A DNA stretch of 64,000 nucleotides, taken from NCBI RefSeq assembly GCF_019455445.1, contig NZ_JAHWUS010000001.1, positions 682,001 through 746,000 on the forward strand, read 5' to 3'. This document shows positions 1 to 64,000 of this stretch, piece after piece; the stretch's first letter is position 1; every line of letters starts with the position of its first letter. A program made the position numbers and the translations under genes. Origin of the DNA: Pseudaquidulcibacter saccharophilus (lineage in GTDB: Bacteria; Pseudomonadota; Alphaproteobacteria; Caulobacterales; Aquidulcibacteraceae). A model generated the notes under the pieces. It worked only from the letters and a program-made list of their open reading frames with translations, did no database searches and was not told the origin of the DNA.

Positions 1-1
1 A

Positions 2-184
2 ATATTCAAAGCCAGAGATGATTTGCGAGCGATGCTAAAAGAGGGCGGCAAACCACCTGAAGGTCGATTCTGGGAGTTGCGCTATCTTGAGGCAGTTGCT
101 GATTACCCGCCGCGACATGCTTCTGTAATGCTTGCATGGGAAGCTGCTTGTGCAATTTTTGACGAAATGTTTGCAAAAGAATAA
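2..184 (+). CDS. Fe-S cluster assembly scaffold protein (NifU/IscU-like), C-terminal part
   Basis: An open frame enters from the left edge and stops with TAA, giving about 60 residues of a C-terminus. The segment WELRYLEAVADYPPRHASVM resembles the end of the alphaproteobacterial NifU/IscU-like scaffold proteins, which finish with a short helix after a YPxRHxSVML-type motif. That family assembles iron-sulfur clusters on conserved cysteines, but the cysteine-bearing part is outside the window, so the assignment rests on this tail and on context: in many alphaproteobacteria the scaffold gene directly precedes yidD and thrS, as here. Residue numbering and start cannot be given. Moderately sure. 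Confidence 0.6.
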   Translation: MFKARDDLRAMLKEGGKPPEGRFWELRYLEAVADYPPRHASVMLAWEAACAIFDEMFAKE

Positions 185-338
185 TATTTGTATTATAGGC
201 GTTTTTCATGCCAATAGCGTTCTTATATACATCTACAACAACCACTACCGCTTAATGCCGGCGGCGTTGTGTGGGCGCGTCGCAAGCGGCAGGTAATTCC
301 CACAAAAAACGCTTCAAATTCAAAACAAAGGGTTAGTT

Positions 339-746
339 TTGACTGATACTAGTAATAATGGCAAAGTCACAATACCTGCCTTGTTATTACTGGGTTTATA
401 TCGGCTTTATAAAATTTTTCTGTCACCTTTAATTGGTAATCAATGTCGCTATCTGCCAACATGTTCGGATTATGCGGCCGATTGTGTTAGAAAGCATGGT
501 GCATGGAAAGGGGCATGGATGGGATTTGCAAGGGTTTGCAGATGTCATCCGAAAGGTGGTCATGGTTTTGATCCTGCACCTGAAACTGCGCCGGTGGCGA
601 AATGGTATAAACCATGGGATTATGGTGATTGGGATAATCGGTTCAGGGACCCAAAAGACTATAAACCACCTAAAGACTTAAAACCAAAAGAATTTGAAAA
701 TTTAAATAAATCACTTCAAGAAGAACAAAATATAGAGAAGCAATAA
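339..746 (+). CDS. yidD: YidD, membrane protein insertion efficiency factor
   Basis: A 135-residue YidD-family protein. The family is a small amphipathic inner-membrane protein that assists YidC/Sec-dependent membrane insertion. Seen here are a hydrophobic N-terminal stretch (about residues 12-28), the signature [13 protein letters not shown] (about 34-46) and [13 protein letters not shown] (about 67-79), with the conserved cysteines in place. The family is usually 70-90 residues; this one has a charged tail of about 50 residues rich in Lys, Asp and Pro. The start is TTG, with AAGGG a few bases upstream and no ATG nearby in frame. Its TAA overlaps the ATG of thrS in TAATG, so the two genes are probably translationally coupled. 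Confidence 0.93.
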
Positions 747-2680
747 TGTTTGAATTAAAATTTCCAGATGGCGCCATACGTCAATATGAAAATAATATCT
801 CCCCATTAGAAATTGCCGAAGGCATTTCAAAATCACTTGCAAAGCGTGTGGTTGGGGCAAAAATCGACGGACAAGTTTGGGATTTATCGCGCCCAATCGA
901 ACCCAAAGATACTCCACAAACATTTGAATTAATCAACCGTGATAGTGATGATGGCCTTGAAATTATTCGCCACGATGCAGCACATATTATGGCGCAAGCA
1001 GTACAGGAATTATTCCCTGATACTCAAATCACAATTGGCCCATCAATCGAAGATGGCTATTATTATGATTTTGTACGCGAAGATAAATTTTCGACTGATG
1101 ATTTCGAAAAAATCGAAGCTAAAATGCGTGAAATCGTTGATCGTGATTTACCAATCGTCCGTGAGGAATGGGACCGCGAAGTAGCAATTAAACATTTCAA
1201 TGAAATCGGTGAAATTTACAAAGCAAAAATCATCGAGGAAATCATCCCAGAAGGTGAAACCCTTACTGTTTATAAACAAGGTGACAATTGGAAAGATTTG
1301 TGCCGTGGACCGCATATGCCGTCCACTGGTCGTCTTGGTAAAGCCTTTAAATTGATGAAGCTTGCGGGGGCATATTGGCGTGGCGATGCAAAGAATGCAC
1401 AGCTTCAGCGTATTTATGGTACTGCATGGGCCGATGAAAAAGGTCTTAAAGATTATTTGGTTCGCCTTGAAGAAGCCGAAAAACGTGACCACCGTAAATT
1501 GGGTCGTCAATTAAACCTATTCCATATGCAAGAAGAAGCAAAAGGCATGGTTTTCTGGCATCCAAAAGGTTGGACCATGTATCGTGCGCTTGAAAACTAT
1601 ATTCGTCGTAAAATTGAAGCTTCTGATTATGTTGAGGTTAAAACCCCACAATTGATGGATAAAACCCTGTGGGAAAAATCTGGACATTGGGAAAAATTTG
1701 GCCACGCAATGTTTACTTGTGAGACTGTTGAAGAAGAAATTCTGGCGGTTAAACCAATGAACTGCCCGGGGCATGTCCAAATCTTTAACCAAGGGCAAAA
1801 ATCATATCGTGATTTGCCATTACGTATGGCGGAAATGGGTTGTTGTCACCGTTTTGAACCATCTGGTGGTTTGCACGGTATTATGCGTGTGCGTAACTTT
1901 ACCCAAGATGATGGCCACATTTTCTGTCGTGTTGATCAGATTTACTCGGAAACTAAGGATTTTTGCGAACTTTTACGCACCGTTTATAATGATTTGGGCG
2001 TAGAGCTTCATTCGGTTAAACTTGCACTTCGTCCTGATGTTCGGGCGGGATCTGATGAAACTTGGGATTATGCCGAAAAGATGCTTAAAGAAGCAGCCGA
2101 GGCGGCAGGAGAAATCGTAGAATTGCTTCCTAATGAAGGTGCATTCTATGGCCCTAAGCTTGAGTTCCATTTGAAAGATGCGATCGGTCGTACATGGCAA
2201 TGTGGCACTTTACAGCTTGATTTTGTGTTGCCTGAACGCCTTGATGCCGAATATACTGGTGAAGATGGTCAAAAGCACCGCCCTGTAATGCTTCACCGTG
2301 CAATTTTGGGAACATTTGAACGTTTCTTGGGTATCCTAATTGAAAACCATGCCGGTAATTTCCCAATGTGGCTTGCCCCAGTGCAGGTAGTGGTTGCCAA
2401 TATCACCTCTGATTCAGAACAATATGCAAAAGACGTTTGCCACAAATTGCGTGCTGCTGGCATTCGCGCTGAAACTGATGTGCGTAATGAAAAAATCAAC
2501 TTTAAAATCCGTGAGCATTCTTTGCAAAAAGTTCCTGTTATTGCAGTTGTTGGTTCGCGTGAAGCCGCAGAGGGCAAGGTTGCGCTTCGCCGTTTTGGTT
2601 CACAGGCACAAGAAATCTTGTCACTTGAAGAGGCAATGGCGATGCTTTCAACAGAAAGCCTGCCACCAGATATGAAATAG
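746..2680 (+). CDS. thrS: Threonine-tRNA ligase
   Basis: A full-length 644-residue class II threonyl-tRNA synthetase, charging tRNA-Thr with threonine in the cytoplasm. Domains in order: TGS (1-62), the editing domain with HDAAH near residue 76 and CRGPH near 186, the class II catalytic core with the zinc-ligand motif MNCPGH near 338 and the motif 2 segment CHRFEPSGG near 370, and the C-terminal anticodon-binding domain. The length matches bacterial ThrS. The start codon overlaps the yidD stop. No T-box or other leader is visible, because the upstream base is coding sequence. Confidence 0.98.
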
Positions 2681-2692
2681 GCTTAGAATATA

Positions 2693-3931
2693 ATGGTGAA
2701 ATCTACTCAAAAGGGTGCAATTGCTGGTGTTACTGGCATCGGGCTTGGTCTTATGACTTTGTTTGGTGGCGTTGATATTCCGACATTGGCGGCAATAACT
2801 TCAATTTGGGCATTGATTGTAGCCATTGTACAAGGCGGTATTATTGATGTGATAAAGGGCGTGTTAAAGCGCCCTTTTTCATCAATGTTTTTTATTGCTG
2901 CCCTTACTTATCTTGTGCTTACCCGCATTAATCAGGCCGAAGTTTTAAATGAAACGGCACGTAGTCTTTTGGTGGGGGTATTGTTTTTGCCGTTTTTGTC
3001 ATGGGCCTTTATGACAGGTAATGCAGAAGATAAAAAAATCGCGGGGCGGGGCCTGATTGCGGGCTTTGTATTTGCCGCGGTTTTATTATCATATGAGGCT
3101 GTGAGTGGTTATCAGTTATACCATCTTGCTGTCCCACACCAAGATCCACTAGAAATGGAGCGTAATCTAGGGCGCGGGGCATATATACTTATTATAATGC
3201 TATTCCCTGTGCTTCTGACGATAAAAGCGCAGCATTTAGACATTAAGCTTAAGATTTTTGTGATTGTAGCCGCTATTTTTCTCTCAACCCGTTTTGGGAT
3301 TGATTTGAATATAATAACTATTGCTGTTGCAGGCATTGTTTACGGCTTGGCATTGGTTTTTCCAAGGGTGGCAATCATTTCTGTAAATCTGGTTGCAAGT
3401 TTTTTAATTGCATTTGCGCCATTCATTTATGAAATAATTGCCAAGTTTGCAAAGTCTTTGTGGACACCAGATACAATTCCATTGTCATATGGTCGCCGTG
3501 CCGATATGTGGCTTTACGCAATTGATCGTATAAAAGAAAAGCCAATTTGGGGCTGGGGTCTGGATGCAGCAAAGACTTTTAATCAACCTATAAAATGGCG
3601 TGGCTTTGATTGGACCGTACTTCAAATGCACCCGCATTCTGCACCGTTGAATTTGTGGTTAGAAGGTGGCGCAGTTGGGGCGCTTTTGTTTGTTGTTGCA
3701 ATTAATTCTGGTAGCATTTGGTTGCTTCGTTCTGTTGGTAAAAACCGTGAACTTGCGGCGACGATTTCCGCAAGCTTGACTGCAATCATTTTTGGTTGGG
3801 CGGTGACATATGGTGCATGGCAACAATGGCTTTGGGTTTGTCTGTTCTTTGCGATTATTTATCCATTCTTGAACGATATGCCCAAGCAAAGGTCAAAAAA
3901 GGCATCCGAGGAATTACAAGAAATTGTCTGA
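2693..3931 (+). CDS. O-antigen ligase/polymerase-like membrane protein (Wzy/WaaL family)
   Basis: A 412-residue protein with about ten hydrophobic segments and a hydrophilic loop at about residues 265-330 carrying RADMWLYAIDRIKEKPIWGW and HPHSAPLNLWLEGG. These match the Wzy_C/O-antigen ligase pattern, in which the periplasmic loop transfers an undecaprenyl-linked glycan. The family covers WaaL ligases, Wzy polymerases and protein O-oligosaccharyltransferases, and the sequence alone does not separate them. It begins 12 bases after thrS and overlaps a GT2 glycosyltransferase by 8 bases, so surface-glycan assembly is the likely role. No flippase or sugar-nucleotide gene lies nearby. Confidence 0.8.
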   Translation: MVKSTQKGAIAGVTGIGLGLMTLFGGVDIPTLAAITSIWALIVAIVQGGIIDVIKGVLKRPFSSMFFIAALTYLVLTRINQAEVLNETARSLLVGVLFLPFLSWAFMTGNAEDKKIAGRGLIAGFVFAAVLLSYEAVSGYQLYHLAVPHQDPLEMERNLGRGAYILIIMLFPVLLTIKAQHLDIKLKIFVIVAAIFLSTRFGIDLNIITIAVAGIVYGLALVFPRVAIISVNLVASFLIAFAPFIYEIIAKFAKSLWTPDTIPLSYGRRADMWLYAIDRIKEKPIWGWGLDAAKTFNQPIKWRGFDWTVLQMHPHSAPLNLWLEGGAVGALLFVVAINSGSIWLLRSVGKNRELAATISASLTAIIFGWAVTYGAWQQWLWVCLFFAIIYPFLNDMPKQRSKKASEELQEIV

Positions 3932-4754
3932 TAATAAACGCATTAGCATTATAATCGTAACATACCACACTGGTGATGCGGTTTTTGACGCTATTAATTC
4001 TGCGCTTTTGCAAGATGCTTTTGAGATAATTGTGGTTGATAATGGTAATGATGACGGCACACGCTGTCGGTTGCAACAAATGTCAATTGATACACCAAAT
4101 CTAACCTATATAATTAATAATGAAAATATTGGCTTTGGTGCGGCATGTAACAAAGGGGCAAAGGCTTCAAAAGGTGAAATACTGGTCTTCTTAAATCCCG
4201 ATGCGAAATTAGAAGAAAATGCGCTTTTTGAAATGGAAAAAACTGCCCCTAATCAAATTATGGGTGGTTTAATAAAAAACCATGATGGTATTGAGCAAAG
4301 GGGCGCACGCCGCAATGAATTAACCCTTAAAAATGCAATCTTTGCCTTTATGGGAATTAAAGATGAATTCAACCTTGATAAAAACCCGATGCCAAATGAA
4401 ATAACGCCAGTTGCCAATATAAGTGGGGCATTTTTTGCAATCCATAGGTCAGACTTCAAAAATCTTAAAGGTTTTGATGAAAAGTTTTTCCTGCATGTTG
4501 AAGATATTGATATTTGTACAAGGTTTAAAAAAGCGGGGGGCGATGTTGTTTTTAACCCCAACGCCCAAGCATTCCATATTGGTGGAACCTCCAAGGCATT
4601 AAAAATTCGGGTTGAATATTATAAATTTATGGGCTTTGGAAGATTTTTTATAAAAAACGGCAATTGGGGCGAAAAGATAGGCTTTTTATTTGTTGCGCCG
4701 TTTTTATTCTTGGCAATGATGTTTCGTGCAATAATATCGCAAAAACGCCATTAA
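3924..4754 (+). CDS. Family 2 glycosyltransferase
   Basis: A 276-residue GT-A fold glycosyltransferase. The N-terminus RISIIIVTYHTGDAV and IIVVDNGNDDGT form the nucleotide-sugar binding Rossmann-like half; FLNPDAKL (about residues 90-97) supplies a DxD-like metal site; EDIDICTRFKKAGG (about 192-205) is the ED motif expected for the catalytic base in rhamnosyltransferase-like GT2 enzymes. The C-terminus is hydrophobic and may lie against the membrane. The start is TTG, preceded by GAGGAA, and it overlaps the upstream polymerase/ligase gene by 8 bases. Both probably act on one surface polysaccharide; the sugar cannot be told. Confidence 0.88.
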   Translation: MSDNKRISIIIVTYHTGDAVFDAINSALLQDAFEIIVVDNGNDDGTRCRLQQMSIDTPNLTYIINNENIGFGAACNKGAKASKGEILVFLNPDAKLEENALFEMEKTAPNQIMGGLIKNHDGIEQRGARRNELTLKNAIFAFMGIKDEFNLDKNPMPNEITPVANISGAFFAIHRSDFKNLKGFDEKFFLHVEDIDICTRFKKAGGDVVFNPNAQAFHIGGTSKALKIRVEYYKFMGFGRFFIKNGNWGEKIGFLFVAPFLFLAMMFRAIISQKRH

Positions 4755-4796
4755 ATACTTGCTAAATCGGCAAAAATTGTTCATTTGCAAAATATC

Positions 4797-5537
4797 ATGA
4801 CCAATAAACAAGACGAAACCGATATTGCCCTTTTACGTGCCCGCATTGATGAAATTGATGCCGAAATTGCGCATCTTTTGGTGCGTCGTACGGAAATTGC
4901 GCAAAAGGTTGCATTTTCAAAAATTCAGGATGCAAAACTTGCAAATATTGAACTTGGTTTTGGTTGGCGTCCAAAGCGTGAAGTGGAGATAATTCGCGAA
5001 ATTTTACGGCGCGAACCCACATTGGGTCGGCGCCTTTCTTATATGGTCTGGCGGGCGATGATTACACGTAACCTCGCTAATCAAGCCCCGATGGAAGTGG
5101 TTTGTGTCGAAAGCTCGAATGCTGCAAGTCGTATGGGATTTGGCGCAGCGGTCGTTCCACAAATCGCCACCGATTGCGACAGTGCAATTAAAATTGCCTC
5201 AGAGAAGGAAAATATGATTCTTTCTTTGCCTTTCCCTGATGACAATCAGGATTGGTGGCAAAAACTATTGTTACCACAATATCAGGCATTAAAAATCAAC
5301 ATGGCTCTTCCGCATATTGAGGATGTTCAACCAGAGGCATTGTGCCTTGCCAAAATCACACCGCTTGAAACCGGCAATGATTATTCCTTAATCGCGGCGC
5401 CAAATGATAAAAATCTTGCTGGAAAAGTGGTTTCAAAATCTTCAAGTCATAATCTTTGGCTTTTAAAAGGGTTTCATGAAACCTTGGCTGATAATGCCAA
5501 CGGCATTTATTTCCTTGGCGCATATTCAATTGCCTAA
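4797..5537 (+). CDS. Chorismate mutase (AroQ type) with a C-terminal extension
   Basis: Residues about 8-95 form an AroQ-class helical chorismate mutase domain (chorismate to prephenate): LRARIDEIDAEIAHLLVRR, then KREVEIIREI and the closing helix LSYMVWRAMITRNL. Single-domain AroQ proteins are about 90-100 residues; this one continues for about 150 more of unrecognised sequence. I see no prephenate dehydratase or ACT motifs there. It sits just ahead of hisC and tyrC, so it most likely supplies prephenate for tyrosine and phenylalanine. The start is uncertain: an in-frame TTG lies 12 bases upstream at 4785, and neither codon has a convincing ribosome binding site. Confidence 0.85.
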   Translation: MTNKQDETDIALLRARIDEIDAEIAHLLVRRTEIAQKVAFSKIQDAKLANIELGFGWRPKREVEIIREILRREPTLGRRLSYMVWRAMITRNLANQAPMEVVCVESSNAASRMGFGAAVVPQIATDCDSAIKIASEKENMILSLPFPDDNQDWWQKLLLPQYQALKINMALPHIEDVQPEALCLAKITPLETGNDYSLIAAPNDKNLAGKVVSKSSSHNLWLLKGFHETLADNANGIYFLGAYSIA

Positions 5538-5587
5538 ATTTTTGTTTTTCTATATATGTTGCGCCATAAAATTTAACGGAAAAAATA

Positions 5588-6664
5588 ATGCGTCCACAAC
5601 CAATTAATAATATTATGGATATTGTGCCTTATAAAGGCGGGGAATCAAAAATCGCTGGCTTTGATAAGGTTCACAAGCTATCTTCAAACGAAAATCCACT
5701 GGAATGTTCGCCGCTTGCAAGACAAGCATTTATTGAAGAGGCACAAAACCTTCACGCATATCCTGATGGTGCGCACGTTAAATTACGTGAAGCAATCGCA
5801 ACCCGCTATGGCCTTGATGTAAATCGTATAATTTGCGGCAACGGATCTGATGAATTGTTTCAGCTTTTGGGGCGATCGTTTATTGCACCAGGTGATGAGA
5901 TTATTCAATCTGAATATGGTTTCCTTGCTTATGGCTTGTTGGCACAGCAGCAGGGTGCAAAGTGTATCTCTGCCAAGACCAAGGATTATGTGACTCAGGT
6001 TGATGCCATTATTGCTGCCATTACCCCAAAGACCAAGGCAATTTTCCTTGACAATCCATCAAACCCAACCGGAACTTATATCAGCTTTGATGAGGTAAAA
6101 CGTCTTCATGCTGCAATACCATCGAATATAATTTTGGTTCTTGATGCCGCATATGCTGAATATGTAAATAATAATGATTATTCGGCCGGCCTTGAATTGG
6201 CGGGCGAATTTGAAAATGTCATTATGACTCGTACATTCTCAAAAATTCATGGGCTTGCGGCGCTACGAATTGGCTGGGCATATGGTGCACGAAATATTAT
6301 TGATGCCATGAACCGCGTTCGTGACCCTTTTAATCTTAACTCTGCGGCTATTGCGGCAGGGGTTGCGGCATTAAACGACTACGAATTTGTTGCAGCTTCC
6401 AATGCCCATAATAGCAAATGGCTTGAGATTTTGAGCGCTGAATTCAATGATAATGGTTTTAAGGCAATTCCAAGTGTGACCAATTTCATAATGGTAGAGT
6501 TTGATAGTGAAAACACCGCCAACAGATTTGATGAGCATTTGAAATCATATGGCATAATTGCCCGTAAAATCGGTTCTTATAAATTATCACAAAATATACG
6601 TATTTCTATTGGCACAGATGAGGCCAACCAATTGCTTATAAAGGCGATGAAAGAGTTTAAATGA
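5588..6664 (+). CDS. hisC: Histidinol-phosphate/aromatic aminotransferase
   Basis: A 358-residue class I/II PLP-dependent aminotransferase of the HisC subgroup. Visible marks: KLSSNENPLECSP near the N-terminus, ICGNGSDELFQLL for the cofactor phosphate, DNPSNPTGTYI, VLDAAYAEY, and TRTFSKIHGLAALRIGW with the Schiff-base lysine at about residue 219. HisC converts imidazole-acetol phosphate and glutamate to histidinol phosphate. In Zymomonas the homologue linked to tyrC also transaminates aromatic keto acids, and the same neighbours here (chorismate mutase before, tyrC after) suggest that wider role. The stop overlaps the tyrC start in ATGA. Confidence 0.94.
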   Translation: MRPQPINNIMDIVPYKGGESKIAGFDKVHKLSSNENPLECSPLARQAFIEEAQNLHAYPDGAHVKLREAIATRYGLDVNRIICGNGSDELFQLLGRSFIAPGDEIIQSEYGFLAYGLLAQQQGAKCISAKTKDYVTQVDAIIAAITPKTKAIFLDNPSNPTGTYISFDEVKRLHAAIPSNIILVLDAAYAEYVNNNDYSAGLELAGEFENVIMTRTFSKIHGLAALRIGWAYGARNIIDAMNRVRDPFNLNSAAIAAGVAALNDYEFVAASNAHNSKWLEILSAEFNDNGFKAIPSVTNFIMVEFDSENTANRFDEHLKSYGIIARKIGSYKLSQNIRISIGTDEANQLLIKAMKEFK

Positions 6665-7566
6665 TGTTTGAAAAGCTCGCGATAATTGGTATCGGATTGA
6701 TTGGATCTTCTATTGCGCACAAAGTTAATGCGGAAAAACTTTCCAAGGAAACCGCGCTTTATGATGCATCTGAAACCGTGCGGGCGCGTGCCAAAGAGCT
6801 TGGATTGGGTGTGGTTTACGATAATTATACCCACCTTTTGCATGGCGCAGAATTGGTTATAATTTGTACGCCATCTGGGGTTATTGCCAATGTGGCGCAG
6901 GAAATTATGCCATATCTTGATAGCGGTGCGATTTTATCAGATGTGGGTTCGGTAAAAGGGGAAATTATTAAAAACATTACCCCTTTATTGCGCGATGATG
7001 TTTATTTTGTTCCCGGTCACCCACTTGCGGGTACAGAGTTTTCAGGACCTGACGCTGGTTTTGCAAGTTTGTTTGAAAATCGTTGGTCGATTATTTGTCC
7101 ACTTGATGATGAGCGTGCAGAATATAATGCCGCGCAAGAAAAATTGGTCAATTTTTGGAAAGCGTTGGGCGCAAATGTTGAAGTCATGAATGCACAGCGC
7201 CACGATATGGTTTTGGCGGTAACCTCACATATTCCGCATTTGATTGCTTTTACCATTGTTACGACTGCCGAAGATATTGAACATGTTACTGAATCCGAGG
7301 TGGTGCAATATTCTGCATCAGGTTTCCGTGACTTTACCCGTATTGCCGCATCAGATCCAACAATGTGGCGCGATGTCTTCCTTTTGAACAAAGATGCGAT
7401 TCTTGAGGTTTTAAGTCGCTTTTCAGAAGATCTAACTGCGCTTAAGCGCGCAATTCGTTGGGATGATGGGCAGCTTTTGTTTGATACAATCACCCGCGCC
7501 CGCAGAATGCGCAAAGAAGTTATCGATGCAGGACAAGATATTAATAAACCTAACTTCGGTAGGTGA
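6661..7566 (+). CDS. tyrC: Prephenate/cyclohexadienyl dehydrogenase
   Basis: A 301-residue NAD(P)-dependent TyrA-family dehydrogenase, oxidising prephenate and/or arogenate toward tyrosine. The dinucleotide fold begins with AIIGIGLIGSSIA (about residues 7-19); DVGSVKG and FVPGHPLAGTEFSGPDAG are the family signature around the active-site histidine; SHIPHLIAF lies in the helical C-terminal half. There is no fused mutase or ACT domain, so feedback control by tyrosine is not evident. ATGA overlap with hisC implies coupled translation. A second ATG lies directly after the first, at 6664. The substrate split (prephenate or arogenate) cannot be read from sequence. Confidence 0.92.
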   Translation: MMFEKLAIIGIGLIGSSIAHKVNAEKLSKETALYDASETVRARAKELGLGVVYDNYTHLLHGAELVIICTPSGVIANVAQEIMPYLDSGAILSDVGSVKGEIIKNITPLLRDDVYFVPGHPLAGTEFSGPDAGFASLFENRWSIICPLDDERAEYNAAQEKLVNFWKALGANVEVMNAQRHDMVLAVTSHIPHLIAFTIVTTAEDIEHVTESEVVQYSASGFRDFTRIAASDPTMWRDVFLLNKDAILEVLSRFSEDLTALKRAIRWDDGQLLFDTITRARRMRKEVIDAGQDINKPNFGR

Positions 7567-7826
7567 TTGTAAATATTGTTATTACTTGAAATCGATTGCT
7601 TATCAATTACTTAGGTAAAATTAGCGTGGTGAATGCTATAAAAACCCTACTAATACTATGTAATTATTGTTTATATTGCACATTGGTTTTTGTTAATGCT
7701 TCATTCATATTGCTATGAGTTAAATTATAATTCATACTAAAAAAGGACTTACTTGCGATATTTTAATTGTTGCATTTAGAATATTATAATGTATGGACTT
7801 ATAAAAATATAAATTTGTGGTTAGAT
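7567..7826 (+). other. AT-rich intergenic region
   Basis: About 260 very AT-rich bases between tyrC and the flavin reductase. I see no RNA gene or convincing terminator. A small hairpin, ACCTA and TAGGT around a TTCG-containing loop at 7548-7564, overlaps the tyrC end, but no T run follows it. Confidence 0.5.
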
Positions 7827-8471
7827 ATGAAATTAAATATTATTATTACTTCGACCCGTCCAAATAGGGTAAGCCCTTGCATAGGTAAGTGGTTTTACGA
7901 AGTTGCAAGGCAGAATAACAACGGTCTTCAGGTGGTTTTAACTGATTTGGCAGATGTGAATTTGCCATTGCTTGATGAGCCATATCACCCGTCAAAGCAT
8001 CAATATCTTCATGAGCATACTAAAATATGGTCAAATATTATTGAAACATCTGATGCGTTTGTCTTTATTTTGCCGGAATATAATTCATGTGCACCGCCAT
8101 CATTTGTTAATGCAATCGATTATTTATATAATGAATGGAATTTCAAGCCCGTTGGTTTTGTTGGTTACGGTGCAATTAATGGCGGCCGTCACTCTGTTGA
8201 CAATGCAAAGAACCTTATGGAAGCGGTAATGGCGCTTCCGGTTGAACAATCCGTAATTATTGAACATGCGGTTGACCAAATGAGCGATGACAAATTTATC
8301 GCCAAAGATACGCAAATAAGTGCGGCAAAGCGCATGATTGAAAGCATTGCTGTCGTCGCCTCCGAGCTACGCGAAATGCGCACCCCGGGCAATATAGAAG
8401 CGGTTAAGAAAGTGTCGTGGAACAAATTCTCGCCTTGGCACGCAGATATTCTTTCTCAAGCCGGTCAGTAA
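7827..8471 (+). CDS. NADPH-dependent FMN reductase family protein
   Basis: A flavodoxin-fold reductase of about 214 residues from the ATG chosen here. STRPNRVSPCIGKWF near the N-terminus is the FMN-phosphate loop; FILPEYNSCAPPSFVNAIDYL is the PEYN signature; GFVGYGAINGGRHSVDN is the conserved glycine-rich segment. Such enzymes reduce flavins, quinones or azo dyes with NAD(P)H; the substrate is unknown. An in-frame ATG at 7767 would add 20 residues unlike the family, so 7827 is preferred. The last 68 bases overlap the 3' end of the convergent nitronate monooxygenase-like gene. Confidence 0.88.
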   Translation: MKLNIIITSTRPNRVSPCIGKWFYEVARQNNNGLQVVLTDLADVNLPLLDEPYHPSKHQYLHEHTKIWSNIIETSDAFVFILPEYNSCAPPSFVNAIDYLYNEWNFKPVGFVGYGAINGGRHSVDNAKNLMEAVMALPVEQSVIIEHAVDQMSDDKFIAKDTQISAAKRMIESIAVVASELREMRTPGNIEAVKKVSWNKFSPWHADILSQAGQ

Positions 8472-9366
8472 TTTTGGCAATTGGTGCGATTTCTTTGATT
8501 GCGCCAATCCCTTGACCCGAACCCCAGATATCTTTCCACGCTTTTGCGCCCGTTGCCGCCGCACCAAAATCCATTTTGCTTTTGTCGGCATCGGGAAGGT
8601 TATCAGGATCAAGCCCAGATTTTGTAATTGATGGCTTTAGATAATTACCATGAATTCCAGTGAAATAATTGGAATAAACAATATCATTGGCATTAGAATC
8701 AACAATCATTTGTTTATATTCATCTGCGGCGCGCGCTTCGTTGGATGCAATGAATACAGACCCGGCATAGGCAACATCCGCACCCATCGCCTGTGCTGCC
8801 AAAATAGCGTCACCTGTGGCGATTGCACCAGATAGTGCAAGTGGGCCATCAAACCATTCACGAATTTCTTGAATAAGCGCAAAGGGGGATAATGTTCCCG
8901 CATGGCCGCCCGCACCGGCAGCAACAGCAATCAGACCATCCGCACCTTTTGAGATTGCCGATTTGGCGTGGCGGTTGTTTATAATATCGTGCATAACCAC
9001 GCCGCCGTATGAATGAATGGCATCATTAACCATTGGCACAGCACCAAGCGAAGTAATCACAAGCGGAACTTTGTATTTAACGCATGCCTCAACATCATGT
9101 TGCAAGCGGGCATTTGAATTATGGACGATTTGATTAACGCCAAATGGTGCGGCGGGTTTATCAGGATTTTGGGCATTATAATTACCCAATGTGTCGGTAA
9201 TTTCATCCAGCCACTCATGAAGCTGTGCTTCGGGGCGTGCATTAAGCGCAGGGAAGGTGCCAATTATGCCCGATTTACATTGCTCAATCACCATTTTTGG
9301 ATTGGAAATAATAAACATCGGTGAGCCAATGAGCGGCAAACGAAGATTTTTGAATAATTGGTGCAT
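8404..9366 (-). CDS. Nitronate monooxygenase-like flavoenzyme
   Basis: A 320-residue TIM-barrel protein of the 2-nitropropane dioxygenase/nitronate monooxygenase family, FMN-dependent. Visible: LPLIGSPMFIISNP at the N-terminus, VVMHDIINNRHAKSAI, GLIAVAAGAGGHAGTLSPFA (phosphate-binding glycine loop with the HAG motif) and GADVAYAGSVFIAS. These enzymes oxidise nitronates or act as NADH:quinone reductases, so the substrate is open. The ATG at 9366 is favoured over one at 9375, because AAGGGATGG abuts the earlier codon but is well placed for the later. The gene is convergent with the flavin reductase and overlaps its last codons by 68 bases. Confidence 0.88.
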   Translation of the reverse strand: MHQLFKNLRLPLIGSPMFIISNPKMVIEQCKSGIIGTFPALNARPEAQLHEWLDEITDTLGNYNAQNPDKPAAPFGVNQIVHNSNARLQHDVEACVKYKVPLVITSLGAVPMVNDAIHSYGGVVMHDIINNRHAKSAISKGADGLIAVAAGAGGHAGTLSPFALIQEIREWFDGPLALSGAIATGDAILAAQAMGADVAYAGSVFIASNEARAADEYKQMIVDSNANDIVYSNYFTGIHGNYLKPSITKSGLDPDNLPDADKSKMDFGAAATGAKAWKDIWGSGQGIGAIKEIAPIAKITDRLEKEYLRAKARICSTTLS

Positions 9367-9455
9367 GTTTTCCATCCCTTATGCTTTTATAGGATAATAG
9401 AGGAGGGGGAGTGGAAATGTCAAACGATTGTTTGAATTTGGCGGCAATTTTAAAA

Positions 9456-9956
9456 CTAAGATATAGAAGGAAAATAATTGCCCGCGATTAATTTGCTACG
9501 TAATGCTTGGCATAGACTATCAAATCGCGCGTTTGGAATATCTTGCATGAGATATTCATTATTTGACCATCGTTCGGAACGGTGGGTGAAAAATAGGGCA
9601 ATCCATAATTCGATTGCCGAATAATCCCATGTTAATGAGTTGTCGTAATTTGCATAAATATCGCGTGTAATTTTGCCGGCAGCCTTTGTCCATTCGCCCG
9701 TATCTTGGGGTGGAATTGCCAACCCTAGTAAATATGGGGCGTCATAACCTTTTATAAAAAGTGCAAAATCTCGTGAAGTAAAGAAACGAAAATCACACGG
9801 TATTGCCGCCCAATCCGGATTTTCTATATCTTTGAAAACATATTTTGTGATGTCGTCATCAATTGTATTAATTTCAACAAAAAAATCTTGGATTTTGGGT
9901 TGTTTCAATTGTTGCAATAAATCTCTCCGAGAAGGGAATATAAAATAATATCCCAT
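9456..9956 (-). CDS. Hypothetical protein
   Basis: A 166-residue soluble-looking protein that I do not recognise. It is rich in aromatic residues and contains IPCDFRFFTSRDFALFIKGY and WDYSAIELWIALFFTHRSER, without a signal peptide or membrane segment. Codon use looks like that of its neighbours, and it has no competing frame, so it is probably a real gene. It lies alone on the minus strand between the nitronate monooxygenase-like gene and the Sel1 protein. The ribosome binding site before the ATG is weak. Confidence 0.6.
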   Translation of the reverse strand: MGYYFIFPSRRDLLQQLKQPKIQDFFVEINTIDDDITKYVFKDIENPDWAAIPCDFRFFTSRDFALFIKGYDAPYLLGLAIPPQDTGEWTKAAGKITRDIYANYDNSLTWDYSAIELWIALFFTHRSERWSNNEYLMQDIPNARFDSLCQALRSKLIAGNYFPSIS

Positions 9957-10017
9957 CTATTTGGGGCATAACTTGAAAACCAATTTTTTATATTAGTATA
10001 AATGGTTTTGAATTCTT

Positions 10018-10452
10018 TTACTTCCTGCCTATTGCGTCACAACCTTCATGGTCACCAAGGGTGCAGCCTTTGGTGTAAAGTTCTTTGGCCTTTGCAGGGT
10101 TCATATCCACGCCATATCCCTTGTCATACATATTGGCAAGATGGGTACAGCCAGGGCCATTATTCATGCCACAAGCCATTTTGAAAAACTTTATGGCGTT
10201 TTCATCTGATGGGTCCATGCCGCTTCCCATATAATACATATGCCCAAGTAAAAAGCAGGCATCGCCCTCATTGGCTTCACATGCCTTTTGAAATTTACCT
10301 TTTGCAGATGAATAGTCTTTTTCTTCTAGCGCGGCTTGTCCGGCTTTTACATTGGCGCTTTGCGCACAAGCATTTGTTGCAATGCCAATAGCAGCCATTA
10401 CAGCGATTGAGGCATAAATCAATTTTAATGCACTTTTCAATGAGCGTTTCAT
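10018..10452 (-). CDS. Secreted cysteine-rich Sel1-repeat protein
   Basis: A 144-residue exported protein. The ATG is fixed by the strong ribosome binding site CGGAGGGTAAG directly upstream; the frame continues another 40 codons upstream without support. Residues 1-28 are a signal peptide ending in TNACA. The rest holds Sel1-like repeats with a regular Cys-x7-Cys pattern (CEANEGDAC, CGMNNGPGC, CTLGDHEGC), like the disulfide-bridged Hcp-type Sel1 proteins. Such repeats mediate protein-protein contacts, often in the periplasm. A partner is not apparent. It follows the atp operon terminator on the same strand, so it should have its own promoter. Confidence 0.82.
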   Translation of the reverse strand: MKRSLKSALKLIYASIAVMAAIGIATNACAQSANVKAGQAALEEKDYSSAKGKFQKACEANEGDACFLLGHMYYMGSGMDPSDENAIKFFKMACGMNNGPGCTHLANMYDKGYGVDMNPAKAKELYTKGCTLGDHEGCDAIGRK

Positions 10453-10604
10453 CTTACCCTCCGAAAACCTGCACTGTGCCTTGGCTCTACATTTGTTTTT
10501 AAAACACAGTGCCTCAAGGTGGGGGTATAATAGGCCTAGATTCAGGCCCCCGCTATATGCGAATTGTCGCAACTAATTCTATTAATCTATAACTGAAAAC
10601 AAAC

Positions 10605-10635
10605 AAAAGCCCCGAAATTTTTCGGGGCTTTTCTG
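10605..10635 (-). terminator. Rho-independent terminator of the atp operon
   Basis: The inverted repeat AAAGCCCCGAAA / TTTCGGGGCTTT with a short loop lies 27 bases beyond the atpD stop. Read on the minus strand it is followed by TTTTGTTTGTTTTC. It closes the atpHAGD operon. The flanking A and T runs would let it work in both directions. Confidence 0.9.
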
Positions 10636-10661
10636 AATTTATATGTCGAAGATTTAAGCTA

Positions 10662-12119
<1,458 letters not shown>

Positions 12120-12152
12120 CTAAAAATCATTTCGCCCATTCGGGGCAACAAA

Positions 12153-13040
12153 TTAAACGGCTTGCGCCCCTGCGATAATCTCTGTCAATTCGGTGGTAAT
12201 CATTGCTTGACGTTTGCGGTTCATTTGCAGCGTCAGTTTCTTGATTAAATCACCGGCATTGCGCGTTGCGTTGTCCATAGCACCCATTTGCGCGCCATAG
12301 AAACCAGCGTTGTTTTCCAACAGACCACGAAGAATTTGGCTATTCAAATAACGTGGCAATAATGCCTCAAGAATAGTTTCTTCTGATGGTTCATATTCAT
12401 AGACACCAGAATTGGCGTCATTCTTTGCCTCGGCTTCGGTAAGGTCAACCTTAACCGGAATAAGCTGCTGCACAGTTGGAATTTGCGAAATTACAGAGCG
12501 GAATTTTGAATAAACAAAATGCGCAACATCAATTTCACCTGCTTCAAAAACTGAAGTCATTTTGTCGGCAACTTCTTTTGATTGCGCCGCACCGATTGTA
12601 CGAACGCTTGAGAAGTCGATGTGACCAATTGATAATTCGCCATAGAAACGTTTTAACTGGTCACGGCCTTTTTTACCGACAGTAAGGATTTTTACTTGTT
12701 TGCCTTGCGCCAAAAGATCCGCCACCAATTCACGAGATTTTTTCACGATATTGGTGTTGAAGCCGCCACAAAGACCGCGTTCAGATGTGGCAACCACCAC
12801 CAAATGAACTTCGTCTTTGCCAGAGCCACGCAAAAGCTTTGGTGCAGATGCCGAACCCTGTACCGAAGCCGCAAGATTGGCAACCGTTCCTGCGATTTTT
12901 TCGGAATAAGGGCGCGCAGCCTCGGCGGCTTGTTGTGCGCGTCTTAATTTAGATGCCGCCACCATCTGCAATGCCTTGGTAATCTTTTGTGTAGATTTCA
13001 CCGAGGCGATGCGGGTGCGAAAATCCTTTAAGGAAGCCAT
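12153..13040 (-). CDS. atpG: ATP synthase F1 subunit gamma
   Basis: A 295-residue gamma subunit, the rotating central stalk of F1. The N-terminus SLKDFRTRIASVKSTQKITK and the C-terminal RNAGDLIKKLTLQMNRKRQA, two long helices forming the coiled-coil axle, are clear family signatures. The middle holds the Rossmann-like domain with TSERGLCGGFNTNIVKK. The length is normal for alphaproteobacteria. It lies 11 bases after atpA and 48 bases before atpD in the same operon. Confidence 0.97.
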   Translation of the reverse strand: MASLKDFRTRIASVKSTQKITKALQMVAASKLRRAQQAAEAARPYSEKIAGTVANLAASVQGSASAPKLLRGSGKDEVHLVVVATSERGLCGGFNTNIVKKSRELVADLLAQGKQVKILTVGKKGRDQLKRFYGELSIGHIDFSSVRTIGAAQSKEVADKMTSVFEAGEIDVAHFVYSKFRSVISQIPTVQQLIPVKVDLTEAEAKNDANSGVYEYEPSEETILEALLPRYLNSQILRGLLENNAGFYGAQMGAMDNATRNAGDLIKKLTLQMNRKRQAMITTELTEIIAGAQAV

Positions 13041-13051
13041 GTTTTAAATCC

Positions 13052-14593
13052 TTAAGCAGCAAAACCTTTGGTGAATTCATCAAGTGCAGCGATGATTTTA
13101 TCTTCGATGCCATCTTTCTTGATGTCTTTTTTGTCTTTAACTTCTTGTGCCAATGCTTTGTATTTACCAGCCAAAGCCTGACGCAATTCTTGCTCATAAC
13201 GCTTAACTTGAGAAGTTTCGATACCGTCCAAGTAACCTTTTGTACCAGCGTAAATCAAGATAACTTGCTCTTCAACCGGAACCGGCGCGAACTGATCTTG
13301 TTTAAGAAGTTCGGTCAAACGTGCACCACGGTTAAGAGTTTTTTGGGTTGCCGCATCAAGGTCAGAACCGAATTTCGCAAACGCCGCCAATTCGCGGTAT
13401 TGCGCCAATTCACCTTTTACAGGACCCGCAACTTGTTTCATTGCTTTAACCTGTGCAGATGAACCCACACGAGAAACTGATAGACCAACGTTAACCGCAG
13501 GACGGATACCTTGATAGAATAAGTCAGTTTCCAAGAAGATTTGGCCGTCGGTGATTGAAATCACGTTGGTTGGAATGTACGCAGAAACGTCGTTTGCTTG
13601 GGTTTCGATAACTGGAAGTGCAGTCATAGAACCTGCGCCATTGTCATCGTTCAATTTCGCCGCACGTTCAAGAAGGCGAGAGTGAAGGTAGAATACGTCA
13701 CCAGGATAAGCTTCACGACCAGGAGGACGGCGAAGAAGAAGTGACATCTGACGATAAGCAACCGCTTGTTTGGTCAAATCGTCATAAATGATTAGTGAGT
13801 GCATGCCGTTGTCACGGAAATATTCACCCATAGTAGCGCCAGTAAATGGTGCAATGTATTGAAGAGGTGCAGGGTCAGATGCAGTCGCCGCAACGATGAT
13901 TGAATATTTCAATGCGCCGCGCTCTTCAAGAGTGTTTACAAGCTGTGCAACGGTTGAACGTTTTTGGCCGATAACCACGTAAACGCAATATAGTTTTTCT
14001 GATTCAGCAGCATCACGGTCATGTGCATCTTTTTGATAAATGATTGCGTCAATCGCGATTGCAGTTTTACCAGTTTGACGGTCACCGATGATCAACTCAC
14101 GTTGGCCACGACCGATTGGGATAAGAGCGTCGATTGATTTGATGCCGGTTTGCATTGGCTCATGCACAGATTTACGTGGAATAATGCCAGGTGCTTTTAC
14201 GTCAACTTTTTTACGGTCATCGATATCAACCAATGGGCCTTTGCCATCGATTGGTTCGCCCAACGCGTCAACAACGCGGCCAAGAAGACCTTTACCAACA
14301 GGAACAGACACGATTTCGCCAAGGCGTTTAACAGTGTCACCTTCTTTAATACCACGGTCATCACCGAAGATAACCACACCAACGTTGTCACGCTCTAGGT
14401 TAAGAGCCATGCCTTTAACGCCGGTTCCAAATTGAACCATCTCACCGGCTTGAACGCTGTCAAGGCCGTAAACACGGGCGATACCGTCACCAACGGAAAG
14501 AACGGTACCAACATCAGCAACAGTAGCATCTGCACCGTAATTTTTGATTTGATCTTTTAGAATTTTAGAAATTTCTGCGGCACGAATATCCAT
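13052..14593 (-). CDS. atpA: ATP synthase F1 subunit alpha
   Basis: A 513-residue non-catalytic alpha subunit of F1. Visible: the N-terminal [16 protein letters not shown], the nucleotide-binding loop [13 protein letters not shown] (about residues 170-182), [20 protein letters not shown], and [15 protein letters not shown], which carries the serine-arginine segment of the arginine finger. The ATG at 14593 gives the usual alphaproteobacterial start. A codon at 14605 would overlap atpH by 8 bases and add MHRA, which the family lacks. Second gene of atpHAGD. Confidence 0.98.
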
Positions 14594-14597
14594 TGCC

Positions 14598-15134
14598 CTA
14601 TGCACCTTTCAGACTGTTTTTTAGACCATCAAGCTTGGTTTTGATTGAATCATCAAATAATTGCGAACCAACTTTTACAACCAATCCGCCAATTAATTCT
14701 GGGTTTACTGAAGTCTCAACCTCTACTTCAGCTTTGAAAGCAGAAGAAAGATTAGACTTTAATTCTTCGAGTTGTTCCTTGGTCAATTCAGCAGCAGTAG
14801 TAATTTCTGCCTTTACTGCGCCGCGCGCTTCGGCAGCTTTATCAAGGAAACCTTTTAGTATCGCAGGTAGTTCCGCAGCGCGTGAATTATCAAGAACCAC
14901 AGAAACGAAATTTTGAACCAAAGGCGATACTTTTAATTTTTTGCCAATCGCCGCCAATGCAGCAGCTTTTTCAGCCGCAGGGTAAAGCGGGCTTTTCATA
15001 GCGCCTGCCAATTCGTCTGATTCACTAAACGCCGCAAAAAGTGCGCCTGCTTCTTTTTCAACTGCCGCAACTTTTTTGTCCGCAGTCGCCAGCTCAAACA
15101 AAGTTGAAGCATAGCGTTCAATTACTTGTGACAT
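14598..15134 (-). CDS. atpH: ATP synthase F1 subunit delta
   Basis: A 178-residue OSCP/delta subunit linking F1 to the peripheral stalk. Signatures are [18 protein letters not shown] at the N-terminus, [20 protein letters not shown] in the middle and the C-terminal strand [20 protein letters not shown] followed by LDGLKNSL. It is first in the operon, with GGGG a few bases before the ATG. As in other alphaproteobacteria, the F1 genes are separate from the F0 genes, which are not in this window. Confidence 0.96.
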
Positions 15135-15334
15135 ATTTGCCCCATAAATTTATTATGCCCGTCTGTATGAATGGTCGTGGACCATATATACAGGAAACGC
15201 CAACCCTTTAATATGAAAAAATTATATTTCAAGCCCGCGTTTACCTTCCACGACCAAAGTTTTAGATTGACCGTGAATTTTCGGTGGCTGTTAACATGGC
15301 AATCTAATACTCGCAACATCATAAATGTATTTGT
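15135..15334. other. Intergenic region with the expected atp operon promoter
   Basis: About 200 bases upstream of atpH. The minus-strand atp promoter must lie here, but I cannot point to a convincing pair of -35 and -10 boxes. No RNA gene or repeat is visible. Confidence 0.4.
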
Positions 15335-15517
15335 ATGCAGAAACTTGCAATATTTTTCGCATGTTTTGTGATTTTTTTTCCGCTTTTCTATGCTTGTGGC
15401 GCAATAATTGGTTTTGACCCAAAGAATCACCAAGATGAAGATACATATTTGCAGATAATAGATTCGCTAATCCATATTGGTGTACTTGGATATTTGGTTA
15501 AAAAATCCGCTTATTGA
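15335..15517 (+). CDS. Possible small membrane protein
   Basis: An uncertain 60-residue frame beginning MQKLAIFFACFVIFFPLFYA, a hydrophobic segment that could be a signal peptide or membrane anchor, followed by a short acidic stretch and IIDSLIHIGVLGYLVKK. No clear ribosome binding site precedes the ATG, and I do not recognise a family. It could be a real small protein or chance coding in an AT-rich gap. Confidence 0.25.
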   Translation: MQKLAIFFACFVIFFPLFYACGAIIGFDPKNHQDEDTYLQIIDSLIHIGVLGYLVKKSAY

Positions 15518-15657
15518 CGTTTTATGGGGCAATCTTTGGCGAGTTTAAAATAGATATATAAAATGTATTATTTTTAAGTCATAAAATATAGAAGTTTGTG
15601 ATATCTTCTTTAATAGCAAAACCAAATTCAACAGTTACTTTAATAGAGGAGGTGGCA

Positions 15658-15846
15658 ATGTTTAAATGGATTTTGTTGTTCCTTGCCCTTGCGGTATTTG
15701 TTGTTCTAACCTTTGCTGGTGCAATGCTTGATACTTATTTTATATTGTCTGCAAAAGTTGTGCTTTTGGGCATTGTTGTTGCATCCTTGCTTTATTATGC
15801 CAAAGAAGCGCACCAGGCCGCACACAGCGATACAGAAACACAATAG
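15658..15846 (+). CDS. Small two-helix membrane protein
   Basis: A 62-residue hydrophobic protein. The start is set by a very strong ribosome binding site, AGAGGAGGTGGCA, directly before the ATG; an in-frame ATG at 15598 lacks one. Two membrane segments are visible (about residues 3-23 and 29-48), followed by a short soluble tail with several histidines, acidic residues and threonines. It is similar in layout to small inner-membrane proteins of unknown role, but I cannot assign a named family. It stands between the atp promoter region and the M13 peptidase gene. Confidence 0.65.
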   Translation: MFKWILLFLALAVFVVLTFAGAMLDTYFILSAKVVLLGIVVASLLYYAKEAHQAAHSDTETQ

Positions 15847-15983
15847 AAGCCAATTTTGCATATTAATTACAAGAATGTAATGTTACTCGCAAAATAATTG
15901 CATTTCATGCTGTAAAGTGGTTTGCATAAAACATTAAAAGCGTTATTGTCGCAATTTTTAACCGTATTGTAATCGGAGTTAAA

Positions 15984-18038
15984 ATGGATAGACGTGCGTT
16001 TTTAATGGGAAGTGTTCAAGGTGCTGCCGCGAGTGTTGCCCTAAATCTCGGTGTTGGTTCTTTTGCTTTTGCGGCATCTAAGCCACAAATTGGCACTTTT
16101 GGTTTTGACATGAATGGCATGGATAAAGCCGTAAAACCAGGTGACGATTTCTTTCAATATGCCGGTGGCAATTGGATGAAAAACAATGCAATTCCAAATG
16201 ACCGTGTTCGTTGGGGGGTTTTCGATGAGCTTCGTGCAAAATCTGAAAAAGACGTAAAAGCCATTATTGACGATTTATCATCCAAAAAAGCCGCTAAAGG
16301 CACAATTGAACAAAAAATTGGTGACTTTTGGCGCGCCTATATGAATACCGATTTGATTAATTCAAAAGGCGTTGCACCGCTTAGGCCAGAATTGGCAAGT
16401 ATTGACGCCGCCCAAAGCCATGAAGATATTGCCAAACTTATTGCCCGCCCTGATTTACCGGTAGCTGGACCAATTGGTTGGGGTGTGAGTATCGATGATG
16501 GCAACCCTGACCGTTATATTGTTTCAATTGGTCATGGCGGTCTTGGCCTGCCAGAGCGTGATTATTATCTAAAAGATGATGACCGCATGAAAGATTTGCG
16601 CGCAAAATATCCGGTGTTTATTGCGAAAATGTTCACTTTGGCAAATATCTCTGATGCAGATGCCAAAGCTGCACAGATTGTTGCTTTTGAAACTGAAATT
16701 GCCAAACTTCATTGGCCAATTACTGACCGCCGTGATAGCACAAAAATGTATAATTTGCGCAAACGTTCAGAGCTTGAAACTATTGCACCTGATTATCCTT
16801 GGGCTGATGCGCTTACAGTTTCAGGCATGAATAATGTCGATGAACTTGTTATTGGCGAAGTTACGGCAATGGAACCTTTGGCAAAATTATTCAAAGCAAC
16901 ACCAGTTGATACTTTGAAAACCTATTTGACGTTCCATTTGCTTAAAAATACATCGTCATTACTTCCAAAAGAATTTGATGATGCGAATTTTGATTTTTAT
17001 GGCAAAACCCTTAATGGTCAAAAAGAACAACGTGCCCGTTGGAAACGTGGTACACAGGCAATTGACGGTGCATTAGGTGAGGCTATTGGTCAAATCTATG
17101 TTAAACGCCACTTTACTGCCAGTGCCAAAGCACAAATGGAGGTTTTGGTTGAAAACCTTCGCAAGGCGTTCTTAATGCGCATTAACAACCTTGTATGGAT
17201 GAGTGCCGATACAAAAGCTGCCGCAAAAAAGAAACTCGCGACTTTTAATCCAAAAATTGGCTATCCAAAAAAATGGCGCGATTACGCGGCACTTGAAATT
17301 TCTGCCGATGATGCTTTTGGTAATAACCGCCGTGCAATGATGTTTGACCACGCAATTGAGGTTAAGCGCCTTTCTGAAAAAACCGATCGTGACGAATGGT
17401 TTATGACCCCGCAAACTGTAAACGCTTATTATAATCCAACTTATAATGAGATTGTTTTCCCTGCCGCAATTTTGCAACCCCCATTCTTTGATGAATTTGC
17501 TGACCCTGCGATTAATTATGGCGCAATTGGTGGCGTTATCGGCCACGAGATGGGCCATGGTTTTGATGACCAAGGTGCAAAATACGATGAAAAAGGCGTT
17601 CTACATGATTGGTGGAAGCCATCTGATGTGGCTGCATTTGATAAACTTGGTCAAAGAATGGTTGCCCAATACGGTGCATTCGAGGCACTTCCAGGTGTGA
17701 AAGTTAATGGTCAACTTACCTTGGGCGAAAATATTGGCGACCATTGTGGCATCACCATGGGGCTTGTTGCCTATAAATTGTCTTTGAACGGTAAACCGGC
17801 ACCGGTATTGGGTGGATTTACTGGTGAACAACGCTTCTTCCTTGGCTGGGCACAAGTATGGCGTTCACTATCTCGTGATGAAGCATTGCGTAACCAAGTG
17901 CAAACCGATCCGCATTCACCGGCGAAATTCCGCGTAAACGGTACCATCCAAAACTCTGATGCATGGTACGAGGCGTTTAACGTTCAGCCGGGCGAAAAAT
18001 TGTATGAGGCACCTGCGGACCGCGTCCATATCTGGTAA
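15984..18038 (+). CDS. M13 family metallopeptidase (PepO/neprilysin-like), Tat-type signal
   Basis: A 684-residue zinc metallopeptidase of the M13 (neprilysin, PepO) family, which cleaves oligopeptides. Residues 1-30 resemble a twin-arginine export signal (DRRAFLMGS followed by an alanine-rich core), implying a periplasmic enzyme. The family start GDDFFQYAGGNWMKNN is near residue 53. The zinc site is GHEMGHGFDDQG (two zinc histidines and the catalytic Glu), with the third ligand in GENIGDHCG. VNGTIQNSDAWYEAFNV near the C-terminus is the substrate-binding NxxxF-type end. The length is normal. AATCGGAG precedes the start, and a terminator follows. Confidence 0.94.
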   Translation: MDRRAFLMGSVQGAAASVALNLGVGSFAFAASKPQIGTFGFDMNGMDKAVKPGDDFFQYAGGNWMKNNAIPNDRVRWGVFDELRAKSEKDVKAIIDDLSSKKAAKGTIEQKIGDFWRAYMNTDLINSKGVAPLRPELASIDAAQSHEDIAKLIARPDLPVAGPIGWGVSIDDGNPDRYIVSIGHGGLGLPERDYYLKDDDRMKDLRAKYPVFIAKMFTLANISDADAKAAQIVAFETEIAKLHWPITDRRDSTKMYNLRKRSELETIAPDYPWADALTVSGMNNVDELVIGEVTAMEPLAKLFKATPVDTLKTYLTFHLLKNTSSLLPKEFDDANFDFYGKTLNGQKEQRARWKRGTQAIDGALGEAIGQIYVKRHFTASAKAQMEVLVENLRKAFLMRINNLVWMSADTKAAAKKKLATFNPKIGYPKKWRDYAALEISADDAFGNNRRAMMFDHAIEVKRLSEKTDRDEWFMTPQTVNAYYNPTYNEIVFPAAILQPPFFDEFADPAINYGAIGGVIGHEMGHGFDDQGAKYDEKGVLHDWWKPSDVAAFDKLGQRMVAQYGAFEALPGVKVNGQLTLGENIGDHCGITMGLVAYKLSLNGKPAPVLGGFTGEQRFFLGWAQVWRSLSRDEALRNQVQTDPHSPAKFRVNGTIQNSDAWYEAFNVQPGEKLYEAPADRVHIW

Positions 18039-18111
18039 AATTTAATTATTGTGGGCATTTTGCATTGGTTGTGCTTGGCTCACATTAATTAAAATTTGTG
18101 ATAATAAGGGG

Positions 18112-18141
18112 GATTAGTTTACGGACTAATTCCCTTTTTTA
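18112..18141 (+). terminator. Rho-independent terminator after the M13 peptidase gene
   Basis: GGGATTAGT pairs with ACTAATTCCC, with one bulged T and a short loop, and is followed by TTTTTT. It lies about 75 bases past the peptidase stop, and its T run meets the stop codon of the convergent transporter gene. Confidence 0.8.
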
Positions 18142-19326
18142 TTTTGGTGAAAGCTCTACTGTTTTAAGGCTTAAGAACCAAAGCACCACAGCAATTATAT
18201 ATGAACCAAGCATTGCAAGTGCCAGATTATGGGCGCTATTGAAAACTATTGGGGCAATTACCCCAGAGCCCATTGAAAACACCGCCATCCGCATAAAGTT
18301 TGATGCCGATGACGCAAGCCCTTTACGTTCCGGCATTAATTCAAGTGTCATAAGGTTTATGCAAGGGTTGGTCATTGTCATGCCAATTGCGAAAATAAAT
18401 AGCGGTATGATTGCTAATAATAATTTTGGTGCAAAGAAGAAATTATAAACAAAGTTTATAATGGCCGCTGAAAGCCCAATTGCCATGCCAATAAACACCA
18501 TTTTAGTTGCCGAAATTTTGTCGGCAAAATGCGCGCTAAGGCGTGAACCTATTATCATTCCACAAACCATAGGAATAAAGAGCCACCCGAAATCGGTTTC
18601 TTTTAAGCCTAAAATATGTACAATGAAACCAGATGCTGAGGCAATATAAATCCCTATGCCGCCAAATGAAAAGCCCATTGCCATTGCGCGCAATGTAAAG
18701 GTTGGGTTGGTGAAGCATCCCACATAACCACTTACCAAAGAGCCAAAGTTTAATTTATGGCGATGATTAATTGGCAAGGTTTCTTCAAGTTTTAAAATAC
18801 ACAAAAGTGCAATCAAAGCAGTGAATGCCGCCATAAAGTAAAAATTGGCGCGCCATGAGAAATGGGATTCTAAAAAACCACCCATTATAGGTGCAATTGC
18901 AGGGGCAATTGAAAATACCATCAAAATATTGGCAAGCATGCGCCGCGCATCCGCACCCTCGAACTTATCTTTGACGATTGATTGGCCAATAACTACGCCA
19001 ACACTTCCGAAAATGCCTTGGAATGCCCGACAAAAGATTAAGAATTCAAGATTAGGTGAAAATGACGCGAGAACCGAAACCAGCGAAAACCCAATTAATG
19101 AAATAACTGCCACTGGTTTACGTCCAAACCTATCCGATAGTGTGCCAATAAATAGGGTCGAGATTGCAAATGATATCAAATAGACACTCAAAGTCTGTTG
19201 TACCGCAGCTTCAGGCACATGCAGGTTTTTTGCAATGCTTCCAAAAGATGGCAAATAGGAATCAATTGCAATCGGCCCAATCATCGAAAGGGACGCCAAA
19301 ATTATGGTCAGTGTTATACGGTTCAA
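18139..19326 (-). CDS. MFS transporter, Bcr/CflA family
   Basis: A 395-residue major facilitator with about twelve membrane helices. The drug:H+ antiporter (Bcr/CflA) features are ASLSMIGPIAIDSYLPSFG in helix 1, GTLSDRFGRKPVAVISL (motif A) between helices 2 and 3, and FCRAFQGIFGSVGVVIGQSI in helix 4. The family exports drugs such as bicyclomycin and small metabolites; the real substrate is unknown. The start is TTG, 11 bases after ubiB, without a strong ribosome binding site, so it is probably cotranscribed with ubiE-ubiB. Confidence 0.88.
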   Translation of the reverse strand: MNRITLTIILASLSMIGPIAIDSYLPSFGSIAKNLHVPEAAVQQTLSVYLISFAISTLFIGTLSDRFGRKPVAVISLIGFSLVSVLASFSPNLEFLIFCRAFQGIFGSVGVVIGQSIVKDKFEGADARRMLANILMVFSIAPAIAPIMGGFLESHFSWRANFYFMAAFTALIALLCILKLEETLPINHRHKLNFGSLVSGYVGCFTNPTFTLRAMAMGFSFGGIGIYIASASGFIVHILGLKETDFGWLFIPMVCGMIIGSRLSAHFADKISATKMVFIGMAIGLSAAIINFVYNFFFAPKLLLAIIPLFIFAIGMTMTNPCINLMTLELMPERKGLASSASNFMRMAVFSMGSGVIAPIVFNSAHNLALAMLGSYIIAVVLWFLSLKTVELSPK

Positions 19327-19337
19327 ATCAGATTTCT

Positions 19338-20762
19338 TTAATTTTTCTGTTGCTGCTCAAGAAATTCTTCGAGCTTATCAATAAGTATCGGTAACTTCAT
19401 TATTGATTGCGCCAGCGTTGTCAAATGTTCTTTTGAGGTTTCCATGATTCCCTCTAGCCCAATTTCACGCCTCATAAAGCGTTCAACGATTGGCTGCGCC
19501 GATTTCCAAATATCATGATTAGGGTCAATTGACCTTGCGACACCTTCAACTTGAACCATTGTTTTTTGCAACAATACTAATTCAGGGCGAAGCTTCATGC
19601 CAAATTGTTCTGTGACATCAAATAATTGTAAAAGAACGCGCCCCATTGAAACTTCACTTGCCGGCTTCCCCCATATTGGTTCACCCACTGCACGCAAGGC
19701 AATTCCAAACTCGCCAATGTCATAGGTGGAAGGGACGTATCCGGCATCAAAATGCACTTTTGCAGCACCACGATAATCACGTTTGATAAAGCAATAAAGG
19801 ATTTCAGCAAGATAGCGTTGCTCCTTTTTGCCAAGACGGCCCATAATGCCAAAATCAACCGCGCAAATATTACCGTCATTGGTAACAATCAAATTGCCTT
19901 CGTGCATGTCGGCATGGAAATAGCCATATTCAAGCGCGGTAGTTAAAAATGCCTTTGTTATATTATCGGCAAGTTTGACGCTATCTTGACCAATAAGTGC
20001 GCGGTCATCGGTAAGTGAAATTCCGTCAACCCATTCGGTTGTAAGCACGTCTTTGGTTGATAATTCCCAATTAACTTTGGGTGCCTTGATGAAATTATCA
20101 ATTGCCGCGATTTGTGCAAAGGCATCTGCGGCACCTGCTTCACGCCGTAAATCGGTTTCAAGCTCCATCGAGCGGGCAATGGTATCAACCAATGCAACGG
20201 GACGCAGGCGGCGTGATTTTGGCGAAATAAATTCAATTATTTTTGCGCCAAGTTTTAGGGCGCGAATATCGCGTGCTATTTCTTTCTCAACATTGGGGCG
20301 CAGAATTTTGACCGCAAATTCCCCCCCTTTGGGTGAAGTGATTTTGTAAACTTGTGCCACAGAGGCAGAGGCCACAACCGAACCTAATTCGCCGAATTTT
20401 TCAGTTAATTTGCTTTCGTCATTATCGGTAAATTCACGCGCCAGAATTTGTTTCGCCTCATTGTCGGCAAATGGCGCAACACGGTCTTTTAATTTGGTAA
20501 GGGCGCGGGCGTGATGAACCCCGACAATATCGGGGCGGGTTGCCAAAACTTGACCTAATTTAATCCAAACCACCCCAAGTTTTTCAAGCGCCTTTGAAAG
20601 ACGTTCGCCAACGTTTTCTTCGATGTTTTCACCGCTTCTAAGTGTAGAGCCAAGAGCTTTTGCCCCCTTTGGCACAAGGGATTGGAACTCTTTTGGCAAA
20701 ATCACATCATAACGCCCAAGCGTAAAAATCACTTCGATAAGGCGTAAAATCCGGCTTGGCAT
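19338..20762 (-). CDS. ubiB: UbiB-type ABC1/AarF kinase-like protein
   Basis: A 474-residue member of the UbiB/ADCK atypical kinase family needed for ubiquinone synthesis. Seen are the KxGQ motif (VVWIKLGQVLATRPD, about residues 94-108), the ATP-binding lysine in FAVKILRPNVEKEIARD, the catalytic-loop HADMHEGNLIV and the metal-binding AVDFGIMGRLG. The C-terminal segment beyond about residue 445 (LPILIDKLEEFLEQQQ) is not very hydrophobic, so membrane anchoring is less obvious than in E. coli UbiB, which has C-terminal helices. It directly follows ubiE (12-base gap), the usual arrangement. Confidence 0.9.
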   Translation of the reverse strand: MPSRILRLIEVIFTLGRYDVILPKEFQSLVPKGAKALGSTLRSGENIEENVGERLSKALEKLGVVWIKLGQVLATRPDIVGVHHARALTKLKDRVAPFADNEAKQILAREFTDNDESKLTEKFGELGSVVASASVAQVYKITSPKGGEFAVKILRPNVEKEIARDIRALKLGAKIIEFISPKSRRLRPVALVDTIARSMELETDLRREAGAADAFAQIAAIDNFIKAPKVNWELSTKDVLTTEWVDGISLTDDRALIGQDSVKLADNITKAFLTTALEYGYFHADMHEGNLIVTNDGNICAVDFGIMGRLGKKEQRYLAEILYCFIKRDYRGAAKVHFDAGYVPSTYDIGEFGIALRAVGEPIWGKPASEVSMGRVLLQLFDVTEQFGMKLRPELVLLQKTMVQVEGVARSIDPNHDIWKSAQPIVERFMRREIGLEGIMETSKEHLTTLAQSIMKLPILIDKLEEFLEQQQKN

Positions 20763-20774
20763 ATTTTATAACCT

Positions 20775-21557
20775 CTATTTTATTACCCATGCGCCATGCA
20801 TTGCAACAATGCCACCGGCGAAATTGGTTATGCCAACGCGTGAAAAGCCTGCATCCTCAATCATTTTCTTAAAGGTCAGTTGATCAGGAAATTTAGCGAT
20901 TGATTCAACAAGATATTGATATGGTTGCTCATCGCCTGCAATCATGCCGCCAATTTTTGGAATAGCCTTGAATGACCAGACATCATACATTGATTGCAAA
21001 AAGTCATCAGTTGGTTTTGAAAATTCAAGGCAATAAAAACGACCCCCATTTTTCAAAACTCTAAACGCTTCGCGCAATGCTTTTGGAATATTGGTAACAT
21101 TACGGATACCAAATGAAATTACATAGGCATCGGCACTATTGTCTTCAAATGGCAAAGTTTCGGCATCAACCACCATCCATTCAAGACCGCCTTCGCCACG
21201 TTGTGCGCGACCCGCCATAATCATTTCTTCGTTAATATCGCAAACGATAATACGCGCAGGGTCACCACCATTACGGTATTGGGCGCGGTCAGCAATTTTT
21301 TTGAAACGTCGTGCAAGGTCGCCCGTGCCGCCTGCCATATCAATGATGGTTTCGCCCGGACGCGGGTTTAGGCGTGCGGCAACCGCATCTTTCCATTGGC
21401 GATGCAGGCCAAAAGACATAATGTCATTCATAATGTCGTATTTAGATGCAACTTTGTCAAAAACATCGCGAACTTTGGATGCTTTTTCCGCTACGGGAAC
21501 TTCTTGAAAGCCAAAGGAAGTAGTTTCATTTGCAGATTGGGAGGTCGTCTTTGTCAT
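20775..21557 (-). CDS. ubiE: Ubiquinone/menaquinone methyltransferase UbiE
   Basis: A 260-residue SAM-dependent C-methyltransferase of ubiquinone synthesis. Family marks: [20 protein letters not shown] and [11 protein letters not shown] near the N-terminus, the SAM loop [35 protein letters not shown], and [11 protein letters not shown] poorly conserved leader of about 20 residues precedes the core. It is first in the ubiE-ubiB transcript. The ATG follows AAAGATTGCTAC, a weak site. Confidence 0.95.
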
Positions 21558-21629
21558 GTAGCAATCTTTAGCCTCATAACAAAAAATTTTCTAGTGCTAT
21601 AAACATTTATTATAATAACTAAAGAAATA

Positions 21630-21658
21630 AAAAAGCCCGCCGATTTAGCGGGCTTTAA
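21630..21658 (-). terminator. Bidirectional rho-independent terminator
   Basis: AAAGCCCGC and GCGGGCTTT pair around a loop of about seven bases, with A and T runs on both sides. On the minus strand it lies a few bases past the stop of the TonB receptor gene and is followed by TTTTTTATTTC. Confidence 0.88.
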
Positions 21659-21666
21659 AAATGATA

Positions 21667-23922
21667 TTACCAACGTTTTATAAGCTGAACACCAGAGGTG
21701 AATGGTTGGTTGTAACGTCTTGCGGTTGTTGACTGGTAAATGACTTCAACATTGTCAAAGACGTTATTGGCAAAATACGCAATCTCATAACCTTTGAACT
21801 TGGCACCAATGCGCGCATTCACAATCTGCAAATCTTTGATTGGGAATAGTGGCGGAACAAGTTCTTGTTGGCCGCCCCAGTGACCGTTATAGTCAATATG
21901 CATAAAGCCATCTACGACATCGGTTATGCGGTGCGTATAATGTAAATCAAGACCCGCAGTCCAATCAGGCGCTTGTGGAAGGCTTGAGCCCTTATATTGA
22001 CCCTCAGTTACTTTTCCATCTTGTTTAGAGCCATTGGCATCAATTCGTAAATTACCGCCCAATAGTTTGAACATGGTTGATAATTCAAGCTCGATACCAG
22101 ATGCCTCTGCTTTACCGGCATTAGTTAAGAATGAGGTTGCAGTAATTGGGCAAGTTGGATTAGTTGCACGGCAACCGTTATCGGTCTGCACAATAAGGTT
22201 ATCAATCTCATTTTTATAATATGCGGTGGCAATGCTTACCCTGTCAAATAACCTTCCTCTGAAACCAACTTCGTATGCGGTGGTTTCTTCGTTTTGATAA
22301 GATGCAGGAATTGTAATTGGTTGGCGTGGGTCGCCTAGGTTTGTGTTAAAACCACCAGATCTATACGCAGTGCCAATTTTTGCATAAGCAGTTAGGCGTG
22401 GCAAAACTTTGTATGATGTTACAAAGTTATAAGAATAGTTGGTCGGTGACAGTTCTGAATCAATATTAAATGCACTTCCGCCAGCTTGTAAACCGGTTAG
22501 CAAGTCATAACGTTTTGCGTCAACTTGCTTTTTATCAGATGTATAGCGCCCTTCGTATGAGACTTCCCATTTCGGTGTAATTTTATACCCCAAGGAGCCA
22601 AAAAGCGCGCTTGAATCATAAATAACATTTGCAGGTGAACGCGCACCAGGCGATGGGTTTGCCTGGGTTGGTGTGCGGCCTGATGTTACCACGCTGTCGC
22701 TTTCAATTCTCAAAAGTTCAAAACCAGCAAGCCAGTTTAACTTTGAGTCAAGGAAGCTACCGTTAAACTGAAGGTTCTGCGATAATGTCTTGGTTTTATC
22801 AAGGTTCATCGAGCTAACACTTGGATCAAGCGCGCGCGTGAATGTTCCATTACTGCGACCAGTGTTGTAATCGGTTACGTTGATGCCATCACCATCAAAC
22901 TGATAATAGGTTTCACGATCACGATACATAGTATTTGATATAATCATACCCCAAGGATAGGTTCCGCTTAGGGTTAATATGTCTGTGGTTTGCTTTTGAT
23001 AAGCATATGGTTTGAAGTTCCAAGCATAGCTGAATTGTGGTTGATAATAACCCACTGGGAAGCCTGATGCTGCATTGGGGTCAATATAAACGCGATATGC
23101 AATTGCAGGAACGCGGTAGTCTTGCCCTTCATGCAAGAAGTTCATATCCCAATTAGCCATTTTATGACGTAATTGCGCGCGGTAGCCGCTGCCGTCATAA
23201 ATATCAAAATAGGTGTTATTGTCAGGATTTTTGAAAAAACCTTTATCCTGTTTAATATAGTCATAACCTAGGCGAATTGCGGTATTTTCACCCAAGGCAA
23301 TGTTTTGCACGATTTGTGCTTGGCTGCCTTCTATCTCGCTGGTGTATTTTAAATCAACAGAACCTTTATAAGATTCGTATTCAGGTAGAGCCGAAACGAT
23401 ATTAATGGCGCCGCCAACAGCGTTACGACCATATAATGCGCCTTGTGCGCCACGCATAACTTCAACGCGACCAACGTCAAATAAATCCATCTTAGCAAAG
23501 CTACGGCCACCAATTGCCCCGCCGCCAACATATGACGAGCTGCGATATAGTCCGACCGCAGGGTCAGAACTTGTAGCACGTGCAGTTGGTGAGCCACGCA
23601 TTGAAATTTCTGAGTTGGTTGGCGATGTGGAATCGTAAAAGCGCACACCGGCTTGACCCTCGACAAGTGATTTAACGCTAGTTACGCCGCCGCGGTCATT
23701 AAGTGTTTGTGCCGAAACTACGCTTACTGATGCGGGAACATCAATGAGTCTTTCAGAGCGCCGTCTAGCGGTAACGATTACCTTGTCACCTTCTTGCGCT
23801 TGTTCAGCATTGTTTCCATTTTGTGGTTCTGATGTGGCTTGTGTTGCGGCAAATGACATGCCTGCGTCACATAATAAGGCAATAGCCGCCGTACCTGCAA
23901 GGAATGCAGTCCGTAAATTCAT
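21667..23922 (-). CDS. TonB-dependent outer-membrane receptor
   Basis: A 751-residue TonB-dependent receptor importing a ligand through the outer membrane. Residues 1-25 are a signal peptide (LCDAGMSFA). A TonB-box-like DKVIVTARRRSE follows, then the plug (about 55-180) with PASVSVVSAQTL, VRFYDSTSPTNSEISMRG and VEVMRGAQGALYGRNAVGGA. The remainder is the beta-barrel, ending in an aromatic residue (LIKRW), as outer-membrane proteins do. The set of motifs fits the broad class common in Sphingomonadales and Caulobacterales; the ligand is unknown. AGGGAGG precedes the ATG. Copies of the shared palindrome and its position beside the GntR regulator tie it to the beta-oxidation operon. Confidence 0.93.
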   Translation of the reverse strand: MNLRTAFLAGTAAIALLCDAGMSFAATQATSEPQNGNNAEQAQEGDKVIVTARRRSERLIDVPASVSVVSAQTLNDRGGVTSVKSLVEGQAGVRFYDSTSPTNSEISMRGSPTARATSSDPAVGLYRSSSYVGGGAIGGRSFAKMDLFDVGRVEVMRGAQGALYGRNAVGGAINIVSALPEYESYKGSVDLKYTSEIEGSQAQIVQNIALGENTAIRLGYDYIKQDKGFFKNPDNNTYFDIYDGSGYRAQLRHKMANWDMNFLHEGQDYRVPAIAYRVYIDPNAASGFPVGYYQPQFSYAWNFKPYAYQKQTTDILTLSGTYPWGMIISNTMYRDRETYYQFDGDGINVTDYNTGRSNGTFTRALDPSVSSMNLDKTKTLSQNLQFNGSFLDSKLNWLAGFELLRIESDSVVTSGRTPTQANPSPGARSPANVIYDSSALFGSLGYKITPKWEVSYEGRYTSDKKQVDAKRYDLLTGLQAGGSAFNIDSELSPTNYSYNFVTSYKVLPRLTAYAKIGTAYRSGGFNTNLGDPRQPITIPASYQNEETTAYEVGFRGRLFDRVSIATAYYKNEIDNLIVQTDNGCRATNPTCPITATSFLTNAGKAEASGIELELSTMFKLLGGNLRIDANGSKQDGKVTEGQYKGSSLPQAPDWTAGLDLHYTHRITDVVDGFMHIDYNGHWGGQQELVPPLFPIKDLQIVNARIGAKFKGYEIAYFANNVFDNVEVIYQSTTARRYNQPFTSGVQLIKRW

Positions 23923-23941
23923 GGTTTATCCTCCCTATAAT

Positions 23942-23954
23942 ATTATTGATAATT
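23942..23954. promoter_or_regulatory. Palindromic operator ATTATTGATAATT, receptor promoter
   Basis: An exact 13-base copy of the shared palindrome, 20 bases upstream of the receptor start and about 23 bases downstream of a minus-strand TTGACA. Proposed site for the adjacent GntR protein. Confidence 0.6.
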
Positions 23955-24224
23955 CTTGTCATACTAAAATACAAAATTGTCAATATTTTTTAACGATTAA
24001 ATGTAAAAAATAATTCTAAATTTATGTTCATGTGCGGTAATAAAAATTTTTTCGCAAAAATAATGCCTGAAATGCTTTGTTTTGTAGGCAATTGTTGTAA
24101 GTGATGGTTTTTGTATTGGTTTAAAAATGCGCAGTGTTTTTTGTTGCTAATTTTAGAATAAATCCATTATAAAGGATGGATAAAATAGAAATATTATTTA
24201 TAATTGCATTTGTAAGCGTGAAAA

Positions 24225-24237
24225 ATAATCAATAATT
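24225..24237. promoter_or_regulatory. Palindromic operator (one mismatch), gntR promoter
   Basis: ATAATCAATAATT matches the reverse of the shared palindrome except at one base and lies 21 bases before the regulator's ATG. This would suit autoregulation. Confidence 0.5.
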
Positions 24238-24258
24238 TTTGCATTTTGGGAGTTTATA

Positions 24259-24987
24259 ATGAATAATAGGGCAGGTGAGGAGATGACAGAAAAAGACAAA
24301 TCTTCGAAAACACTAGATCGCCAAATTGCAGATGCGGTGATGAAGAAGATTATTACTTGGGAGATCCCACCTGGCTCATGGATTAAAGAGCGGGAAATTG
24401 CCGAAAAGTTTAAAGTTTCGCATGGTCCAGTACGCGAGGCATTCCGCCATCTTAGCCAAGCCGGCTTTGTTGAGGTCGTGCCATGGCGTGGCGCACATGT
24501 TATTGAGCTTACTCCAGAAGCGGTTCACGAAATTTATACATTGCTTACAAGTCTTTTTGGTGCTGTTTGTCGGCTTGCCGCAGAAAGGTTTGATAAAACC
24601 AATATTGCCGAACTTGATAAAGCATTTGAAGTTTATAACCAAAAAGCCTTGGCGGCAAATAATGTCGATACCCATTTTAATCATTCAATGGAATTGGGGC
24701 GTTATATTGCGTCATTGTCAAAAAGCGATTTTTCAGAGCAATTGTTAAATAAGACTGCAATACTTGCACGCTGGGCACATCAAATTGCACTCCATGAAAG
24801 TGTAAGCCAGATGCAGCCTGAATTAAGCTCAAGTTCAATTGCACTATATCGTATTGTGATTGAAATGATTAAAGCAAAACTTCCTAATGAGGCAGAGCGT
24901 GCCTCACGCGAGTTAACAGACTTTACTTATCGCATGTTGGTACGCACCATGGAGCAACGCCGCGATTTATTTAGCAAAGTAAATTAG
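24259..24987 (+). CDS. GntR family transcriptional regulator (FCD/FadR subfamily)
   Basis: A 242-residue regulator. The winged helix-turn-helix (about residues 16-80) shows IADAVMKKIITWEIPPGSWI, REIAEKFKVSHGPVREAFRH and the wing AGFVEVVPWRGAHV. The all-helical C-terminal half (about 90-235) is the FCD ligand-binding domain, where acyl-CoA, organic acid or metal-bound ligands usually bind. GGGAG six bases before the ATG supports this start over the internal ATG at 24283. It diverges from the TonB receptor and is convergent with the esterase end of the catabolic operon (4-base overlap). The shared palindromes make it the likely regulator of the island; whether it represses or activates is not shown. 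Confidence 0.92.
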   Translation: MNNRAGEEMTEKDKSSKTLDRQIADAVMKKIITWEIPPGSWIKEREIAEKFKVSHGPVREAFRHLSQAGFVEVVPWRGAHVIELTPEAVHEIYTLLTSLFGAVCRLAAERFDKTNIAELDKAFEVYNQKALAANNVDTHFNHSMELGRYIASLSKSDFSEQLLNKTAILARWAHQIALHESVSQMQPELSSSSIALYRIVIEMIKAKLPNEAERASRELTDFTYRMLVRTMEQRRDLFSKVN

Positions 24988-26495
24988 TTTTGCGTTTTAA
25001 GCGCTTTCTCAATGGCCTCGTATTTTGTGGCGTTTGCAATTGGTTTATTTTGATTATTATCGTCAAATGACATCATTGACGGCGCGTCTTTCTTTAGTTC
25101 TTTCCATTCAATTGAATTTGCAGATGGTGTTCCAGACTTTGCAAAATTAACCCACATTGTGTGAACAATGGCCTGCTGTTCATTGTCTCGTGGGGTTAAA
25201 AATGGCGCAATACGAGCGATAGAAGAAAAAGTTTCAAAGACATATGGGATTTCACCACCATGACCAACGCCATCGGCGCGACCGCGCATAATCTGTGCTA
25301 AGTATGAGAAATTATAGAAATATGTCTTATTATTTACCGAATGGTCGCGGGCAATTGTGTATGCAGGTGCGGCAAATACTGAATCTGTGAAAAATTTGCG
25401 CGCCTTTTGCGTATCGTCAAGATTTTGTCCATCGTAAAGCATATCAGCAAGTTTTTTACTTTGTGGATTTGCAAATATTGCGGTTGGCTTTAGGCCAAAC
25501 CTATCCATTAAAGAGCTTTCATTAGAATTGCTACCGATAATTAATGGAACTTTGGTTGATTGCGAATTGGCAAAAGCGGTGGCAACATCGGTTTTAACAA
25601 GTTTGTTATCGATATACGGCCCAAAACCCATACCTGAATCAAACTGGCTTAACTTATCAGCGGGAATTGCTTTAAGATCTGCAATTGAAGAATTTGCTGC
25701 AATCCCCATAGTTTCCATTTTGCTGGTGATTTCTGTTGAAAATTCTTCACGAGTTTTGAATTTTTGCCATCCACCGCCAGATTCTACGATTGCTTTTTGG
25801 AAAAGACCTTGTGCTTGCGGCAATGTCATTAAGTTAAGAACTGCACCACCACCCGCAGATTCACCAAAAATAGTGACATTGCTTTTATCGCCGCCAAACG
25901 CTTCGATATTTTCATTTACCCATTTTAAAGCCGCAATTTGATCCAGAGTTCCAAAATTACCGTTATAATTTTTATCGGTTGCAAATGCCTTATGATCAAA
26001 ATATCCAAATAAACCAAGTCGGTAATTAAAACTTACAAGAATTACGCCGTCGCGGGCAAATTTATCGCCATCATAAATCGGATTTGATGATGAACCAATG
26101 CGGTTTGCCCCACCATGAATCCAAACCATAACAGGAAGGTTTTTACCGCCATTTTTAGGAACAAAAACATTGGCAAACAAACAGTCTTCACTTTCTTTAC
26201 CCATTGGCTCTTCGCGTGAAGTGGCTTTTAAGGTTGCACTAAGTGATTGAACGCATGATGCGCCATATTTATCCGCCTTTAATGTACCAGACCAGTTTTG
26301 TGGTGCTGTGGGCTCTGTCCAGCGTTTTTCACCAATTGGTGCAGATGCATAAGGAATACCAAGATATTTAATAGAATTATCTTGTTTATTGCCCTCAATT
26401 TTTCCGTATTTTATTGTCACATCTTGCGCGTTTGCGATTTGTGCACATGACATAATGGCAAAAAGGCTGATTACAAAACTATTCACGGGCTTCAT
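24984..26495 (-). CDS. Secreted type B carboxylesterase
   Basis: A 503-residue alpha/beta-hydrolase of the carboxylesterase type B family. Residues 1-23 are a signal peptide (ending QIANA), so it acts in the periplasm or outside. The oxyanion hole is in WIHGGANRIGS; the nucleophile is Ser213 in GESAGGG; Glu326 (SNSNESS) and His412 (GHGGEIPY) complete the triad. The cysteine pair near 81 and 105 could form the usual disulfide. It is last in the seven-gene operon, 13 bases after the M28-like gene. It probably releases the acyl or alcohol part that the intracellular enzymes then degrade; the natural ester is unknown. Confidence 0.92.
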   Translation of the reverse strand: MKPVNSFVISLFAIMSCAQIANAQDVTIKYGKIEGNKQDNSIKYLGIPYASAPIGEKRWTEPTAPQNWSGTLKADKYGASCVQSLSATLKATSREEPMGKESEDCLFANVFVPKNGGKNLPVMVWIHGGANRIGSSSNPIYDGDKFARDGVILVSFNYRLGLFGYFDHKAFATDKNYNGNFGTLDQIAALKWVNENIEAFGGDKSNVTIFGESAGGGAVLNLMTLPQAQGLFQKAIVESGGGWQKFKTREEFSTEITSKMETMGIAANSSIADLKAIPADKLSQFDSGMGFGPYIDNKLVKTDVATAFANSQSTKVPLIIGSNSNESSLMDRFGLKPTAIFANPQSKKLADMLYDGQNLDDTQKARKFFTDSVFAAPAYTIARDHSVNNKTYFYNFSYLAQIMRGRADGVGHGGEIPYVFETFSSIARIAPFLTPRDNEQQAIVHTMWVNFAKSGTPSANSIEWKELKKDAPSMMSFDDNNQNKPIANATKYEAIEKALKTQN

Positions 26496-26508
26496 ATTAT
26501 GCTCCCTG

Positions 26509-27804
26509 CTATAATTGTTTTAATGTTTGCAATAATGAATCATAAACTGCTTGGGTTGCATGAAGATTTACGCAATCCATATTGTCATGCGGGCTATGGT
26601 GAAAACGATGCGCCCCTGCAAAGGCAATTATATTGCCATAACCATTTTCAACAATTTTTCCGGCTTCACCTGCTGCCTTTGCGCTTGCTTCGCGCACGAT
26701 TTCAAGGCCTGCCTGATTTTTGAAATTTTTGGTGCAAATATCTTTAAAATTTGGTGATGAATATAAAATTCTTTGCGCATCTACATTATTAAGCTTTGAT
26801 AATTTTACCCCAAGTTCAAACCAATCATTTGCCGCAAAGCCAGCCCCAAGATGCAGCCATAATTGGGTCTTGTCCGATTTTGGTAAATCTGCTTGGGCAA
26901 GGATTTCCGTACCAAAATTCTCAAATTCATGACCAGAAGTGCTGATAAATGCGAGATTGTATTTAGCCTTACTTTTTGCCAAATGGCGTGCCAAAGCAAG
27001 CCAAACAGCAACACCAGGGCCACGTTCGCCGGCGCATGAAAACCAACCACTGCGCGGGCTAGAAACCACAAGCCATTTATCAAATCCTTTATCTAATTTG
27101 CCGATAAGATTGTAACTATCAAAATTAACAAGACTACCGCTTTGGGTAAATTTTATTGTTTGAGGTGCATAAGATATTAATTTCGATCTTCCGCTTTGTT
27201 CGATAATGGCAATTGGAATATTAATACCATCCAATTTAATAGGGGTATTAAGGGCAAGTGCATCACCACTTGGACCTGTTGTGGCAATAATAACCGCTGA
27301 TGCACCGCCATTTGCCGCCGCGCTAAGTGGGTTTAATATATAAGGGTGCAAAATACTTGACCAACGGCTATAGGGTAAAATCAATAGAATAATTTTGCCG
27401 GTAACATTTGTTATTTTTTGTTCCGGTAAAAAATATGCAAATTCGGCATTAATGCCACTCTCTGGCGTCAAATTAAGTGGATATTGCGGTAATAGTTGAA
27501 TTTTATTTCCACCATATTCAATAAAAGATATTAAATCTTTTCCCCCCATCACGCTAAGTTTTTGACGAGTTGTTTTAAAGCCAAGTTTAGCTAATTCGCT
27601 CTCTTGCCAAATGGCGGCATTAATATCGCCTGGGCGCCCTGTTTGCTTGTTGCCAAAGTCAAAATAGGTTTGAATATCTTTAAGGAATGAATTCTCGTTC
27701 ATTTCTGCCGTTTCCGCAGAATGACCAGACGTAACAATACCAAGATTGGTCATTAAACCCATAAATATCCCGATATTTTCACGCCTATTCATTATCATTG
27801 TCAA
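26509..27804 (-). CDS. M28 peptidase-like protein with PA-type insert and degenerate metal site
   Basis: A 431-residue exported protein resembling M28 aminopeptidases. An N-terminal hydrophobic stretch (about residues 8-28) looks like a signal. A PA-like insert carries VTGKIILLILPYSRW and AANGGASAVIIATTGPSGD. In the catalytic fold, the usual HxD is replaced by SPRSGWFSCAGERGPG, the usual Glu-Glu pair is HE in TSGHEFENFG, and the later Asp position reads LHLGAG. The last histidine is kept in FHHSPHDNMD. Full peptidase activity is therefore doubtful; it may be a binding protein or use another chemistry. It overlaps the upstream acyl-CoA dehydrogenase by 4 bases and precedes the esterase, so it belongs to the same pathway. 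Confidence 0.7.
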   Translation of the reverse strand: MTMIMNRRENIGIFMGLMTNLGIVTSGHSAETAEMNENSFLKDIQTYFDFGNKQTGRPGDINAAIWQESELAKLGFKTTRQKLSVMGGKDLISFIEYGGNKIQLLPQYPLNLTPESGINAEFAYFLPEQKITNVTGKIILLILPYSRWSSILHPYILNPLSAAANGGASAVIIATTGPSGDALALNTPIKLDGINIPIAIIEQSGRSKLISYAPQTIKFTQSGSLVNFDSYNLIGKLDKGFDKWLVVSSPRSGWFSCAGERGPGVAVWLALARHLAKSKAKYNLAFISTSGHEFENFGTEILAQADLPKSDKTQLWLHLGAGFAANDWFELGVKLSKLNNVDAQRILYSSPNFKDICTKNFKNQAGLEIVREASAKAAGEAGKIVENGYGNIIAFAGAHRFHHSPHDNMDCVNLHATQAVYDSLLQTLKQL

Positions 27805-28889
27805 ATTTCCAATATATCTTTTTCAAGGTTTAAACGGTTTAAATGGAAATAATTGTCGCCCATCATGTTGCAGAACAACGTAAGTCGTTTGAAATAATGC
27901 GCGCCAATATATTCATCTGTCATACCAATGCCACCATGAAGTTGCACCGCTTGTTGTGATACAAATTTTGCGGCATTATTCACGCGTAACTTAGCATTGC
28001 TAACCGCGATTTTGCGTGCCTCAATATCATCATTATCAAGTAATAATGACGCATAAATGGCAATTGATAATGCCTGTTCTGTTTCAATCAGCATATCTAC
28101 CGCACGATGTTGCAAAACTTGAAAGCTGCTTAAAGGTACACCAAACTGATTTCGGGTTTTTAGATATTCGCTAGTTAGGTTTGTAATCATGCGCATCATA
28201 CCGATTGCTTCATAACAAAGTGCGATGATTGCAAAGTCTTTTGCATATTCAACAACATTGTCATCATTACAAATTTTTACTGCCCCGACATTTTCAAAAT
28301 ATAAATCACATTTTGCGGATGTGTCATGGGTCATAAATTTATTTATATTCAAACCCTTTGCGTCATTGGCAATTAGGAAAATACCAATTTTGCCACCTGT
28401 CATTTGGGCATTTACAAGGAAATAATCATTTTCAAAATTTGCGTTAGTTTTTACGCCATTGATTACACCATTATTCTCATTGGTTTTAACGATTGCACCA
28501 TTGCTGCGGTTGTTAAATTCATCAAAGGCAATAGAAATAGTTTTTTCGCCAGAAATTATGCTTGCGATTAATTCGTCTTTCCCAGCGAAATCATCTGCTT
28601 TATCTAGAATGCGACAGGCGTATGCAGTTTCTGCAAGTGGAATATTGCATAATGATTTACCGACTTCTTCCATTGCGATCATGGTTTCAGTGGGCGATGA
28701 ATATAGCCCACCGTTTTCTTCGGAAAATAGCATTGCCAAAATGCCCATCTCTGCTGCTGCATGGCTTAATTCACGAATATTTTTCGATGAATTTTTCAAA
28801 GCGCGTGAGTGACTTTTTGCACCATCGGCAAAAAAGCGGGCGAAACTATCTTGGATTTGAATTTGTTCAGAGTTTAGGTCAAAATTCAT
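27801..28889 (-). CDS. Acyl-CoA dehydrogenase family protein (smaller partner)
   Basis: A 362-residue acyl-CoA dehydrogenase-fold protein. The N-terminal helical domain includes MGILAMLFSEENGG; the C-terminal domain shows TRNQFGVPLSSFQVLQHRAV and QLHGGIGMTDEYIGAHYFKR, segments that contact FAD in this family. The middle domain is divergent: the usual FAD-binding (S/T)EPxxGSD motif is absent, with ISIAFDEFNN in that region. It lies 2 bases after another acyl-CoA dehydrogenase gene. Adjacent unequal pairs form alpha2beta2 enzymes in steroid side-chain degradation (for example ChsE4-ChsE5), and I infer a similar partnership here. The substrate is unknown. Confidence 0.85.
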   Translation of the reverse strand: MNFDLNSEQIQIQDSFARFFADGAKSHSRALKNSSKNIRELSHAAAEMGILAMLFSEENGGLYSSPTETMIAMEEVGKSLCNIPLAETAYACRILDKADDFAGKDELIASIISGEKTISIAFDEFNNRSNGAIVKTNENNGVINGVKTNANFENDYFLVNAQMTGGKIGIFLIANDAKGLNINKFMTHDTSAKCDLYFENVGAVKICNDDNVVEYAKDFAIIALCYEAIGMMRMITNLTSEYLKTRNQFGVPLSSFQVLQHRAVDMLIETEQALSIAIYASLLLDNDDIEARKIAVSNAKLRVNNAAKFVSQQAVQLHGGIGMTDEYIGAHYFKRLTLFCNMMGDNYFHLNRLNLEKDILEI

Positions 28890-28891
28890 TT

Positions 28892-30085
28892 TTAAAAGCC
28901 CATTATTGCTTTGGAAAGAATGTTATGTTGGATTTCATTTGAGCCACCATAAATCGATAATTTGCGATTATTGAAATATGATGATGCAACCGCATCAAGC
29001 CATTCGAAATCTTGATTGCCTGATTTGTAAATTTCGCGAATTTGCGGGCTTTCACTGTCTTTGCCTGCAACCTCAAGCAATAGTTCGGTGGTTGCCTGTT
29101 GCAATTCCGAACCCTTTATTTTCAACATTGATGTCAATGGATCTGGTGCATCCGAATCATGACCTTGTTGTTTTGCAAGGATGCGCAATTGCGTAATCTC
29201 AAGCGCTTTTATATCCGCAGCAGTTTGCAAAAAGCGTGCGCGGAAAACTGCATCATCCCAAAGTTTTTCGCCATTGGCATCAGGGGTTTTGGCATATGAT
29301 TTTATTCTTTGCATTCTTTGTTTGGCCACGCCAATTTTGGCAATACCAAAACGTTCGTTCGACAAAAGGAACTTTGCATAATCCCATCCGCGATTTTCTT
29401 CGCCCACTAAATTTTCGGCCGGAACACGCACATTATCAAAGAAGACCTCATTAACCTCATGATTGCCTTCAACGGTTATAATTGGGCGCACCTCGATACC
29501 GGGTGTTTTCATGTCAACCAAAATAAAGGAAATGCCTTTCTGCTTTTTGGCAGTTGGATCGGTGCGCACCAAACAGAATATCCAATCGGCAAAATGACCC
29601 AAAGTAGTCCATGTCTTTTGCCCATTGATGATGTATTCATTGCCGTCACGCACCGCAGTGGTTTTAAGTGACGCAAGATCAGAGCCTGCGCCAGGCTCAG
29701 AAAAACCTTGCCCCCACCAAATTTCAAGACTTGCGGTTGGTTGCAGGAATTTTTCTTTTTGTTCTTTTGAGCCAAAATGTGCGATTACCGGCCCCACCAT
29801 ATTAGCATTAAATTCGAGTGGCATAGGCAAGGATGCGCGTTGCATTTCTTCACCAAAAATGTGCCTTTGCACTGGCGTCCAATCGGCGCCACCATATTCT
29901 TTGGGCCAATGTGCCGTTGCCCAGCCTTTTTCATATAATTTGCGGTGAACTTTTATGAAATCTTCTTTTTCAAGCTCGCGGTCATGTGCCATTTTAAAGG
30001 CGACGTCTTTTGGCATTTCGGTTTCGATAAAATTACGCACTTCATCACGAAATGCGGTTTCATCTTTGGTGAATTCCAGTTCCAT
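28892..30085 (-). CDS. Acyl-CoA dehydrogenase (catalytic partner)
   Basis: A 397-residue FAD-dependent acyl-CoA dehydrogenase catalysing alpha,beta-desaturation of an acyl-CoA. The FAD motif GFSEPGAGSDLASL is at about residues 127-140, and WTTLGHFADWIF follows. Glu244 in LLSNERFGIA sits where ChsE4-type enzymes carry their catalytic base; the alternative C-terminal position reads YGGSNEIQHN, with Gly in place of the MCAD glutamate. It resembles the actinobacterial and alphaproteobacterial FadE groups acting on branched or cyclic acyl chains. It is 9 bases after the CoA ligase gene and paired with the next dehydrogenase gene. Confidence 0.92.
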   Translation of the reverse strand: MELEFTKDETAFRDEVRNFIETEMPKDVAFKMAHDRELEKEDFIKVHRKLYEKGWATAHWPKEYGGADWTPVQRHIFGEEMQRASLPMPLEFNANMVGPVIAHFGSKEQKEKFLQPTASLEIWWGQGFSEPGAGSDLASLKTTAVRDGNEYIINGQKTWTTLGHFADWIFCLVRTDPTAKKQKGISFILVDMKTPGIEVRPIITVEGNHEVNEVFFDNVRVPAENLVGEENRGWDYAKFLLSNERFGIAKIGVAKQRMQRIKSYAKTPDANGEKLWDDAVFRARFLQTAADIKALEITQLRILAKQQGHDSDAPDPLTSMLKIKGSELQQATTELLLEVAGKDSESPQIREIYKSGNQDFEWLDAVASSYFNNRKLSIYGGSNEIQHNILSKAIMGF

Positions 30086-30094
30086 TTTATCCCT

Positions 30095-31765
30095 TTATGA
30101 GCTTGTTAATGATGCATTTTTTGCATTCTCTTCATCAATGAGGACGCGTGCCAAAAGTTTACCAGCAGCACTTTTTGGCAAATCATCCCTGAATTCAAGT
30201 GCGGTTGGAATTTCATGACGACCCAATTTGTCGCCAAGAAATTCCTTTAATTCATCTAATGTGAATTTTTCCGCATTGGGCTTTAGCTTGATAAAAGCTT
30301 TTGCCGATTGACCGCGATATTCATCTGGAATGCCAATTACTATGCATTCGGCAACCCCGTCCCTTTGATAAATCGCGTTTTCAATATTAACTGGATAGAC
30401 GTTAAACCCGCCGGAGATAATCATATTTTTACGGCGATCGATAATTTCAAAAACACCGTTTTCATCACAAGAACCAATATCACCTGTTAGGAAATACCCA
30501 TCTTTAAAAGATTCTTGATTGGCGGTTGGGTCATTATAATATCCTGAAAAAACATTACCGCCTTTGACGGCAATTTCTCCTGATTGCCCAATCTCAACCT
30601 CTTTGTAATCATTGTCAAAATCAAGAATTTTAATATCAACCTCAGGGATTGGTATGCCAATAATGCGTGGTCTTATTTTTTGTCCAACTGGAACGCGAGT
30701 ACCCGATGCACAGGTTTCCGTCATGCCCCAGCCAACGCCCAGCATGGTTCCAATTAGCTTTTCAATATTATTGTGAACTTCAAACGGTAAAGGAGCACCA
30801 CCGCTGACACAAAATTTAAGTGCCGAAAAATCAATTTCATTCGCACGTGGGTGGTGTAACAATGCAAACCACATTGTTGGCACACTTGCCAATGCACTAG
30901 CCTTGTTATGCTCTATATCATAGATAATTTCGTCCATATCAAAGCGTTCTTTGATAAGAATACGACTGCCATCAATGACGTGGCGCAGCAAAACCCCAAC
31001 CAAGGCATAAATATGGAATAATGGCAAAACACAGATTGCGGTTTCGGTGCCTGATTTTACTTCATAAGGTTCGGTAAAATTGCGCGATTGGTTTACAGCA
31101 GTGGACAAATTACTATGTGTAAGAATTGCGGCTTTTGGATAGCCTGTTGTCCCACCAGTAAATTGCAGCAATGCCGTATCATCAATCAAAACATCTGGAA
31201 GTATAACATCCGACGCCTTGGCAATAATTTCGTCAAGCATTGTGACATGGTTTTTGCCATCATATTTTGATAAATTTAGTGGTGACTTACCCCAAAAATC
31301 ATCATCGCATAAAATCAATTCATCAATTGTGTTATCATCAACAAAGGCAAATGTGTTTTTGCAAAAAACCTCTTGATTTATGCTTATGATTTTGCGGCAA
31401 TCAACAATTTTCAATTTTTGACGTAGCTCATTAATCGCATCAAGAGGCGATAAATGGACCACTATTGCACCCGCTTTTAATATCGCAAAAAATGCCAAGG
31501 GGTGAAAAATCGTATTGGGCAAATAAAGCGCGATTTTATCGCCTTTTTTTACACCATGATTGACCAATCCTTGTGAAAGTTTGTGCACCATATTGCCAAA
31601 ATCACCATAAGTAATTTTGGTATCGCGATATTCAAAAACGGTTTTGTCTTTGAATTTTTTTGCCGATTCATCCAATAATTCACAAAGGCTGGTTATATTG
31701 AGCTTTTCATTCCATTTTGCGCCTTGTGGAAAGTGTTTTTCCCATATCCTCTCAGGTTTATTCAA
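30095..31765 (-). CDS. Long-chain acyl-CoA ligase (AMP-binding)
   Basis: A 556-residue ANL-superfamily ligase that activates a carboxylic acid with ATP and CoA. The P-loop is LLQFTGGTTGYPKAAILTH; GWGMTETCASGTRVP is motif A5; GYFLTGDIGSCDENG and IDRRKNMIISGGFNVYP are the hinge region; the catalytic lysine is in KSAAGKLLARVL near the C-terminus. The start is TTG, supported by GGGAGGAAACA. It lies between the hydratase/dehydrogenase and acyl-CoA dehydrogenase genes, so it makes the CoA ester that they oxidise. The name long-chain comes from similarity only; steroid or terpenoid acids are possible. Confidence 0.92.
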   Translation of the reverse strand: MNKPERIWEKHFPQGAKWNEKLNITSLCELLDESAKKFKDKTVFEYRDTKITYGDFGNMVHKLSQGLVNHGVKKGDKIALYLPNTIFHPLAFFAILKAGAIVVHLSPLDAINELRQKLKIVDCRKIISINQEVFCKNTFAFVDDNTIDELILCDDDFWGKSPLNLSKYDGKNHVTMLDEIIAKASDVILPDVLIDDTALLQFTGGTTGYPKAAILTHSNLSTAVNQSRNFTEPYEVKSGTETAICVLPLFHIYALVGVLLRHVIDGSRILIKERFDMDEIIYDIEHNKASALASVPTMWFALLHHPRANEIDFSALKFCVSGGAPLPFEVHNNIEKLIGTMLGVGWGMTETCASGTRVPVGQKIRPRIIGIPIPEVDIKILDFDNDYKEVEIGQSGEIAVKGGNVFSGYYNDPTANQESFKDGYFLTGDIGSCDENGVFEIIDRRKNMIISGGFNVYPVNIENAIYQRDGVAECIVIGIPDEYRGQSAKAFIKLKPNAEKFTLDELKEFLGDKLGRHEIPTALEFRDDLPKSAAGKLLARVLIDEENAKNASLTSS

Positions 31766-31806
31766 TGTTTCCTCCCTGATGTTTTAATTTTATGGCGTTT
31801 TTGTCT

Positions 31807-33876
31807 TTAAAATTTGCTTTTTGACGCCCCTAATTTTTGTAAAAGTTCGCACGGCTTTAAATTTTCATTGCCGGTTTGCGCATGTTGTTTTTCAAGCGAG
31901 TGAACGATTTTATCCAAACCAATTTGCCCCGCCCAATACATTGGGCCGCCTTTATATGCCGGCCAACCGAAACCATTAATCCAGACCATATCAATGTCTG
32001 ACGCCTTGAGCGCGATTTTTTCTTCAAGAATTTTTGCGCCCTCATTAATCATGGGATAGAATAAAATTTCAATTAGTTCTTCTTTGTTGAAGGTTTTGCG
32101 TTCTATTTTTAGCGCCTTGGATTGTTCGGCAATAAAATTTTCGACAAATTCATCACGCTCTGGAAGGCGTGAACCTTCGCTATACATATAGAAGCCTTTG
32201 CCGTTTTTCTGGCCCAAACGCCCCATTTTTGCAAGGCTTCCGGCAATGCCAGGGTCAAGGTTAAAGGCTTCGGTGATGCGCATGCCAATATCAAGTCCTG
32301 CGAGATCGCTCATGGCGAAATGCCCCATTGCAAAGCCGAATTCAGTGATTACTTCGTCAATTTCGTGCGGCAGCGCGCCTTGTAATAATGCTTCATTTGC
32401 GGCATCAATCCGCGCCATAAGCATGCGGTTGCCGATAAAACCAAAACATACGCCAGATACGACCGGAAGTTTTTTCAAGGTCTTTGCAAGTTTAACCGCG
32501 CTATTAAGTGTTACCGCGGAAGTTTTGTCGCAATTAACAATCTCCAACAAGCGCATAACGTTTGCCGGTGAGAAGAAGTGAAGGCCAATAACGTTTTCTG
32601 GTCGCGAGGTTTGCGCTGCCATTTCCTCAATATTTAGGAATGAGGTGTTTGACGCCAATATTGCATCAGGTTTGCAGATCTTATCAAGTTTTTGGAATAA
32701 TTCCTTTTTGATGTTCATATCTTCGAAAATTGCTTCAATAACAATATCGACATCTTTACAATCTTCAAGATTGGTTGAACCGGTAATTAAAGACATTGCT
32801 TTTTCAAGCTTTTCTTGTTTTAGGCTGCCACGCTTTACCGAAATTTCATAGTTAGATTTTACGCGACCGATGCCATTATTAAGCGCTTCATCCGAAGTTT
32901 CGATAATCTTAACTTCAATGCCCGCATTGGCAAAACACATTGCAATGCCGCCACCCATTGTGCCGCCACCAATAACCGCCGCTTTTTTAATTTCTTTGGC
33001 AGGGGTTTCTTTAGTGATGCCAGGAAGATTATGCGTGGTTTCGCGCTCTGAAAAGAACACATATCTTAGGGCCTTTGATTGCGCACCTTTTAAAAGTTTG
33101 AGGAACAGCTCACCTTCAAGTTTTAGGCCGGCTTCAATTTCGGTGTCATAACATGCGGCAATTGCCTCAATGATTAATTCAGTTGTGGCAAGGGGTTTAA
33201 GCTTTTTACGATATCCGGCACATGCGGCATCAAAATCTGCACGGGTGCTTGGATCTGCGAAGGTTGGTTTTTGCCATTCTTCTTGCCCCTTTTCAGCAAG
33301 ATCAAGCGCCATTTCAACCGCCTTGGCAATAATTTCTTCTGGTGCATAAACCGCGCTAGCAAGCCCGCTTTCAACAGAATCTTTTGCATTGATTATGCCG
33401 CCCTTAATAATCAAATCGAGCGCTAGTGCAGGATTGATGAGGCGCGGCATTCTTTGTGTGCCACCAGCGCCTGGAAGAATACCCAATTTTACTTCAGGCA
33501 AGCTAAAAGTGGCGTTTGGTGTCATAAGGCGGCGATGCGAACCCAAAGAGATTTCACAACCGCCACCAAATGCAGGGCCATTTACAGCAACAATAAACGG
33601 TTTGGGGAATGTGGCAATATTATCAATAATGAAGGGTAGGCTAGGGTCCAAATCACCACTATCAAATTCGGTAATATCTGCACCACCACTAAAGAAAGTA
33701 GTTGAGGAAGTTAACACCACGCCCTTTATATTATTGTCATTACGCGCTGCCTCGATGGCATCGACGATTTCTACCCGCAATTTTTTGCCAAATAAGTTCA
33801 ATGGCGGTGCATTTAGTTTGATAATTTCTACACCATTAATATTTTCGGTAAGTAGTGTTTTATATTCTTTGCCCAT
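31807..33876 (-). CDS. Bifunctional enoyl-CoA hydratase/3-hydroxyacyl-CoA dehydrogenase (FadB/FadJ-like)
   Basis: A 689-residue multifunctional beta-oxidation enzyme. Residues 1-190 are a crotonase domain with both catalytic glutamates (GGGCEISLGSHRR and FSLPEVKLGILPGAGGTQR). The NAD-binding domain opens with AAVIGGGTMGGGIAMCFANA near residue 298 and contains NTSFLNIEEMA and ENVIGLHFFSPANVM. The C-terminal repeats include GFAMGHFAMSDLAGLDIG and INEGAKILEEKIA. It hydrates enoyl-CoA and oxidises the 3-hydroxyacyl-CoA to the keto form for the thiolase encoded 32 bases upstream. The length suits the shorter MFE-like group rather than E. coli FadB. Confidence 0.94.
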   Translation of the reverse strand: MGKEYKTLLTENINGVEIIKLNAPPLNLFGKKLRVEIVDAIEAARNDNNIKGVVLTSSTTFFSGGADITEFDSGDLDPSLPFIIDNIATFPKPFIVAVNGPAFGGGCEISLGSHRRLMTPNATFSLPEVKLGILPGAGGTQRMPRLINPALALDLIIKGGIINAKDSVESGLASAVYAPEEIIAKAVEMALDLAEKGQEEWQKPTFADPSTRADFDAACAGYRKKLKPLATTELIIEAIAACYDTEIEAGLKLEGELFLKLLKGAQSKALRYVFFSERETTHNLPGITKETPAKEIKKAAVIGGGTMGGGIAMCFANAGIEVKIIETSDEALNNGIGRVKSNYEISVKRGSLKQEKLEKAMSLITGSTNLEDCKDVDIVIEAIFEDMNIKKELFQKLDKICKPDAILASNTSFLNIEEMAAQTSRPENVIGLHFFSPANVMRLLEIVNCDKTSAVTLNSAVKLAKTLKKLPVVSGVCFGFIGNRMLMARIDAANEALLQGALPHEIDEVITEFGFAMGHFAMSDLAGLDIGMRITEAFNLDPGIAGSLAKMGRLGQKNGKGFYMYSEGSRLPERDEFVENFIAEQSKALKIERKTFNKEELIEILFYPMINEGAKILEEKIALKASDIDMVWINGFGWPAYKGGPMYWAGQIGLDKIVHSLEKQHAQTGNENLKPCELLQKLGASKSKF

Positions 33877-33908
33877 TTTGTTTCCGTATCATCCCAAAAA
33901 TTATAATT

Positions 33909-35084
33909 TTAATAGATTTCAAAAAGACCTGCTGCACCTTGGCCGCCACCAATACACATGGTTACAACACCATATTTTGCGCCGCGTCTTTTGCCTTCAT
34001 AAAGAACGTGTCCTGCAAGGCGTGCACCCGTCATGCCATATGGGTGCCCGATTGAGATACCGCCGCCGTTTACATTCAAAAGCTCGTTCGGAATGCCAAG
34101 GTGATCGCGGCAATAAAGCACCTGAACCGCGAAGGCTTCATTTAGTTCCCAAATACCAATATCTTCAATGCCAAGTCCAAAGCGTTTTAATAGTTTCGGA
34201 ATTGCAAACACGGGGCCAATGCCCATTTCATCGGGTTTTGTTCCCGCAACTGCCATGCCAAGATATGCACCCAATGGCTCAAGATTGGCTTTTTGCGCTG
34301 ATGCTTCTTCCATCATGATTAATGCTGCTGCGCCATCGGATAATTGTGATGCGTTGCCCGCAGTAATAACGCCATTTTCACGCACTGGCTTTAAGGATGA
34401 AAGTGCTTCTAATGTGGTTTCTGGGCGATTACCTTCATCTTTGGTTATTGTTGTTTGTTTATATTCAACCGCACCAGTTTCTTTGTTCATTACCGCCATT
34501 GTTACATCACAGGCGATAATTTCCTTGTCAAAATACCCATTCGCTTGTGCGTTGGCGGTCCTTTGTTGCGATTGTAGTGAATATTCGTCTTGCTGTACGC
34601 GTGAGATATTATAGCGTTTTGAAACCACTTCGGCGGTATCAAGCATTGGCATATAATTATCATCCAAAATCGTCACCAAAGACTTATCGATTTCAACACG
34701 GAATTGTTGGTTTTGAACCAATGATATTGATTCAACCCCACCAGCCGCAACCACATCCATGCCTTCATTAACAATTTGGTTAGATGCAATCGAAATTGCC
34801 ATAAGGCCTGATGCGCACTGTCTATCAATGCTTTGCCCTGGCACACTAATCGGAAGTCCTGCGCGCATTGCAACATTTCGGCTTATATTGCCGGCTTGAT
34901 AACCTTGTTGTAGGGCGCAGCCAAAAACACAATCACCAATTTCGGCGGCATCAATACCCGCACGCTTTACCGCTTCTTTTAATGCAAATGCGCCAAGCGT
35001 TGGTGATGGTGTGGCGTTAAACGCCCCCTTATATGCCCGACCAATCGGCGTACGCGCCGCAGAGACTATAACTGATTTTCTCAT
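33909..35084 (-). CDS. Acetyl-CoA acyltransferase (thiolase)
   Basis: A 391-residue thiolase closing the beta-oxidation cycle. The acyl-accepting cysteine is in [14 protein letters not shown] (near residue 88); the active-site histidine is in [20 protein letters not shown]; the second cysteine is in [15 protein letters not shown]. The ATG at 35084 is set by GGGGAAGAA; a TTG ten codons earlier would add [10 protein letters not shown], which the family does not have. It is the first gene of the seven-gene operon and stands behind the promoter with three palindrome copies. Confidence 0.95.
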
Positions 35085-35159
35085 TTCTTCCCCGAAATTG
35101 CTGTTTGGTGCCAAATTATTCTTTTTGTTGGGTGGTGGTTAAATTTCCGCCCGTTGCAA

Positions 35160-35173
35160 AATTATTGATAATT
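35160..35173. promoter_or_regulatory. Palindromic operator AATTATTGATAATT, copy 1
   Basis: A perfect 14-base copy (six-base arms around TG), overlapping the proposed -10 box of the thiolase operon. A protein bound here should block transcription. Confidence 0.65.
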
Positions 35174-35201
35174 TTTATGCCATAAAGAAAGAGTCTGTCA
35201 A
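35172..35201 (-). promoter_or_regulatory. Putative sigma70-type promoter of the thiolase operon
   Basis: On the minus strand, TTGACA (35196-35201) is separated by 18 bases from TAAAAA (35172-35177). It lies about 90 bases upstream of the thiolase ATG and is enclosed by palindrome copies 1 and 2. Confidence 0.5.
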
Positions 35202-35205
35202 GAAA

Positions 35206-35219
35206 AATTATTGATAATT
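35206..35219. promoter_or_regulatory. Palindromic operator AATTATTGATAATT, copy 2
   Basis: A perfect copy lying 4 bases upstream of the -35 box and 46 bases from copy 1. Confidence 0.65.
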
Positions 35220-35359
35220 TTGCAGATATTTATTTGTATTATTATGATTGTAGTGCTTGATGTGGCTATTAGTAGTGCTTTTACAGCTTTTATTAGTGTT
35301 TGAGTGTAGGGATTTGGTTACCCTGGGGTCGATTTAGTGTGATTTGAATGACTTGCAAT

Positions 35360-35373
35360 AATTATTGATAATT
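35360..35373. promoter_or_regulatory. Palindromic operator AATTATTGATAATT, copy 3
   Basis: A perfect copy 154 bases beyond copy 2. It could serve looping, or a further promoter. Confidence 0.55.
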
Positions 35374-35463
35374 ATAAAGAGATTCCCAAAAATCGGGCAC
35401 CAATAAAGGGGGAGTGACGCACGACTTCTGGGAATCAAACTGGTTAAAAATCAAAAGGCTTTG

Positions 35464-36810
35464 TTATGCCTTGATAATTGGCGGGACTCGCCATTTACGC
35501 TCGATCAATTCGTTTTTCGGCAAATACGCCCTTAGTGCAAGCCTAATTGGGGCTTCTTTGGTTGATGGTAGCCAATTTGCCGCCATGTCACCGTCGGGTT
35601 TTTCGTTTTGGATTCTTATAATAATGCTTCCATCTTTTTCGCGAATAAGCCCTTGGGTGCGGTTGCCAATTGAATAACGATTGATAGGGTTTTTAATTAA
35701 ATACCATCGACCGTCTGGTGTACCTTCATAAATCGTTAAAGACCAAAACGCATTAACGGGCACTCCTTCTGGTGGGATGCGCCAAATATAAGAATTTTGA
35801 CCGGATAATCTTTCGCCTTTGTTGTCAAAATTGCAATGGAAATACATTGCCTCGTCTTCAGTAAGTGCCGCAAGGCCGCCCAGCGCAACGGTTGCGCGCA
35901 AATAATCGTCTTTGCCAAAATTCCCGACACCGCGTGGTTGATAGCTCCAGCCGTCAACAACTAGGTCATGAAATAAAAAGGCTTCCCTAAGTTGCTTTAT
36001 GCCTTGTGGTATTAATGCATCCCATTGGGCAAGGATCTTTTTAGATGGTAGTTTTGCATTCGGACCAATTCCATATGCGGCAAAATTTTTCGCGCGTAAT
36101 GTTTGCCCCGCAGCGACAGGAGATCGGCGCAACATTTCATTAACAACTGTTAGGAAGCTTGTGGCATCTTTAATATCGTCCGTGGCGGCATTTTGATAGC
36201 CACGTGCCGGCGGGTAATTTTCAGGAATTATGATTTGGATTTTTTGTTGAAATGCTTTTGCGGCATCAAGATCTTCTGGACTGTCAACAAGGATGCGCGC
36301 CAGCATCCAAACATCATTTGTGGTGGATTTGAATAGTGTGACGTCATCTGGAACTTTTCCTTTCCAAGATGGACCAGCAAGCCAGTAGCGGCCACCTTTG
36401 CCGTGGGTTGCACGTGTGCCAATATATGCAAAACAATCGGTGAATGCATCCATGAATACGATTGAAAAATACCTGTCGCCGCCATCTGGTGAAACAATTT
36501 CAACGGGGCCATTCACTAAATCAAAAAAGCAAGAAGAATATATCGTGTCATTATTTGGTGCAGTTACTTGGCGTGATGTGTCATTTGCAAGGTAGTTGCG
36601 CATTGTAACTTTGCCAATATTGCCGGGTGTTCCAAGGCATTTTGCAAGTTTTTGTTCGTTTCTTGCGAATTCGTAAAGGGTGTAGGCATAATAAAATGCG
36701 GCTTTTAATCCTGTTTCTTTACTTGTGTTGCTTGCAAATGCCTCTAGCGGAAGCCCCATTCCCAAAATTGGTAAAATAGCACTGGATTTGATGAAATCGC
36801 GTCTTAACAT
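35464..36810 (-). CDS. DUF1254/DUF1214 domain protein with Tat-type signal
   Basis: A 448-residue exported protein. The N-terminus MLRRDFIKSSAILPILG is a twin-arginine-like signal, and the ATG is fixed by GGGAGGGAAAA; an earlier ATG at 36831 adds seven unneeded residues. The DUF1254 part carries TAPNNDTIYSSCFFDLVNGP and RYFSIVFMDAFTDCFAY; the DUF1214 part carries NAFWSLTIYEGTPDGRWYL and RYSIGNRTQGL near the C-terminus. The biochemical function of the family is not established. It has two copies of the shared palindrome upstream, so it is likely coexpressed with the receptor and beta-oxidation genes and may act on the substrate in the periplasm. Confidence 0.88.
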   Translation of the reverse strand: MLRRDFIKSSAILPILGMGLPLEAFASNTSKETGLKAAFYYAYTLYEFARNEQKLAKCLGTPGNIGKVTMRNYLANDTSRQVTAPNNDTIYSSCFFDLVNGPVEIVSPDGGDRYFSIVFMDAFTDCFAYIGTRATHGKGGRYWLAGPSWKGKVPDDVTLFKSTTNDVWMLARILVDSPEDLDAAKAFQQKIQIIIPENYPPARGYQNAATDDIKDATSFLTVVNEMLRRSPVAAGQTLRAKNFAAYGIGPNAKLPSKKILAQWDALIPQGIKQLREAFLFHDLVVDGWSYQPRGVGNFGKDDYLRATVALGGLAALTEDEAMYFHCNFDNKGERLSGQNSYIWRIPPEGVPVNAFWSLTIYEGTPDGRWYLIKNPINRYSIGNRTQGLIREKDGSIIIRIQNEKPDGDMAANWLPSTKEAPIRLALRAYLPKNELIERKWRVPPIIKA

Positions 36811-36875
36811 TTTTCCCTCCCTTAATTCCATGTTTTCATGGTTCTTTTGGTTTAGGTTACACTGGGAATGAAACT

Positions 36876-36897
36876 TGTCAATATATTATCAATAATT
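36876..36897 (-). promoter_or_regulatory. -35 element and palindromic operator upstream of the DUF1254 gene
   Basis: ATTATCAATAATT (36885-36897) lies 3 bases upstream of TTGACA (minus strand, 36876-36881), the same arrangement as copy 2 of the thiolase promoter. A weak -10 (TAACCT) follows at a spacing of 16. Confidence 0.55.
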
Positions 36898-37002
36898 TTT
36901 ATAAATAAAAATGTTGTTATTTTATATTCTAGTGCTTAATCAATTGTTTTAATGTAAATAATATCTAGTTTTTAAAATTTATTAAAATTTATTTATGTAA
37001 AA

Positions 37003-37015
37003 TTTATCAATAATT
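37003..37015. promoter_or_regulatory. Distal palindromic operator (one mismatch)
   Basis: TTTATCAATAATT, one base away from the consensus, about 190 bases before the DUF1254 start and just past the stop of the next TonB receptor gene. Confidence 0.4.
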
Positions 37016-37017
37016 TA

Positions 37018-39093
37018 TTATTTGGAAAATTTATAAGACAATCCCAATTGAACGCTTTTTACAAAACTTTGATAGTTCAATCCATTGCTTATGTAGTAAA
37101 GATTATCTCTTTTCACCACTGTTTTTAGGCGATTTTGGTCGGTGAAATTTATAATCGATGCAACAAGGCTTATGTTCTTTGAAACATTATGCTGATAGGT
37201 GAAATCTGTGCGATAATAACCCGCCGAATATCCCTGTGAATCATAGATGCGACCGCGATAAATTACTTTTAACTGGTATAAATCGCCTTTTAAATCATTG
37301 GCACGATTGGGGCGTTGATATTCAAATAAGCTATTACCACTTAAGCCATAAAAATCTTTTACGCCGCCGCTATATTGTGGAACTTGGCGGTAATAAAGAT
37401 TGAGATTGGTGGAATAATTAAATCCTTTAATGATTTTATCTAATGGGGTCTTAAGGTTAAACTCCAAACCGCCTGAAGCAAGCTGCCCATTATTTTCAGG
37501 GCGGGTAACGATTATACCGTCAGTATCAACGTATGAATAATCTGACTTATAATCATAAGTCTTGCGATAATAAACCGTGGTTTCATAGTTAAATTTATCC
37601 TTGGAATAATTATAATTAATTTCAAAGGAATCAGTATCAGACGGTTTAAGGTTGGGGTTGCCGGTTTGCCTTGTGGTTGCGGTTGCGCCAATAATCCCTG
37701 GGTCATATTCATATATTTCTGGGCGATCAACGCGGCGGGAATAGCTTAGCTTTAGTTTTGAATTTGCACCTAAATCATGACTTAGGTGCAAAGATGGATA
37801 AAGGCTTGTTTTATTATGGTCGGTCGATAATCCGCCGGAAGCCGCCTTTATTTCTTCATTTTCAATCCTTAACCCAGGAAGTATTGTCCATTTACCGATG
37901 TTTTGCTGATAGGTTGTATAGAAGCTAATTTGTGCTTGCTTACCATTAAATTCGTGGAAGTAGGTGCCGCCATATGGACCAGTTATACCGCCAATATCAA
38001 AATAACTGCTATCTTGGTTGCTTTTTACATTAAAATATTCAAACCCCATGCTTAGGTTATTATTATCTGAAAAATTACGTTCAAAGTCAGATTTTAAATC
38101 ATTATAAACAATATGGCTTTTGGAACTTAAACCGTAATTGGAAATGTCACCGTCAGCATAATTATTTATTGTTTGTGAGTAATTGTGTGGGTCATAAACA
38201 TCGTGCGTTGCGTCTATGCTAAAGCTAGTGCCGTTATTTTCATTGTTGAAATTGTAAATTCCTTCTATACTATGTCCTTGATAATCATCGCGTGAAGTTA
38301 TTTTTCCATCATAATTTGTTATATCAGAAGTATAATTATTTTTATTGTTTGTTTTTCTGACTGAATTAAACCCAATTGCTTTTAGGGTAAGGCTATTATT
38401 ATCATTAATTTTATAATCAGTGGTCATGTCAAAGCGACTGCTATCTATTTGACCATCTGATTTAAAAGAAGATTGTGCCACAAATGGGCTTATATAAATT
38501 TTACCACCATCGCTCGGCAGTGGTTCATGACTTGAGTTGATAATAGTTTTTATAGTTAGGCGGTCGTATTTAAAATTTAATTGTGCCGAACCATTTCGTT
38601 GCCCAAAGTCATTTCCGCGAATATTTATATTGCCGGAAAAGCCAAGTGGCAGATGCTTTTTTGTGATGATATTGATAATTCCTGATGTGCCATCAGGCGC
38701 ATATTGTGCGGATGGGTTTGTCATTACCTCAACCCGTTCAATATCGTTGCCGGACATTGATTGTAATGCCTGCTGCCCATTGGTTGGTGCCTTGCCGTCA
38801 ATTAAAATTGTAACCCAAGGGTCGCCACGTAGGCTTACCCTACCATTAGCATTAACCTGTACCGATGGAATTTTATCCAAAACATCAAGCGCCATTCCAG
38901 TTTTGGAGGCGGGGTCGTCTTTTATATTGTAAATGCGGCGGTCAATTTTATTGACAACATCTTTTCTTTGCCCAGTAATAATAACTTTATTATCGGCATT
39001 TTTATCATTTTCAGATTGTCTTGGGGTATTTTGTGCGTATGCGGATATCGGCGCAGCTATTGCCAAAATTGCAAGATATAATCTTTTTACCAA
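37018..39093 (-). CDS. TonB-dependent receptor family outer-membrane beta-barrel protein
   Basis: A 691-residue receptor with a signal peptide (residues 1-20, ISAYAQ), a TonB-box-like NKVIITGQRKDVV, a short plug (about 55-150) with MALDVLDKIPSVQVNANGRV, ILIDGKAPTNGQQALQSM and IERVEVMTNPSAQYAPDGTS, and a barrel ending in aromatic and charged residues (LSYKFSK). The plug and barrel resemble the OMP_b-brl_3 group rather than classic siderophore receptors. The start is TTG and overlaps the upstream DUF882 gene by 7 bases, which couples it to the cell-wall genes rather than to the catabolic island. The ligand is unknown. Confidence 0.87.
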   Translation of the reverse strand: MVKRLYLAILAIAAPISAYAQNTPRQSENDKNADNKVIITGQRKDVVNKIDRRIYNIKDDPASKTGMALDVLDKIPSVQVNANGRVSLRGDPWVTILIDGKAPTNGQQALQSMSGNDIERVEVMTNPSAQYAPDGTSGIINIITKKHLPLGFSGNINIRGNDFGQRNGSAQLNFKYDRLTIKTIINSSHEPLPSDGGKIYISPFVAQSSFKSDGQIDSSRFDMTTDYKINDNNSLTLKAIGFNSVRKTNNKNNYTSDITNYDGKITSRDDYQGHSIEGIYNFNNENNGTSFSIDATHDVYDPHNYSQTINNYADGDISNYGLSSKSHIVYNDLKSDFERNFSDNNNLSMGFEYFNVKSNQDSSYFDIGGITGPYGGTYFHEFNGKQAQISFYTTYQQNIGKWTILPGLRIENEEIKAASGGLSTDHNKTSLYPSLHLSHDLGANSKLKLSYSRRVDRPEIYEYDPGIIGATATTRQTGNPNLKPSDTDSFEINYNYSKDKFNYETTVYYRKTYDYKSDYSYVDTDGIIVTRPENNGQLASGGLEFNLKTPLDKIIKGFNYSTNLNLYYRQVPQYSGGVKDFYGLSGNSLFEYQRPNRANDLKGDLYQLKVIYRGRIYDSQGYSAGYYRTDFTYQHNVSKNISLVASIINFTDQNRLKTVVKRDNLYYISNGLNYQSFVKSVQLGLSYKFSK

Positions 39094-39698
39094 TATCTAA
39101 CGCGACCCGTATCAACATGCACAAAGTCGCTAGCGGCGTAATAGCCAACGCCACCAATTTTCAATTCTTTGGCAACATTGCGTAAGTGTGAAAGTTCAAT
39201 ACCAGGGACGCGGATATCAATTGCCTTGCCCTGCATATGCATGGAGTTTTTGGCAACGCCGCCCGAACGCTCCGCAAGCATGGCATTAGTTTTTGGTGAA
39301 CGATAGCCAGATATAACGTTATAAGGGACGCTAACCTCAAGTTTGCGGGAAAGTGAATCCAGCAAATCCATTAATGCGACATCCATTTGGGTTACATCAC
39401 CCGTGCGGAAATCGCGAAGAACATAATTAATTTCTGATAGAGCGTCAGAAACAACCTGTCCTTTTTCTTTATAAACAATATCTTTGGCTTGATCGCCGGT
39501 GTGAAGGTTATAAAGGCTAAGGCGGCGTACTTCCGGTTCTTTGCCGCCAAAGAAATCCGCCTTTAATTCATCTTCAAGATTGATTTGGCCAGGGAAATTT
39601 TCAACGCGCACGGGTTGGGCAAACGCATTTTCAACAAGACCGGCACTTATTAGACTGGCTGCCCCGATTTGCAAAAGTTGTCTTTTGTTAATCATCAT
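39087..39698 (-). CDS. DUF882/YcbK-like M15 family protein
   Basis: A 203-residue exported protein of the YcbK/DUF882 group, related to M15 zinc peptidases such as D-Ala carboxypeptidases and endolysins. The N-terminus NKRQLLQIGAASLISAG is a signal lacking the classical twin arginine. Zinc-site residues are kept: SMHMQGKAIDIRV carries the His and Asp ligands and FVHVDTGRVRYW the last histidine; YNVISGYRSPKTNAML is the usual preceding motif. YcbK-type proteins are thought to trim peptidoglycan peptides, and ycbK accompanies the L,D-transpeptidase gene ycbB in other proteobacteria, as here. Confidence 0.9.
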   Translation of the reverse strand: MMINKRQLLQIGAASLISAGLVENAFAQPVRVENFPGQINLEDELKADFFGGKEPEVRRLSLYNLHTGDQAKDIVYKEKGQVVSDALSEINYVLRDFRTGDVTQMDVALMDLLDSLSRKLEVSVPYNVISGYRSPKTNAMLAERSGGVAKNSMHMQGKAIDIRVPGIELSHLRNVAKELKIGGVGYYAASDFVHVDTGRVRYW

Positions 39699-39762
39699 AA
39701 TCCTTTGATAAATTATTTGCCGAAAAATACCTAATTAAAAAAACGTCACAGACATTAATTTA

Positions 39763-41382
39763 CTAAGGGGCCGCAGTATCAAACTTCTCAACCACTACTT
39801 GGTTTGTAATTGCATTTTGATTTTCCGCTTTAGGCGCAACATCATTTTTTGCAATCTTATCCGTTTTTGGTTTCTTATTTGTTACCACTTTCTCAGCAGC
39901 ATTTTCATCAACACTAATTTTGCCCCCATTAAGCAATTCATCAAGTGCCTTATCCCATTTATAAGGGTCGGAAGTGAAATAAACAACCTTTTTGCCGTCA
40001 ATTTCATCAACAAAGGCAGTTCTGTATAAAATTAGTACAGGGGTTTTTACATCAAGCCTAACCGCTTGTGTTTTTACCGTGCTTGTAATTTCATCAATTC
40101 TTTCGCGGGTAAAACCTTTATCTTTAAGCAAGATAGCCGCCAAATCTTTGGGATAATGAAGGCGAACGCAACCATGGCTAAAGGTTCGATTGCGTACGTC
40201 AAACAAGGCGTGGTTTGGCGTATCGTGCAAATAGATTGCGTGACCGTTTTCCATATCAAACTTCACACGCCCCAGTGAATTGCTGGGGCCGGGGGGTTGA
40301 ACGCGCACGCTTCCCTTAATTGATTCAGGCTTATACCATGGTGGATTAAATACAACCGCACGAATATGATCGGCAAGGATTGGGGTTTTTGTGCTGTCTT
40401 TGCCAACAATTGCCGGCATTTCAATTCGCTTTATGCCATTATCCCACATGATAACGCGTTGGTCTGCGATGTTTGCCTCGATGCGCACGGCAGGGTTTTC
40501 ACGTGGCAACCAACGCTCACGCTCAAGGTTTAAATCGATTTGTTTAAGGCGATCCATAGCACTTACATCAAGTGCTTTAAGGGTATTTTCATTTAGATCG
40601 CCAGTAATTTTAAGATTATGGCTCTTTTGAAAATTTTCGAGTTGTTTTTTAAGACCTTCATCGAAATATGTTGGTGTTGTGCTATTTAGCGCCGTGAAAT
40701 CTTCTTGTGCAAGGCGATTGCGAAGGGTGCCGACTTTTTCATCGGTCATCCCAAGTTTTAATTCTGGGGCGTCGCCAATTTTTATAAACCCGCCATTTTT
40801 TACAATTGCAGCATATTTCGTGCGCATTTCAGTCAAAGACGTATATGCATTATGAGTTGGGGCAAGTGAATTTACAAATCCTTGCAGATTATTATTGGCA
40901 AATGCCGTGTCAAATTCGGCGCCAAAATCACGCGCCTTGGTGCGCATAAGCCAATAGCCAGAAACTTTTTTCCACGGCACGCGGCCACCATTCATGTTGT
41001 TACCGAATTTTACCAATTCATTTTTAAGGAGGTTCTTATCCTCTTCGGTAATTTTCTCGCCTTTGTTAATTTTGGCGGCAAGTGCACTTAAATCCGGCTT
41101 GTTAAGGCCATGCGTTTCTGCGCCTTCTAGGAAGTTTATAATCATTGTGGCATCGGCCTTTTTCACCGCGCCATTATCAAGGCTTAGAAGTTCACCAATT
41201 TTGTCGGCAGGATTGTTTTGCGAAGTCTTTGTCGATGCTGAGTTTCCAGTTGGAGTAAATTTTCCAAGTGAAATTAACCCCCTGTCTTGCAACTGGTTAA
41301 ATACGACAAATCCTGCCCCAACAAGGGCAATAGTTCCAGTTAATATTTTCGCAAAATTCTTCATTAACTGCTTGTTATCCAA
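39763..41382 (-). CDS. L,D-transpeptidase (YcbB/LdtD-like)
   Basis: A 539-residue periplasmic L,D-transpeptidase making 3-3 peptidoglycan crosslinks. An N-terminal membrane anchor (about residues 9-27) is followed by a scaffold domain, a peptidoglycan-binding domain (LKKQLENFQKSHNLKITGDL), and the YkuD catalytic domain with YLHDTPNHALF and FSHGCVRLHYP, whose nucleophile is Cys405. A Lys/Asn-rich tail of about 50 residues follows. The arrangement is that of E. coli LdtD. The YcbK-like gene is 64 bases downstream on the same strand. No paired penicillin-binding protein is nearby. Confidence 0.93.
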   Translation of the reverse strand: MDNKQLMKNFAKILTGTIALVGAGFVVFNQLQDRGLISLGKFTPTGNSASTKTSQNNPADKIGELLSLDNGAVKKADATMIINFLEGAETHGLNKPDLSALAAKINKGEKITEEDKNLLKNELVKFGNNMNGGRVPWKKVSGYWLMRTKARDFGAEFDTAFANNNLQGFVNSLAPTHNAYTSLTEMRTKYAAIVKNGGFIKIGDAPELKLGMTDEKVGTLRNRLAQEDFTALNSTTPTYFDEGLKKQLENFQKSHNLKITGDLNENTLKALDVSAMDRLKQIDLNLERERWLPRENPAVRIEANIADQRVIMWDNGIKRIEMPAIVGKDSTKTPILADHIRAVVFNPPWYKPESIKGSVRVQPPGPSNSLGRVKFDMENGHAIYLHDTPNHALFDVRNRTFSHGCVRLHYPKDLAAILLKDKGFTRERIDEITSTVKTQAVRLDVKTPVLILYRTAFVDEIDGKKVVYFTSDPYKWDKALDELLNGGKISVDENAAEKVVTNKKPKTDKIAKNDVAPKAENQNAITNQVVVEKFDTAAP

Positions 41383-41462
41383 ATATTGTAAAAAAGCAAT
41401 TAAAGTTAATAAAGTTTAATGAAGACTATTTAAATAATACTTACGGTTTAGTACTTTGAATA

Positions 41463-42566
41463 TTAAAATAGAGTGACGTTTTTACCATCTTTATTAAAAA
41501 CATGAATATGACTTAAATCAAAGCTAAGGCTATGATTTTTACCGATTTTCGCATTAAATTCTGGTGCAAGCTGTAGGGTTATTTTGACTTCACTATCTTT
41601 ATCATCTGCGGTTTCAAAATAAGCATATTTTGCATGCCCTAATTCCTCTACAAATTGCAGTTTTGCATCAAGCAACCCCTTGTTTTCAGATATAAATAAA
41701 TGCTCAGGGCGTATGCCAACGGTTACATCGTCACCGATTCTTAAATCAGAATTGATTTTAATGGTAATTTCAGAGTGATTATTGATAAGAATTTGGGCTT
41801 CTTTTGCATTCGTATTAATAACTTTTGCTTTGATGGAATTCATTTTTGGTGAGCCAATAAAGCCCGCAACAAAAATATTTTCTGGGCGCTTATAAAGTTC
41901 AAGTGGCGCGCCATATTGTGAAATATAGCCATTATTTAAGACCACGATTTTATCCGCCAATGTCATTGCCTCAATCTGATCATGGGTAACGTAAATAATG
42001 GTTTTACCCAAGGTTTCGCCAAGGCGCGCAAATTCATAGCGCATTTTAACCCGTAAGGCGGCATCAAGGTTTGATAATGGCTCGTCAAATAAAAATACTT
42101 CTGGCTTGCGAACGATGGCGCGGCCAATTGCAACCCTTTGACGTTGACCGCCCGATAATTCTTTGGGTTTGCGGTTTAATAGGTGATCAATATTTAGGGT
42201 CTTGGCAGCAGCACGCACCGCAACGTCAATTTCTTCTTTTGGCCTGCTGGCAAGTTTTAGCGCAAAAGCCATATTATCATAAACATTCATATGCGGATAA
42301 AGCGCATATGATTGAAATACCATGGCAATTCCGCGTTCAAGTGGTGAATGATTGGTAACATCTTTACCGCCAATAAAAACTTGTCCTGCGGTTGGTGTTT
42401 CTAGCCCTGCAATCAAACGCAAAAGTGTTGATTTCCCACAACCTGATGGGCCAACAAAAACCACAAACTCCCCATCTTTGATGTCGAGGTCGATGTTTTT
42501 GATGACTTCAACTTGGTTTTTGTCCCCAAAGCTTTTTTTGATGTTTTTTAATTCTATGCCTGCCAT
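41463..42566 (-). CDS. Sugar ABC transporter ATP-binding protein (MalK/UgpC-like)
   Basis: A 367-residue ATPase of the CUT1 carbohydrate importer class. Walker A is GPSGCGKSTLLR (about residues 37-48), the signature LSGGQRQRVAIGRAI, Walker B VFLFDEPLSNLDA, and the H-loop VTHDQIEAMTLAD. The C-terminal TOBE/OB-like part (about 240-367) has VGIRPEHLFI, as in MalK and UgpC. It is the last gene of the minus-strand glycan operon, overlapping the 998-residue protein gene by one base, and should energise the two permeases encoded upstream. Confidence 0.95.
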   Translation of the reverse strand: MAGIELKNIKKSFGDKNQVEVIKNIDLDIKDGEFVVFVGPSGCGKSTLLRLIAGLETPTAGQVFIGGKDVTNHSPLERGIAMVFQSYALYPHMNVYDNMAFALKLASRPKEEIDVAVRAAAKTLNIDHLLNRKPKELSGGQRQRVAIGRAIVRKPEVFLFDEPLSNLDAALRVKMRYEFARLGETLGKTIIYVTHDQIEAMTLADKIVVLNNGYISQYGAPLELYKRPENIFVAGFIGSPKMNSIKAKVINTNAKEAQILINNHSEITIKINSDLRIGDDVTVGIRPEHLFISENKGLLDAKLQFVEELGHAKYAYFETADDKDSEVKITLQLAPEFNAKIGKNHSLSFDLSHIHVFNKDGKNVTLF

Positions 42567-45562
42567 TATTTCATCTCAACAATAGGTGCACCAAAATAGT
42601 AATCTTCTGCCTTGGTTGCTTGTAACTTGCCATTTATATAAAGTTTTTTACCCGCGAATAGTTTTTGCGGAATTATAAATCCGCCGATTGGAAATTCCTC
42701 GCCGGAAATTTTCAAATTAAGTTCAGTTTTTTTGTTGTCGCTTTTGGCTGCAATGGAAACTTTTCCTTGTGTGGTAACTAATCCGTCAATTCTTATGCCT
42801 TCGCCTGATAACCAATTGGGGTTTACGCCCGCCCCAACCACAATTGCCAATGTGTTTGCGTCTTCATAGACAATACGGTCGGTGGCAGCGCGTATGAAAT
42901 CACTTGCGACCCAGCCATGCGGCAAATCACCAAGGAAACGTGGGGTACGAACCTCGCGCCCAACAACTTCGGCGAATGCATTCCACTCATGCGGGTGGCG
43001 GTCATTCATGAAGAAATTGCTTGCGCTTTCTGCGCGGTCAGATTGCCCAAGATGGCTAAACGCGCTTACGACCCGCCATTCATATGGGGTATAATCTTTC
43101 CATTCTTTATCAATGTCGCGACGTTTTATAAAATTATCCCAATATTTATCAAATGTCGCATAAAACCACTCGCGCGGAAAATACCTATCAACCCCAAGCA
43201 ATAGTGCAATTGTGGTTGAGGTTGCATCAAAATCACCGCGATCTGCTGCACCGGCGATATATTTAAAACCATAGCGTTTTTGAGTTGCCATTATGGAGTT
43301 TTTTATATCATCGGCAAATTGCATTTTTTCGTAATAAATCGCATCGTTTTGTTCATATTCTTCTGCCGCAAAAGCTATTGTTTGGGCATCTTCATAGCCC
43401 CTTAAGCCCCAGAAATTATCCCAATGCGAATAGGCGGGTTTATCTGAATAGCCTTCATGCGAAATGCTTGGTGGCAAAAGCCCATATGTATCAGAGCCAA
43501 TCTTGTCATCCGTACGCTCAGAAAGTCTTTGATTATTCATGTAGTCATAGGCTGCTTTGACATTTTTCCAATATTTTTTGGGAATTTCAGAATCTTTGGT
43601 ATAATCATAAACCAGTTTGACAAGGTGGATATATTCACCTTGGGAATCGTTTTCGGGGACAGGGTCAGAACCACGAAAATCAACACAACAAGGTATCTTG
43701 CCATTCTCAAATTGATATTTTGAGAAATAATCAAGATAATCAATTGCTTCCTTGGTATAGCCATAACGCAATAATTCCTCGGCAATCATTACGCCGTCTC
43801 TTATCCACGAGCGGGCATAAGAACGCGCACCGGGGCGCAAAATAACCCCATCACGCATAATAAGAATATTGGCGATTGAGGTTTTGATGGTGTTCGCCAA
43901 GTCTTGGTCGTTGCCGCCCAATTTTATATCGACATTTGAAAGGCGTTTGCGCCAAAAATCTGCTGTCTGTTTTAATGCCGCATAATCATCTGTTTGGTTT
44001 ATTGTTTGCCCATTAAGTGGCGCATTAAAACTAATACTTTTACTTTCACCTGGCTTAAGCGTGATTTCATAAACCATTAGCCCTTGGGCTAGCCCATTTT
44101 TATCTTGCGAATAGGCTGAGGTTGGTAATTCATTATTGTTGAGTTTTTCAATTAGATTGCCCTCATAAAAATCACTTGTAGCGATTTTTTTTGCGGCTTC
44201 TGAATAAATGACCTTGGTTTGGTTAATTAATGCGGAATTATTGTTTAAGGTAACTGAATTTATTGGCGCATAGCCGCCTTCGGTTGCCAAGAATTGCTTG
44301 GGCGAATTAACCTGTGTTGGGCGGGTATATAACGCAAGTTTAAGGGTTTTTGATTTATCGGAAGTGTTTTTTAATTCATATATTCCATGAACGAATGAAC
44401 TTTCCTTCGTTCCAGAGACAAAGCCAGTGTTTTTTAATTCAAACCCATCACCAAACCATGTTGCGGTTGGGATTGGCAAATAATTATCCATTAAAGAATG
44501 GCTTACTTTAACGTCTTGATAGGTGAAAAGTTTGTTGCCATCCATGACAAAGGGGGCAATTGAAAAACCACCTCGACCAATTTCAATTGCGCCATCTTCG
44601 CTAATTAATGCGCCCTGATTTCCGCCACCATCAACGCCCATCAGTGTCCAATATTCTTGTTGGTTATAAAAAGCGCGCGGATATGCCCCACGAATGGAGT
44701 TGGCGGCAACATTATAAAGGAATGAATTGTAATTGGCCCCAAATTCAAGCGGCTCAATCTTGAAGTTTTTAACCGCAGCCGATTTGGATGTAATTCTTAT
44801 AAATTTTGCTTCGGCTTCTGTGGTCTTGATTAAATCATTACCGCCATCAGAGTTTTGTATGCTTTGGACAGGGGTATATTTTTTTCCGTCAAGAGATGAT
44901 GCAATATCATATGAAATATTACCAGTTTTGTCCCATTCAAGACTTATACCACCAAATTCGCGAACGCGCCCCAAATCAAAAATTTGGCTATCGCCCTGTT
45001 TTGAAATTTTAATTGGCGGTGGTGGGGTATTTTCGGCATCAAGTGGTTCAATTTTTAAATTATCAATTTCGACAAAGCCTTTGCCACCATTGCCCGCAGT
45101 TATTACAAATTCCAAGCCATCAGAATGGGTAAGGGGGGCATCTTTCACAGGGCCCCAGGCGAATGAAACTTGGCGTTTTTTGATACGAATTAATTGCCAG
45201 TCATTTGTTAATTCAAAATCACGTTTTTGATTCCACCAAACCGTATCGCCGCTTGAATTTGATAATTTGAATTCGAGATTATTTTTCAAACCTTGCCCGC
45301 GAATATAGAATGAGATCACATAATTCTCAGGGTATGAAATCGGTAATTTACGGCGTACAAAGGCATAACCACCATGATTATTAAAATCATAATCAAAACG
45401 TATGGCCTTGCCATCAACCCCTTTCACAGATGATTTAAGTGATGAAACTCCGTCTGATGCGGCGGCCTGCCATGCAACCAAATCCTCAAAATTATCGAGG
45501 TTTTGCGCATTGGAATATGCAGGTATCAAAAGTGCGGTGGTTAAAAATAAAAACTTTCTCAT
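42566..45562 (-). CDS. Secreted multidomain protein: CBM-like, discoidin-like and (alpha/alpha)6 glycosidase-like domains
   Basis: A 998-residue protein with a signal peptide (residues 1-19). Residues about 22-175 resemble a carbohydrate-binding jelly roll (GYAFVRRKLPISYPENYVI, then FVEIDNLKIEPL); about 183-272 look like an F5/8 (discoidin) repeat (IFDLGRVREFGGISLEW). A beta-rich part follows (about 290-520), then a helical region (about 540-900) with ARSYARSWIRDGVMIAEELL, YDYMNNQRLSERTDD and AYSHWDNFWGLRGYEDA, like six-hairpin glycosidases. It ends in a beta domain. I cannot place it in a numbered glycoside hydrolase family. Between permease and ATPase genes in the operon, it likely trims the imported glycan. 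Confidence 0.75.
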   Translation of the reverse strand: MRKFLFLTTALLIPAYSNAQNLDNFEDLVAWQAAASDGVSSLKSSVKGVDGKAIRFDYDFNNHGGYAFVRRKLPISYPENYVISFYIRGQGLKNNLEFKLSNSSGDTVWWNQKRDFELTNDWQLIRIKKRQVSFAWGPVKDAPLTHSDGLEFVITAGNGGKGFVEIDNLKIEPLDAENTPPPPIKISKQGDSQIFDLGRVREFGGISLEWDKTGNISYDIASSLDGKKYTPVQSIQNSDGGNDLIKTTEAEAKFIRITSKSAAVKNFKIEPLEFGANYNSFLYNVAANSIRGAYPRAFYNQQEYWTLMGVDGGGNQGALISEDGAIEIGRGGFSIAPFVMDGNKLFTYQDVKVSHSLMDNYLPIPTATWFGDGFELKNTGFVSGTKESSFVHGIYELKNTSDKSKTLKLALYTRPTQVNSPKQFLATEGGYAPINSVTLNNNSALINQTKVIYSEAAKKIATSDFYEGNLIEKLNNNELPTSAYSQDKNGLAQGLMVYEITLKPGESKSISFNAPLNGQTINQTDDYAALKQTADFWRKRLSNVDIKLGGNDQDLANTIKTSIANILIMRDGVILRPGARSYARSWIRDGVMIAEELLRYGYTKEAIDYLDYFSKYQFENGKIPCCVDFRGSDPVPENDSQGEYIHLVKLVYDYTKDSEIPKKYWKNVKAAYDYMNNQRLSERTDDKIGSDTYGLLPPSISHEGYSDKPAYSHWDNFWGLRGYEDAQTIAFAAEEYEQNDAIYYEKMQFADDIKNSIMATQKRYGFKYIAGAADRGDFDATSTTIALLLGVDRYFPREWFYATFDKYWDNFIKRRDIDKEWKDYTPYEWRVVSAFSHLGQSDRAESASNFFMNDRHPHEWNAFAEVVGREVRTPRFLGDLPHGWVASDFIRAATDRIVYEDANTLAIVVGAGVNPNWLSGEGIRIDGLVTTQGKVSIAAKSDNKKTELNLKISGEEFPIGGFIIPQKLFAGKKLYINGKLQATKAEDYYFGAPIVEMK

Positions 45563-46377
45563 CCCTTCACACTCCCGGCCAAAAGCCCGCGCATATAATA
45601 TCGTTGAAGTACCAAAAATAATAACAAAACTGGCAAAACCGTTATCACTGCACCCGCCATCATTAATTCGCTATCTTGGACGTGTTCACGTGATAAAACC
45701 GCAAGTGCGACAGGCAATGTATAAGACTGATTGTCGGTTAAAATAATCAATGGCCACATAAAATCATTCCAACTTCCAAGGAAAGTAAACAAACCCAATG
45801 TAACCAAAATTGGTGTTAAATTTGGGATGATTAATTTGGTGAAAATCTGAAACTCATTGGCACCGTCTACCCTTGCCGCTTCAATCATTTCATCAGGAAT
45901 TGATTGCGAAAATTGGCGTACCATGAAAATCCCAAATACACTTGCAATCCATGGCACTAATGCGCCGGCATAGGTATTCACAAGACCAAAGGTTTTTAGC
46001 AAAAGGAATAGGGGCATCATGCCAACTTGCGCAGGTATAATTAGCGCGCTTAGGAGGCTATTAAACATTGCATCACGCCCCTTGAAACGTAATTTGGCAA
46101 AGGCATAACCCGCCATTACGTTAAAACTTAAGGAAAGAATGGTCGCGCAAACTGCAAGAATTACGCTATTGAAAAAATAAACCTCAATATGGTTGCCAGC
46201 AAATAATTCATGGTATGCGTTCAATGTCGGTGATTTGGGCAAAAGTGGCGGTGGGAATGATGCCGCTTCGCCCGAGTGCATGAACGATGTTGTCACCATC
46301 CATAAAAGCGGGAAGGCAACCAAAAACACCAAAAGCCAAACAATAAGATTAAAGAAAAGGGATTTTAATTTTTCCAT
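45559..46377 (-). CDS. Carbohydrate ABC transporter permease (MalG-like)
   Basis: A 272-residue inner-membrane permease with six helices. The EAA loop reads EAARVDGANEFQIFTKLIIP, the contact with the ATPase. The family of MalG/UgpE proteins starts with a single helix and a long periplasmic segment, as here (NLIVWLLVFLVAFPLLWMV and the HSGEAASFPPPLLPKSPTL loop). It overlaps the gene on either side by 1 and 4 bases, so translation is coupled. The substrate is predicted only from the operon. Confidence 0.93.
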   Translation of the reverse strand: MEKLKSLFFNLIVWLLVFLVAFPLLWMVTTSFMHSGEAASFPPPLLPKSPTLNAYHELFAGNHIEVYFFNSVILAVCATILSLSFNVMAGYAFAKLRFKGRDAMFNSLLSALIIPAQVGMMPLFLLLKTFGLVNTYAGALVPWIASVFGIFMVRQFSQSIPDEMIEAARVDGANEFQIFTKLIIPNLTPILVTLGLFTFLGSWNDFMWPLIILTDNQSYTLPVALAVLSREHVQDSELMMAGAVITVLPVLLLFLVLQRYYMRGLLAGSVKG

Positions 46378-47270
46378 TATTTAACCCCTTGTAATTTGGC
46401 AATTTGTCCTTGAATTAGGGTCATGACCAGCATCATGGCGAATAATACAAATGCCACAGCAGAGGCCGAACCCAAATTCCACCATTTAAAGCCTTGTTCA
46501 TACATCATATAAAGCACGGTAACGGTTTGTTCTGCGGGGCCACCTTGGGTCATTACATATGGTTCGGCAAAAAGTTGGAAATAGCCGGTCATGGTCATGA
46601 TTGAAACCAAAAGTATGGATGGACCAAGTGCAGGCAGGGTAACGTTTAAAAACCTTTGCCATGGGCTTGCACCATCGATTTTTGCCGCCTCATAAAGGTC
46701 ATTGGGAATTGAACCAATGGCGGCAATAAAAATCACCATATTATATCCAAAATTTTTCCAAACCGCGAAAACGATGATGGCTGGCATTGCCCAATGCGGA
46801 TCACCCAACCAATCAATCGGATTAATTCCAAGTTTGGAGAGACCGAAATTTATAAAGCCATATTTGGTGTGCAATAAATATTTGAATACAACGGCGGTGG
46901 CAACCAATGTGGTTACAACAGGCGCAAAGAAAATTGTACGAATAAATGCCTTTAGTTTAACCGAATTTTCCGTAAGCAATATTGCCGCCGATAACGATGC
47001 CGCCATTGACAATGGGCCGCCGACAAATACAAAAAACAAGGTATTTTTTAACGCCGTCCAAAAAAGTGGATTTGCCAATAATTCACTATAATTTTTTAAA
47101 CCCACAAAACGAAGATTATTGATGTCTGCAAGGGCGTAAATATCAAAATCTGTAAAACTAAGGATAAAGGCCGCCAAAGCTGGGCCAAAGAAAAACACCA
47201 CAATCGCAATCATTGCGGGTGCAACAAATAAATAGCCAGCCAATGCAGTATTAAAAGGCGACTTATTCAT
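46377..47270 (-). CDS. Carbohydrate ABC transporter permease (MalF/UgpA-like)
   Basis: A 297-residue permease with six helices and the EAA motif EAAKIDGASPWQRFLNVTLP. The N-terminal helix LAGYLFVAPAMIAIVVFFFG and the absence of the large periplasmic insert make it UgpA-like rather than E. coli MalF-like. It overlaps the solute-binding protein gene by 8 bases and the second permease gene by one. The two permeases should form the heterodimeric channel. Confidence 0.93.
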   Translation of the reverse strand: MNKSPFNTALAGYLFVAPAMIAIVVFFFGPALAAFILSFTDFDIYALADINNLRFVGLKNYSELLANPLFWTALKNTLFFVFVGGPLSMAASLSAAILLTENSVKLKAFIRTIFFAPVVTTLVATAVVFKYLLHTKYGFINFGLSKLGINPIDWLGDPHWAMPAIIVFAVWKNFGYNMVIFIAAIGSIPNDLYEAAKIDGASPWQRFLNVTLPALGPSILLVSIMTMTGYFQLFAEPYVMTQGGPAEQTVTVLYMMYEQGFKWWNLGSASAVAFVLFAMMLVMTLIQGQIAKLQGVK

Positions 47271-48555
47271 GAATAGCCCCCCGTTTCAAAATCCAACGAC
47301 GTTTTTCAAGGATGCGGTCGGCGCGTTTGTTCATTTCCAACACCGCACCATTAACATCAAATTGCCCGCGCAACATTTGTTCGGTTACAATTCGCATTTC
47401 TTGGGCAATTCTTTCCCATTCAGGGGCGGGTGGGGCAGGTTTTACGTGCTGTAATTGTTCGTAAAAAGCATTGGAATATTTATCCGTGTCAAGTTTTCCC
47501 ATTGCCCATGATGATTTTTGTGCGGGCAAATCCCCGGTTAAATCATAAAATTCTTTCTGAACTTCTGGGCGTGATAGAAACTCAATCAATTTCCAAACCG
47601 CAGGTTTTTTGTTTGAATTTTTCATAACCACAAGGCTTGAACCACCTGCTGATGAATAATTAATTCCGCAAGGGCCAATTGGCATTGGTGTGGTTGCCCA
47701 ATCATCCTGCATAGCTTCTGGCAGGCGGCGTTTAAACTCACCAATATTCCATGGGCCTGTTATATAAAAACTGAAAAGCCCACGGGCAAATTCATCATAA
47801 ATATTTGAAATTTGGCTGGCATCAGTTAATGGTGCAAGCCCTTCATCAAAGAGAGATTTATAATATGTAAGTGTCTCTTTATAGCCCTTGGAATCAAAAT
47901 TACCCAATGTAGCATTATCTTTTAAAATTGGGTCATCTACGCTTAGGGCGAGATTGAACAAAGGCTCATATTCATTAAGCGGGAGGATTATTGCATATTT
48001 ATCTTTGCCGACATTAGCCTTTATTTTGCGTAATGCATTTCTAAAACCGTCCCAATCTTTTGGAACTGTATCAAACCCGGCCGCGCGTAATGTATCTTTT
48101 CGGTAAAATAAAACCCTTGTATCAACATACCATGGAATGCCGTATAATTTGCCGTCAATGACATTGGTGTCCCAAATGCCTTCAAAATAATCATTCTTTT
48201 TGATGTTTGAATTAGTTAAAAACCCATCAAGACGGTCAACCGCACCAATCGCCACAAATTCTGGAAGCCAACTATTCCCGATTTGTGAAATATCTGGCAA
48301 CGTATTGCCTGCAAAAGCGGTCAATAGTTTTTCATGCGCCGCAGTCCACGGTAATTGTTGTACCTTGACCTGAATATCAGGGTTATCGATAAGGAATTTT
48401 GGCAATAATTGACCAACAACTTCGCCTTCGCGCCCCATGCCCCAAAAGTTTATAACATTGCCAGAATGGGCATTGGAATTGCCAAAAACTTTTGAACATC
48501 CGGCAAAAAGCGGCGCGCCAATCATTGTCAAAATGGTGTTGCGGCGGTTTATCAT
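47263..48555 (-). CDS. Extracellular sugar-binding lipoprotein (family 1)
   Basis: A 430-residue solute-binding protein. The N-terminus has a lipobox, LFAGC, making Cys20 the probable lipidated residue, after a signal with RR. The mature part shows VINFWGMGREGEVVGQLLP, TLPDISQIGNSWLPEF, GIPWYVDTRVLFYRKD and the SAGGSSLVVMKNS segment typical of family 1 (UgpB/MalE-like) proteins. Its ATG overlaps the stop of the GH144-like gene by 4 bases. The ligand is likely an oligosaccharide released by that enzyme. Confidence 0.92.
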   Translation of the reverse strand: MINRRNTILTMIGAPLFAGCSKVFGNSNAHSGNVINFWGMGREGEVVGQLLPKFLIDNPDIQVKVQQLPWTAAHEKLLTAFAGNTLPDISQIGNSWLPEFVAIGAVDRLDGFLTNSNIKKNDYFEGIWDTNVIDGKLYGIPWYVDTRVLFYRKDTLRAAGFDTVPKDWDGFRNALRKIKANVGKDKYAIILPLNEYEPLFNLALSVDDPILKDNATLGNFDSKGYKETLTYYKSLFDEGLAPLTDASQISNIYDEFARGLFSFYITGPWNIGEFKRRLPEAMQDDWATTPMPIGPCGINYSSAGGSSLVVMKNSNKKPAVWKLIEFLSRPEVQKEFYDLTGDLPAQKSSWAMGKLDTDKYSNAFYEQLQHVKPAPPAPEWERIAQEMRIVTEQMLRGQFDVNGAVLEMNKRADRILEKRRWILKRGAIHE

Positions 48556-49976
48556 TTTGCGTCCAAATATCCTCCTTTAAAGCCAGCTTTTACAAGCCCG
48601 CGCCGCAAAACTGCATTATTACGCATAATGTCCCAAATGAATTGGTTTTTGTAATTGGCGATGCCCAACAGAATAGGGCCTTGATCAATTGCCAAATAAT
48701 CACCATCAACCCAGCCAAAACCTTTTATAACCTTGCCATGTTGCACCGGAATATCATACTGGAATGATTGGTTGAAGCTATCTAAAAAGCCGTATTGGGA
48801 ATAAATATACTTGCCATGGGTTTTATACATGTAAACCATTGCTTCTTTTACAATGTCTGGCGCAAACGGTAATGACGCGATGGCGGCGGTTGGCGCAATT
48901 GTGCCGTCGTCAAATGTATTTCTGCCATCAGGATAAAGGCCTGCTCCACGTCCGGCATAGGTAATAAAGCGGCGCTTTTGCCCCATATAATCAAATTCTT
49001 TATCAATTGGGCCATCACATGCGGTTATACCCCAGTTTTGCGCCGAATATCCTTTCCATGAAAGTGGGTTTTTAATCCCATATTCACGCTGTGCGTAGGT
49101 GGCACGACGGGTGTTTTCAAAATAATCTATGCCTTTGGTGCGGTTATAGTCATCCTGAATATTTTTGAAATCAATGAAAATATGGCTATATTGATGCCCG
49201 AAATGCGGTGCAAAAATCAAATGCTCATAACCATCATAATTTCCCCACGAATTTGGGTAAGTCTCCGACCATCTGCCCCATGCTTCTGCGGATAAAAAGT
49301 GATTCTCTGCACCCATCGCCATTATATAAAGCAGCATTGCCTCATTATATCCGTGCCAGTCTGAAACGATAAAGCCATCTTCTGGGTGCCATCCCATTGA
49401 AAGGCGCCCGCTTTCATTTAACATGAATGACCATTCGACACGGTTAAATAAATCACGCGACAGTTTTCGTATTTCGGCCTCGGCATCATTATCGCCCGAC
49501 CAATAATCGCCGGCAAAAAGCACGCCACCCATCAAGAGCGCGGTATCGATTGATGACAACTCACACTTGGCTAAACGCTCACCGGTTTTTGTATCAAGAA
49601 AGTGATAGAAATATCCCTTATAACCTGCATTGCCGCGTGGTTCAGGGCCTTGTTTTAAACCCAATAAAAAGCGAAGTGTTGTTAGGGTTCTTTCTTTCGC
49701 CTGATCTTGGGAAATATAGCCGCGCGTAGCCGCATATGGATATGATGCAAGCGCAAAACCAACACCCGCAACCGAGCTTGCCGAAGGGCTTGGGTATCTG
49801 TCAGGCGTTAAACCGGTTTCGGGGTTTGTCGTTTCCCAAAAGAAATTGAAGGTGCGGCGTTCAATATCGTCAAGGATTTTATCAAATTCATTATCTGAAA
49901 GATCTATTTTGTTTGCGCCCGTTGTGCAGGCAGACAAAAACACGGCTGAAGAAATTAAAAAATCCCTGCGTCTCAT
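48552..49976 (-). CDS. GH144-like glucanase lipoprotein (glucoamylase-family domain)
   Basis: A 474-residue lipoprotein. MRRRDFLISSAVFLSACTTG gives a lipobox (LSAC); the ATG at 49976 follows AGGGATTT, whereas one 12 codons earlier lacks support. The body is the (alpha/alpha)6 domain annotated as glucoamylase: RRTFNFFWETTNPETGLTPD, SVAGVGFALASYPYAA, GFIVSDWHGYNEAMLLYIMA, and ITACDGPIDKEF. The characterised enzyme of this family, from Chitinophaga pinensis, is an endo-beta-1,2-glucanase (GH144), so beta-1,2-glucan is the best guess. It is the first gene of the transporter operon, behind a LacI-type operator. Confidence 0.86.
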   Translation of the reverse strand: MRRRDFLISSAVFLSACTTGANKIDLSDNEFDKILDDIERRTFNFFWETTNPETGLTPDRYPSPSASSVAGVGFALASYPYAATRGYISQDQAKERTLTTLRFLLGLKQGPEPRGNAGYKGYFYHFLDTKTGERLAKCELSSIDTALLMGGVLFAGDYWSGDNDAEAEIRKLSRDLFNRVEWSFMLNESGRLSMGWHPEDGFIVSDWHGYNEAMLLYIMAMGAENHFLSAEAWGRWSETYPNSWGNYDGYEHLIFAPHFGHQYSHIFIDFKNIQDDYNRTKGIDYFENTRRATYAQREYGIKNPLSWKGYSAQNWGITACDGPIDKEFDYMGQKRRFITYAGRGAGLYPDGRNTFDDGTIAPTAAIASLPFAPDIVKEAMVYMYKTHGKYIYSQYGFLDSFNQSFQYDIPVQHGKVIKGFGWVDGDYLAIDQGPILLGIANYKNQFIWDIMRNNAVLRRGLVKAGFKGGYLDAK

Positions 49977-50054
49977 AACAAATCCCTGTAACTTACGCCG
50001 ATATTTCGACAAATATTTTTAATTGGCAATCAGTCTTGCACAAATTTTTAATTT

Positions 50055-50070
50055 GCGCAAACGTTTACGC
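50055..50070. promoter_or_regulatory. LacI-family operator before the GH144 operon
   Basis: GCGCAAACGTTTACGC is a near-perfect 16-base palindrome with the CG centre typical of LacI-family sites. It lies 79 bases upstream of the GH144-like start and just past the lacI gene end. Its core recurs before the GH1 gene. Confidence 0.75.
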
Positions 50071-50115
50071 ATAATAAGATGCAGATAATGTGGTTTTTGT
50101 TTTAATCCACTTATT

Positions 50116-51120
50116 TTATTCTGGCTTTATAGACGATTCACGCTCAAATAAATGTGGCGTGAAAACTACGAGCTTGTTTGTATCCGCGCTATTGGGCTTA
50201 CCGTTCACCAATAAATTTAAAATTTCAACGGCCTTTTTGCCTAATTGCGACATATCAACACCAAGACTTGTAAGGCTTGGCGTTACGTATCGACCAATTG
50301 GTACGTTATCAAAACCAACAACACCAATATCGTCTGGCACTTTTAATTTTTTTTCTTTCAAGCCATTGATTAAACCAACTGCCATCATGTCATTCGCAAC
50401 AAAAACCGCATCAATTATGCCAGCTTTAACATCGCTTGCTATTTGTTCGGCAATTTCAAAACCGCTTTCTTCGCGGAAATCACCCTCGTAAATTTTTTCA
50501 GGGCAAATATTTTTTATTGCGTCAAGGTAACCGTTTAAACGTTCCTTGGCCTCCATATTTACTTTTGGACCGGAAAGGTGGGCAATGTTTTTATAGCCTT
50601 GCTTTAAAAGGTGTTCGGTGGCGATTTTTGCACCTTGGAAGTTATCAATTGCGATAATTGGTGTTCCACCATGATTATTAAGGCTGGAAATCTGAACAAT
50701 GGGTGCGCCAATCACATCGGAATAGGTTATTTCACCAAATTCATAGGGGGTCATAACAATTATGCCATCAACCCGCCCGCGCATCGCGGCAATTGCACTT
50801 TTGGTTTCTTTGGCATCATTATGGTATGATGATAATAATATCTGATAATTTGACGCCCGCGCTGCAGTATCAACACCGCGCACCAATTCGGAAAAGAATT
50901 CGCCGTATAGATCAGGAAGAAGCACACCAAAGATGTCTGTCTTTTTGCGAATAAGCGAACGCGCCCCAAAATGCGGAACATAATTTAATTCACGCGCGGC
51001 GCGTAAAATCTTATCTTTTGTAACGGGTGAAATTCTTCCAACGCCATTTAATGCACGAGAAGCAGAGGCAATAGAAACATTTGCCGCCTTTGCAACATCT
51101 TTAATTGTAGCTTTTTCCAA
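50116..51120 (-). CDS. LacI family transcriptional regulator
   Basis: A 334-residue regulator. The DNA-binding head ATIKDVAKAANVSIASASRA followed by LNGVGRISPVTKDKILRAA and the hinge helix ELNYVPHFGARSLI is clear. The rest is the periplasmic-binding-like sugar domain (IFGVLLPDLYGEFFSELVRG, DAVFVANDMMAVGLINGL, DDIGVVGFDNVPIGRYVTPS). It lies between the transporter operon and the divergent GH1 gene, with CG-centred operators on both sides. The inducer is probably a glucooligosaccharide or its disaccharide product. Confidence 0.94.
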   Translation of the reverse strand: MEKATIKDVAKAANVSIASASRALNGVGRISPVTKDKILRAARELNYVPHFGARSLIRKKTDIFGVLLPDLYGEFFSELVRGVDTAARASNYQILLSSYHNDAKETKSAIAAMRGRVDGIIVMTPYEFGEITYSDVIGAPIVQISSLNNHGGTPIIAIDNFQGAKIATEHLLKQGYKNIAHLSGPKVNMEAKERLNGYLDAIKNICPEKIYEGDFREESGFEIAEQIASDVKAGIIDAVFVANDMMAVGLINGLKEKKLKVPDDIGVVGFDNVPIGRYVTPSLTSLGVDMSQLGKKAVEILNLLVNGKPNSADTNKLVVFTPHLFERESSIKPE

Positions 51121-51273
51121 AATATTTCCCTTGATAAAGACGCGCAGATATATGCCCCTTGTTGCGCAACTCTAGTTATATTTCATAGTTTTTCAATCGC
51201 CTAAAGCATATGATTAATCGGCAATATTAGCACGTTTTAACATTTGTATAGGCAAAGTAGTTGAAAAAAGCTA

Positions 51274-51289
51274 TTGCAAGCGATTGTAA
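51274..51289. promoter_or_regulatory. Second, weaker LacI-like operator
   Basis: TTGCAAGCGATTGTAA has a CG centre, with six of eight half-site positions symmetric. It lies 7 bases from the stronger palindrome. A lacI or GH1 promoter element could overlap it. Confidence 0.4.
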
Positions 51290-51295
51290 AAATGC

Positions 51296-51307
51296 GTAAA
51301 CGTTTAC
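51296..51307. promoter_or_regulatory. LacI-family operator before the GH1 gene
   Basis: GTAAACGTTTAC is a perfect 12-base palindrome 46 bases upstream of the GH1 start, in the lacI-GH1 divergent gap. It shares its ten-base core AAACGTTTAC with the site at 50055-50070. Confidence 0.75.
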
Positions 51308-51352
51308 ATAATTATCATCACCCAATCAAAGGGCAACAAACAAGGGGGATTT

Positions 51353-52750
51353 ATGCCAGAAGGAATCAAGTCAAACAAGTTTCAGTTTCCTGAAGGGTTT
51401 CTATGGGGTTCTGCGACTGCTGCATATCAAATTGAAGGGTCGCCTTTGGCCGATGGTGCCGGACCTAGTATTTGGCAAAAATTTTCGCATACACCGGGCT
51501 TAATGCTAAATGGCGATACGGGTGATGTTGCAACGGATCATTATAATCGTTGGGAATCAGATGTTGAATTGATGGCGTCTTTGGGAATGAAGGCGTATCG
51601 TTTCTCAACTTCTTGGTCGCGGATTCTTCCAGAAGGCCGGGGACGGATTAATCAAAAGGGCATCGATTTTTATTCTCGACTTGTCGATAAATTGCTCGAA
51701 AAAGATATTGAACCTTTACTCACGCTTTATCATTGGGATTTACCAGAAGCGCTTGATAATATTGGCGGTTGGCTAAATCGTGACATTGCCGATTATTTCG
51801 CAGAATATGCGTCTGTTATGTATAAAAACCTTGATGGCAGGGTTAAAAAATGGGTCACTCTTAATGAGCCGTGGGTTGTAACCGATGGCGGTTATTTATT
51901 TGGCGCGCTTGCACCAGGTCATAAAAACCGTGCTGAATGCCCACTTGCGTCACATAATTTGATGCGGGCGCATGGTGCAGCGGTTAAGGCATATCGTGAA
52001 ATCGGCAAGCATGAGATTGGTTTGGTTGTAAATATTGAACCAAAATATCCATCGACTGATTCGCCAGAAGACATTGCGGCGACTAAGCGTGCCGATGCCT
52101 ATATGAACCGACAATATCTTGATGTTGCTTTCAAGGGTAAGTATCCAGAAGAAATGGCGGAAATTTTTGAGGATGCGTGGCTTCCAGAGCAACCTGCCGA
52201 AGATTATGAACTTATTAAACAAAAACTAGATTTTGTCGGCATCAATTATTACACGCGTTCTGTTACTGCTTATGAACCTAATAATTGGCATCTAAAGGCA
52301 AAGGGTGTGCGCGTGCCACACAAAACGTATACTGAAACCGGTTGGGAAGTTTTTGAACAGGGTCTCTATGACACTTTGAAATGGTTCAAAGAGCTTTATG
52401 GCGATACACCGCTTTATATCACTGAAAACGGTTCGGCATTCTTTGATCCGCCAAAAGCAATTAGGGGCAAGGTGCACGACCCTTTGCGTGTTGATTACAT
52501 GCAGCGACATCTTCAGGCAATTCACAATGCGATTTCTGATGGCGTTGATATTCGCGGTTATATGTGTTGGTCATTGCTTGATAATCTTGAATGGTCTTTG
52601 GGTTATTCAAAGCGATTTGGTATTATCCATGTTGATTATGAAACATTGGAAAGAACGCCAAAGAATAGTGCGAAATATTACTCAGAAATCATTGCTACCA
52701 ATGGGGCAATTTTATCAGAAGATCCATTTGAGGTTCTGAAAAAATACTAG
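51353..52750 (+). CDS. GH1 family beta-glucosidase
   Basis: A 465-residue glycoside hydrolase family 1 enzyme removing non-reducing glucose from beta-glucosides. Its TIM-barrel motifs are FPEGFLWGSATAAYQIEG at the N-terminus, the acid/base Glu172 in TLNEPWV and the nucleophile Glu358 in YITENGSAF; WSLLDNLEWSLGYSKRFG is the aglycone-side signature. There is no signal peptide, so it is cytoplasmic and should finish the oligosaccharides brought in by the ABC transporter. A strong AAGGGGGATTT site precedes the ATG. LacI-type operators lie upstream. Confidence 0.96.
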   Translation: MPEGIKSNKFQFPEGFLWGSATAAYQIEGSPLADGAGPSIWQKFSHTPGLMLNGDTGDVATDHYNRWESDVELMASLGMKAYRFSTSWSRILPEGRGRINQKGIDFYSRLVDKLLEKDIEPLLTLYHWDLPEALDNIGGWLNRDIADYFAEYASVMYKNLDGRVKKWVTLNEPWVVTDGGYLFGALAPGHKNRAECPLASHNLMRAHGAAVKAYREIGKHEIGLVVNIEPKYPSTDSPEDIAATKRADAYMNRQYLDVAFKGKYPEEMAEIFEDAWLPEQPAEDYELIKQKLDFVGINYYTRSVTAYEPNNWHLKAKGVRVPHKTYTETGWEVFEQGLYDTLKWFKELYGDTPLYITENGSAFFDPPKAIRGKVHDPLRVDYMQRHLQAIHNAISDGVDIRGYMCWSLLDNLEWSLGYSKRFGIIHVDYETLERTPKNSAKYYSEIIATNGAILSEDPFEVLKKY

Positions 52751-52823
52751 CCATTAATATTTTGGTTACTTTGTCTTAATCAAATTACTTCAATTAGTTA
52801 AGTATTGAATTGTGTAATTAAAG

Positions 52824-54494
52824 ATGAATAACCAGAATCAAGATCAAGAGTCATTAGCTGTTAAAGCCACAGATGTGCATGGCGCTCGCGTTGGTATGCG
52901 CACCTTTATGCTTTTTGCTGCGCTTTGTGGCGTTATTGGCTTTTTCACTGGCGGCATCATACTTCCATTTTTAAAATACAAGCCGAAAATTGAAGATACA
53001 CAATATAAAGGCGATTCCAATAAAGACATTTTGATGATTTCAATTGGTCCGCAAAACGTGCTTGCGACACCTATTGAAGGCGCACAACCTGTTGCAACTG
53101 GCTTAACCGTAGAGCGAGTAATCTCAGAGTATGAAGTAAAATCATCACAAGCTGGCTATAATTCCAATATGGAAGTTGAAAAGGGTGACGGTAAAATCGA
53201 AATCCGTTTTAATTTTGAAGAGCCATCACAAAAGCAAAAAGAAAGCGCATTAATTGCCCCTGTCAAAGATTTTCCTAAATCTGTGGTTTTGACATTTGTT
53301 GCATCAGAAGAGCCAGGATCAATCGTTCTTTCGCAAATTCGCCATGATGGTAAGGCACTTTCACCAGGTGCGGCATTTGTCGAATTGGTGAAAATGGATG
53401 GCAATCCACCGGAATTGGCCCAAGGGCAGTATCTGACCCGTGATGGCATTTTTGAAATTAAATCAAATGAACATGGCCTTGCCGCCTTTATTGATAACAA
53501 ACAAGTTTTTCCACAAACTGCGCAAAACGCGCTTAATTTGTCTTTTAATAATGATAAAAATGCCAAGTCAGCCACAAGTAATGAAAGCATTCGCATTGTT
53601 GGCATAGAGCCAAACAAAGGCATTTTCAAAGACCGTATTATATTGGTTTCAAGTGCAGTAAATGCGGCACCGTGCACCTCACAAGCAATTATTGTCGATG
53701 TTCCGCGCCATAAAACCGAGGTTTTGGGCAACATGCTTTATGAACCAAGGCTTTACCTTGCTAATGGAAAAAAATCCTTTGTAATAGGCGGTTTTTGCGA
53801 CAAAGATGATAAGGGGGCAGCAATTGCGCCGCAAAACTATCGGGTTGAAGCAACATATAATCTGCAAACCGGAGAAATAATTTACAATAAAAAATCTGCT
53901 CAAGATGCAATACCGCAACTTGCCCCTACACTTGAAAATGTAGTTGAAAATAATGGCAATTGGCGCACAACTTCGCCAACACGTATTGCATCTCCATTGA
54001 ATTCAGGGTCGCTTTTGGTGTCACTGGCTTGTAATCCAGCAGGTGGTGTAAGTATTTCAGTTTCAGGTTTGCCTTCACCATCTTCTGGTGAGGATACAAG
54101 GGTTTCGTTTGGCGGTGTTCATGCCTCTACATCTGCTGGCATGAAATATATTGCATCGGCAAATTCTTACGAAATGCTTGAGGTAAGTCGCCGGCTTGAG
54201 ACTAAACAAGTGCTGAATGTTCTAAAAGGCGAAGGATCTATGAGTGTTTCGGCACTTGGTATCAAAGGTTCGGTTGCTGCACCTGGTGCGGATGCTGTCA
54301 ACACGCTTGTATCGCGATGCGTGCCTTTGGCGGTTAAGCCGGCCGTAATTGATGGCGATGCGCCTAGTCCAACACCTGCTAAACCTGCACCACCAAAAAC
54401 TATTGCAGCAAAACCTGCTCCAGCAAAAACTGTTGTGGCAAAGCCAAATTCGCAACATGCGCCATCGGCAAAACCTGTGACCAATAAAAACTAA
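52824..54494 (+). CDS. Hypothetical membrane-anchored protein with a Pro/Ala/Lys tail
   Basis: A 556-residue protein that I do not recognise. One membrane helix (about residues 26-50, MRTFMLFAALCGVIGFFTGG) follows a short polar N-terminus, so the rest should lie in the periplasm. The body is beta-rich by appearance, with repeats of VSISVSGLPSPSSGEDTRV type and a pair of VVLTF/IVLSQ-like strands. From about residue 515 there is a low-complexity tail built on KPAPxKTxxAKP units, as in wall-spanning or SPOR-like proteins, but I see no SPOR or OmpA domain. It lies after GH1 with a 73-base gap and only a weak ribosome binding site. Confidence 0.72.
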   Translation: MNNQNQDQESLAVKATDVHGARVGMRTFMLFAALCGVIGFFTGGIILPFLKYKPKIEDTQYKGDSNKDILMISIGPQNVLATPIEGAQPVATGLTVERVISEYEVKSSQAGYNSNMEVEKGDGKIEIRFNFEEPSQKQKESALIAPVKDFPKSVVLTFVASEEPGSIVLSQIRHDGKALSPGAAFVELVKMDGNPPELAQGQYLTRDGIFEIKSNEHGLAAFIDNKQVFPQTAQNALNLSFNNDKNAKSATSNESIRIVGIEPNKGIFKDRIILVSSAVNAAPCTSQAIIVDVPRHKTEVLGNMLYEPRLYLANGKKSFVIGGFCDKDDKGAAIAPQNYRVEATYNLQTGEIIYNKKSAQDAIPQLAPTLENVVENNGNWRTTSPTRIASPLNSGSLLVSLACNPAGGVSISVSGLPSPSSGEDTRVSFGGVHASTSAGMKYIASANSYEMLEVSRRLETKQVLNVLKGEGSMSVSALGIKGSVAAPGADAVNTLVSRCVPLAVKPAVIDGDAPSPTPAKPAPPKTIAAKPAPAKTVVAKPNSQHAPSAKPVTNKN

Positions 54495-54567
54495 TTAAAG
54501 ATTACATTCTTTTAAAATGTGATATGCTCTGCTGATTGCTAATGGCATGATAAAAAGGGAGCGCAAA

Positions 54568-54987
54568 ATGATAACAGATATAATTAATTATCTTGGCTTT
54601 GACGGTAATTGCGAACAGGCTTTTAAATTTTACGAAAAGGCATTGGAGGGCAAGATTACCGGTTTTTTTCGTTATAAAGATGCGCCGGGTGATTATCAAC
54701 ATTCCCCAGAGGCGGCAGAACGTGTCATGCACGTAACTTTGCAAGTTGGCGATAAATTTATTCAGGGCGGTGATGCCCCAATGGGAATGCACAAGGGGCA
54801 TTCAGGTTATTGTATTAATATTGTCACCGACAATAATGAAGATGCAGATAGGTTTTTCGCGGCATTGGCAGAAGGCGGCACAATCAATATGCCAATTTCA
54901 GAAACTTTTTGGGCACACCGTTTTGGAATGTTGATTGATAAATTTGGTGTTCCTTGGATGGTAAATCACCCAAAGCCAATGCAATAG
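54568..54987 (+). CDS. VOC/PhnB-like protein
   Basis: A 139-residue glyoxalase-fold protein of the PhnB (3-demethylubiquinone-9 methyltransferase-like) group. INYLGFDGNCEQAFKFYEKA at the start and FWAHRFGMLIDKFGVPWMVN at the end are the family marks. Such proteins bind small ligands or metals; the activity is seldom known. AAAGGGAGCGCAAA supports this ATG over one seven codons upstream. A second member follows 7 bases later, making a tandem pair. Confidence 0.85.
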   Translation: MITDIINYLGFDGNCEQAFKFYEKALEGKITGFFRYKDAPGDYQHSPEAAERVMHVTLQVGDKFIQGGDAPMGMHKGHSGYCINIVTDNNEDADRFFAALAEGGTINMPISETFWAHRFGMLIDKFGVPWMVNHPKPMQ

Positions 54988-54994
54988 GTGTGAT

Positions 54995-55441
54995 ATGAAT
55001 AAAGTCACACCTTATTTATGGTTTAATAATAATGCCCATAAAGCGGCTGAATTTTACCTAAAGATATTCAAAGATGCTGCGTTAACTGAGGTTAAAAATG
55101 GTCCTGATGGAAATTTTTTTGCAGGCACATTGGAATTATCAGGGCAAAAATACATTTTGTTTAATGGCGGCGATTATTTCAAACTAAACCCATCATTTTC
55201 ATTATATGTTGATTGTGAAACTCAAGAAGAAGTTGATTATTATTGGGACGAATTCATAAATGATGGTGCGGTGCCAAGCCGTTGCGGCTGGCTTGTCGAT
55301 GCTTATGGCGTCTCTTGGCAAATAATTCCCAAGATGCTTCCACAATTGCTATTTTCCGAACATGGCGACAAGGCGCGTGACGCCATGTTGAAAATGTCCA
55401 AAATAATAATCAAAGATATTGAGGAAGCGGTAAAAAAATAA
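54995..55441 (+). CDS. VOC/PhnB-like protein, second of a pair
   Basis: A 148-residue PhnB-group VOC protein. KVTPYLWFNNNAHKAAEFYL opens the fold, and SRCGWLVDAYGVSWQIIPKM is the family motif near the end, followed by a helical tail. It differs enough from the preceding member that recent duplication is unlikely. The two share an operon; their role here is not evident from their neighbours. Confidence 0.85.
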   Translation: MNKVTPYLWFNNNAHKAAEFYLKIFKDAALTEVKNGPDGNFFAGTLELSGQKYILFNGGDYFKLNPSFSLYVDCETQEEVDYYWDEFINDGAVPSRCGWLVDAYGVSWQIIPKMLPQLLFSEHGDKARDAMLKMSKIIIKDIEEAVKK

Positions 55442-55505
55442 ATTGTGCTTTAATGTCGTGACAAAGTCATAAAACCATATTATATAGCAACTAACAGTTT
55501 ATTCC

Positions 55506-55552
55506 AGTCATTGAAAAATGACTTGGGCGGCTCGGGCTCGGGCCGCTTTTTT
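55506..55552 (+). terminator. Two-hairpin leader with rho-independent terminator before rimP
   Basis: AGTCATT and AATGACT (55506-55523) form a perfect 7-base stem with a GAAA tetraloop. Four bases later GCGGCTC pairs with GGGCCGC (55527-55546), followed by six T. The second hairpin is a normal terminator ending 22 bases before the rimP start. It may end the VOC transcript, or attenuate the rimP-nusA operon. Confidence 0.8.
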
Positions 55553-55573
55553 ATTTTTGGTTTATTTGGTAAA

Positions 55574-56158
55574 ATGCTTACTACAACACCTTTTGAACAA
55601 AGCCTTTATGATTTGCTTGCGCCCGCTGCGCACGATTTGGGCTATGAAATCGTTCGTATTCGCATGATGGGATCAAAGCGCCCAACATTGCAGATTATGG
55701 CAGAAACCTTTGATGGTTCTATGACGTCTGGCGATTGCGAAAAATTGTCACGTGGTCTTGGCCCAATTCTTGAAGCGCACGACCCAATAAGTGGTGAATA
55801 TAATCTTGAGATTTCATCGCCCGGTATCGATCGCCCGCTTACACGTCTTAAAGACTTTGATCGTTGGGCTGGGTTTCGTGCCAAGCTTGAACTTAACCGC
55901 ATGGTTGAGGGGCAAAAACGTTTTGCCGGCGTTTTGGTCGGAAGCGATAATGACAATGTTTCAATCGACCTTGATGGCGAAGAAGAAACCGCACTTATTC
56001 CATTTGCGTGGCTGCATAATGCCAAATTGGTGTTAACCGATGAATTAATTCGTGAATCTTTGTCGCGTCGTGCCAAGGATGACGAATTAGAACAAATTGA
56101 AACCGCCATTGATGATGGCAAAATTGAACTTGAAACCCCTGAAGATAGTGGAGATTAA
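55574..56158 (+). CDS. rimP: Ribosome maturation factor RimP
   Basis: A 194-residue RimP, needed for 30S subunit maturation. The N-terminal domain has LYDLLAPAAHDLGYEIVRIR, then GDCEKLSRGLGPILEAHDPI and the signature YNLEISSPGIDRPLTRLKDF; the C-terminal SH3-like domain follows, and the protein ends with an acidic tail. The ATG at 55574 matches the family start; upstream codons in frame would read through the terminator hairpin. It is followed one base later by nusA, the classical order. Confidence 0.95.
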   Translation: MLTTTPFEQSLYDLLAPAAHDLGYEIVRIRMMGSKRPTLQIMAETFDGSMTSGDCEKLSRGLGPILEAHDPISGEYNLEISSPGIDRPLTRLKDFDRWAGFRAKLELNRMVEGQKRFAGVLVGSDNDNVSIDLDGEEETALIPFAWLHNAKLVLTDELIRESLSRRAKDDELEQIETAIDDGKIELETPEDSGD

Positions 56159-56159
56159 C

Positions 56160-57761
56160 ATGGCGATCAGTGCCAACAGACTTGAACTTTTGCAAATTGC
56201 CCGTTCGGTTGCTGCTGAAAAAAATATTGATGAAAAGGTCGTTATTGACGCTATCGAAGGCGCAATTACCAAAGCGGCACTTTCACGTTATGGCGCAATC
56301 CACGACATCGTTGCCAAAATCGACACCAAAAGCGGTGAGTTGACAATTACCCGTCGTCAAACAGTTGTTCCAACTCATGACGAAGTTTTAAACGAAGCGC
56401 AACAAATCGCACTTGAAGATGCGGTTAAGTTGAAGCCAGATGTTGAAGTTGGCTATGTATTCACTGAGCAATTGCCATTGTTTGACTTTGGCCGCGTTAT
56501 GTCATTGACCGGTAAACAAGTTATCACGCAAAAAGTTCGTGAAGCTGAACGTATGAAACAGTTTGACGAATTTAAAGACCGCGTTGGTGAGGTTGTTAAC
56601 GGCACTGTGAAGCGTGCCGAATTTGGCAACATCTTCGTTGATTTGGGTCGCGGTGAAGGTGTTATCCGTCGTGACCAAACTTTGCCACGTGAAACCCTTA
56701 ACATGGGCGATCGCGTTCGTGCATATATTTATGAAGTTAAGCACGAACTAAAAGGCCCACAAATTTTCCTTTCTCGTTCACACCCTGGCTTTATGGCGAA
56801 ACTATTCACGCAAGAAGTTCCAGAAATCTATGATGGCGTTATCGAGATTAAATCAGTTGCCCGTGACCCTGCGTCGCGCGCAAAAATCGCCGTTTTCACA
56901 TCTGATAATTCAATTGATCCTGTTGGTGCTTGCGTTGGTATGCGCGGTTCACGCGTTCAAGCCGTTGTTGGCGAATTGGGCGGCGAGAAGATTGATATTA
57001 TTCCATGGTCTCCGGATCCTGCAACCTTTATCGTAAACGCTTTGCAACCTGCTGAGGTTTCAAAAGTGGTTCTTGATGAAGATGAAAACCGTGTTGAAGT
57101 TATCGTTCCAGAAGATCAATTATCACTTGCAATTGGTCGTCGTGGTCAAAACGTTCGCCTTGCATCACAACTTACTGGTTGGTCGATTGATATCTTGACA
57201 GAAGAGCAAGAGCGTGAGCGTCGTGAAAAAGAAACTGCAACCCTTGTTGATCTATTCATTAATGCGCTTGAAGTTGACGATATGATGGCGCGTCTATTGG
57301 TTTCTGAAGGTTTTGAAAGCATTGAAGACCTTGCCGGAACTGAAATTGATGATTTGATGGAAATCGAAGGCTTTGACCAAGAAGTTGCTGAAGAACTTCA
57401 AGCACGTGCGCGTGAGCATCTTGAGCTTAAAGCAAAAGAACTTGAAGAAAAAATTTCCAGCCTACAAATCGAACAAGCCTTGCTTGAACTTGATGGCGTT
57501 ACCCCACAAATCGCAATTGCATTGGCTGAAGGTGGCGTAAAAACTGTTGAAGATCTTGCTGGCCTAGTATCTGATGATTTACGTGGCTGGTTCGAAGTTA
57601 AAAACGGTGAGCGTGTTCGTGAGGCCGGTATTTTGGATAGCTTTAACCTTTCATCTGAAGACGCTGATGCCATGATTATGGCGGCGCGTGTTGCTATGGG
57701 TTGGGTAGAGGCTGCAACCGAAGAAACTGAGGAGGCGGCTTCAACCGATGGACAAGCATGA
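56160..57761 (+). CDS. nusA: Transcription termination/antitermination factor NusA
   Basis: A 533-residue NusA binding RNA polymerase and nascent RNA. Domains: the N-terminal domain (SANRLELLQIARSVAAEK), S1 (GEVVNGTVKRAEFGNIFVDL), KH1 and KH2 (VGACVGMRGSRVQAVVGELG and LAIGRRGQNVRLASQLTGW), and two C-terminal acidic helix-hairpin repeats (about residues 370-500; SEGFESIEDLAGTEIDDLME), as in proteobacterial NusA. The ATG at 56160 follows TGGAGATTAAC; the frame is open 21 codons further up inside rimP but with no family match. It overlaps the next gene by 14 bases. Confidence 0.97.
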   Translation: MAISANRLELLQIARSVAAEKNIDEKVVIDAIEGAITKAALSRYGAIHDIVAKIDTKSGELTITRRQTVVPTHDEVLNEAQQIALEDAVKLKPDVEVGYVFTEQLPLFDFGRVMSLTGKQVITQKVREAERMKQFDEFKDRVGEVVNGTVKRAEFGNIFVDLGRGEGVIRRDQTLPRETLNMGDRVRAYIYEVKHELKGPQIFLSRSHPGFMAKLFTQEVPEIYDGVIEIKSVARDPASRAKIAVFTSDNSIDPVGACVGMRGSRVQAVVGELGGEKIDIIPWSPDPATFIVNALQPAEVSKVVLDEDENRVEVIVPEDQLSLAIGRRGQNVRLASQLTGWSIDILTEEQERERREKETATLVDLFINALEVDDMMARLLVSEGFESIEDLAGTEIDDLMEIEGFDQEVAEELQARAREHLELKAKELEEKISSLQIEQALLELDGVTPQIAIALAEGGVKTVEDLAGLVSDDLRGWFEVKNGERVREAGILDSFNLSSEDADAMIMAARVAMGWVEAATEETEEAASTDGQA

Positions 57762-58410
57762 GCGGGGTGAAGGTCATCGCCAAGAGCGGCGTTGCGCCCA
57801 AACCTATGAGATAAAAACAAATGACGAACTTATAAGGTTTGTCGCGGATGATGTCGGGGAAATTTTCCCCGATGTTGCCGCACGCGCGCCGGGGCGTGGT
57901 GTCTGGGTAAGTGCTGATGCCGAAATTCTCGCCAAGGCGGTCTCTGGGAATGCATTTGCAAAATCATTAAAGCGAAAAGTGCTACCGAATGCAGATTTGG
58001 TGGCGCGAACAACTATTGCATTATCAAATCACTGCCTTGATTTATTGGGTTTTGCCAAACGTTCAAATCAGCTTATAATTGGCGCCGACAAGGCATTAGA
58101 CTTTCTAAAAGACAATGATGCTGCCTTTTTGATTGAGGCAAGTGACGGCTCTAATGATGGGCGGTCAAAACTGCTTTCGCGTCTTGGCAACAAGGCTGAG
58201 CAAAAGCTTATCGGCTGTTTCACTATGGATCAGCTTTCGGCAAAATTAGGAGTGGCAAATTGCGCACATGTCGTTATGCGACACGGTACATTTGCCAAGA
58301 ATTACAAGGCACAAATATTGCGTCTTGGCGGTTTTATGCCGCTTTATGATGAAAATTGGATACGAGGACTAAATCAAAATACAAACCCTCATGAAATGCG
58401 GGAGATTTAG
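57748..58410 (+). CDS. YlxR/L7Ae-type RNA-binding protein
   Basis: A 220-residue protein joining an N-terminal YlxR (DUF448) domain with a C-terminal L7Ae/L30e-like domain. The YlxR part should read RCAQTYEIKTNDELIRFVAD and RAPGRGVWVSADAEILAKAV; the ring of basic residues and the GRG motif bind RNA. The L30e-like part includes LDLLGFAKRSNQLIIGADKA. The order nusA-ylxR-infB is standard, and proteobacterial alpha members often have this fusion. Translation overlaps the end of nusA by 14 bases. Confidence 0.92.
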   Translation: MDKHERGEGHRQERRCAQTYEIKTNDELIRFVADDVGEIFPDVAARAPGRGVWVSADAEILAKAVSGNAFAKSLKRKVLPNADLVARTTIALSNHCLDLLGFAKRSNQLIIGADKALDFLKDNDAAFLIEASDGSNDGRSKLLSRLGNKAEQKLIGCFTMDQLSAKLGVANCAHVVMRHGTFAKNYKAQILRLGGFMPLYDENWIRGLNQNTNPHEMREI

Positions 58411-58477
58411 TTTTCAAATAAATATTGGTAAAATTGAATAACAAGACTTGATTTATTGGCGATTTTGATGGAAAAGC

Positions 58478-58497
58478 CCTGCAACGCCTAATGCAGG
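58478..58497 (+). promoter_or_regulatory. Hairpin just upstream of infB
   Basis: CCTGCA and TGCAGG form a 6-base stem with an 8-base loop, ending 13 bases before the infB ATG. It sits close to the ribosome binding region and could modulate initiation, but it may be fortuitous. Confidence 0.3.
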
Positions 58498-58510
58498 CAG
58501 ATGGAACATA

Positions 58511-61123
58511 ATGACTGATAATAACGAAAACGATCGCGGCGCGAATGCGCGTAAACCTCTTAGCCTTAACCGTGGTGGGGCTGCTGGCTCTACTGTGCGC
58601 CAAAATTTCTCTCATGGACGTTCAAAGACGGTTGTAGTTGAGGTGAAGAAAAAACGTGGCGCAGATGCACCGGTTGCAACTGGTTCTGCAAAAGCACCAA
58701 CCCCAGGGTTTGTGCCAAAAGCCGCATTAAAGCCAAGAACAATTACCCCAACTCAGGCTGAGCCAGCGCATAATAATGCTGCCGGAAGTCTTTCTGCATC
58801 GGAAATGAAAGCACGCCAAGAGGCATTGGAACGTGCACGCGAACTTGAACTTGAGCGTCAAGAACGCGAACAACGCGAGGCAGAGGCACGCGCAAAACGG
58901 GAAGAACTTGACCGTATTCGCCGCGAAGAAGAAGAGCGTCTTGCACGCCTTGAAGCCGAGAAGAATAAGGCAGCCGCTGCTGCTGCGGTTGTTGAAGAGG
59001 AAATAGAAGAAACGCCTGCACCACAGGCTGCAAAACCTGCTGGTGAGCAGACTCAAAGCCGTCAAGAAGAGGCTCGTCCTGCGCCTGAAGCGGCATATGA
59101 GCCAGAAGAGGAAGAGACTGGAAATTCACCTGATATTCTATCTTCACTCGGTGGTCGTGTTAAAAAACAAAAACAAGCACCTTTAAAAGTTGTTCCTGCG
59201 TCACGTGATAAAAACGCGGCGCCACGTCGTGCTGGTAAACTTACCATCACTTCTGCGCTTGATGGTGACGGTGAGCGTCAACGTTCACTGGCATCTGTTC
59301 GCCGTGCACGTGAAAAAGAACGTGAGCGTCGTATGGGACGCACCCACCAAGAACCAACAAAACAATCGCGCGAAGTTGTAATTCCAGAAGCGATTTCATT
59401 GGTTGATCTTGCAAACCGTATGGCTGAGCGTCTTACAGACGTAATCAAATATATGATGAAGCAAGGACAAATGATGAAGGGTGCGGACATGCTTGATGCT
59501 GACACCGCCGAATTAATCGTGGTTGATTTTGGTCATACTCCAAAACGTGTTGCTGAATCAGACGTTGAAATTGGTCTTGAAGGCATTGAAGACACTGATG
59601 AAAACCAATTGCCACGTCCACCAGTCGTTACAATCATGGGTCACGTTGACCATGGTAAAACATCATTGCTTGACGCAATTCGCCAAGCCGATGTGGTTTC
59701 TGGTGAAGCCGGCGGTATTACGCAACATATTGGTGCGTATCAGGTTCGCTTGCCATCTGGTGATAAGGTTACATTCCTTGATACTCCGGGCCACGCGGCA
59801 TTCTCTGCAATGCGTTCACGCGGTGCAGAAGTTACGGATATTGTTATTCTTGTGGTTGCTGCGGATGATGGCGTTATGCCACAAACTATTGAGGCGATTA
59901 ACCACGCCAAAGCGGCGGGTGTTCCAATTATCGTGGCTGTGAACAAGGTTGATAAGCCTGATGCAAACCCAGAAAAAGTTCTTTCTGAACTATTGCAATA
60001 TGACGTCGTCACCGAGAATTTTGGTGGTGATACACAGGCAGTAGAAGTTTCGGCAAAGCAAAAGAAAAACCTTGATAAACTTCTTGAGGCAATCATGCTT
60101 CAGGCAGAAATCATGGAGCTTAAGGCGAACCCGAACCGTACTGCCGAAGGTATCGTTATTGAGGCGAAACTTGATAAAGGTCGCGGTCCTGTGGCAACTG
60201 TTCTTGTTCACCGTGGTACTTTGAAACGTGGTGACATCGTTGTTGCGGGTACTCAATGGGGTCGTATTCGTGCAATGACCGATGAACGTAACCAAGTGCT
60301 TGATGCCGCATTACCTGCGCAGCCAGTTGAGATTTTGGGTCTTGATGGTGCGCCGGAACCTGGCGACCAATTGGTTGTTGTTGAAAACGAGGCACGTGCA
60401 CGCGAAGTTACCGATTATCGTATTCGCTTGAAACGTGATCGCTCACAGATCAAAACCTCTTCACGTTCTGGCCTTGAAACAATGTTGGCGAAAATCAAAG
60501 AGCAAAAGCTTAAAGAATTCCCATTCATTGTTAAAGCTGACGTTCAAGGTTCTGCCGAGGCGATTTCAGCATCACTTGCAAAATTGAACAATGATGAAGT
60601 TGCGGCGCGTGTTATTCACCAAGGCGTTGGCGGTATCACTGAATCTGATGTGCTTTTGGCGAAATCTTCTGGCGCGGTTATTCTTGCCTTTAACGCTCGT
60701 GCGGCGAAACATGTGCGCGACCAAGCAGAGAATGAAGGTGTTGAAATTCGTTATTATTCAATCATCTATAATTTGCTTGATGACGTGAAAGATATCCTTT
60801 CAGGGATGCTTGAGCCAGAACGCAAAGAAACTTTCATTGGTTATGCCGAAATTCTTCAGGTATTCTCAATTTCCAAAGTTGGTAAAATTGCGGGCTGTCG
60901 CGTTACAGAGGGAACAATCAAACGCGGTTGTGGCGTTCGCTTGCTTCGTGATGACTTGGTTATCCATGAGGGTAAACTTTCAACCCTTAAACGCTTCAAA
61001 GACGAAGTTTCCGAAGTTTCGGGCGGTCAAGAATGCGGTATGGGCTTTGAAGATTATCAAGATATCCGTGAAGGCGATCAAATCGAATGTTTTGAAGTTG
61101 AGATTATTAAACGTAGCCTTTAG
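58511..61123 (+). CDS. infB: Translation initiation factor IF-2
   Basis: An 870-residue IF-2, the GTPase that delivers fMet-tRNA to the 30S subunit. The N-terminal third (about residues 1-320) is low-complexity, with a long charged helix of [20 protein letters not shown] type. The G domain has [15 protein letters not shown], the switch [10 protein letters not shown] and [13 protein letters not shown]. The C-terminal beta-barrel and IF2C domains end with [20 protein letters not shown]. The length is normal for alphaproteobacteria. It follows the ylxR-like gene after 100 bases. Confidence 0.98.
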
Positions 61124-61126
61124 GCG

Positions 61127-61250
61127 TTTCTCCTCCCCTATAAGTAAAACGAATGGGGGAGGTGTCCCAAAAGGGACGGAGGGGGCTTGGGAATGTTCCC
61201 CCTCGGTCACGGCAGGCCCGTGACAGCTCCCCCATTAACAGGGGGGCAAA
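61127..61250. repeat. G-rich palindromic intergenic repeat between infB and rbfA
   Basis: About 125 bases, unusually G/C-rich next to the AT-rich coding sequence. It has several internal hairpins: AATGGGGGAG at 61152-61161 returns as CTCCCCCATT at 61227-61236; TCCC and GGGA pair around AAAA nearby; GTCACGG and CCGTGAC pair further on; and GAGGGGG meets CCCCCTC. It resembles the widespread intergenic palindromic (MITE or REP-like) elements of alphaproteobacteria with GGGAGGTGTCCC type arms. No second copy is visible in this window. It ends a few bases before the rbfA start. Confidence 0.65.
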
Positions 61251-61261
61251 AAGGTTAAAAC

Positions 61262-61696
61262 ATGAAAAAAAGAAATTCAAAATCAAAAGAAACTTTGGGC
61301 CCAACCAACCGTCAACTTAGGGCGGGGGAAAACATTCGTCACGTATTGGTGAATATTATTGCGCGCGGTGAAATCCATGACCCGGCCTTGCAAGGTATTT
61401 CAATTACGATTGGTGAGGTGCGTATGTCACCGGACCTTAAGCATGCCAATATTTTTGTGTCGGCATTGGGTGATGATAATCCAGAAATTGTTGCCAAGTC
61501 TTTGAACCATGCGGCGGCGTTTTTGCGTGGGCAAGTGGCACATGAAATTGATGCCAAATTTACCCCCAAACTTAGATTTATTGCCGATAATTCCTATGAT
61601 GTCGCGCTTAAAATTGATGGTCTTTTGGCGCAACCGCATGTGCAACAAGATTTAGATCGCAAAAATTTCACCCTTGATGAGGATGAGGAATTTTAA
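61262..61696 (+). CDS. rbfA: 30S ribosome-binding factor RbfA
   Basis: A 144-residue RbfA, a KH-fold factor for 16S rRNA 5' end processing and cold adaptation. [20 protein letters not shown] at the start, [20 protein letters not shown] in the centre and [20 protein letters not shown] in the last third match the family. A lysine-rich N-terminus and an acidic C-terminus flank the core. An AAAAGG sequence lies about 12 bases before the ATG. It follows infB after the palindromic repeat and precedes truB by 2 bases. Confidence 0.95.
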
Positions 61697-61698
61697 TC

Positions 61699-62649
61699 TT
61701 GTCCAAGCGCAGAAAAAAGGGAAATGACATTCACGGTTGGTTGGTGCTTGATAAGGCATTGGAACTAACATCTACTGATGCAGTCAATAAGGTTAAACGG
61801 CTTTTAAACGCCAATAAATGCGGCCATGCGGGTACGCTTGATCCTCTTGCAACCGGTGTTTTACCAATTGCACTTGGTGAGGCGACACGAACTGTTGCTT
61901 GGCTTATGGAAGCGCAAAAGACCTATGAATTTACAATAAAATGGGGTTTAAGCACCACCACCCAAGATGCAGAAGGTGAAGTGGTGGCAACCTCGGAAGT
62001 GCGCCCAACAACGCAGGAAATTGAAAATATTATCCCATTATTCTTGGGAGAAATTGATCAAATCCCCCCTAAATATTCTGCTATTAAAGTTGATGGTGAG
62101 CGTGCCTATGATTTGGCACGTGACGGCGAAGAGTTTGAACTTGCGGCACGTAAAGTCCAAACCTATGAATTAAAATTGATAGCAAATGATAGCATTTCAG
62201 CGTCTTTTTTTGTTCGTTCAGGAAAAGGGTTTTATGTGCGCTCATTGGCGCGTGATTTATCCCACAAATTGGGGGCAGAAGGGCATATTATTCACCTTCG
62301 GCGTACGTCTGTTGGGCCATTTAAACAAGAAACAGCGATAACACTGGAAAATCTTGAAAAAATGTGTATAGACGCCCCTGCGTTGCAATTACTTTTGCCT
62401 TTTGAGACGGCACTGGGCGACATCCCGGTGCTTGCCATTAAAGAAGCAGAGGTTTTTGACCTGCGGCAGGGGCGCAAAATTTTGGTTCTTCCACCACAAA
62501 TGGATGAATTAAAAGCCAAGCGCAGACCACGTAATATTTCGGGGCAGGATATGTCCCGTGCGGTATTAGCGGTTTGTGATGGTGTTGCGATTGCCTTGGG
62601 CGACGTGCGGGCGGGCTATTTTCAGCCGTTCCGCGTTTTTCAAACTTAA
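61699..62649 (+). CDS. truB: tRNA pseudouridine(55) synthase TruB
   Basis: A 316-residue TruB, making pseudouridine 55 in the T loop of tRNAs. [20 protein letters not shown], then [20 protein letters not shown] with the catalytic Asp, [40 protein letters not shown] and [20 protein letters not shown] are all present. The start is TTG, with GAGGAATTTTAATC before it. The C-terminal extension (about residues 235-316) carries a PUA-like segment. Confidence 0.95.
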
Positions 62650-62663
62650 AGAAAGTATATTAG

Positions 62664-62933
62664 ATGTCGATTACTAAAGAAGCTAAAGAAGCGGTTATCA
62701 AAGCGAATGCTTTGTTTGAAGGCGATACTGGTTCTCCTGAAGTGCAAATCGCGGTTCTTACCGTTCGCATTCAAAACCTTACAGAACACTTCAAAACCCA
62801 TAAAAAAGACAACCACTCACGTCGTGGTTTGTTGACTATGGTGGCTTTGCGTCGCCGTTTGCTTGATTATGTTAAATCGCGTGATGTAAAACGCTACCAA
62901 GGCATAATCGAAAAACACGGCCTACGTCGTTAG
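62664..62933 (+). CDS. rpsO: 30S ribosomal protein S15
   Basis: An 89-residue S15, binding 16S rRNA early in assembly. Family marks are [40 protein letters not shown] and the end [20 protein letters not shown]. The full length is standard. It is followed by its own terminator and the structured pnp leader. In enterobacteria S15 represses its own mRNA; no matching fold can be recognised in the 14-base gap here. Confidence 0.98.
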
Positions 62934-62941
62934 AAATTTCA

Positions 62942-62969
62942 GACCCCATCAGCAATGATGGGGTCTTTT
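62942..62969 (+). terminator. Rho-independent terminator after rpsO
   Basis: GACCCCATCA and TGATGGGGTC form a perfect 10-base stem with a GCAA tetraloop and a following TTTTC. It separates rpsO from pnp, though read-through transcription is common at such sites. Confidence 0.9.
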
Positions 62970-63009
62970 CAACTAAAATATGGATTTCGTCGTTTTTTTA
63001 CGGCGCTTA

Positions 63010-63101
63010 TTGATTTCGTAAAGAAATCAATTCAATGTTTGCTCTTCTACATGGGGTAGGAAAGCAATTGGCAAAATGCCAAATCGGGGAAAGGGTTCCC
63101 C
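63010..63101 (+). promoter_or_regulatory. Hairpin-rich leader of pnp
   Basis: Three stem-loops lie in the 180 bases between the rpsO terminator and pnp: TTGATTTC/GAAATCAA (63010-63030), TTGGCA/TGCCAA (63068-63082) and GGGGAA/TTCCCC (63086-63101). The first two have loops of 5 and 3 bases and the last of 4. E. coli pnp mRNA has a leader stem cut by RNase III that mediates PNPase autocontrol; a similar role is inferred, not shown. A pnp promoter should also lie here. Confidence 0.55.
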
Positions 63102-63151
63102 AATATGTCGGATAATATCAGAGGGCTGGTATTATCTTGTAAGGAAGTTAA

Positions 63152-64000
63152 ATGTTTAATATCGAAAAAGCATCTATCGAATGGGGTGGACGCACACTAA
63201 CATTGGAAACTGGGCGTATTGCCCGCCAAGCCGATGGGGCAGTCCTTGCCACTTATGGCGATACACAAGTTCTGGCAACTGCGGTTGGCGCAAAAAGCGT
63301 TAAGCCAGGTACTGATTTCTTTCCGCTAACTGTGAATTATCAAGAAAAATATTACGCTTCAGGTCGTATTCCTGGTGGATATTTTAAGCGCGAAGCGCGC
63401 CCAACCGAATTCGAAACTTTGGTTTCTCGTTTAATCGACCGCCCTATTCGTCCGCTTTTTGTTAAAGGTTTTAAAAACGAAGTTCAGGTTGTTGTTACAA
63501 CTCTTTCTCATGATGGTGAAAACAGCCCAGATATTTTGGCGATGGTTGCGGCATCTGCGGCACTTGCGCTTTCTGGTATGCCTTTCATGGGGCCTATCGG
63601 TGCGGCACGTGTTGGCTATTTGAATGGCGAATATGTATTGAACCCAACATTACAACAAACCGAAGAATCCGACATGGATTTGGTGGTTGCCGGTACAACT
63701 GATGCCGTGATGATGGTTGAATCAGAAATTTATGAACTTTCTGAAGAAGTTGTTTTGGGCGGCGTAAGCTTTGCGCACAAATCAATGCAGCCGGTAATTG
63801 ATGCAATTATCGACCTTGCAGAGCGTGCAGCAAAAGATATGTGGGACTTTGAACCAGAAGATCACACTTCTGAATTTGATGCCGTAAAAGCACTTATCGG
63901 TGAAAAAATTGATGCGGCATACCGTATCGCAGATAAACAAGAACGTCATAACCTTATTGATGCTGCAAAAACCGAAGCTAAAGAGGCATTGGTAGCAACA
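63152..64000 (+). CDS. pnp: Polyribonucleotide nucleotidyltransferase, N-terminal part
   Basis: A frame open from the ATG to the window edge, giving 283 residues of PNPase, the phosphorolytic 3'-5' exoribonuclease of the degradosome. [74 protein letters not shown] and [20 protein letters not shown] belong to the first RNase PH domain; the second half begins the helical linker. KH and S1 domains lie outside the window. AAGGAAGTTA precedes the ATG. The order rpsO-pnp is conserved across proteobacteria. Confidence 0.97.

Follow-up and report, generated by a model that had tools for sequence, protein, structure and literature searches.

A palindromic putative operator shared by an FCD-type GntR regulator and neighbouring uptake and beta-oxidation genes in a Hyphomonadaceae bacterium

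Eight sites of the type AATTAT-NN-ATAATT lie in four promoter regions of the window (the whole 64,000-nucleotide stretch of DNA that was analysed), and we propose that they are operators of the GntR regulator encoded at 24259-24987, which probably acts as a repressor. From sequence comparison we put the probability of this reading at about 0.85. The units bound would be the gene for a TonB-dependent receptor, gntR itself, a seven-gene operon running from a thiolase to an esterase gene, and a DUF1254 gene. The regulator scored over the cut-offs for both domains of the FCD (FadR-type) GntR proteins, an N-terminal GntR winged helix and a C-terminal FCD domain. BioR, a repressor of biotin genes in alphaproteobacteria, has the same two domains. 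In FadR, Arg45 is the residue that reads G. The recognition helix of the window regulator, VSHGPVREAFRHL, carries His55 at this position (residue positions are numbered after Table 1 of PMC4494728). A structure model of the regulator had a pLDDT of 49 and was too poor to use or search with.

Candidate operators and promoter geometry

A preliminary description of this DNA had reported seven copies of one palindrome marking the four units. All seven were present at the places named, three exact and four with one mismatch to AATTATTGATAATT, in front of the receptor gene, gntR, the thiolase operon and the DUF1254 gene. The palindrome itself stood, but its core was corrected to ATTAT-NN-ATAAT with two variable centre bases, and the list of sites was incomplete, having missed an eighth, TATTATTTATAATT, which fits WATTATNNATAATW. 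The site reported at 37003 and assigned to the DUF1254 gene directly follows the end of the outer-membrane gene upstream of it, at its stop codon, and lies 120 bp above the DUF1254 TTGACA. A further ATTATCAATAAT was seen at 33619, within the FadJ/PimF-like gene.

Table 1. Genes and candidate operators of the island
Feature	Positions	Strand or reading	Profile scores or location	Bases kept in UBA1933
TonB-dependent receptor, 751 aa, target	21667-23922	-	PF00593, PF07715	
FCD-GntR regulator, 242 aa	24259-24987	+	PF00392 50.9 bits (cut-off 27); PF07729 33.3 bits (cut-off 24.3)	
Type-B carboxylesterase, last gene of operon	24984-26495	-	PF00135 370.6 bits	
M28-like protein, altered active-site motifs	26509-27804	-	PF04389 21.2 bits (cut-off 21.3); family alignment	
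Acyl-CoA dehydrogenase, small, PimD-like	27801-28889	-	TIGR03203 226.1 bits (cut-off 652.7)	
Acyl-CoA dehydrogenase, large, PimC-like	28892-30085	-	TIGR03204 534.7 bits (cut-off 623.85)	
Acyl-CoA ligase, PimA-like	30095-31765	-	TIGR03205 519.8 bits (cut-off 705.6)	
Enoyl-CoA hydratase / 3-hydroxyacyl-CoA dehydrogenase, FadJ/PimF-like	31807-33876	-	domain profile searches	
Thiolase, PimB-like, first gene of operon	33909-35114	-	PF00108/PF02803; PRK07108 551.9 bits (cut-off 615)	
DUF1254/DUF1214 protein, target	35464-36831	-	PF06863, PF06742	
Upstream outer-membrane gene	37018-39093	-	stop codon just before the 37002 site	
Candidate operator TATTATTGATAATT	23941-23954		23 bp downstream of receptor-gene TTGACA	13/14
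Candidate operator TATTATTTATAATT	24192-24205		holds likely gntR -10 hexamer, 24199-24204	14/14
Candidate operator AATTATTGATTATT	24224-24237	minus-strand reading	between likely gntR promoter and start codon	14/14
Candidate operator AATTATTGATAATT, exact	35160-35173		22 bp downstream of operon TTGACA, over -10/+1 zone	14/14
Candidate operator AATTATTGATAATT, exact	35206-35219		4 bp upstream of operon TTGACA	
Distal candidate operator AATTATTGATAATT, exact	35360-35373		weakly conserved spacer	TATTATTGATAATA, both ends changed symmetrically
Candidate operator AATTATTGATAATA	36884-36897	minus-strand reading	2 bp upstream of DUF1254-gene TTGACA	14/14
Distal candidate operator AATTATTGATAAAT	37002-37015	minus-strand reading	120 bp above DUF1254 TTGACA	13/14

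The geometry of the sites at 23941, 35160, 35206 and 36884 relative to minus-strand TTGACA hexamers was essentially as claimed (Table 1). The operators at 35160 and 35206 are 46 bp apart, with the same spacing in the sister species UBA1933, and such paired or distal sites might allow looping or cooperative binding. A promoter scan did not return the three TTGACA-based promoters, and its total was no higher than on shuffles. Sites 2 bp (DUF1254 gene) and 4 bp (operon) upstream of TTGACA would also be compatible with a regulator that binds but activates at least some units, namely the DUF1254 gene and the operon, from positions adjacent to the -35; both sites of the DUF1254 promoter lie upstream of TTGACA and would likewise suit an activator. 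We consider activation unlikely, however, and repression probable: at the promoters of the receptor gene and the operon, candidate operators overlie the -10/+1 zone, another contains the likely gntR -10, and BioR has been reported as a repressor (PMC4554459).

Confinement, conservation and recurrence of the sites

At up to one mismatch, AATTATTGATAATT had 24 matches in the 2.84-Mb genome; the reversed pattern, used as a control, had 8. Of the 24, seven fell within the 13,075-bp island (0.5% of the genome), for which the density in the rest of the genome predicts 0.08. None of these seven lies inside an ORF of at least 100 aa. The genome scan proposed in the preliminary description revealed no matches at unrelated promoters here, and no wider regulon was found at one mismatch, because all 17 other matches sit inside ORFs. 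Exact copies of AATTATTGATAATT number three in the genome, all at the thiolase promoter. WATTATNNATAATW occurred six times in the window compared with 0.06 expected from shuffles; a looser motif (two mismatches to a 13-mer) was less special, with 24 matches in the window and 8 expected. One off-island match lies inside a 243-aa ORF that we take, by eye, to be leucyl/phenylalanyl-tRNA transferase.

The regulator was found at E 1e-30 in two of 61 genomes (its own and those of relatives), both with the island. UBA1933 has the regulator and the sites, and five of the eight sites are unchanged there while the three spacers are 72-81% identical. Confinement is less clean in UBA1933, because 3 of its 13 off-island matches lie outside any ORF of at least 100 aa; the third exact motif copy of this genome falls within an ORF that resembles an ABC-transporter ATPase. 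The ORF classification of relatives left out the 34 off-island matches of G002 and 26 of the 28 of G004.

A homologue 40% identical to the regulator is encoded on a plasmid of Sphingopyxis macrogoltabida, a member of another order, with neighbours that match the island receptor (44% identical), M28-like protein (36%) and esterase (37%). The 36.7-kb plasmid stretch contains exactly two TTATNNATAA sites, one before gntR and one before the receptor gene, and both read TTATCGATAA. This recurrence supports the view that regulator and site travel together. At locus L065, TTATCGATAA was observed within a 397-aa ORF. The preliminary description had also named the GntR at 24259 as controller of the receptor, the periplasmic protein and the beta-oxidation operon; co-occurrence in Sphingopyxis and UBA1933, together with the match between residue and site described below, argues for this assignment.

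Confinement and conservation alone name no protein, and the survey of this genome covered FCD regulators, so the sites might in principle be operators of a different regulator encoded elsewhere, with the adjacent gntR merely another target. That appears quite improbable. The site and the GntR recur together in another order, and the site is a palindrome of the FCD type with a 2-nt centre. None of the five further FCD regulators found in this genome has His at the key position; by our own reading, the residues there are Val, Arg, Ala, Arg and Arg. Moreover, in the genus member G001, which is without the GntR at E 1e-30, 14 of 15 motif matches lie inside ORFs. The idea that such palindromes arise by accident in AT-rich spacers, the genome having about 40% GC, draws on a motif that is AT-rich outside its centre and common in its two-mismatch form, but was rejected as having a negligible probability by the genome counts, the shuffle expectation and the ORF check, and is further opposed by conservation in UBA1933 and by recurrence on a plasmid stretch of 62% GC.

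The key residue and the type of operator

FCD operators have the consensus TKGT/ACMA, and BioR is named as a known exception (PMC4494728). The conserved boxes are absent from the island sites, which have TTAT...ATAA instead; this does not exclude membership of the FCD group, because BioR is such an exception. The BioR operator is TTATMKATAA (PMC4494728) and shares TTAT-NN-ATAA with the island sites, whose centres TG, CA or TT fall outside MK, while the Sphingopyxis centre CG agrees with it. His at the FadR-Arg45 position is common to the window regulator, the Sphingopyxis homologue and BioR (SHVPVREAF). As proposed for the window regulator, BioR has sites in front of the gene that encodes it and sites in tandem at the promoters of its targets, both as reported (PMC4554459) and in the BioR loci that we inspected. 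That the window regulator is a true BioR was nevertheless rejected, by a 32-row tree in which the island and BioR clades are separate and by its targets, which are uptake and beta-oxidation genes. No biotin genes were present among the ten island proteins scanned, BioY was not found in the genome at E 1e-15, and the FCD part of the regulator scores lower than that of BioR (33 versus 84 bits).

FCD regulators with TTGT(N2-3)ACAA sites, such as those of L069 and L071, resemble the window regulator in family, in the 2-nt centre of the palindrome and in flanking A/T, but pair Arg with G/C where the window regulator pairs His with A/T. The L069 site ATTGTTGACAAT and ATTATTGATAAT differ only in the G and C. 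When loci of the two types were tabulated, in rows that are related to one another, exact TTATNNATAA was present near the gene start in 7 of 13 His-type and 0 of 16 Arg-type loci, and exact TTGT(N2-3)ACAA in 0 of 13 and 7 of 16 respectively. The respective exact site was thus absent there from six His-type loci, two of which have a one-mismatch form, and from nine Arg-type loci. The BioR-type loci were 8 chosen among 30 matches listed of 183 records and 2 found among 70 BioY loci inspected (of 124 BioY places by our own count). The Arg-type loci were 12 plasmid matches chosen among 40 listed of 1,367 records, less L163, which was dropped because its helix pattern did not match, and 5 from genomes (L064, L069-L072). 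At L064 the Arg-type regulator adjoins a receptor and an M28-like gene, and the site is TTGTCTACAA. GntR genes near distant M28-like genes, at L067 and L068, encode Val and Thr respectively in place of the key residue; being of neither type, they were excluded.

A search of 385 genomes of the class for H[GA]P[VI]REA-type regulators, a pattern that misses the SHVP of BioR, returned the regulator itself and two matches whose translations are not GntR proteins. When the class was searched with a GntR profile, four Arg-type proteins in three genomes were found besides the regulator. Compared with ordinary FCD regulators, the window regulator differs in its DNA-reading residue and, in parallel, in its site, as BioR does too. 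His at the key position fits two origins in the 32-row tree, none of 200 bootstrap trees unites the His-types, and BioR appears to have reached the His-A/T pairing independently. In PMC4494728, His is counted among residues generally preferring G, and Arg at position 28 is reported to avoid A/T at the neighbouring site position; the window regulator has Arg45 there, yet its site has T. That survey excluded BioR from its residue-base analysis, its site being unalignable to the others (PMC4494728). We infer binding by the GntR and a causal role of His55 from these comparisons. The chances seem about even that a single Arg-to-His change at the FadR-Arg45 position retunes an FCD-GntR from TTGT-NN-ACAA to TTAT-NN-ATAA, and has done so at least twice independently, in BioR and in the uptake/beta-oxidation regulator.

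Target genes and proposed control

The pimFABCDE operon of Rhodopseudomonas palustris serves dicarboxylate degradation and resembles the island in having genes for a thiolase, a FadJ-like enzyme, a ligase and large and small acyl-CoA dehydrogenases in one run; the FadJ-like product of the island resembles PimF. The island differs in that its PimA-, PimC- and PimD-like proteins score under the equivalog cut-offs for the pimelate pathway, and in the addition of M28-like and esterase genes.

The regulator would bind DNA as a dimer, with one recognition helix per ATTAT half-site, and the A/T that replaces the G/C of the family would go with His55 in place of the G-contacting Arg of FadR. Release by an acyl or dicarboxylic ligand, or a CoA ester thereof, derived from the imported compound would then switch on uptake, de-esterification and beta-oxidation together. 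Most likely, the regulator is a repressor of the genes by which an ester-linked acyl or dicarboxylic compound is taken up and degraded, where we infer both repression and ligand.

A literature search, with subscription journals mostly outside its scope, found no paper stating the pairing of His with A/T and Arg with G/C. This pairing offers a simple, testable reason for the unalignable site of BioR: if the retuning is true, that operator would be the usual palindrome of FCD regulators, with an altered residue to read it. More broadly, the pairing suggests that recognition in one large family of bacterial regulators follows a readable rule. For a Hyphomonadaceae bacterium, the regulator, its putative operator and its targets would make up a complete small regulon, one that links uptake of an ester compound to beta-oxidation of the same compound.

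Distribution and conservation of the palindrome

Taken as a 14-mer, the motif AATTAT-TG-ATAATT has arms of six bases around a two-base centre. Every one of the seven sites in the preliminary description was found in the sequence, and an eighth, at 24192, matches WATTATNNATAATW, a pattern that occurs six times in the window against 0.06 expected from shuffles. Across the whole genome (2,838,469 bases, 12 contigs), AATTATTGATAATT was matched with at most one mismatch at 24 places, and a reversed control pattern at eight; each of the three exact copies of AATTATTGATAATT lies at the thiolase promoter. Seven of the 24 matches fall within the 13,075-bp island carrying the receptor, gntR, operon and DUF1254 genes, against 0.08 expected from the density of matches in the remaining genome. 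None of these seven lies within an open reading frame of at least 100 codons, whereas all 17 matches elsewhere do. Similar matches before unrelated genes, which the preliminary description had said would count against a local regulon, were therefore not seen genome-wide.

Relatives were searched likewise. In a genus member with no such regulator at E 1e-30 (G001), 14 of 15 matches lie in reading frames, and about 2.5 and 5.9 kb separate the members of the tightest match pairs; both exact matches in G004, also without the regulator, lie in reading frames. In the Hyphomonadaceae MAG UBA1933, the nearest named relative found (85.3% DNA identity over 19.9 kb), 10 of the 13 off-island matches are in reading frames and three are outside. 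The three island spacers are 81%, 72% and 78% identical to those of UBA1933. Five of the eight sites are identical there, two have a single change, and the distal site at 35360 has two, which fall at its ends and leave the palindrome intact. The site pair flanking the operon promoter has the same 46-bp spacing in both. A further ATTATCAATAAT within a FadJ/PimF-like gene, a 12-mer found in UBA1933 too, was left out of the operator count.

Coordinates of features in the window
Feature	Position	Strand
TonB-dependent receptor	21667-23922	minus
TTGACA	23978-23983	minus
Inverted repeat ATCCAT...ATGGAT	24162-24181	
FCD-GntR regulator	24259-24987	plus
Type-B carboxylesterase, last of seven-gene run	24984-26495	minus
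M28-like protein	26509-27804	minus
Further ATTATCAATAAT	33619-33630	
Thiolase, first of seven-gene run	33909-35114	minus
TTGACA	35196-35201	minus
DUF1254/DUF1214 gene	35464-36831	minus
TTGACA	36876-36881	minus
Sugar ABC transporter cluster	41463-52750	
LacI-type regulator (presumed)	50116-51120	
Beta-glucosidase-like gene (presumed)	51353-52750	

The regulator and the island promoters

The regulator is rare: it was detected in two of 61 genomes (its own and relatives; E 1e-30) and, among 385 genomes of the class, in the window's own alone at E 1e-35. A search of 72,556 plasmid records gave, with by far the highest score among the matches listed, a protein of 39.6% identity from two Sphingopyxis macrogoltabida records; with the Sphingopyxis regulator as query, the plasmid records yielded those two alone at E 1e-18. 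Beside it are encoded homologues of the receptor (44% identity), of the M28-like protein (36%) and of the esterase (37%). This 36.7-kb stretch (62% GC) contains exactly two TTATNNATAA, both in the form TTATCGATAA; the first lies in the gap that divides gntR from its divergent neighbour, the second immediately before the receptor gene. Of all the evidence, that regulator and site recur in another order speaks most strongly for their belonging together. The predicted reading of the sites by the window regulator is well supported. Together with the confinement of the sites, the recurrence favours the original proposal that the FCD-GntR controls the island units through the palindrome. We put the probability of this explanation, the best overall, at roughly 0.85, slightly lowered by the three UBA1933 matches outside reading frames.

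The geometry described for the minus-strand TTGACA boxes was reproduced, with sites 23 bp (receptor gene) and 22 bp (operon) downstream, and 4 bp (operon) and 2 bp (DUF1254 gene) upstream. At the Sphingopyxis receptor gene, 19 bp separate TTGACT from the site downstream of it. A candidate gntR promoter, TGGATA-16-TATAAT (10/12, among the three best scan matches), has its -10 box inside site 24192; the promoter scan gave a total no higher than in shuffles, and the three TTGACA-based promoters were not among its output. Placement over the -10/+1 zone would suit a repressor; the sites of the DUF1254 gene would fit an activator equally well. An inverted repeat, ATCCAT...ATGGAT, overlaps the likely gntR -35 box and is retained in UBA1933; it could be the site of a second regulator, or chance.

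The recognition residue and the operator type

According to PMC4494728, FadR Arg45 (domain position 38) makes a specific contact to G, the FadR-subfamily site is TKGT/ACMA, and BioR (site TTATMKATAA) is a named exception omitted from the residue analysis. Position 38 is His55 in the window regulator and His in the Sphingopyxis regulator too. Because of this and of its exceptional A/T site, BioR, a repressor of biotin genes in alphaproteobacteria, was examined for His. A profile search of 70 BioY loci detected an FCD-GntR in two, L119 and L137, both with SHVPVREAF; L119 has two TTATCTATAA sites, and L137 has no site of this type within 5.5 kb. Eight more BioR-type genes, from plasmids, all have His, and four are annotated directly before bioB.

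Near the gene start, exact TTATNNATAA was present in 7 of 13 His-type loci, with a one-mismatch form in two more, and exact TTGT(N2-3)ACAA in none; the corresponding exact counts for 16 Arg-type loci were zero and seven. Over entire loci, TTATNNATAA occurred in 8/13 His-type versus 0/16 Arg-type (Fisher p 3e-4, which ignores kinship and locus length). The Arg-type relative in L069 has ATTGTTGACAAT, the same palindrome with G/C, 39 bp ahead of its open frame. In L064, TTGTCTACAA goes with an Arg-type regulator whose neighbours are a receptor gene and an M28-like one. Four BioR-type loci with SHVPVREAF (L137, L146, L151, L152) have no TTATNNATAA in the fetched stretch and no one-mismatch form near the gene start; their operators may lie elsewhere or have diverged. 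Counting against a residue rule, the window regulator has Arg45 at position 28, where Arg is reported to avoid A/T at the neighbouring site position (PMC4494728), yet its site has T.

On a tree of 32 rows, two changes are needed to account for His, and none of the 200 bootstrap trees permits a single one. The island clade (100/99) sits together with Arg-types (97/92), separate from the BioR clade (100/100). With small sampling, a midpoint root and long branches on several rows, the tree is support, not proof, for independent origins of His in the island clade and BioR.

Presumed function of the regulon

The beta-oxidation genes of the island encode proteins similar to PimA, PimC and PimD and to related enzymes, with scores under the family cut-offs, so we call the pathway one of dicarboxylate/acyl kind and do not claim pimelate itself. 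The M28-like protein (also L063:18720-20033) belongs to a family just under the Pfam cut-off. Its eight aligned members share [ST]GxxxCxxERG (8/8), an H...D stretch (8/8) and GHE (7/8). In their place an M28 zinc site would have HxD and D, and the active site of this family may be altered. A GntR gene lies near the M28-like gene in L063, L064, L067 and L068, and none in L065 or the short L066. The neighbouring sugar ABC transporter cluster is seemingly a separate catabolic unit; from its translations, by eye, we take two of its genes to encode a LacI-type regulator and a beta-glucosidase-like protein.

We infer that the receptor would import a compound with an ester or amide linkage, from which the esterase and the M28-like protein would set the acyl part free for breakdown by the ligase and dehydrogenases, the regulator keeping all units down until it binds a ligand. 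Carboxylic acids are common ligands of FadR-subfamily proteins, according to PMC4494728. FCD scores are low, at 33 bits for the window regulator and 23 for that of Sphingopyxis (just below the cut-off of 24.3), compared with 84 for BioR, a reason not to presume an ordinary FCD pocket in the island clade. As a regulon it would be a further case of a known type, set apart by the pairing of His with an A/T site that its regulator shares with BioR.
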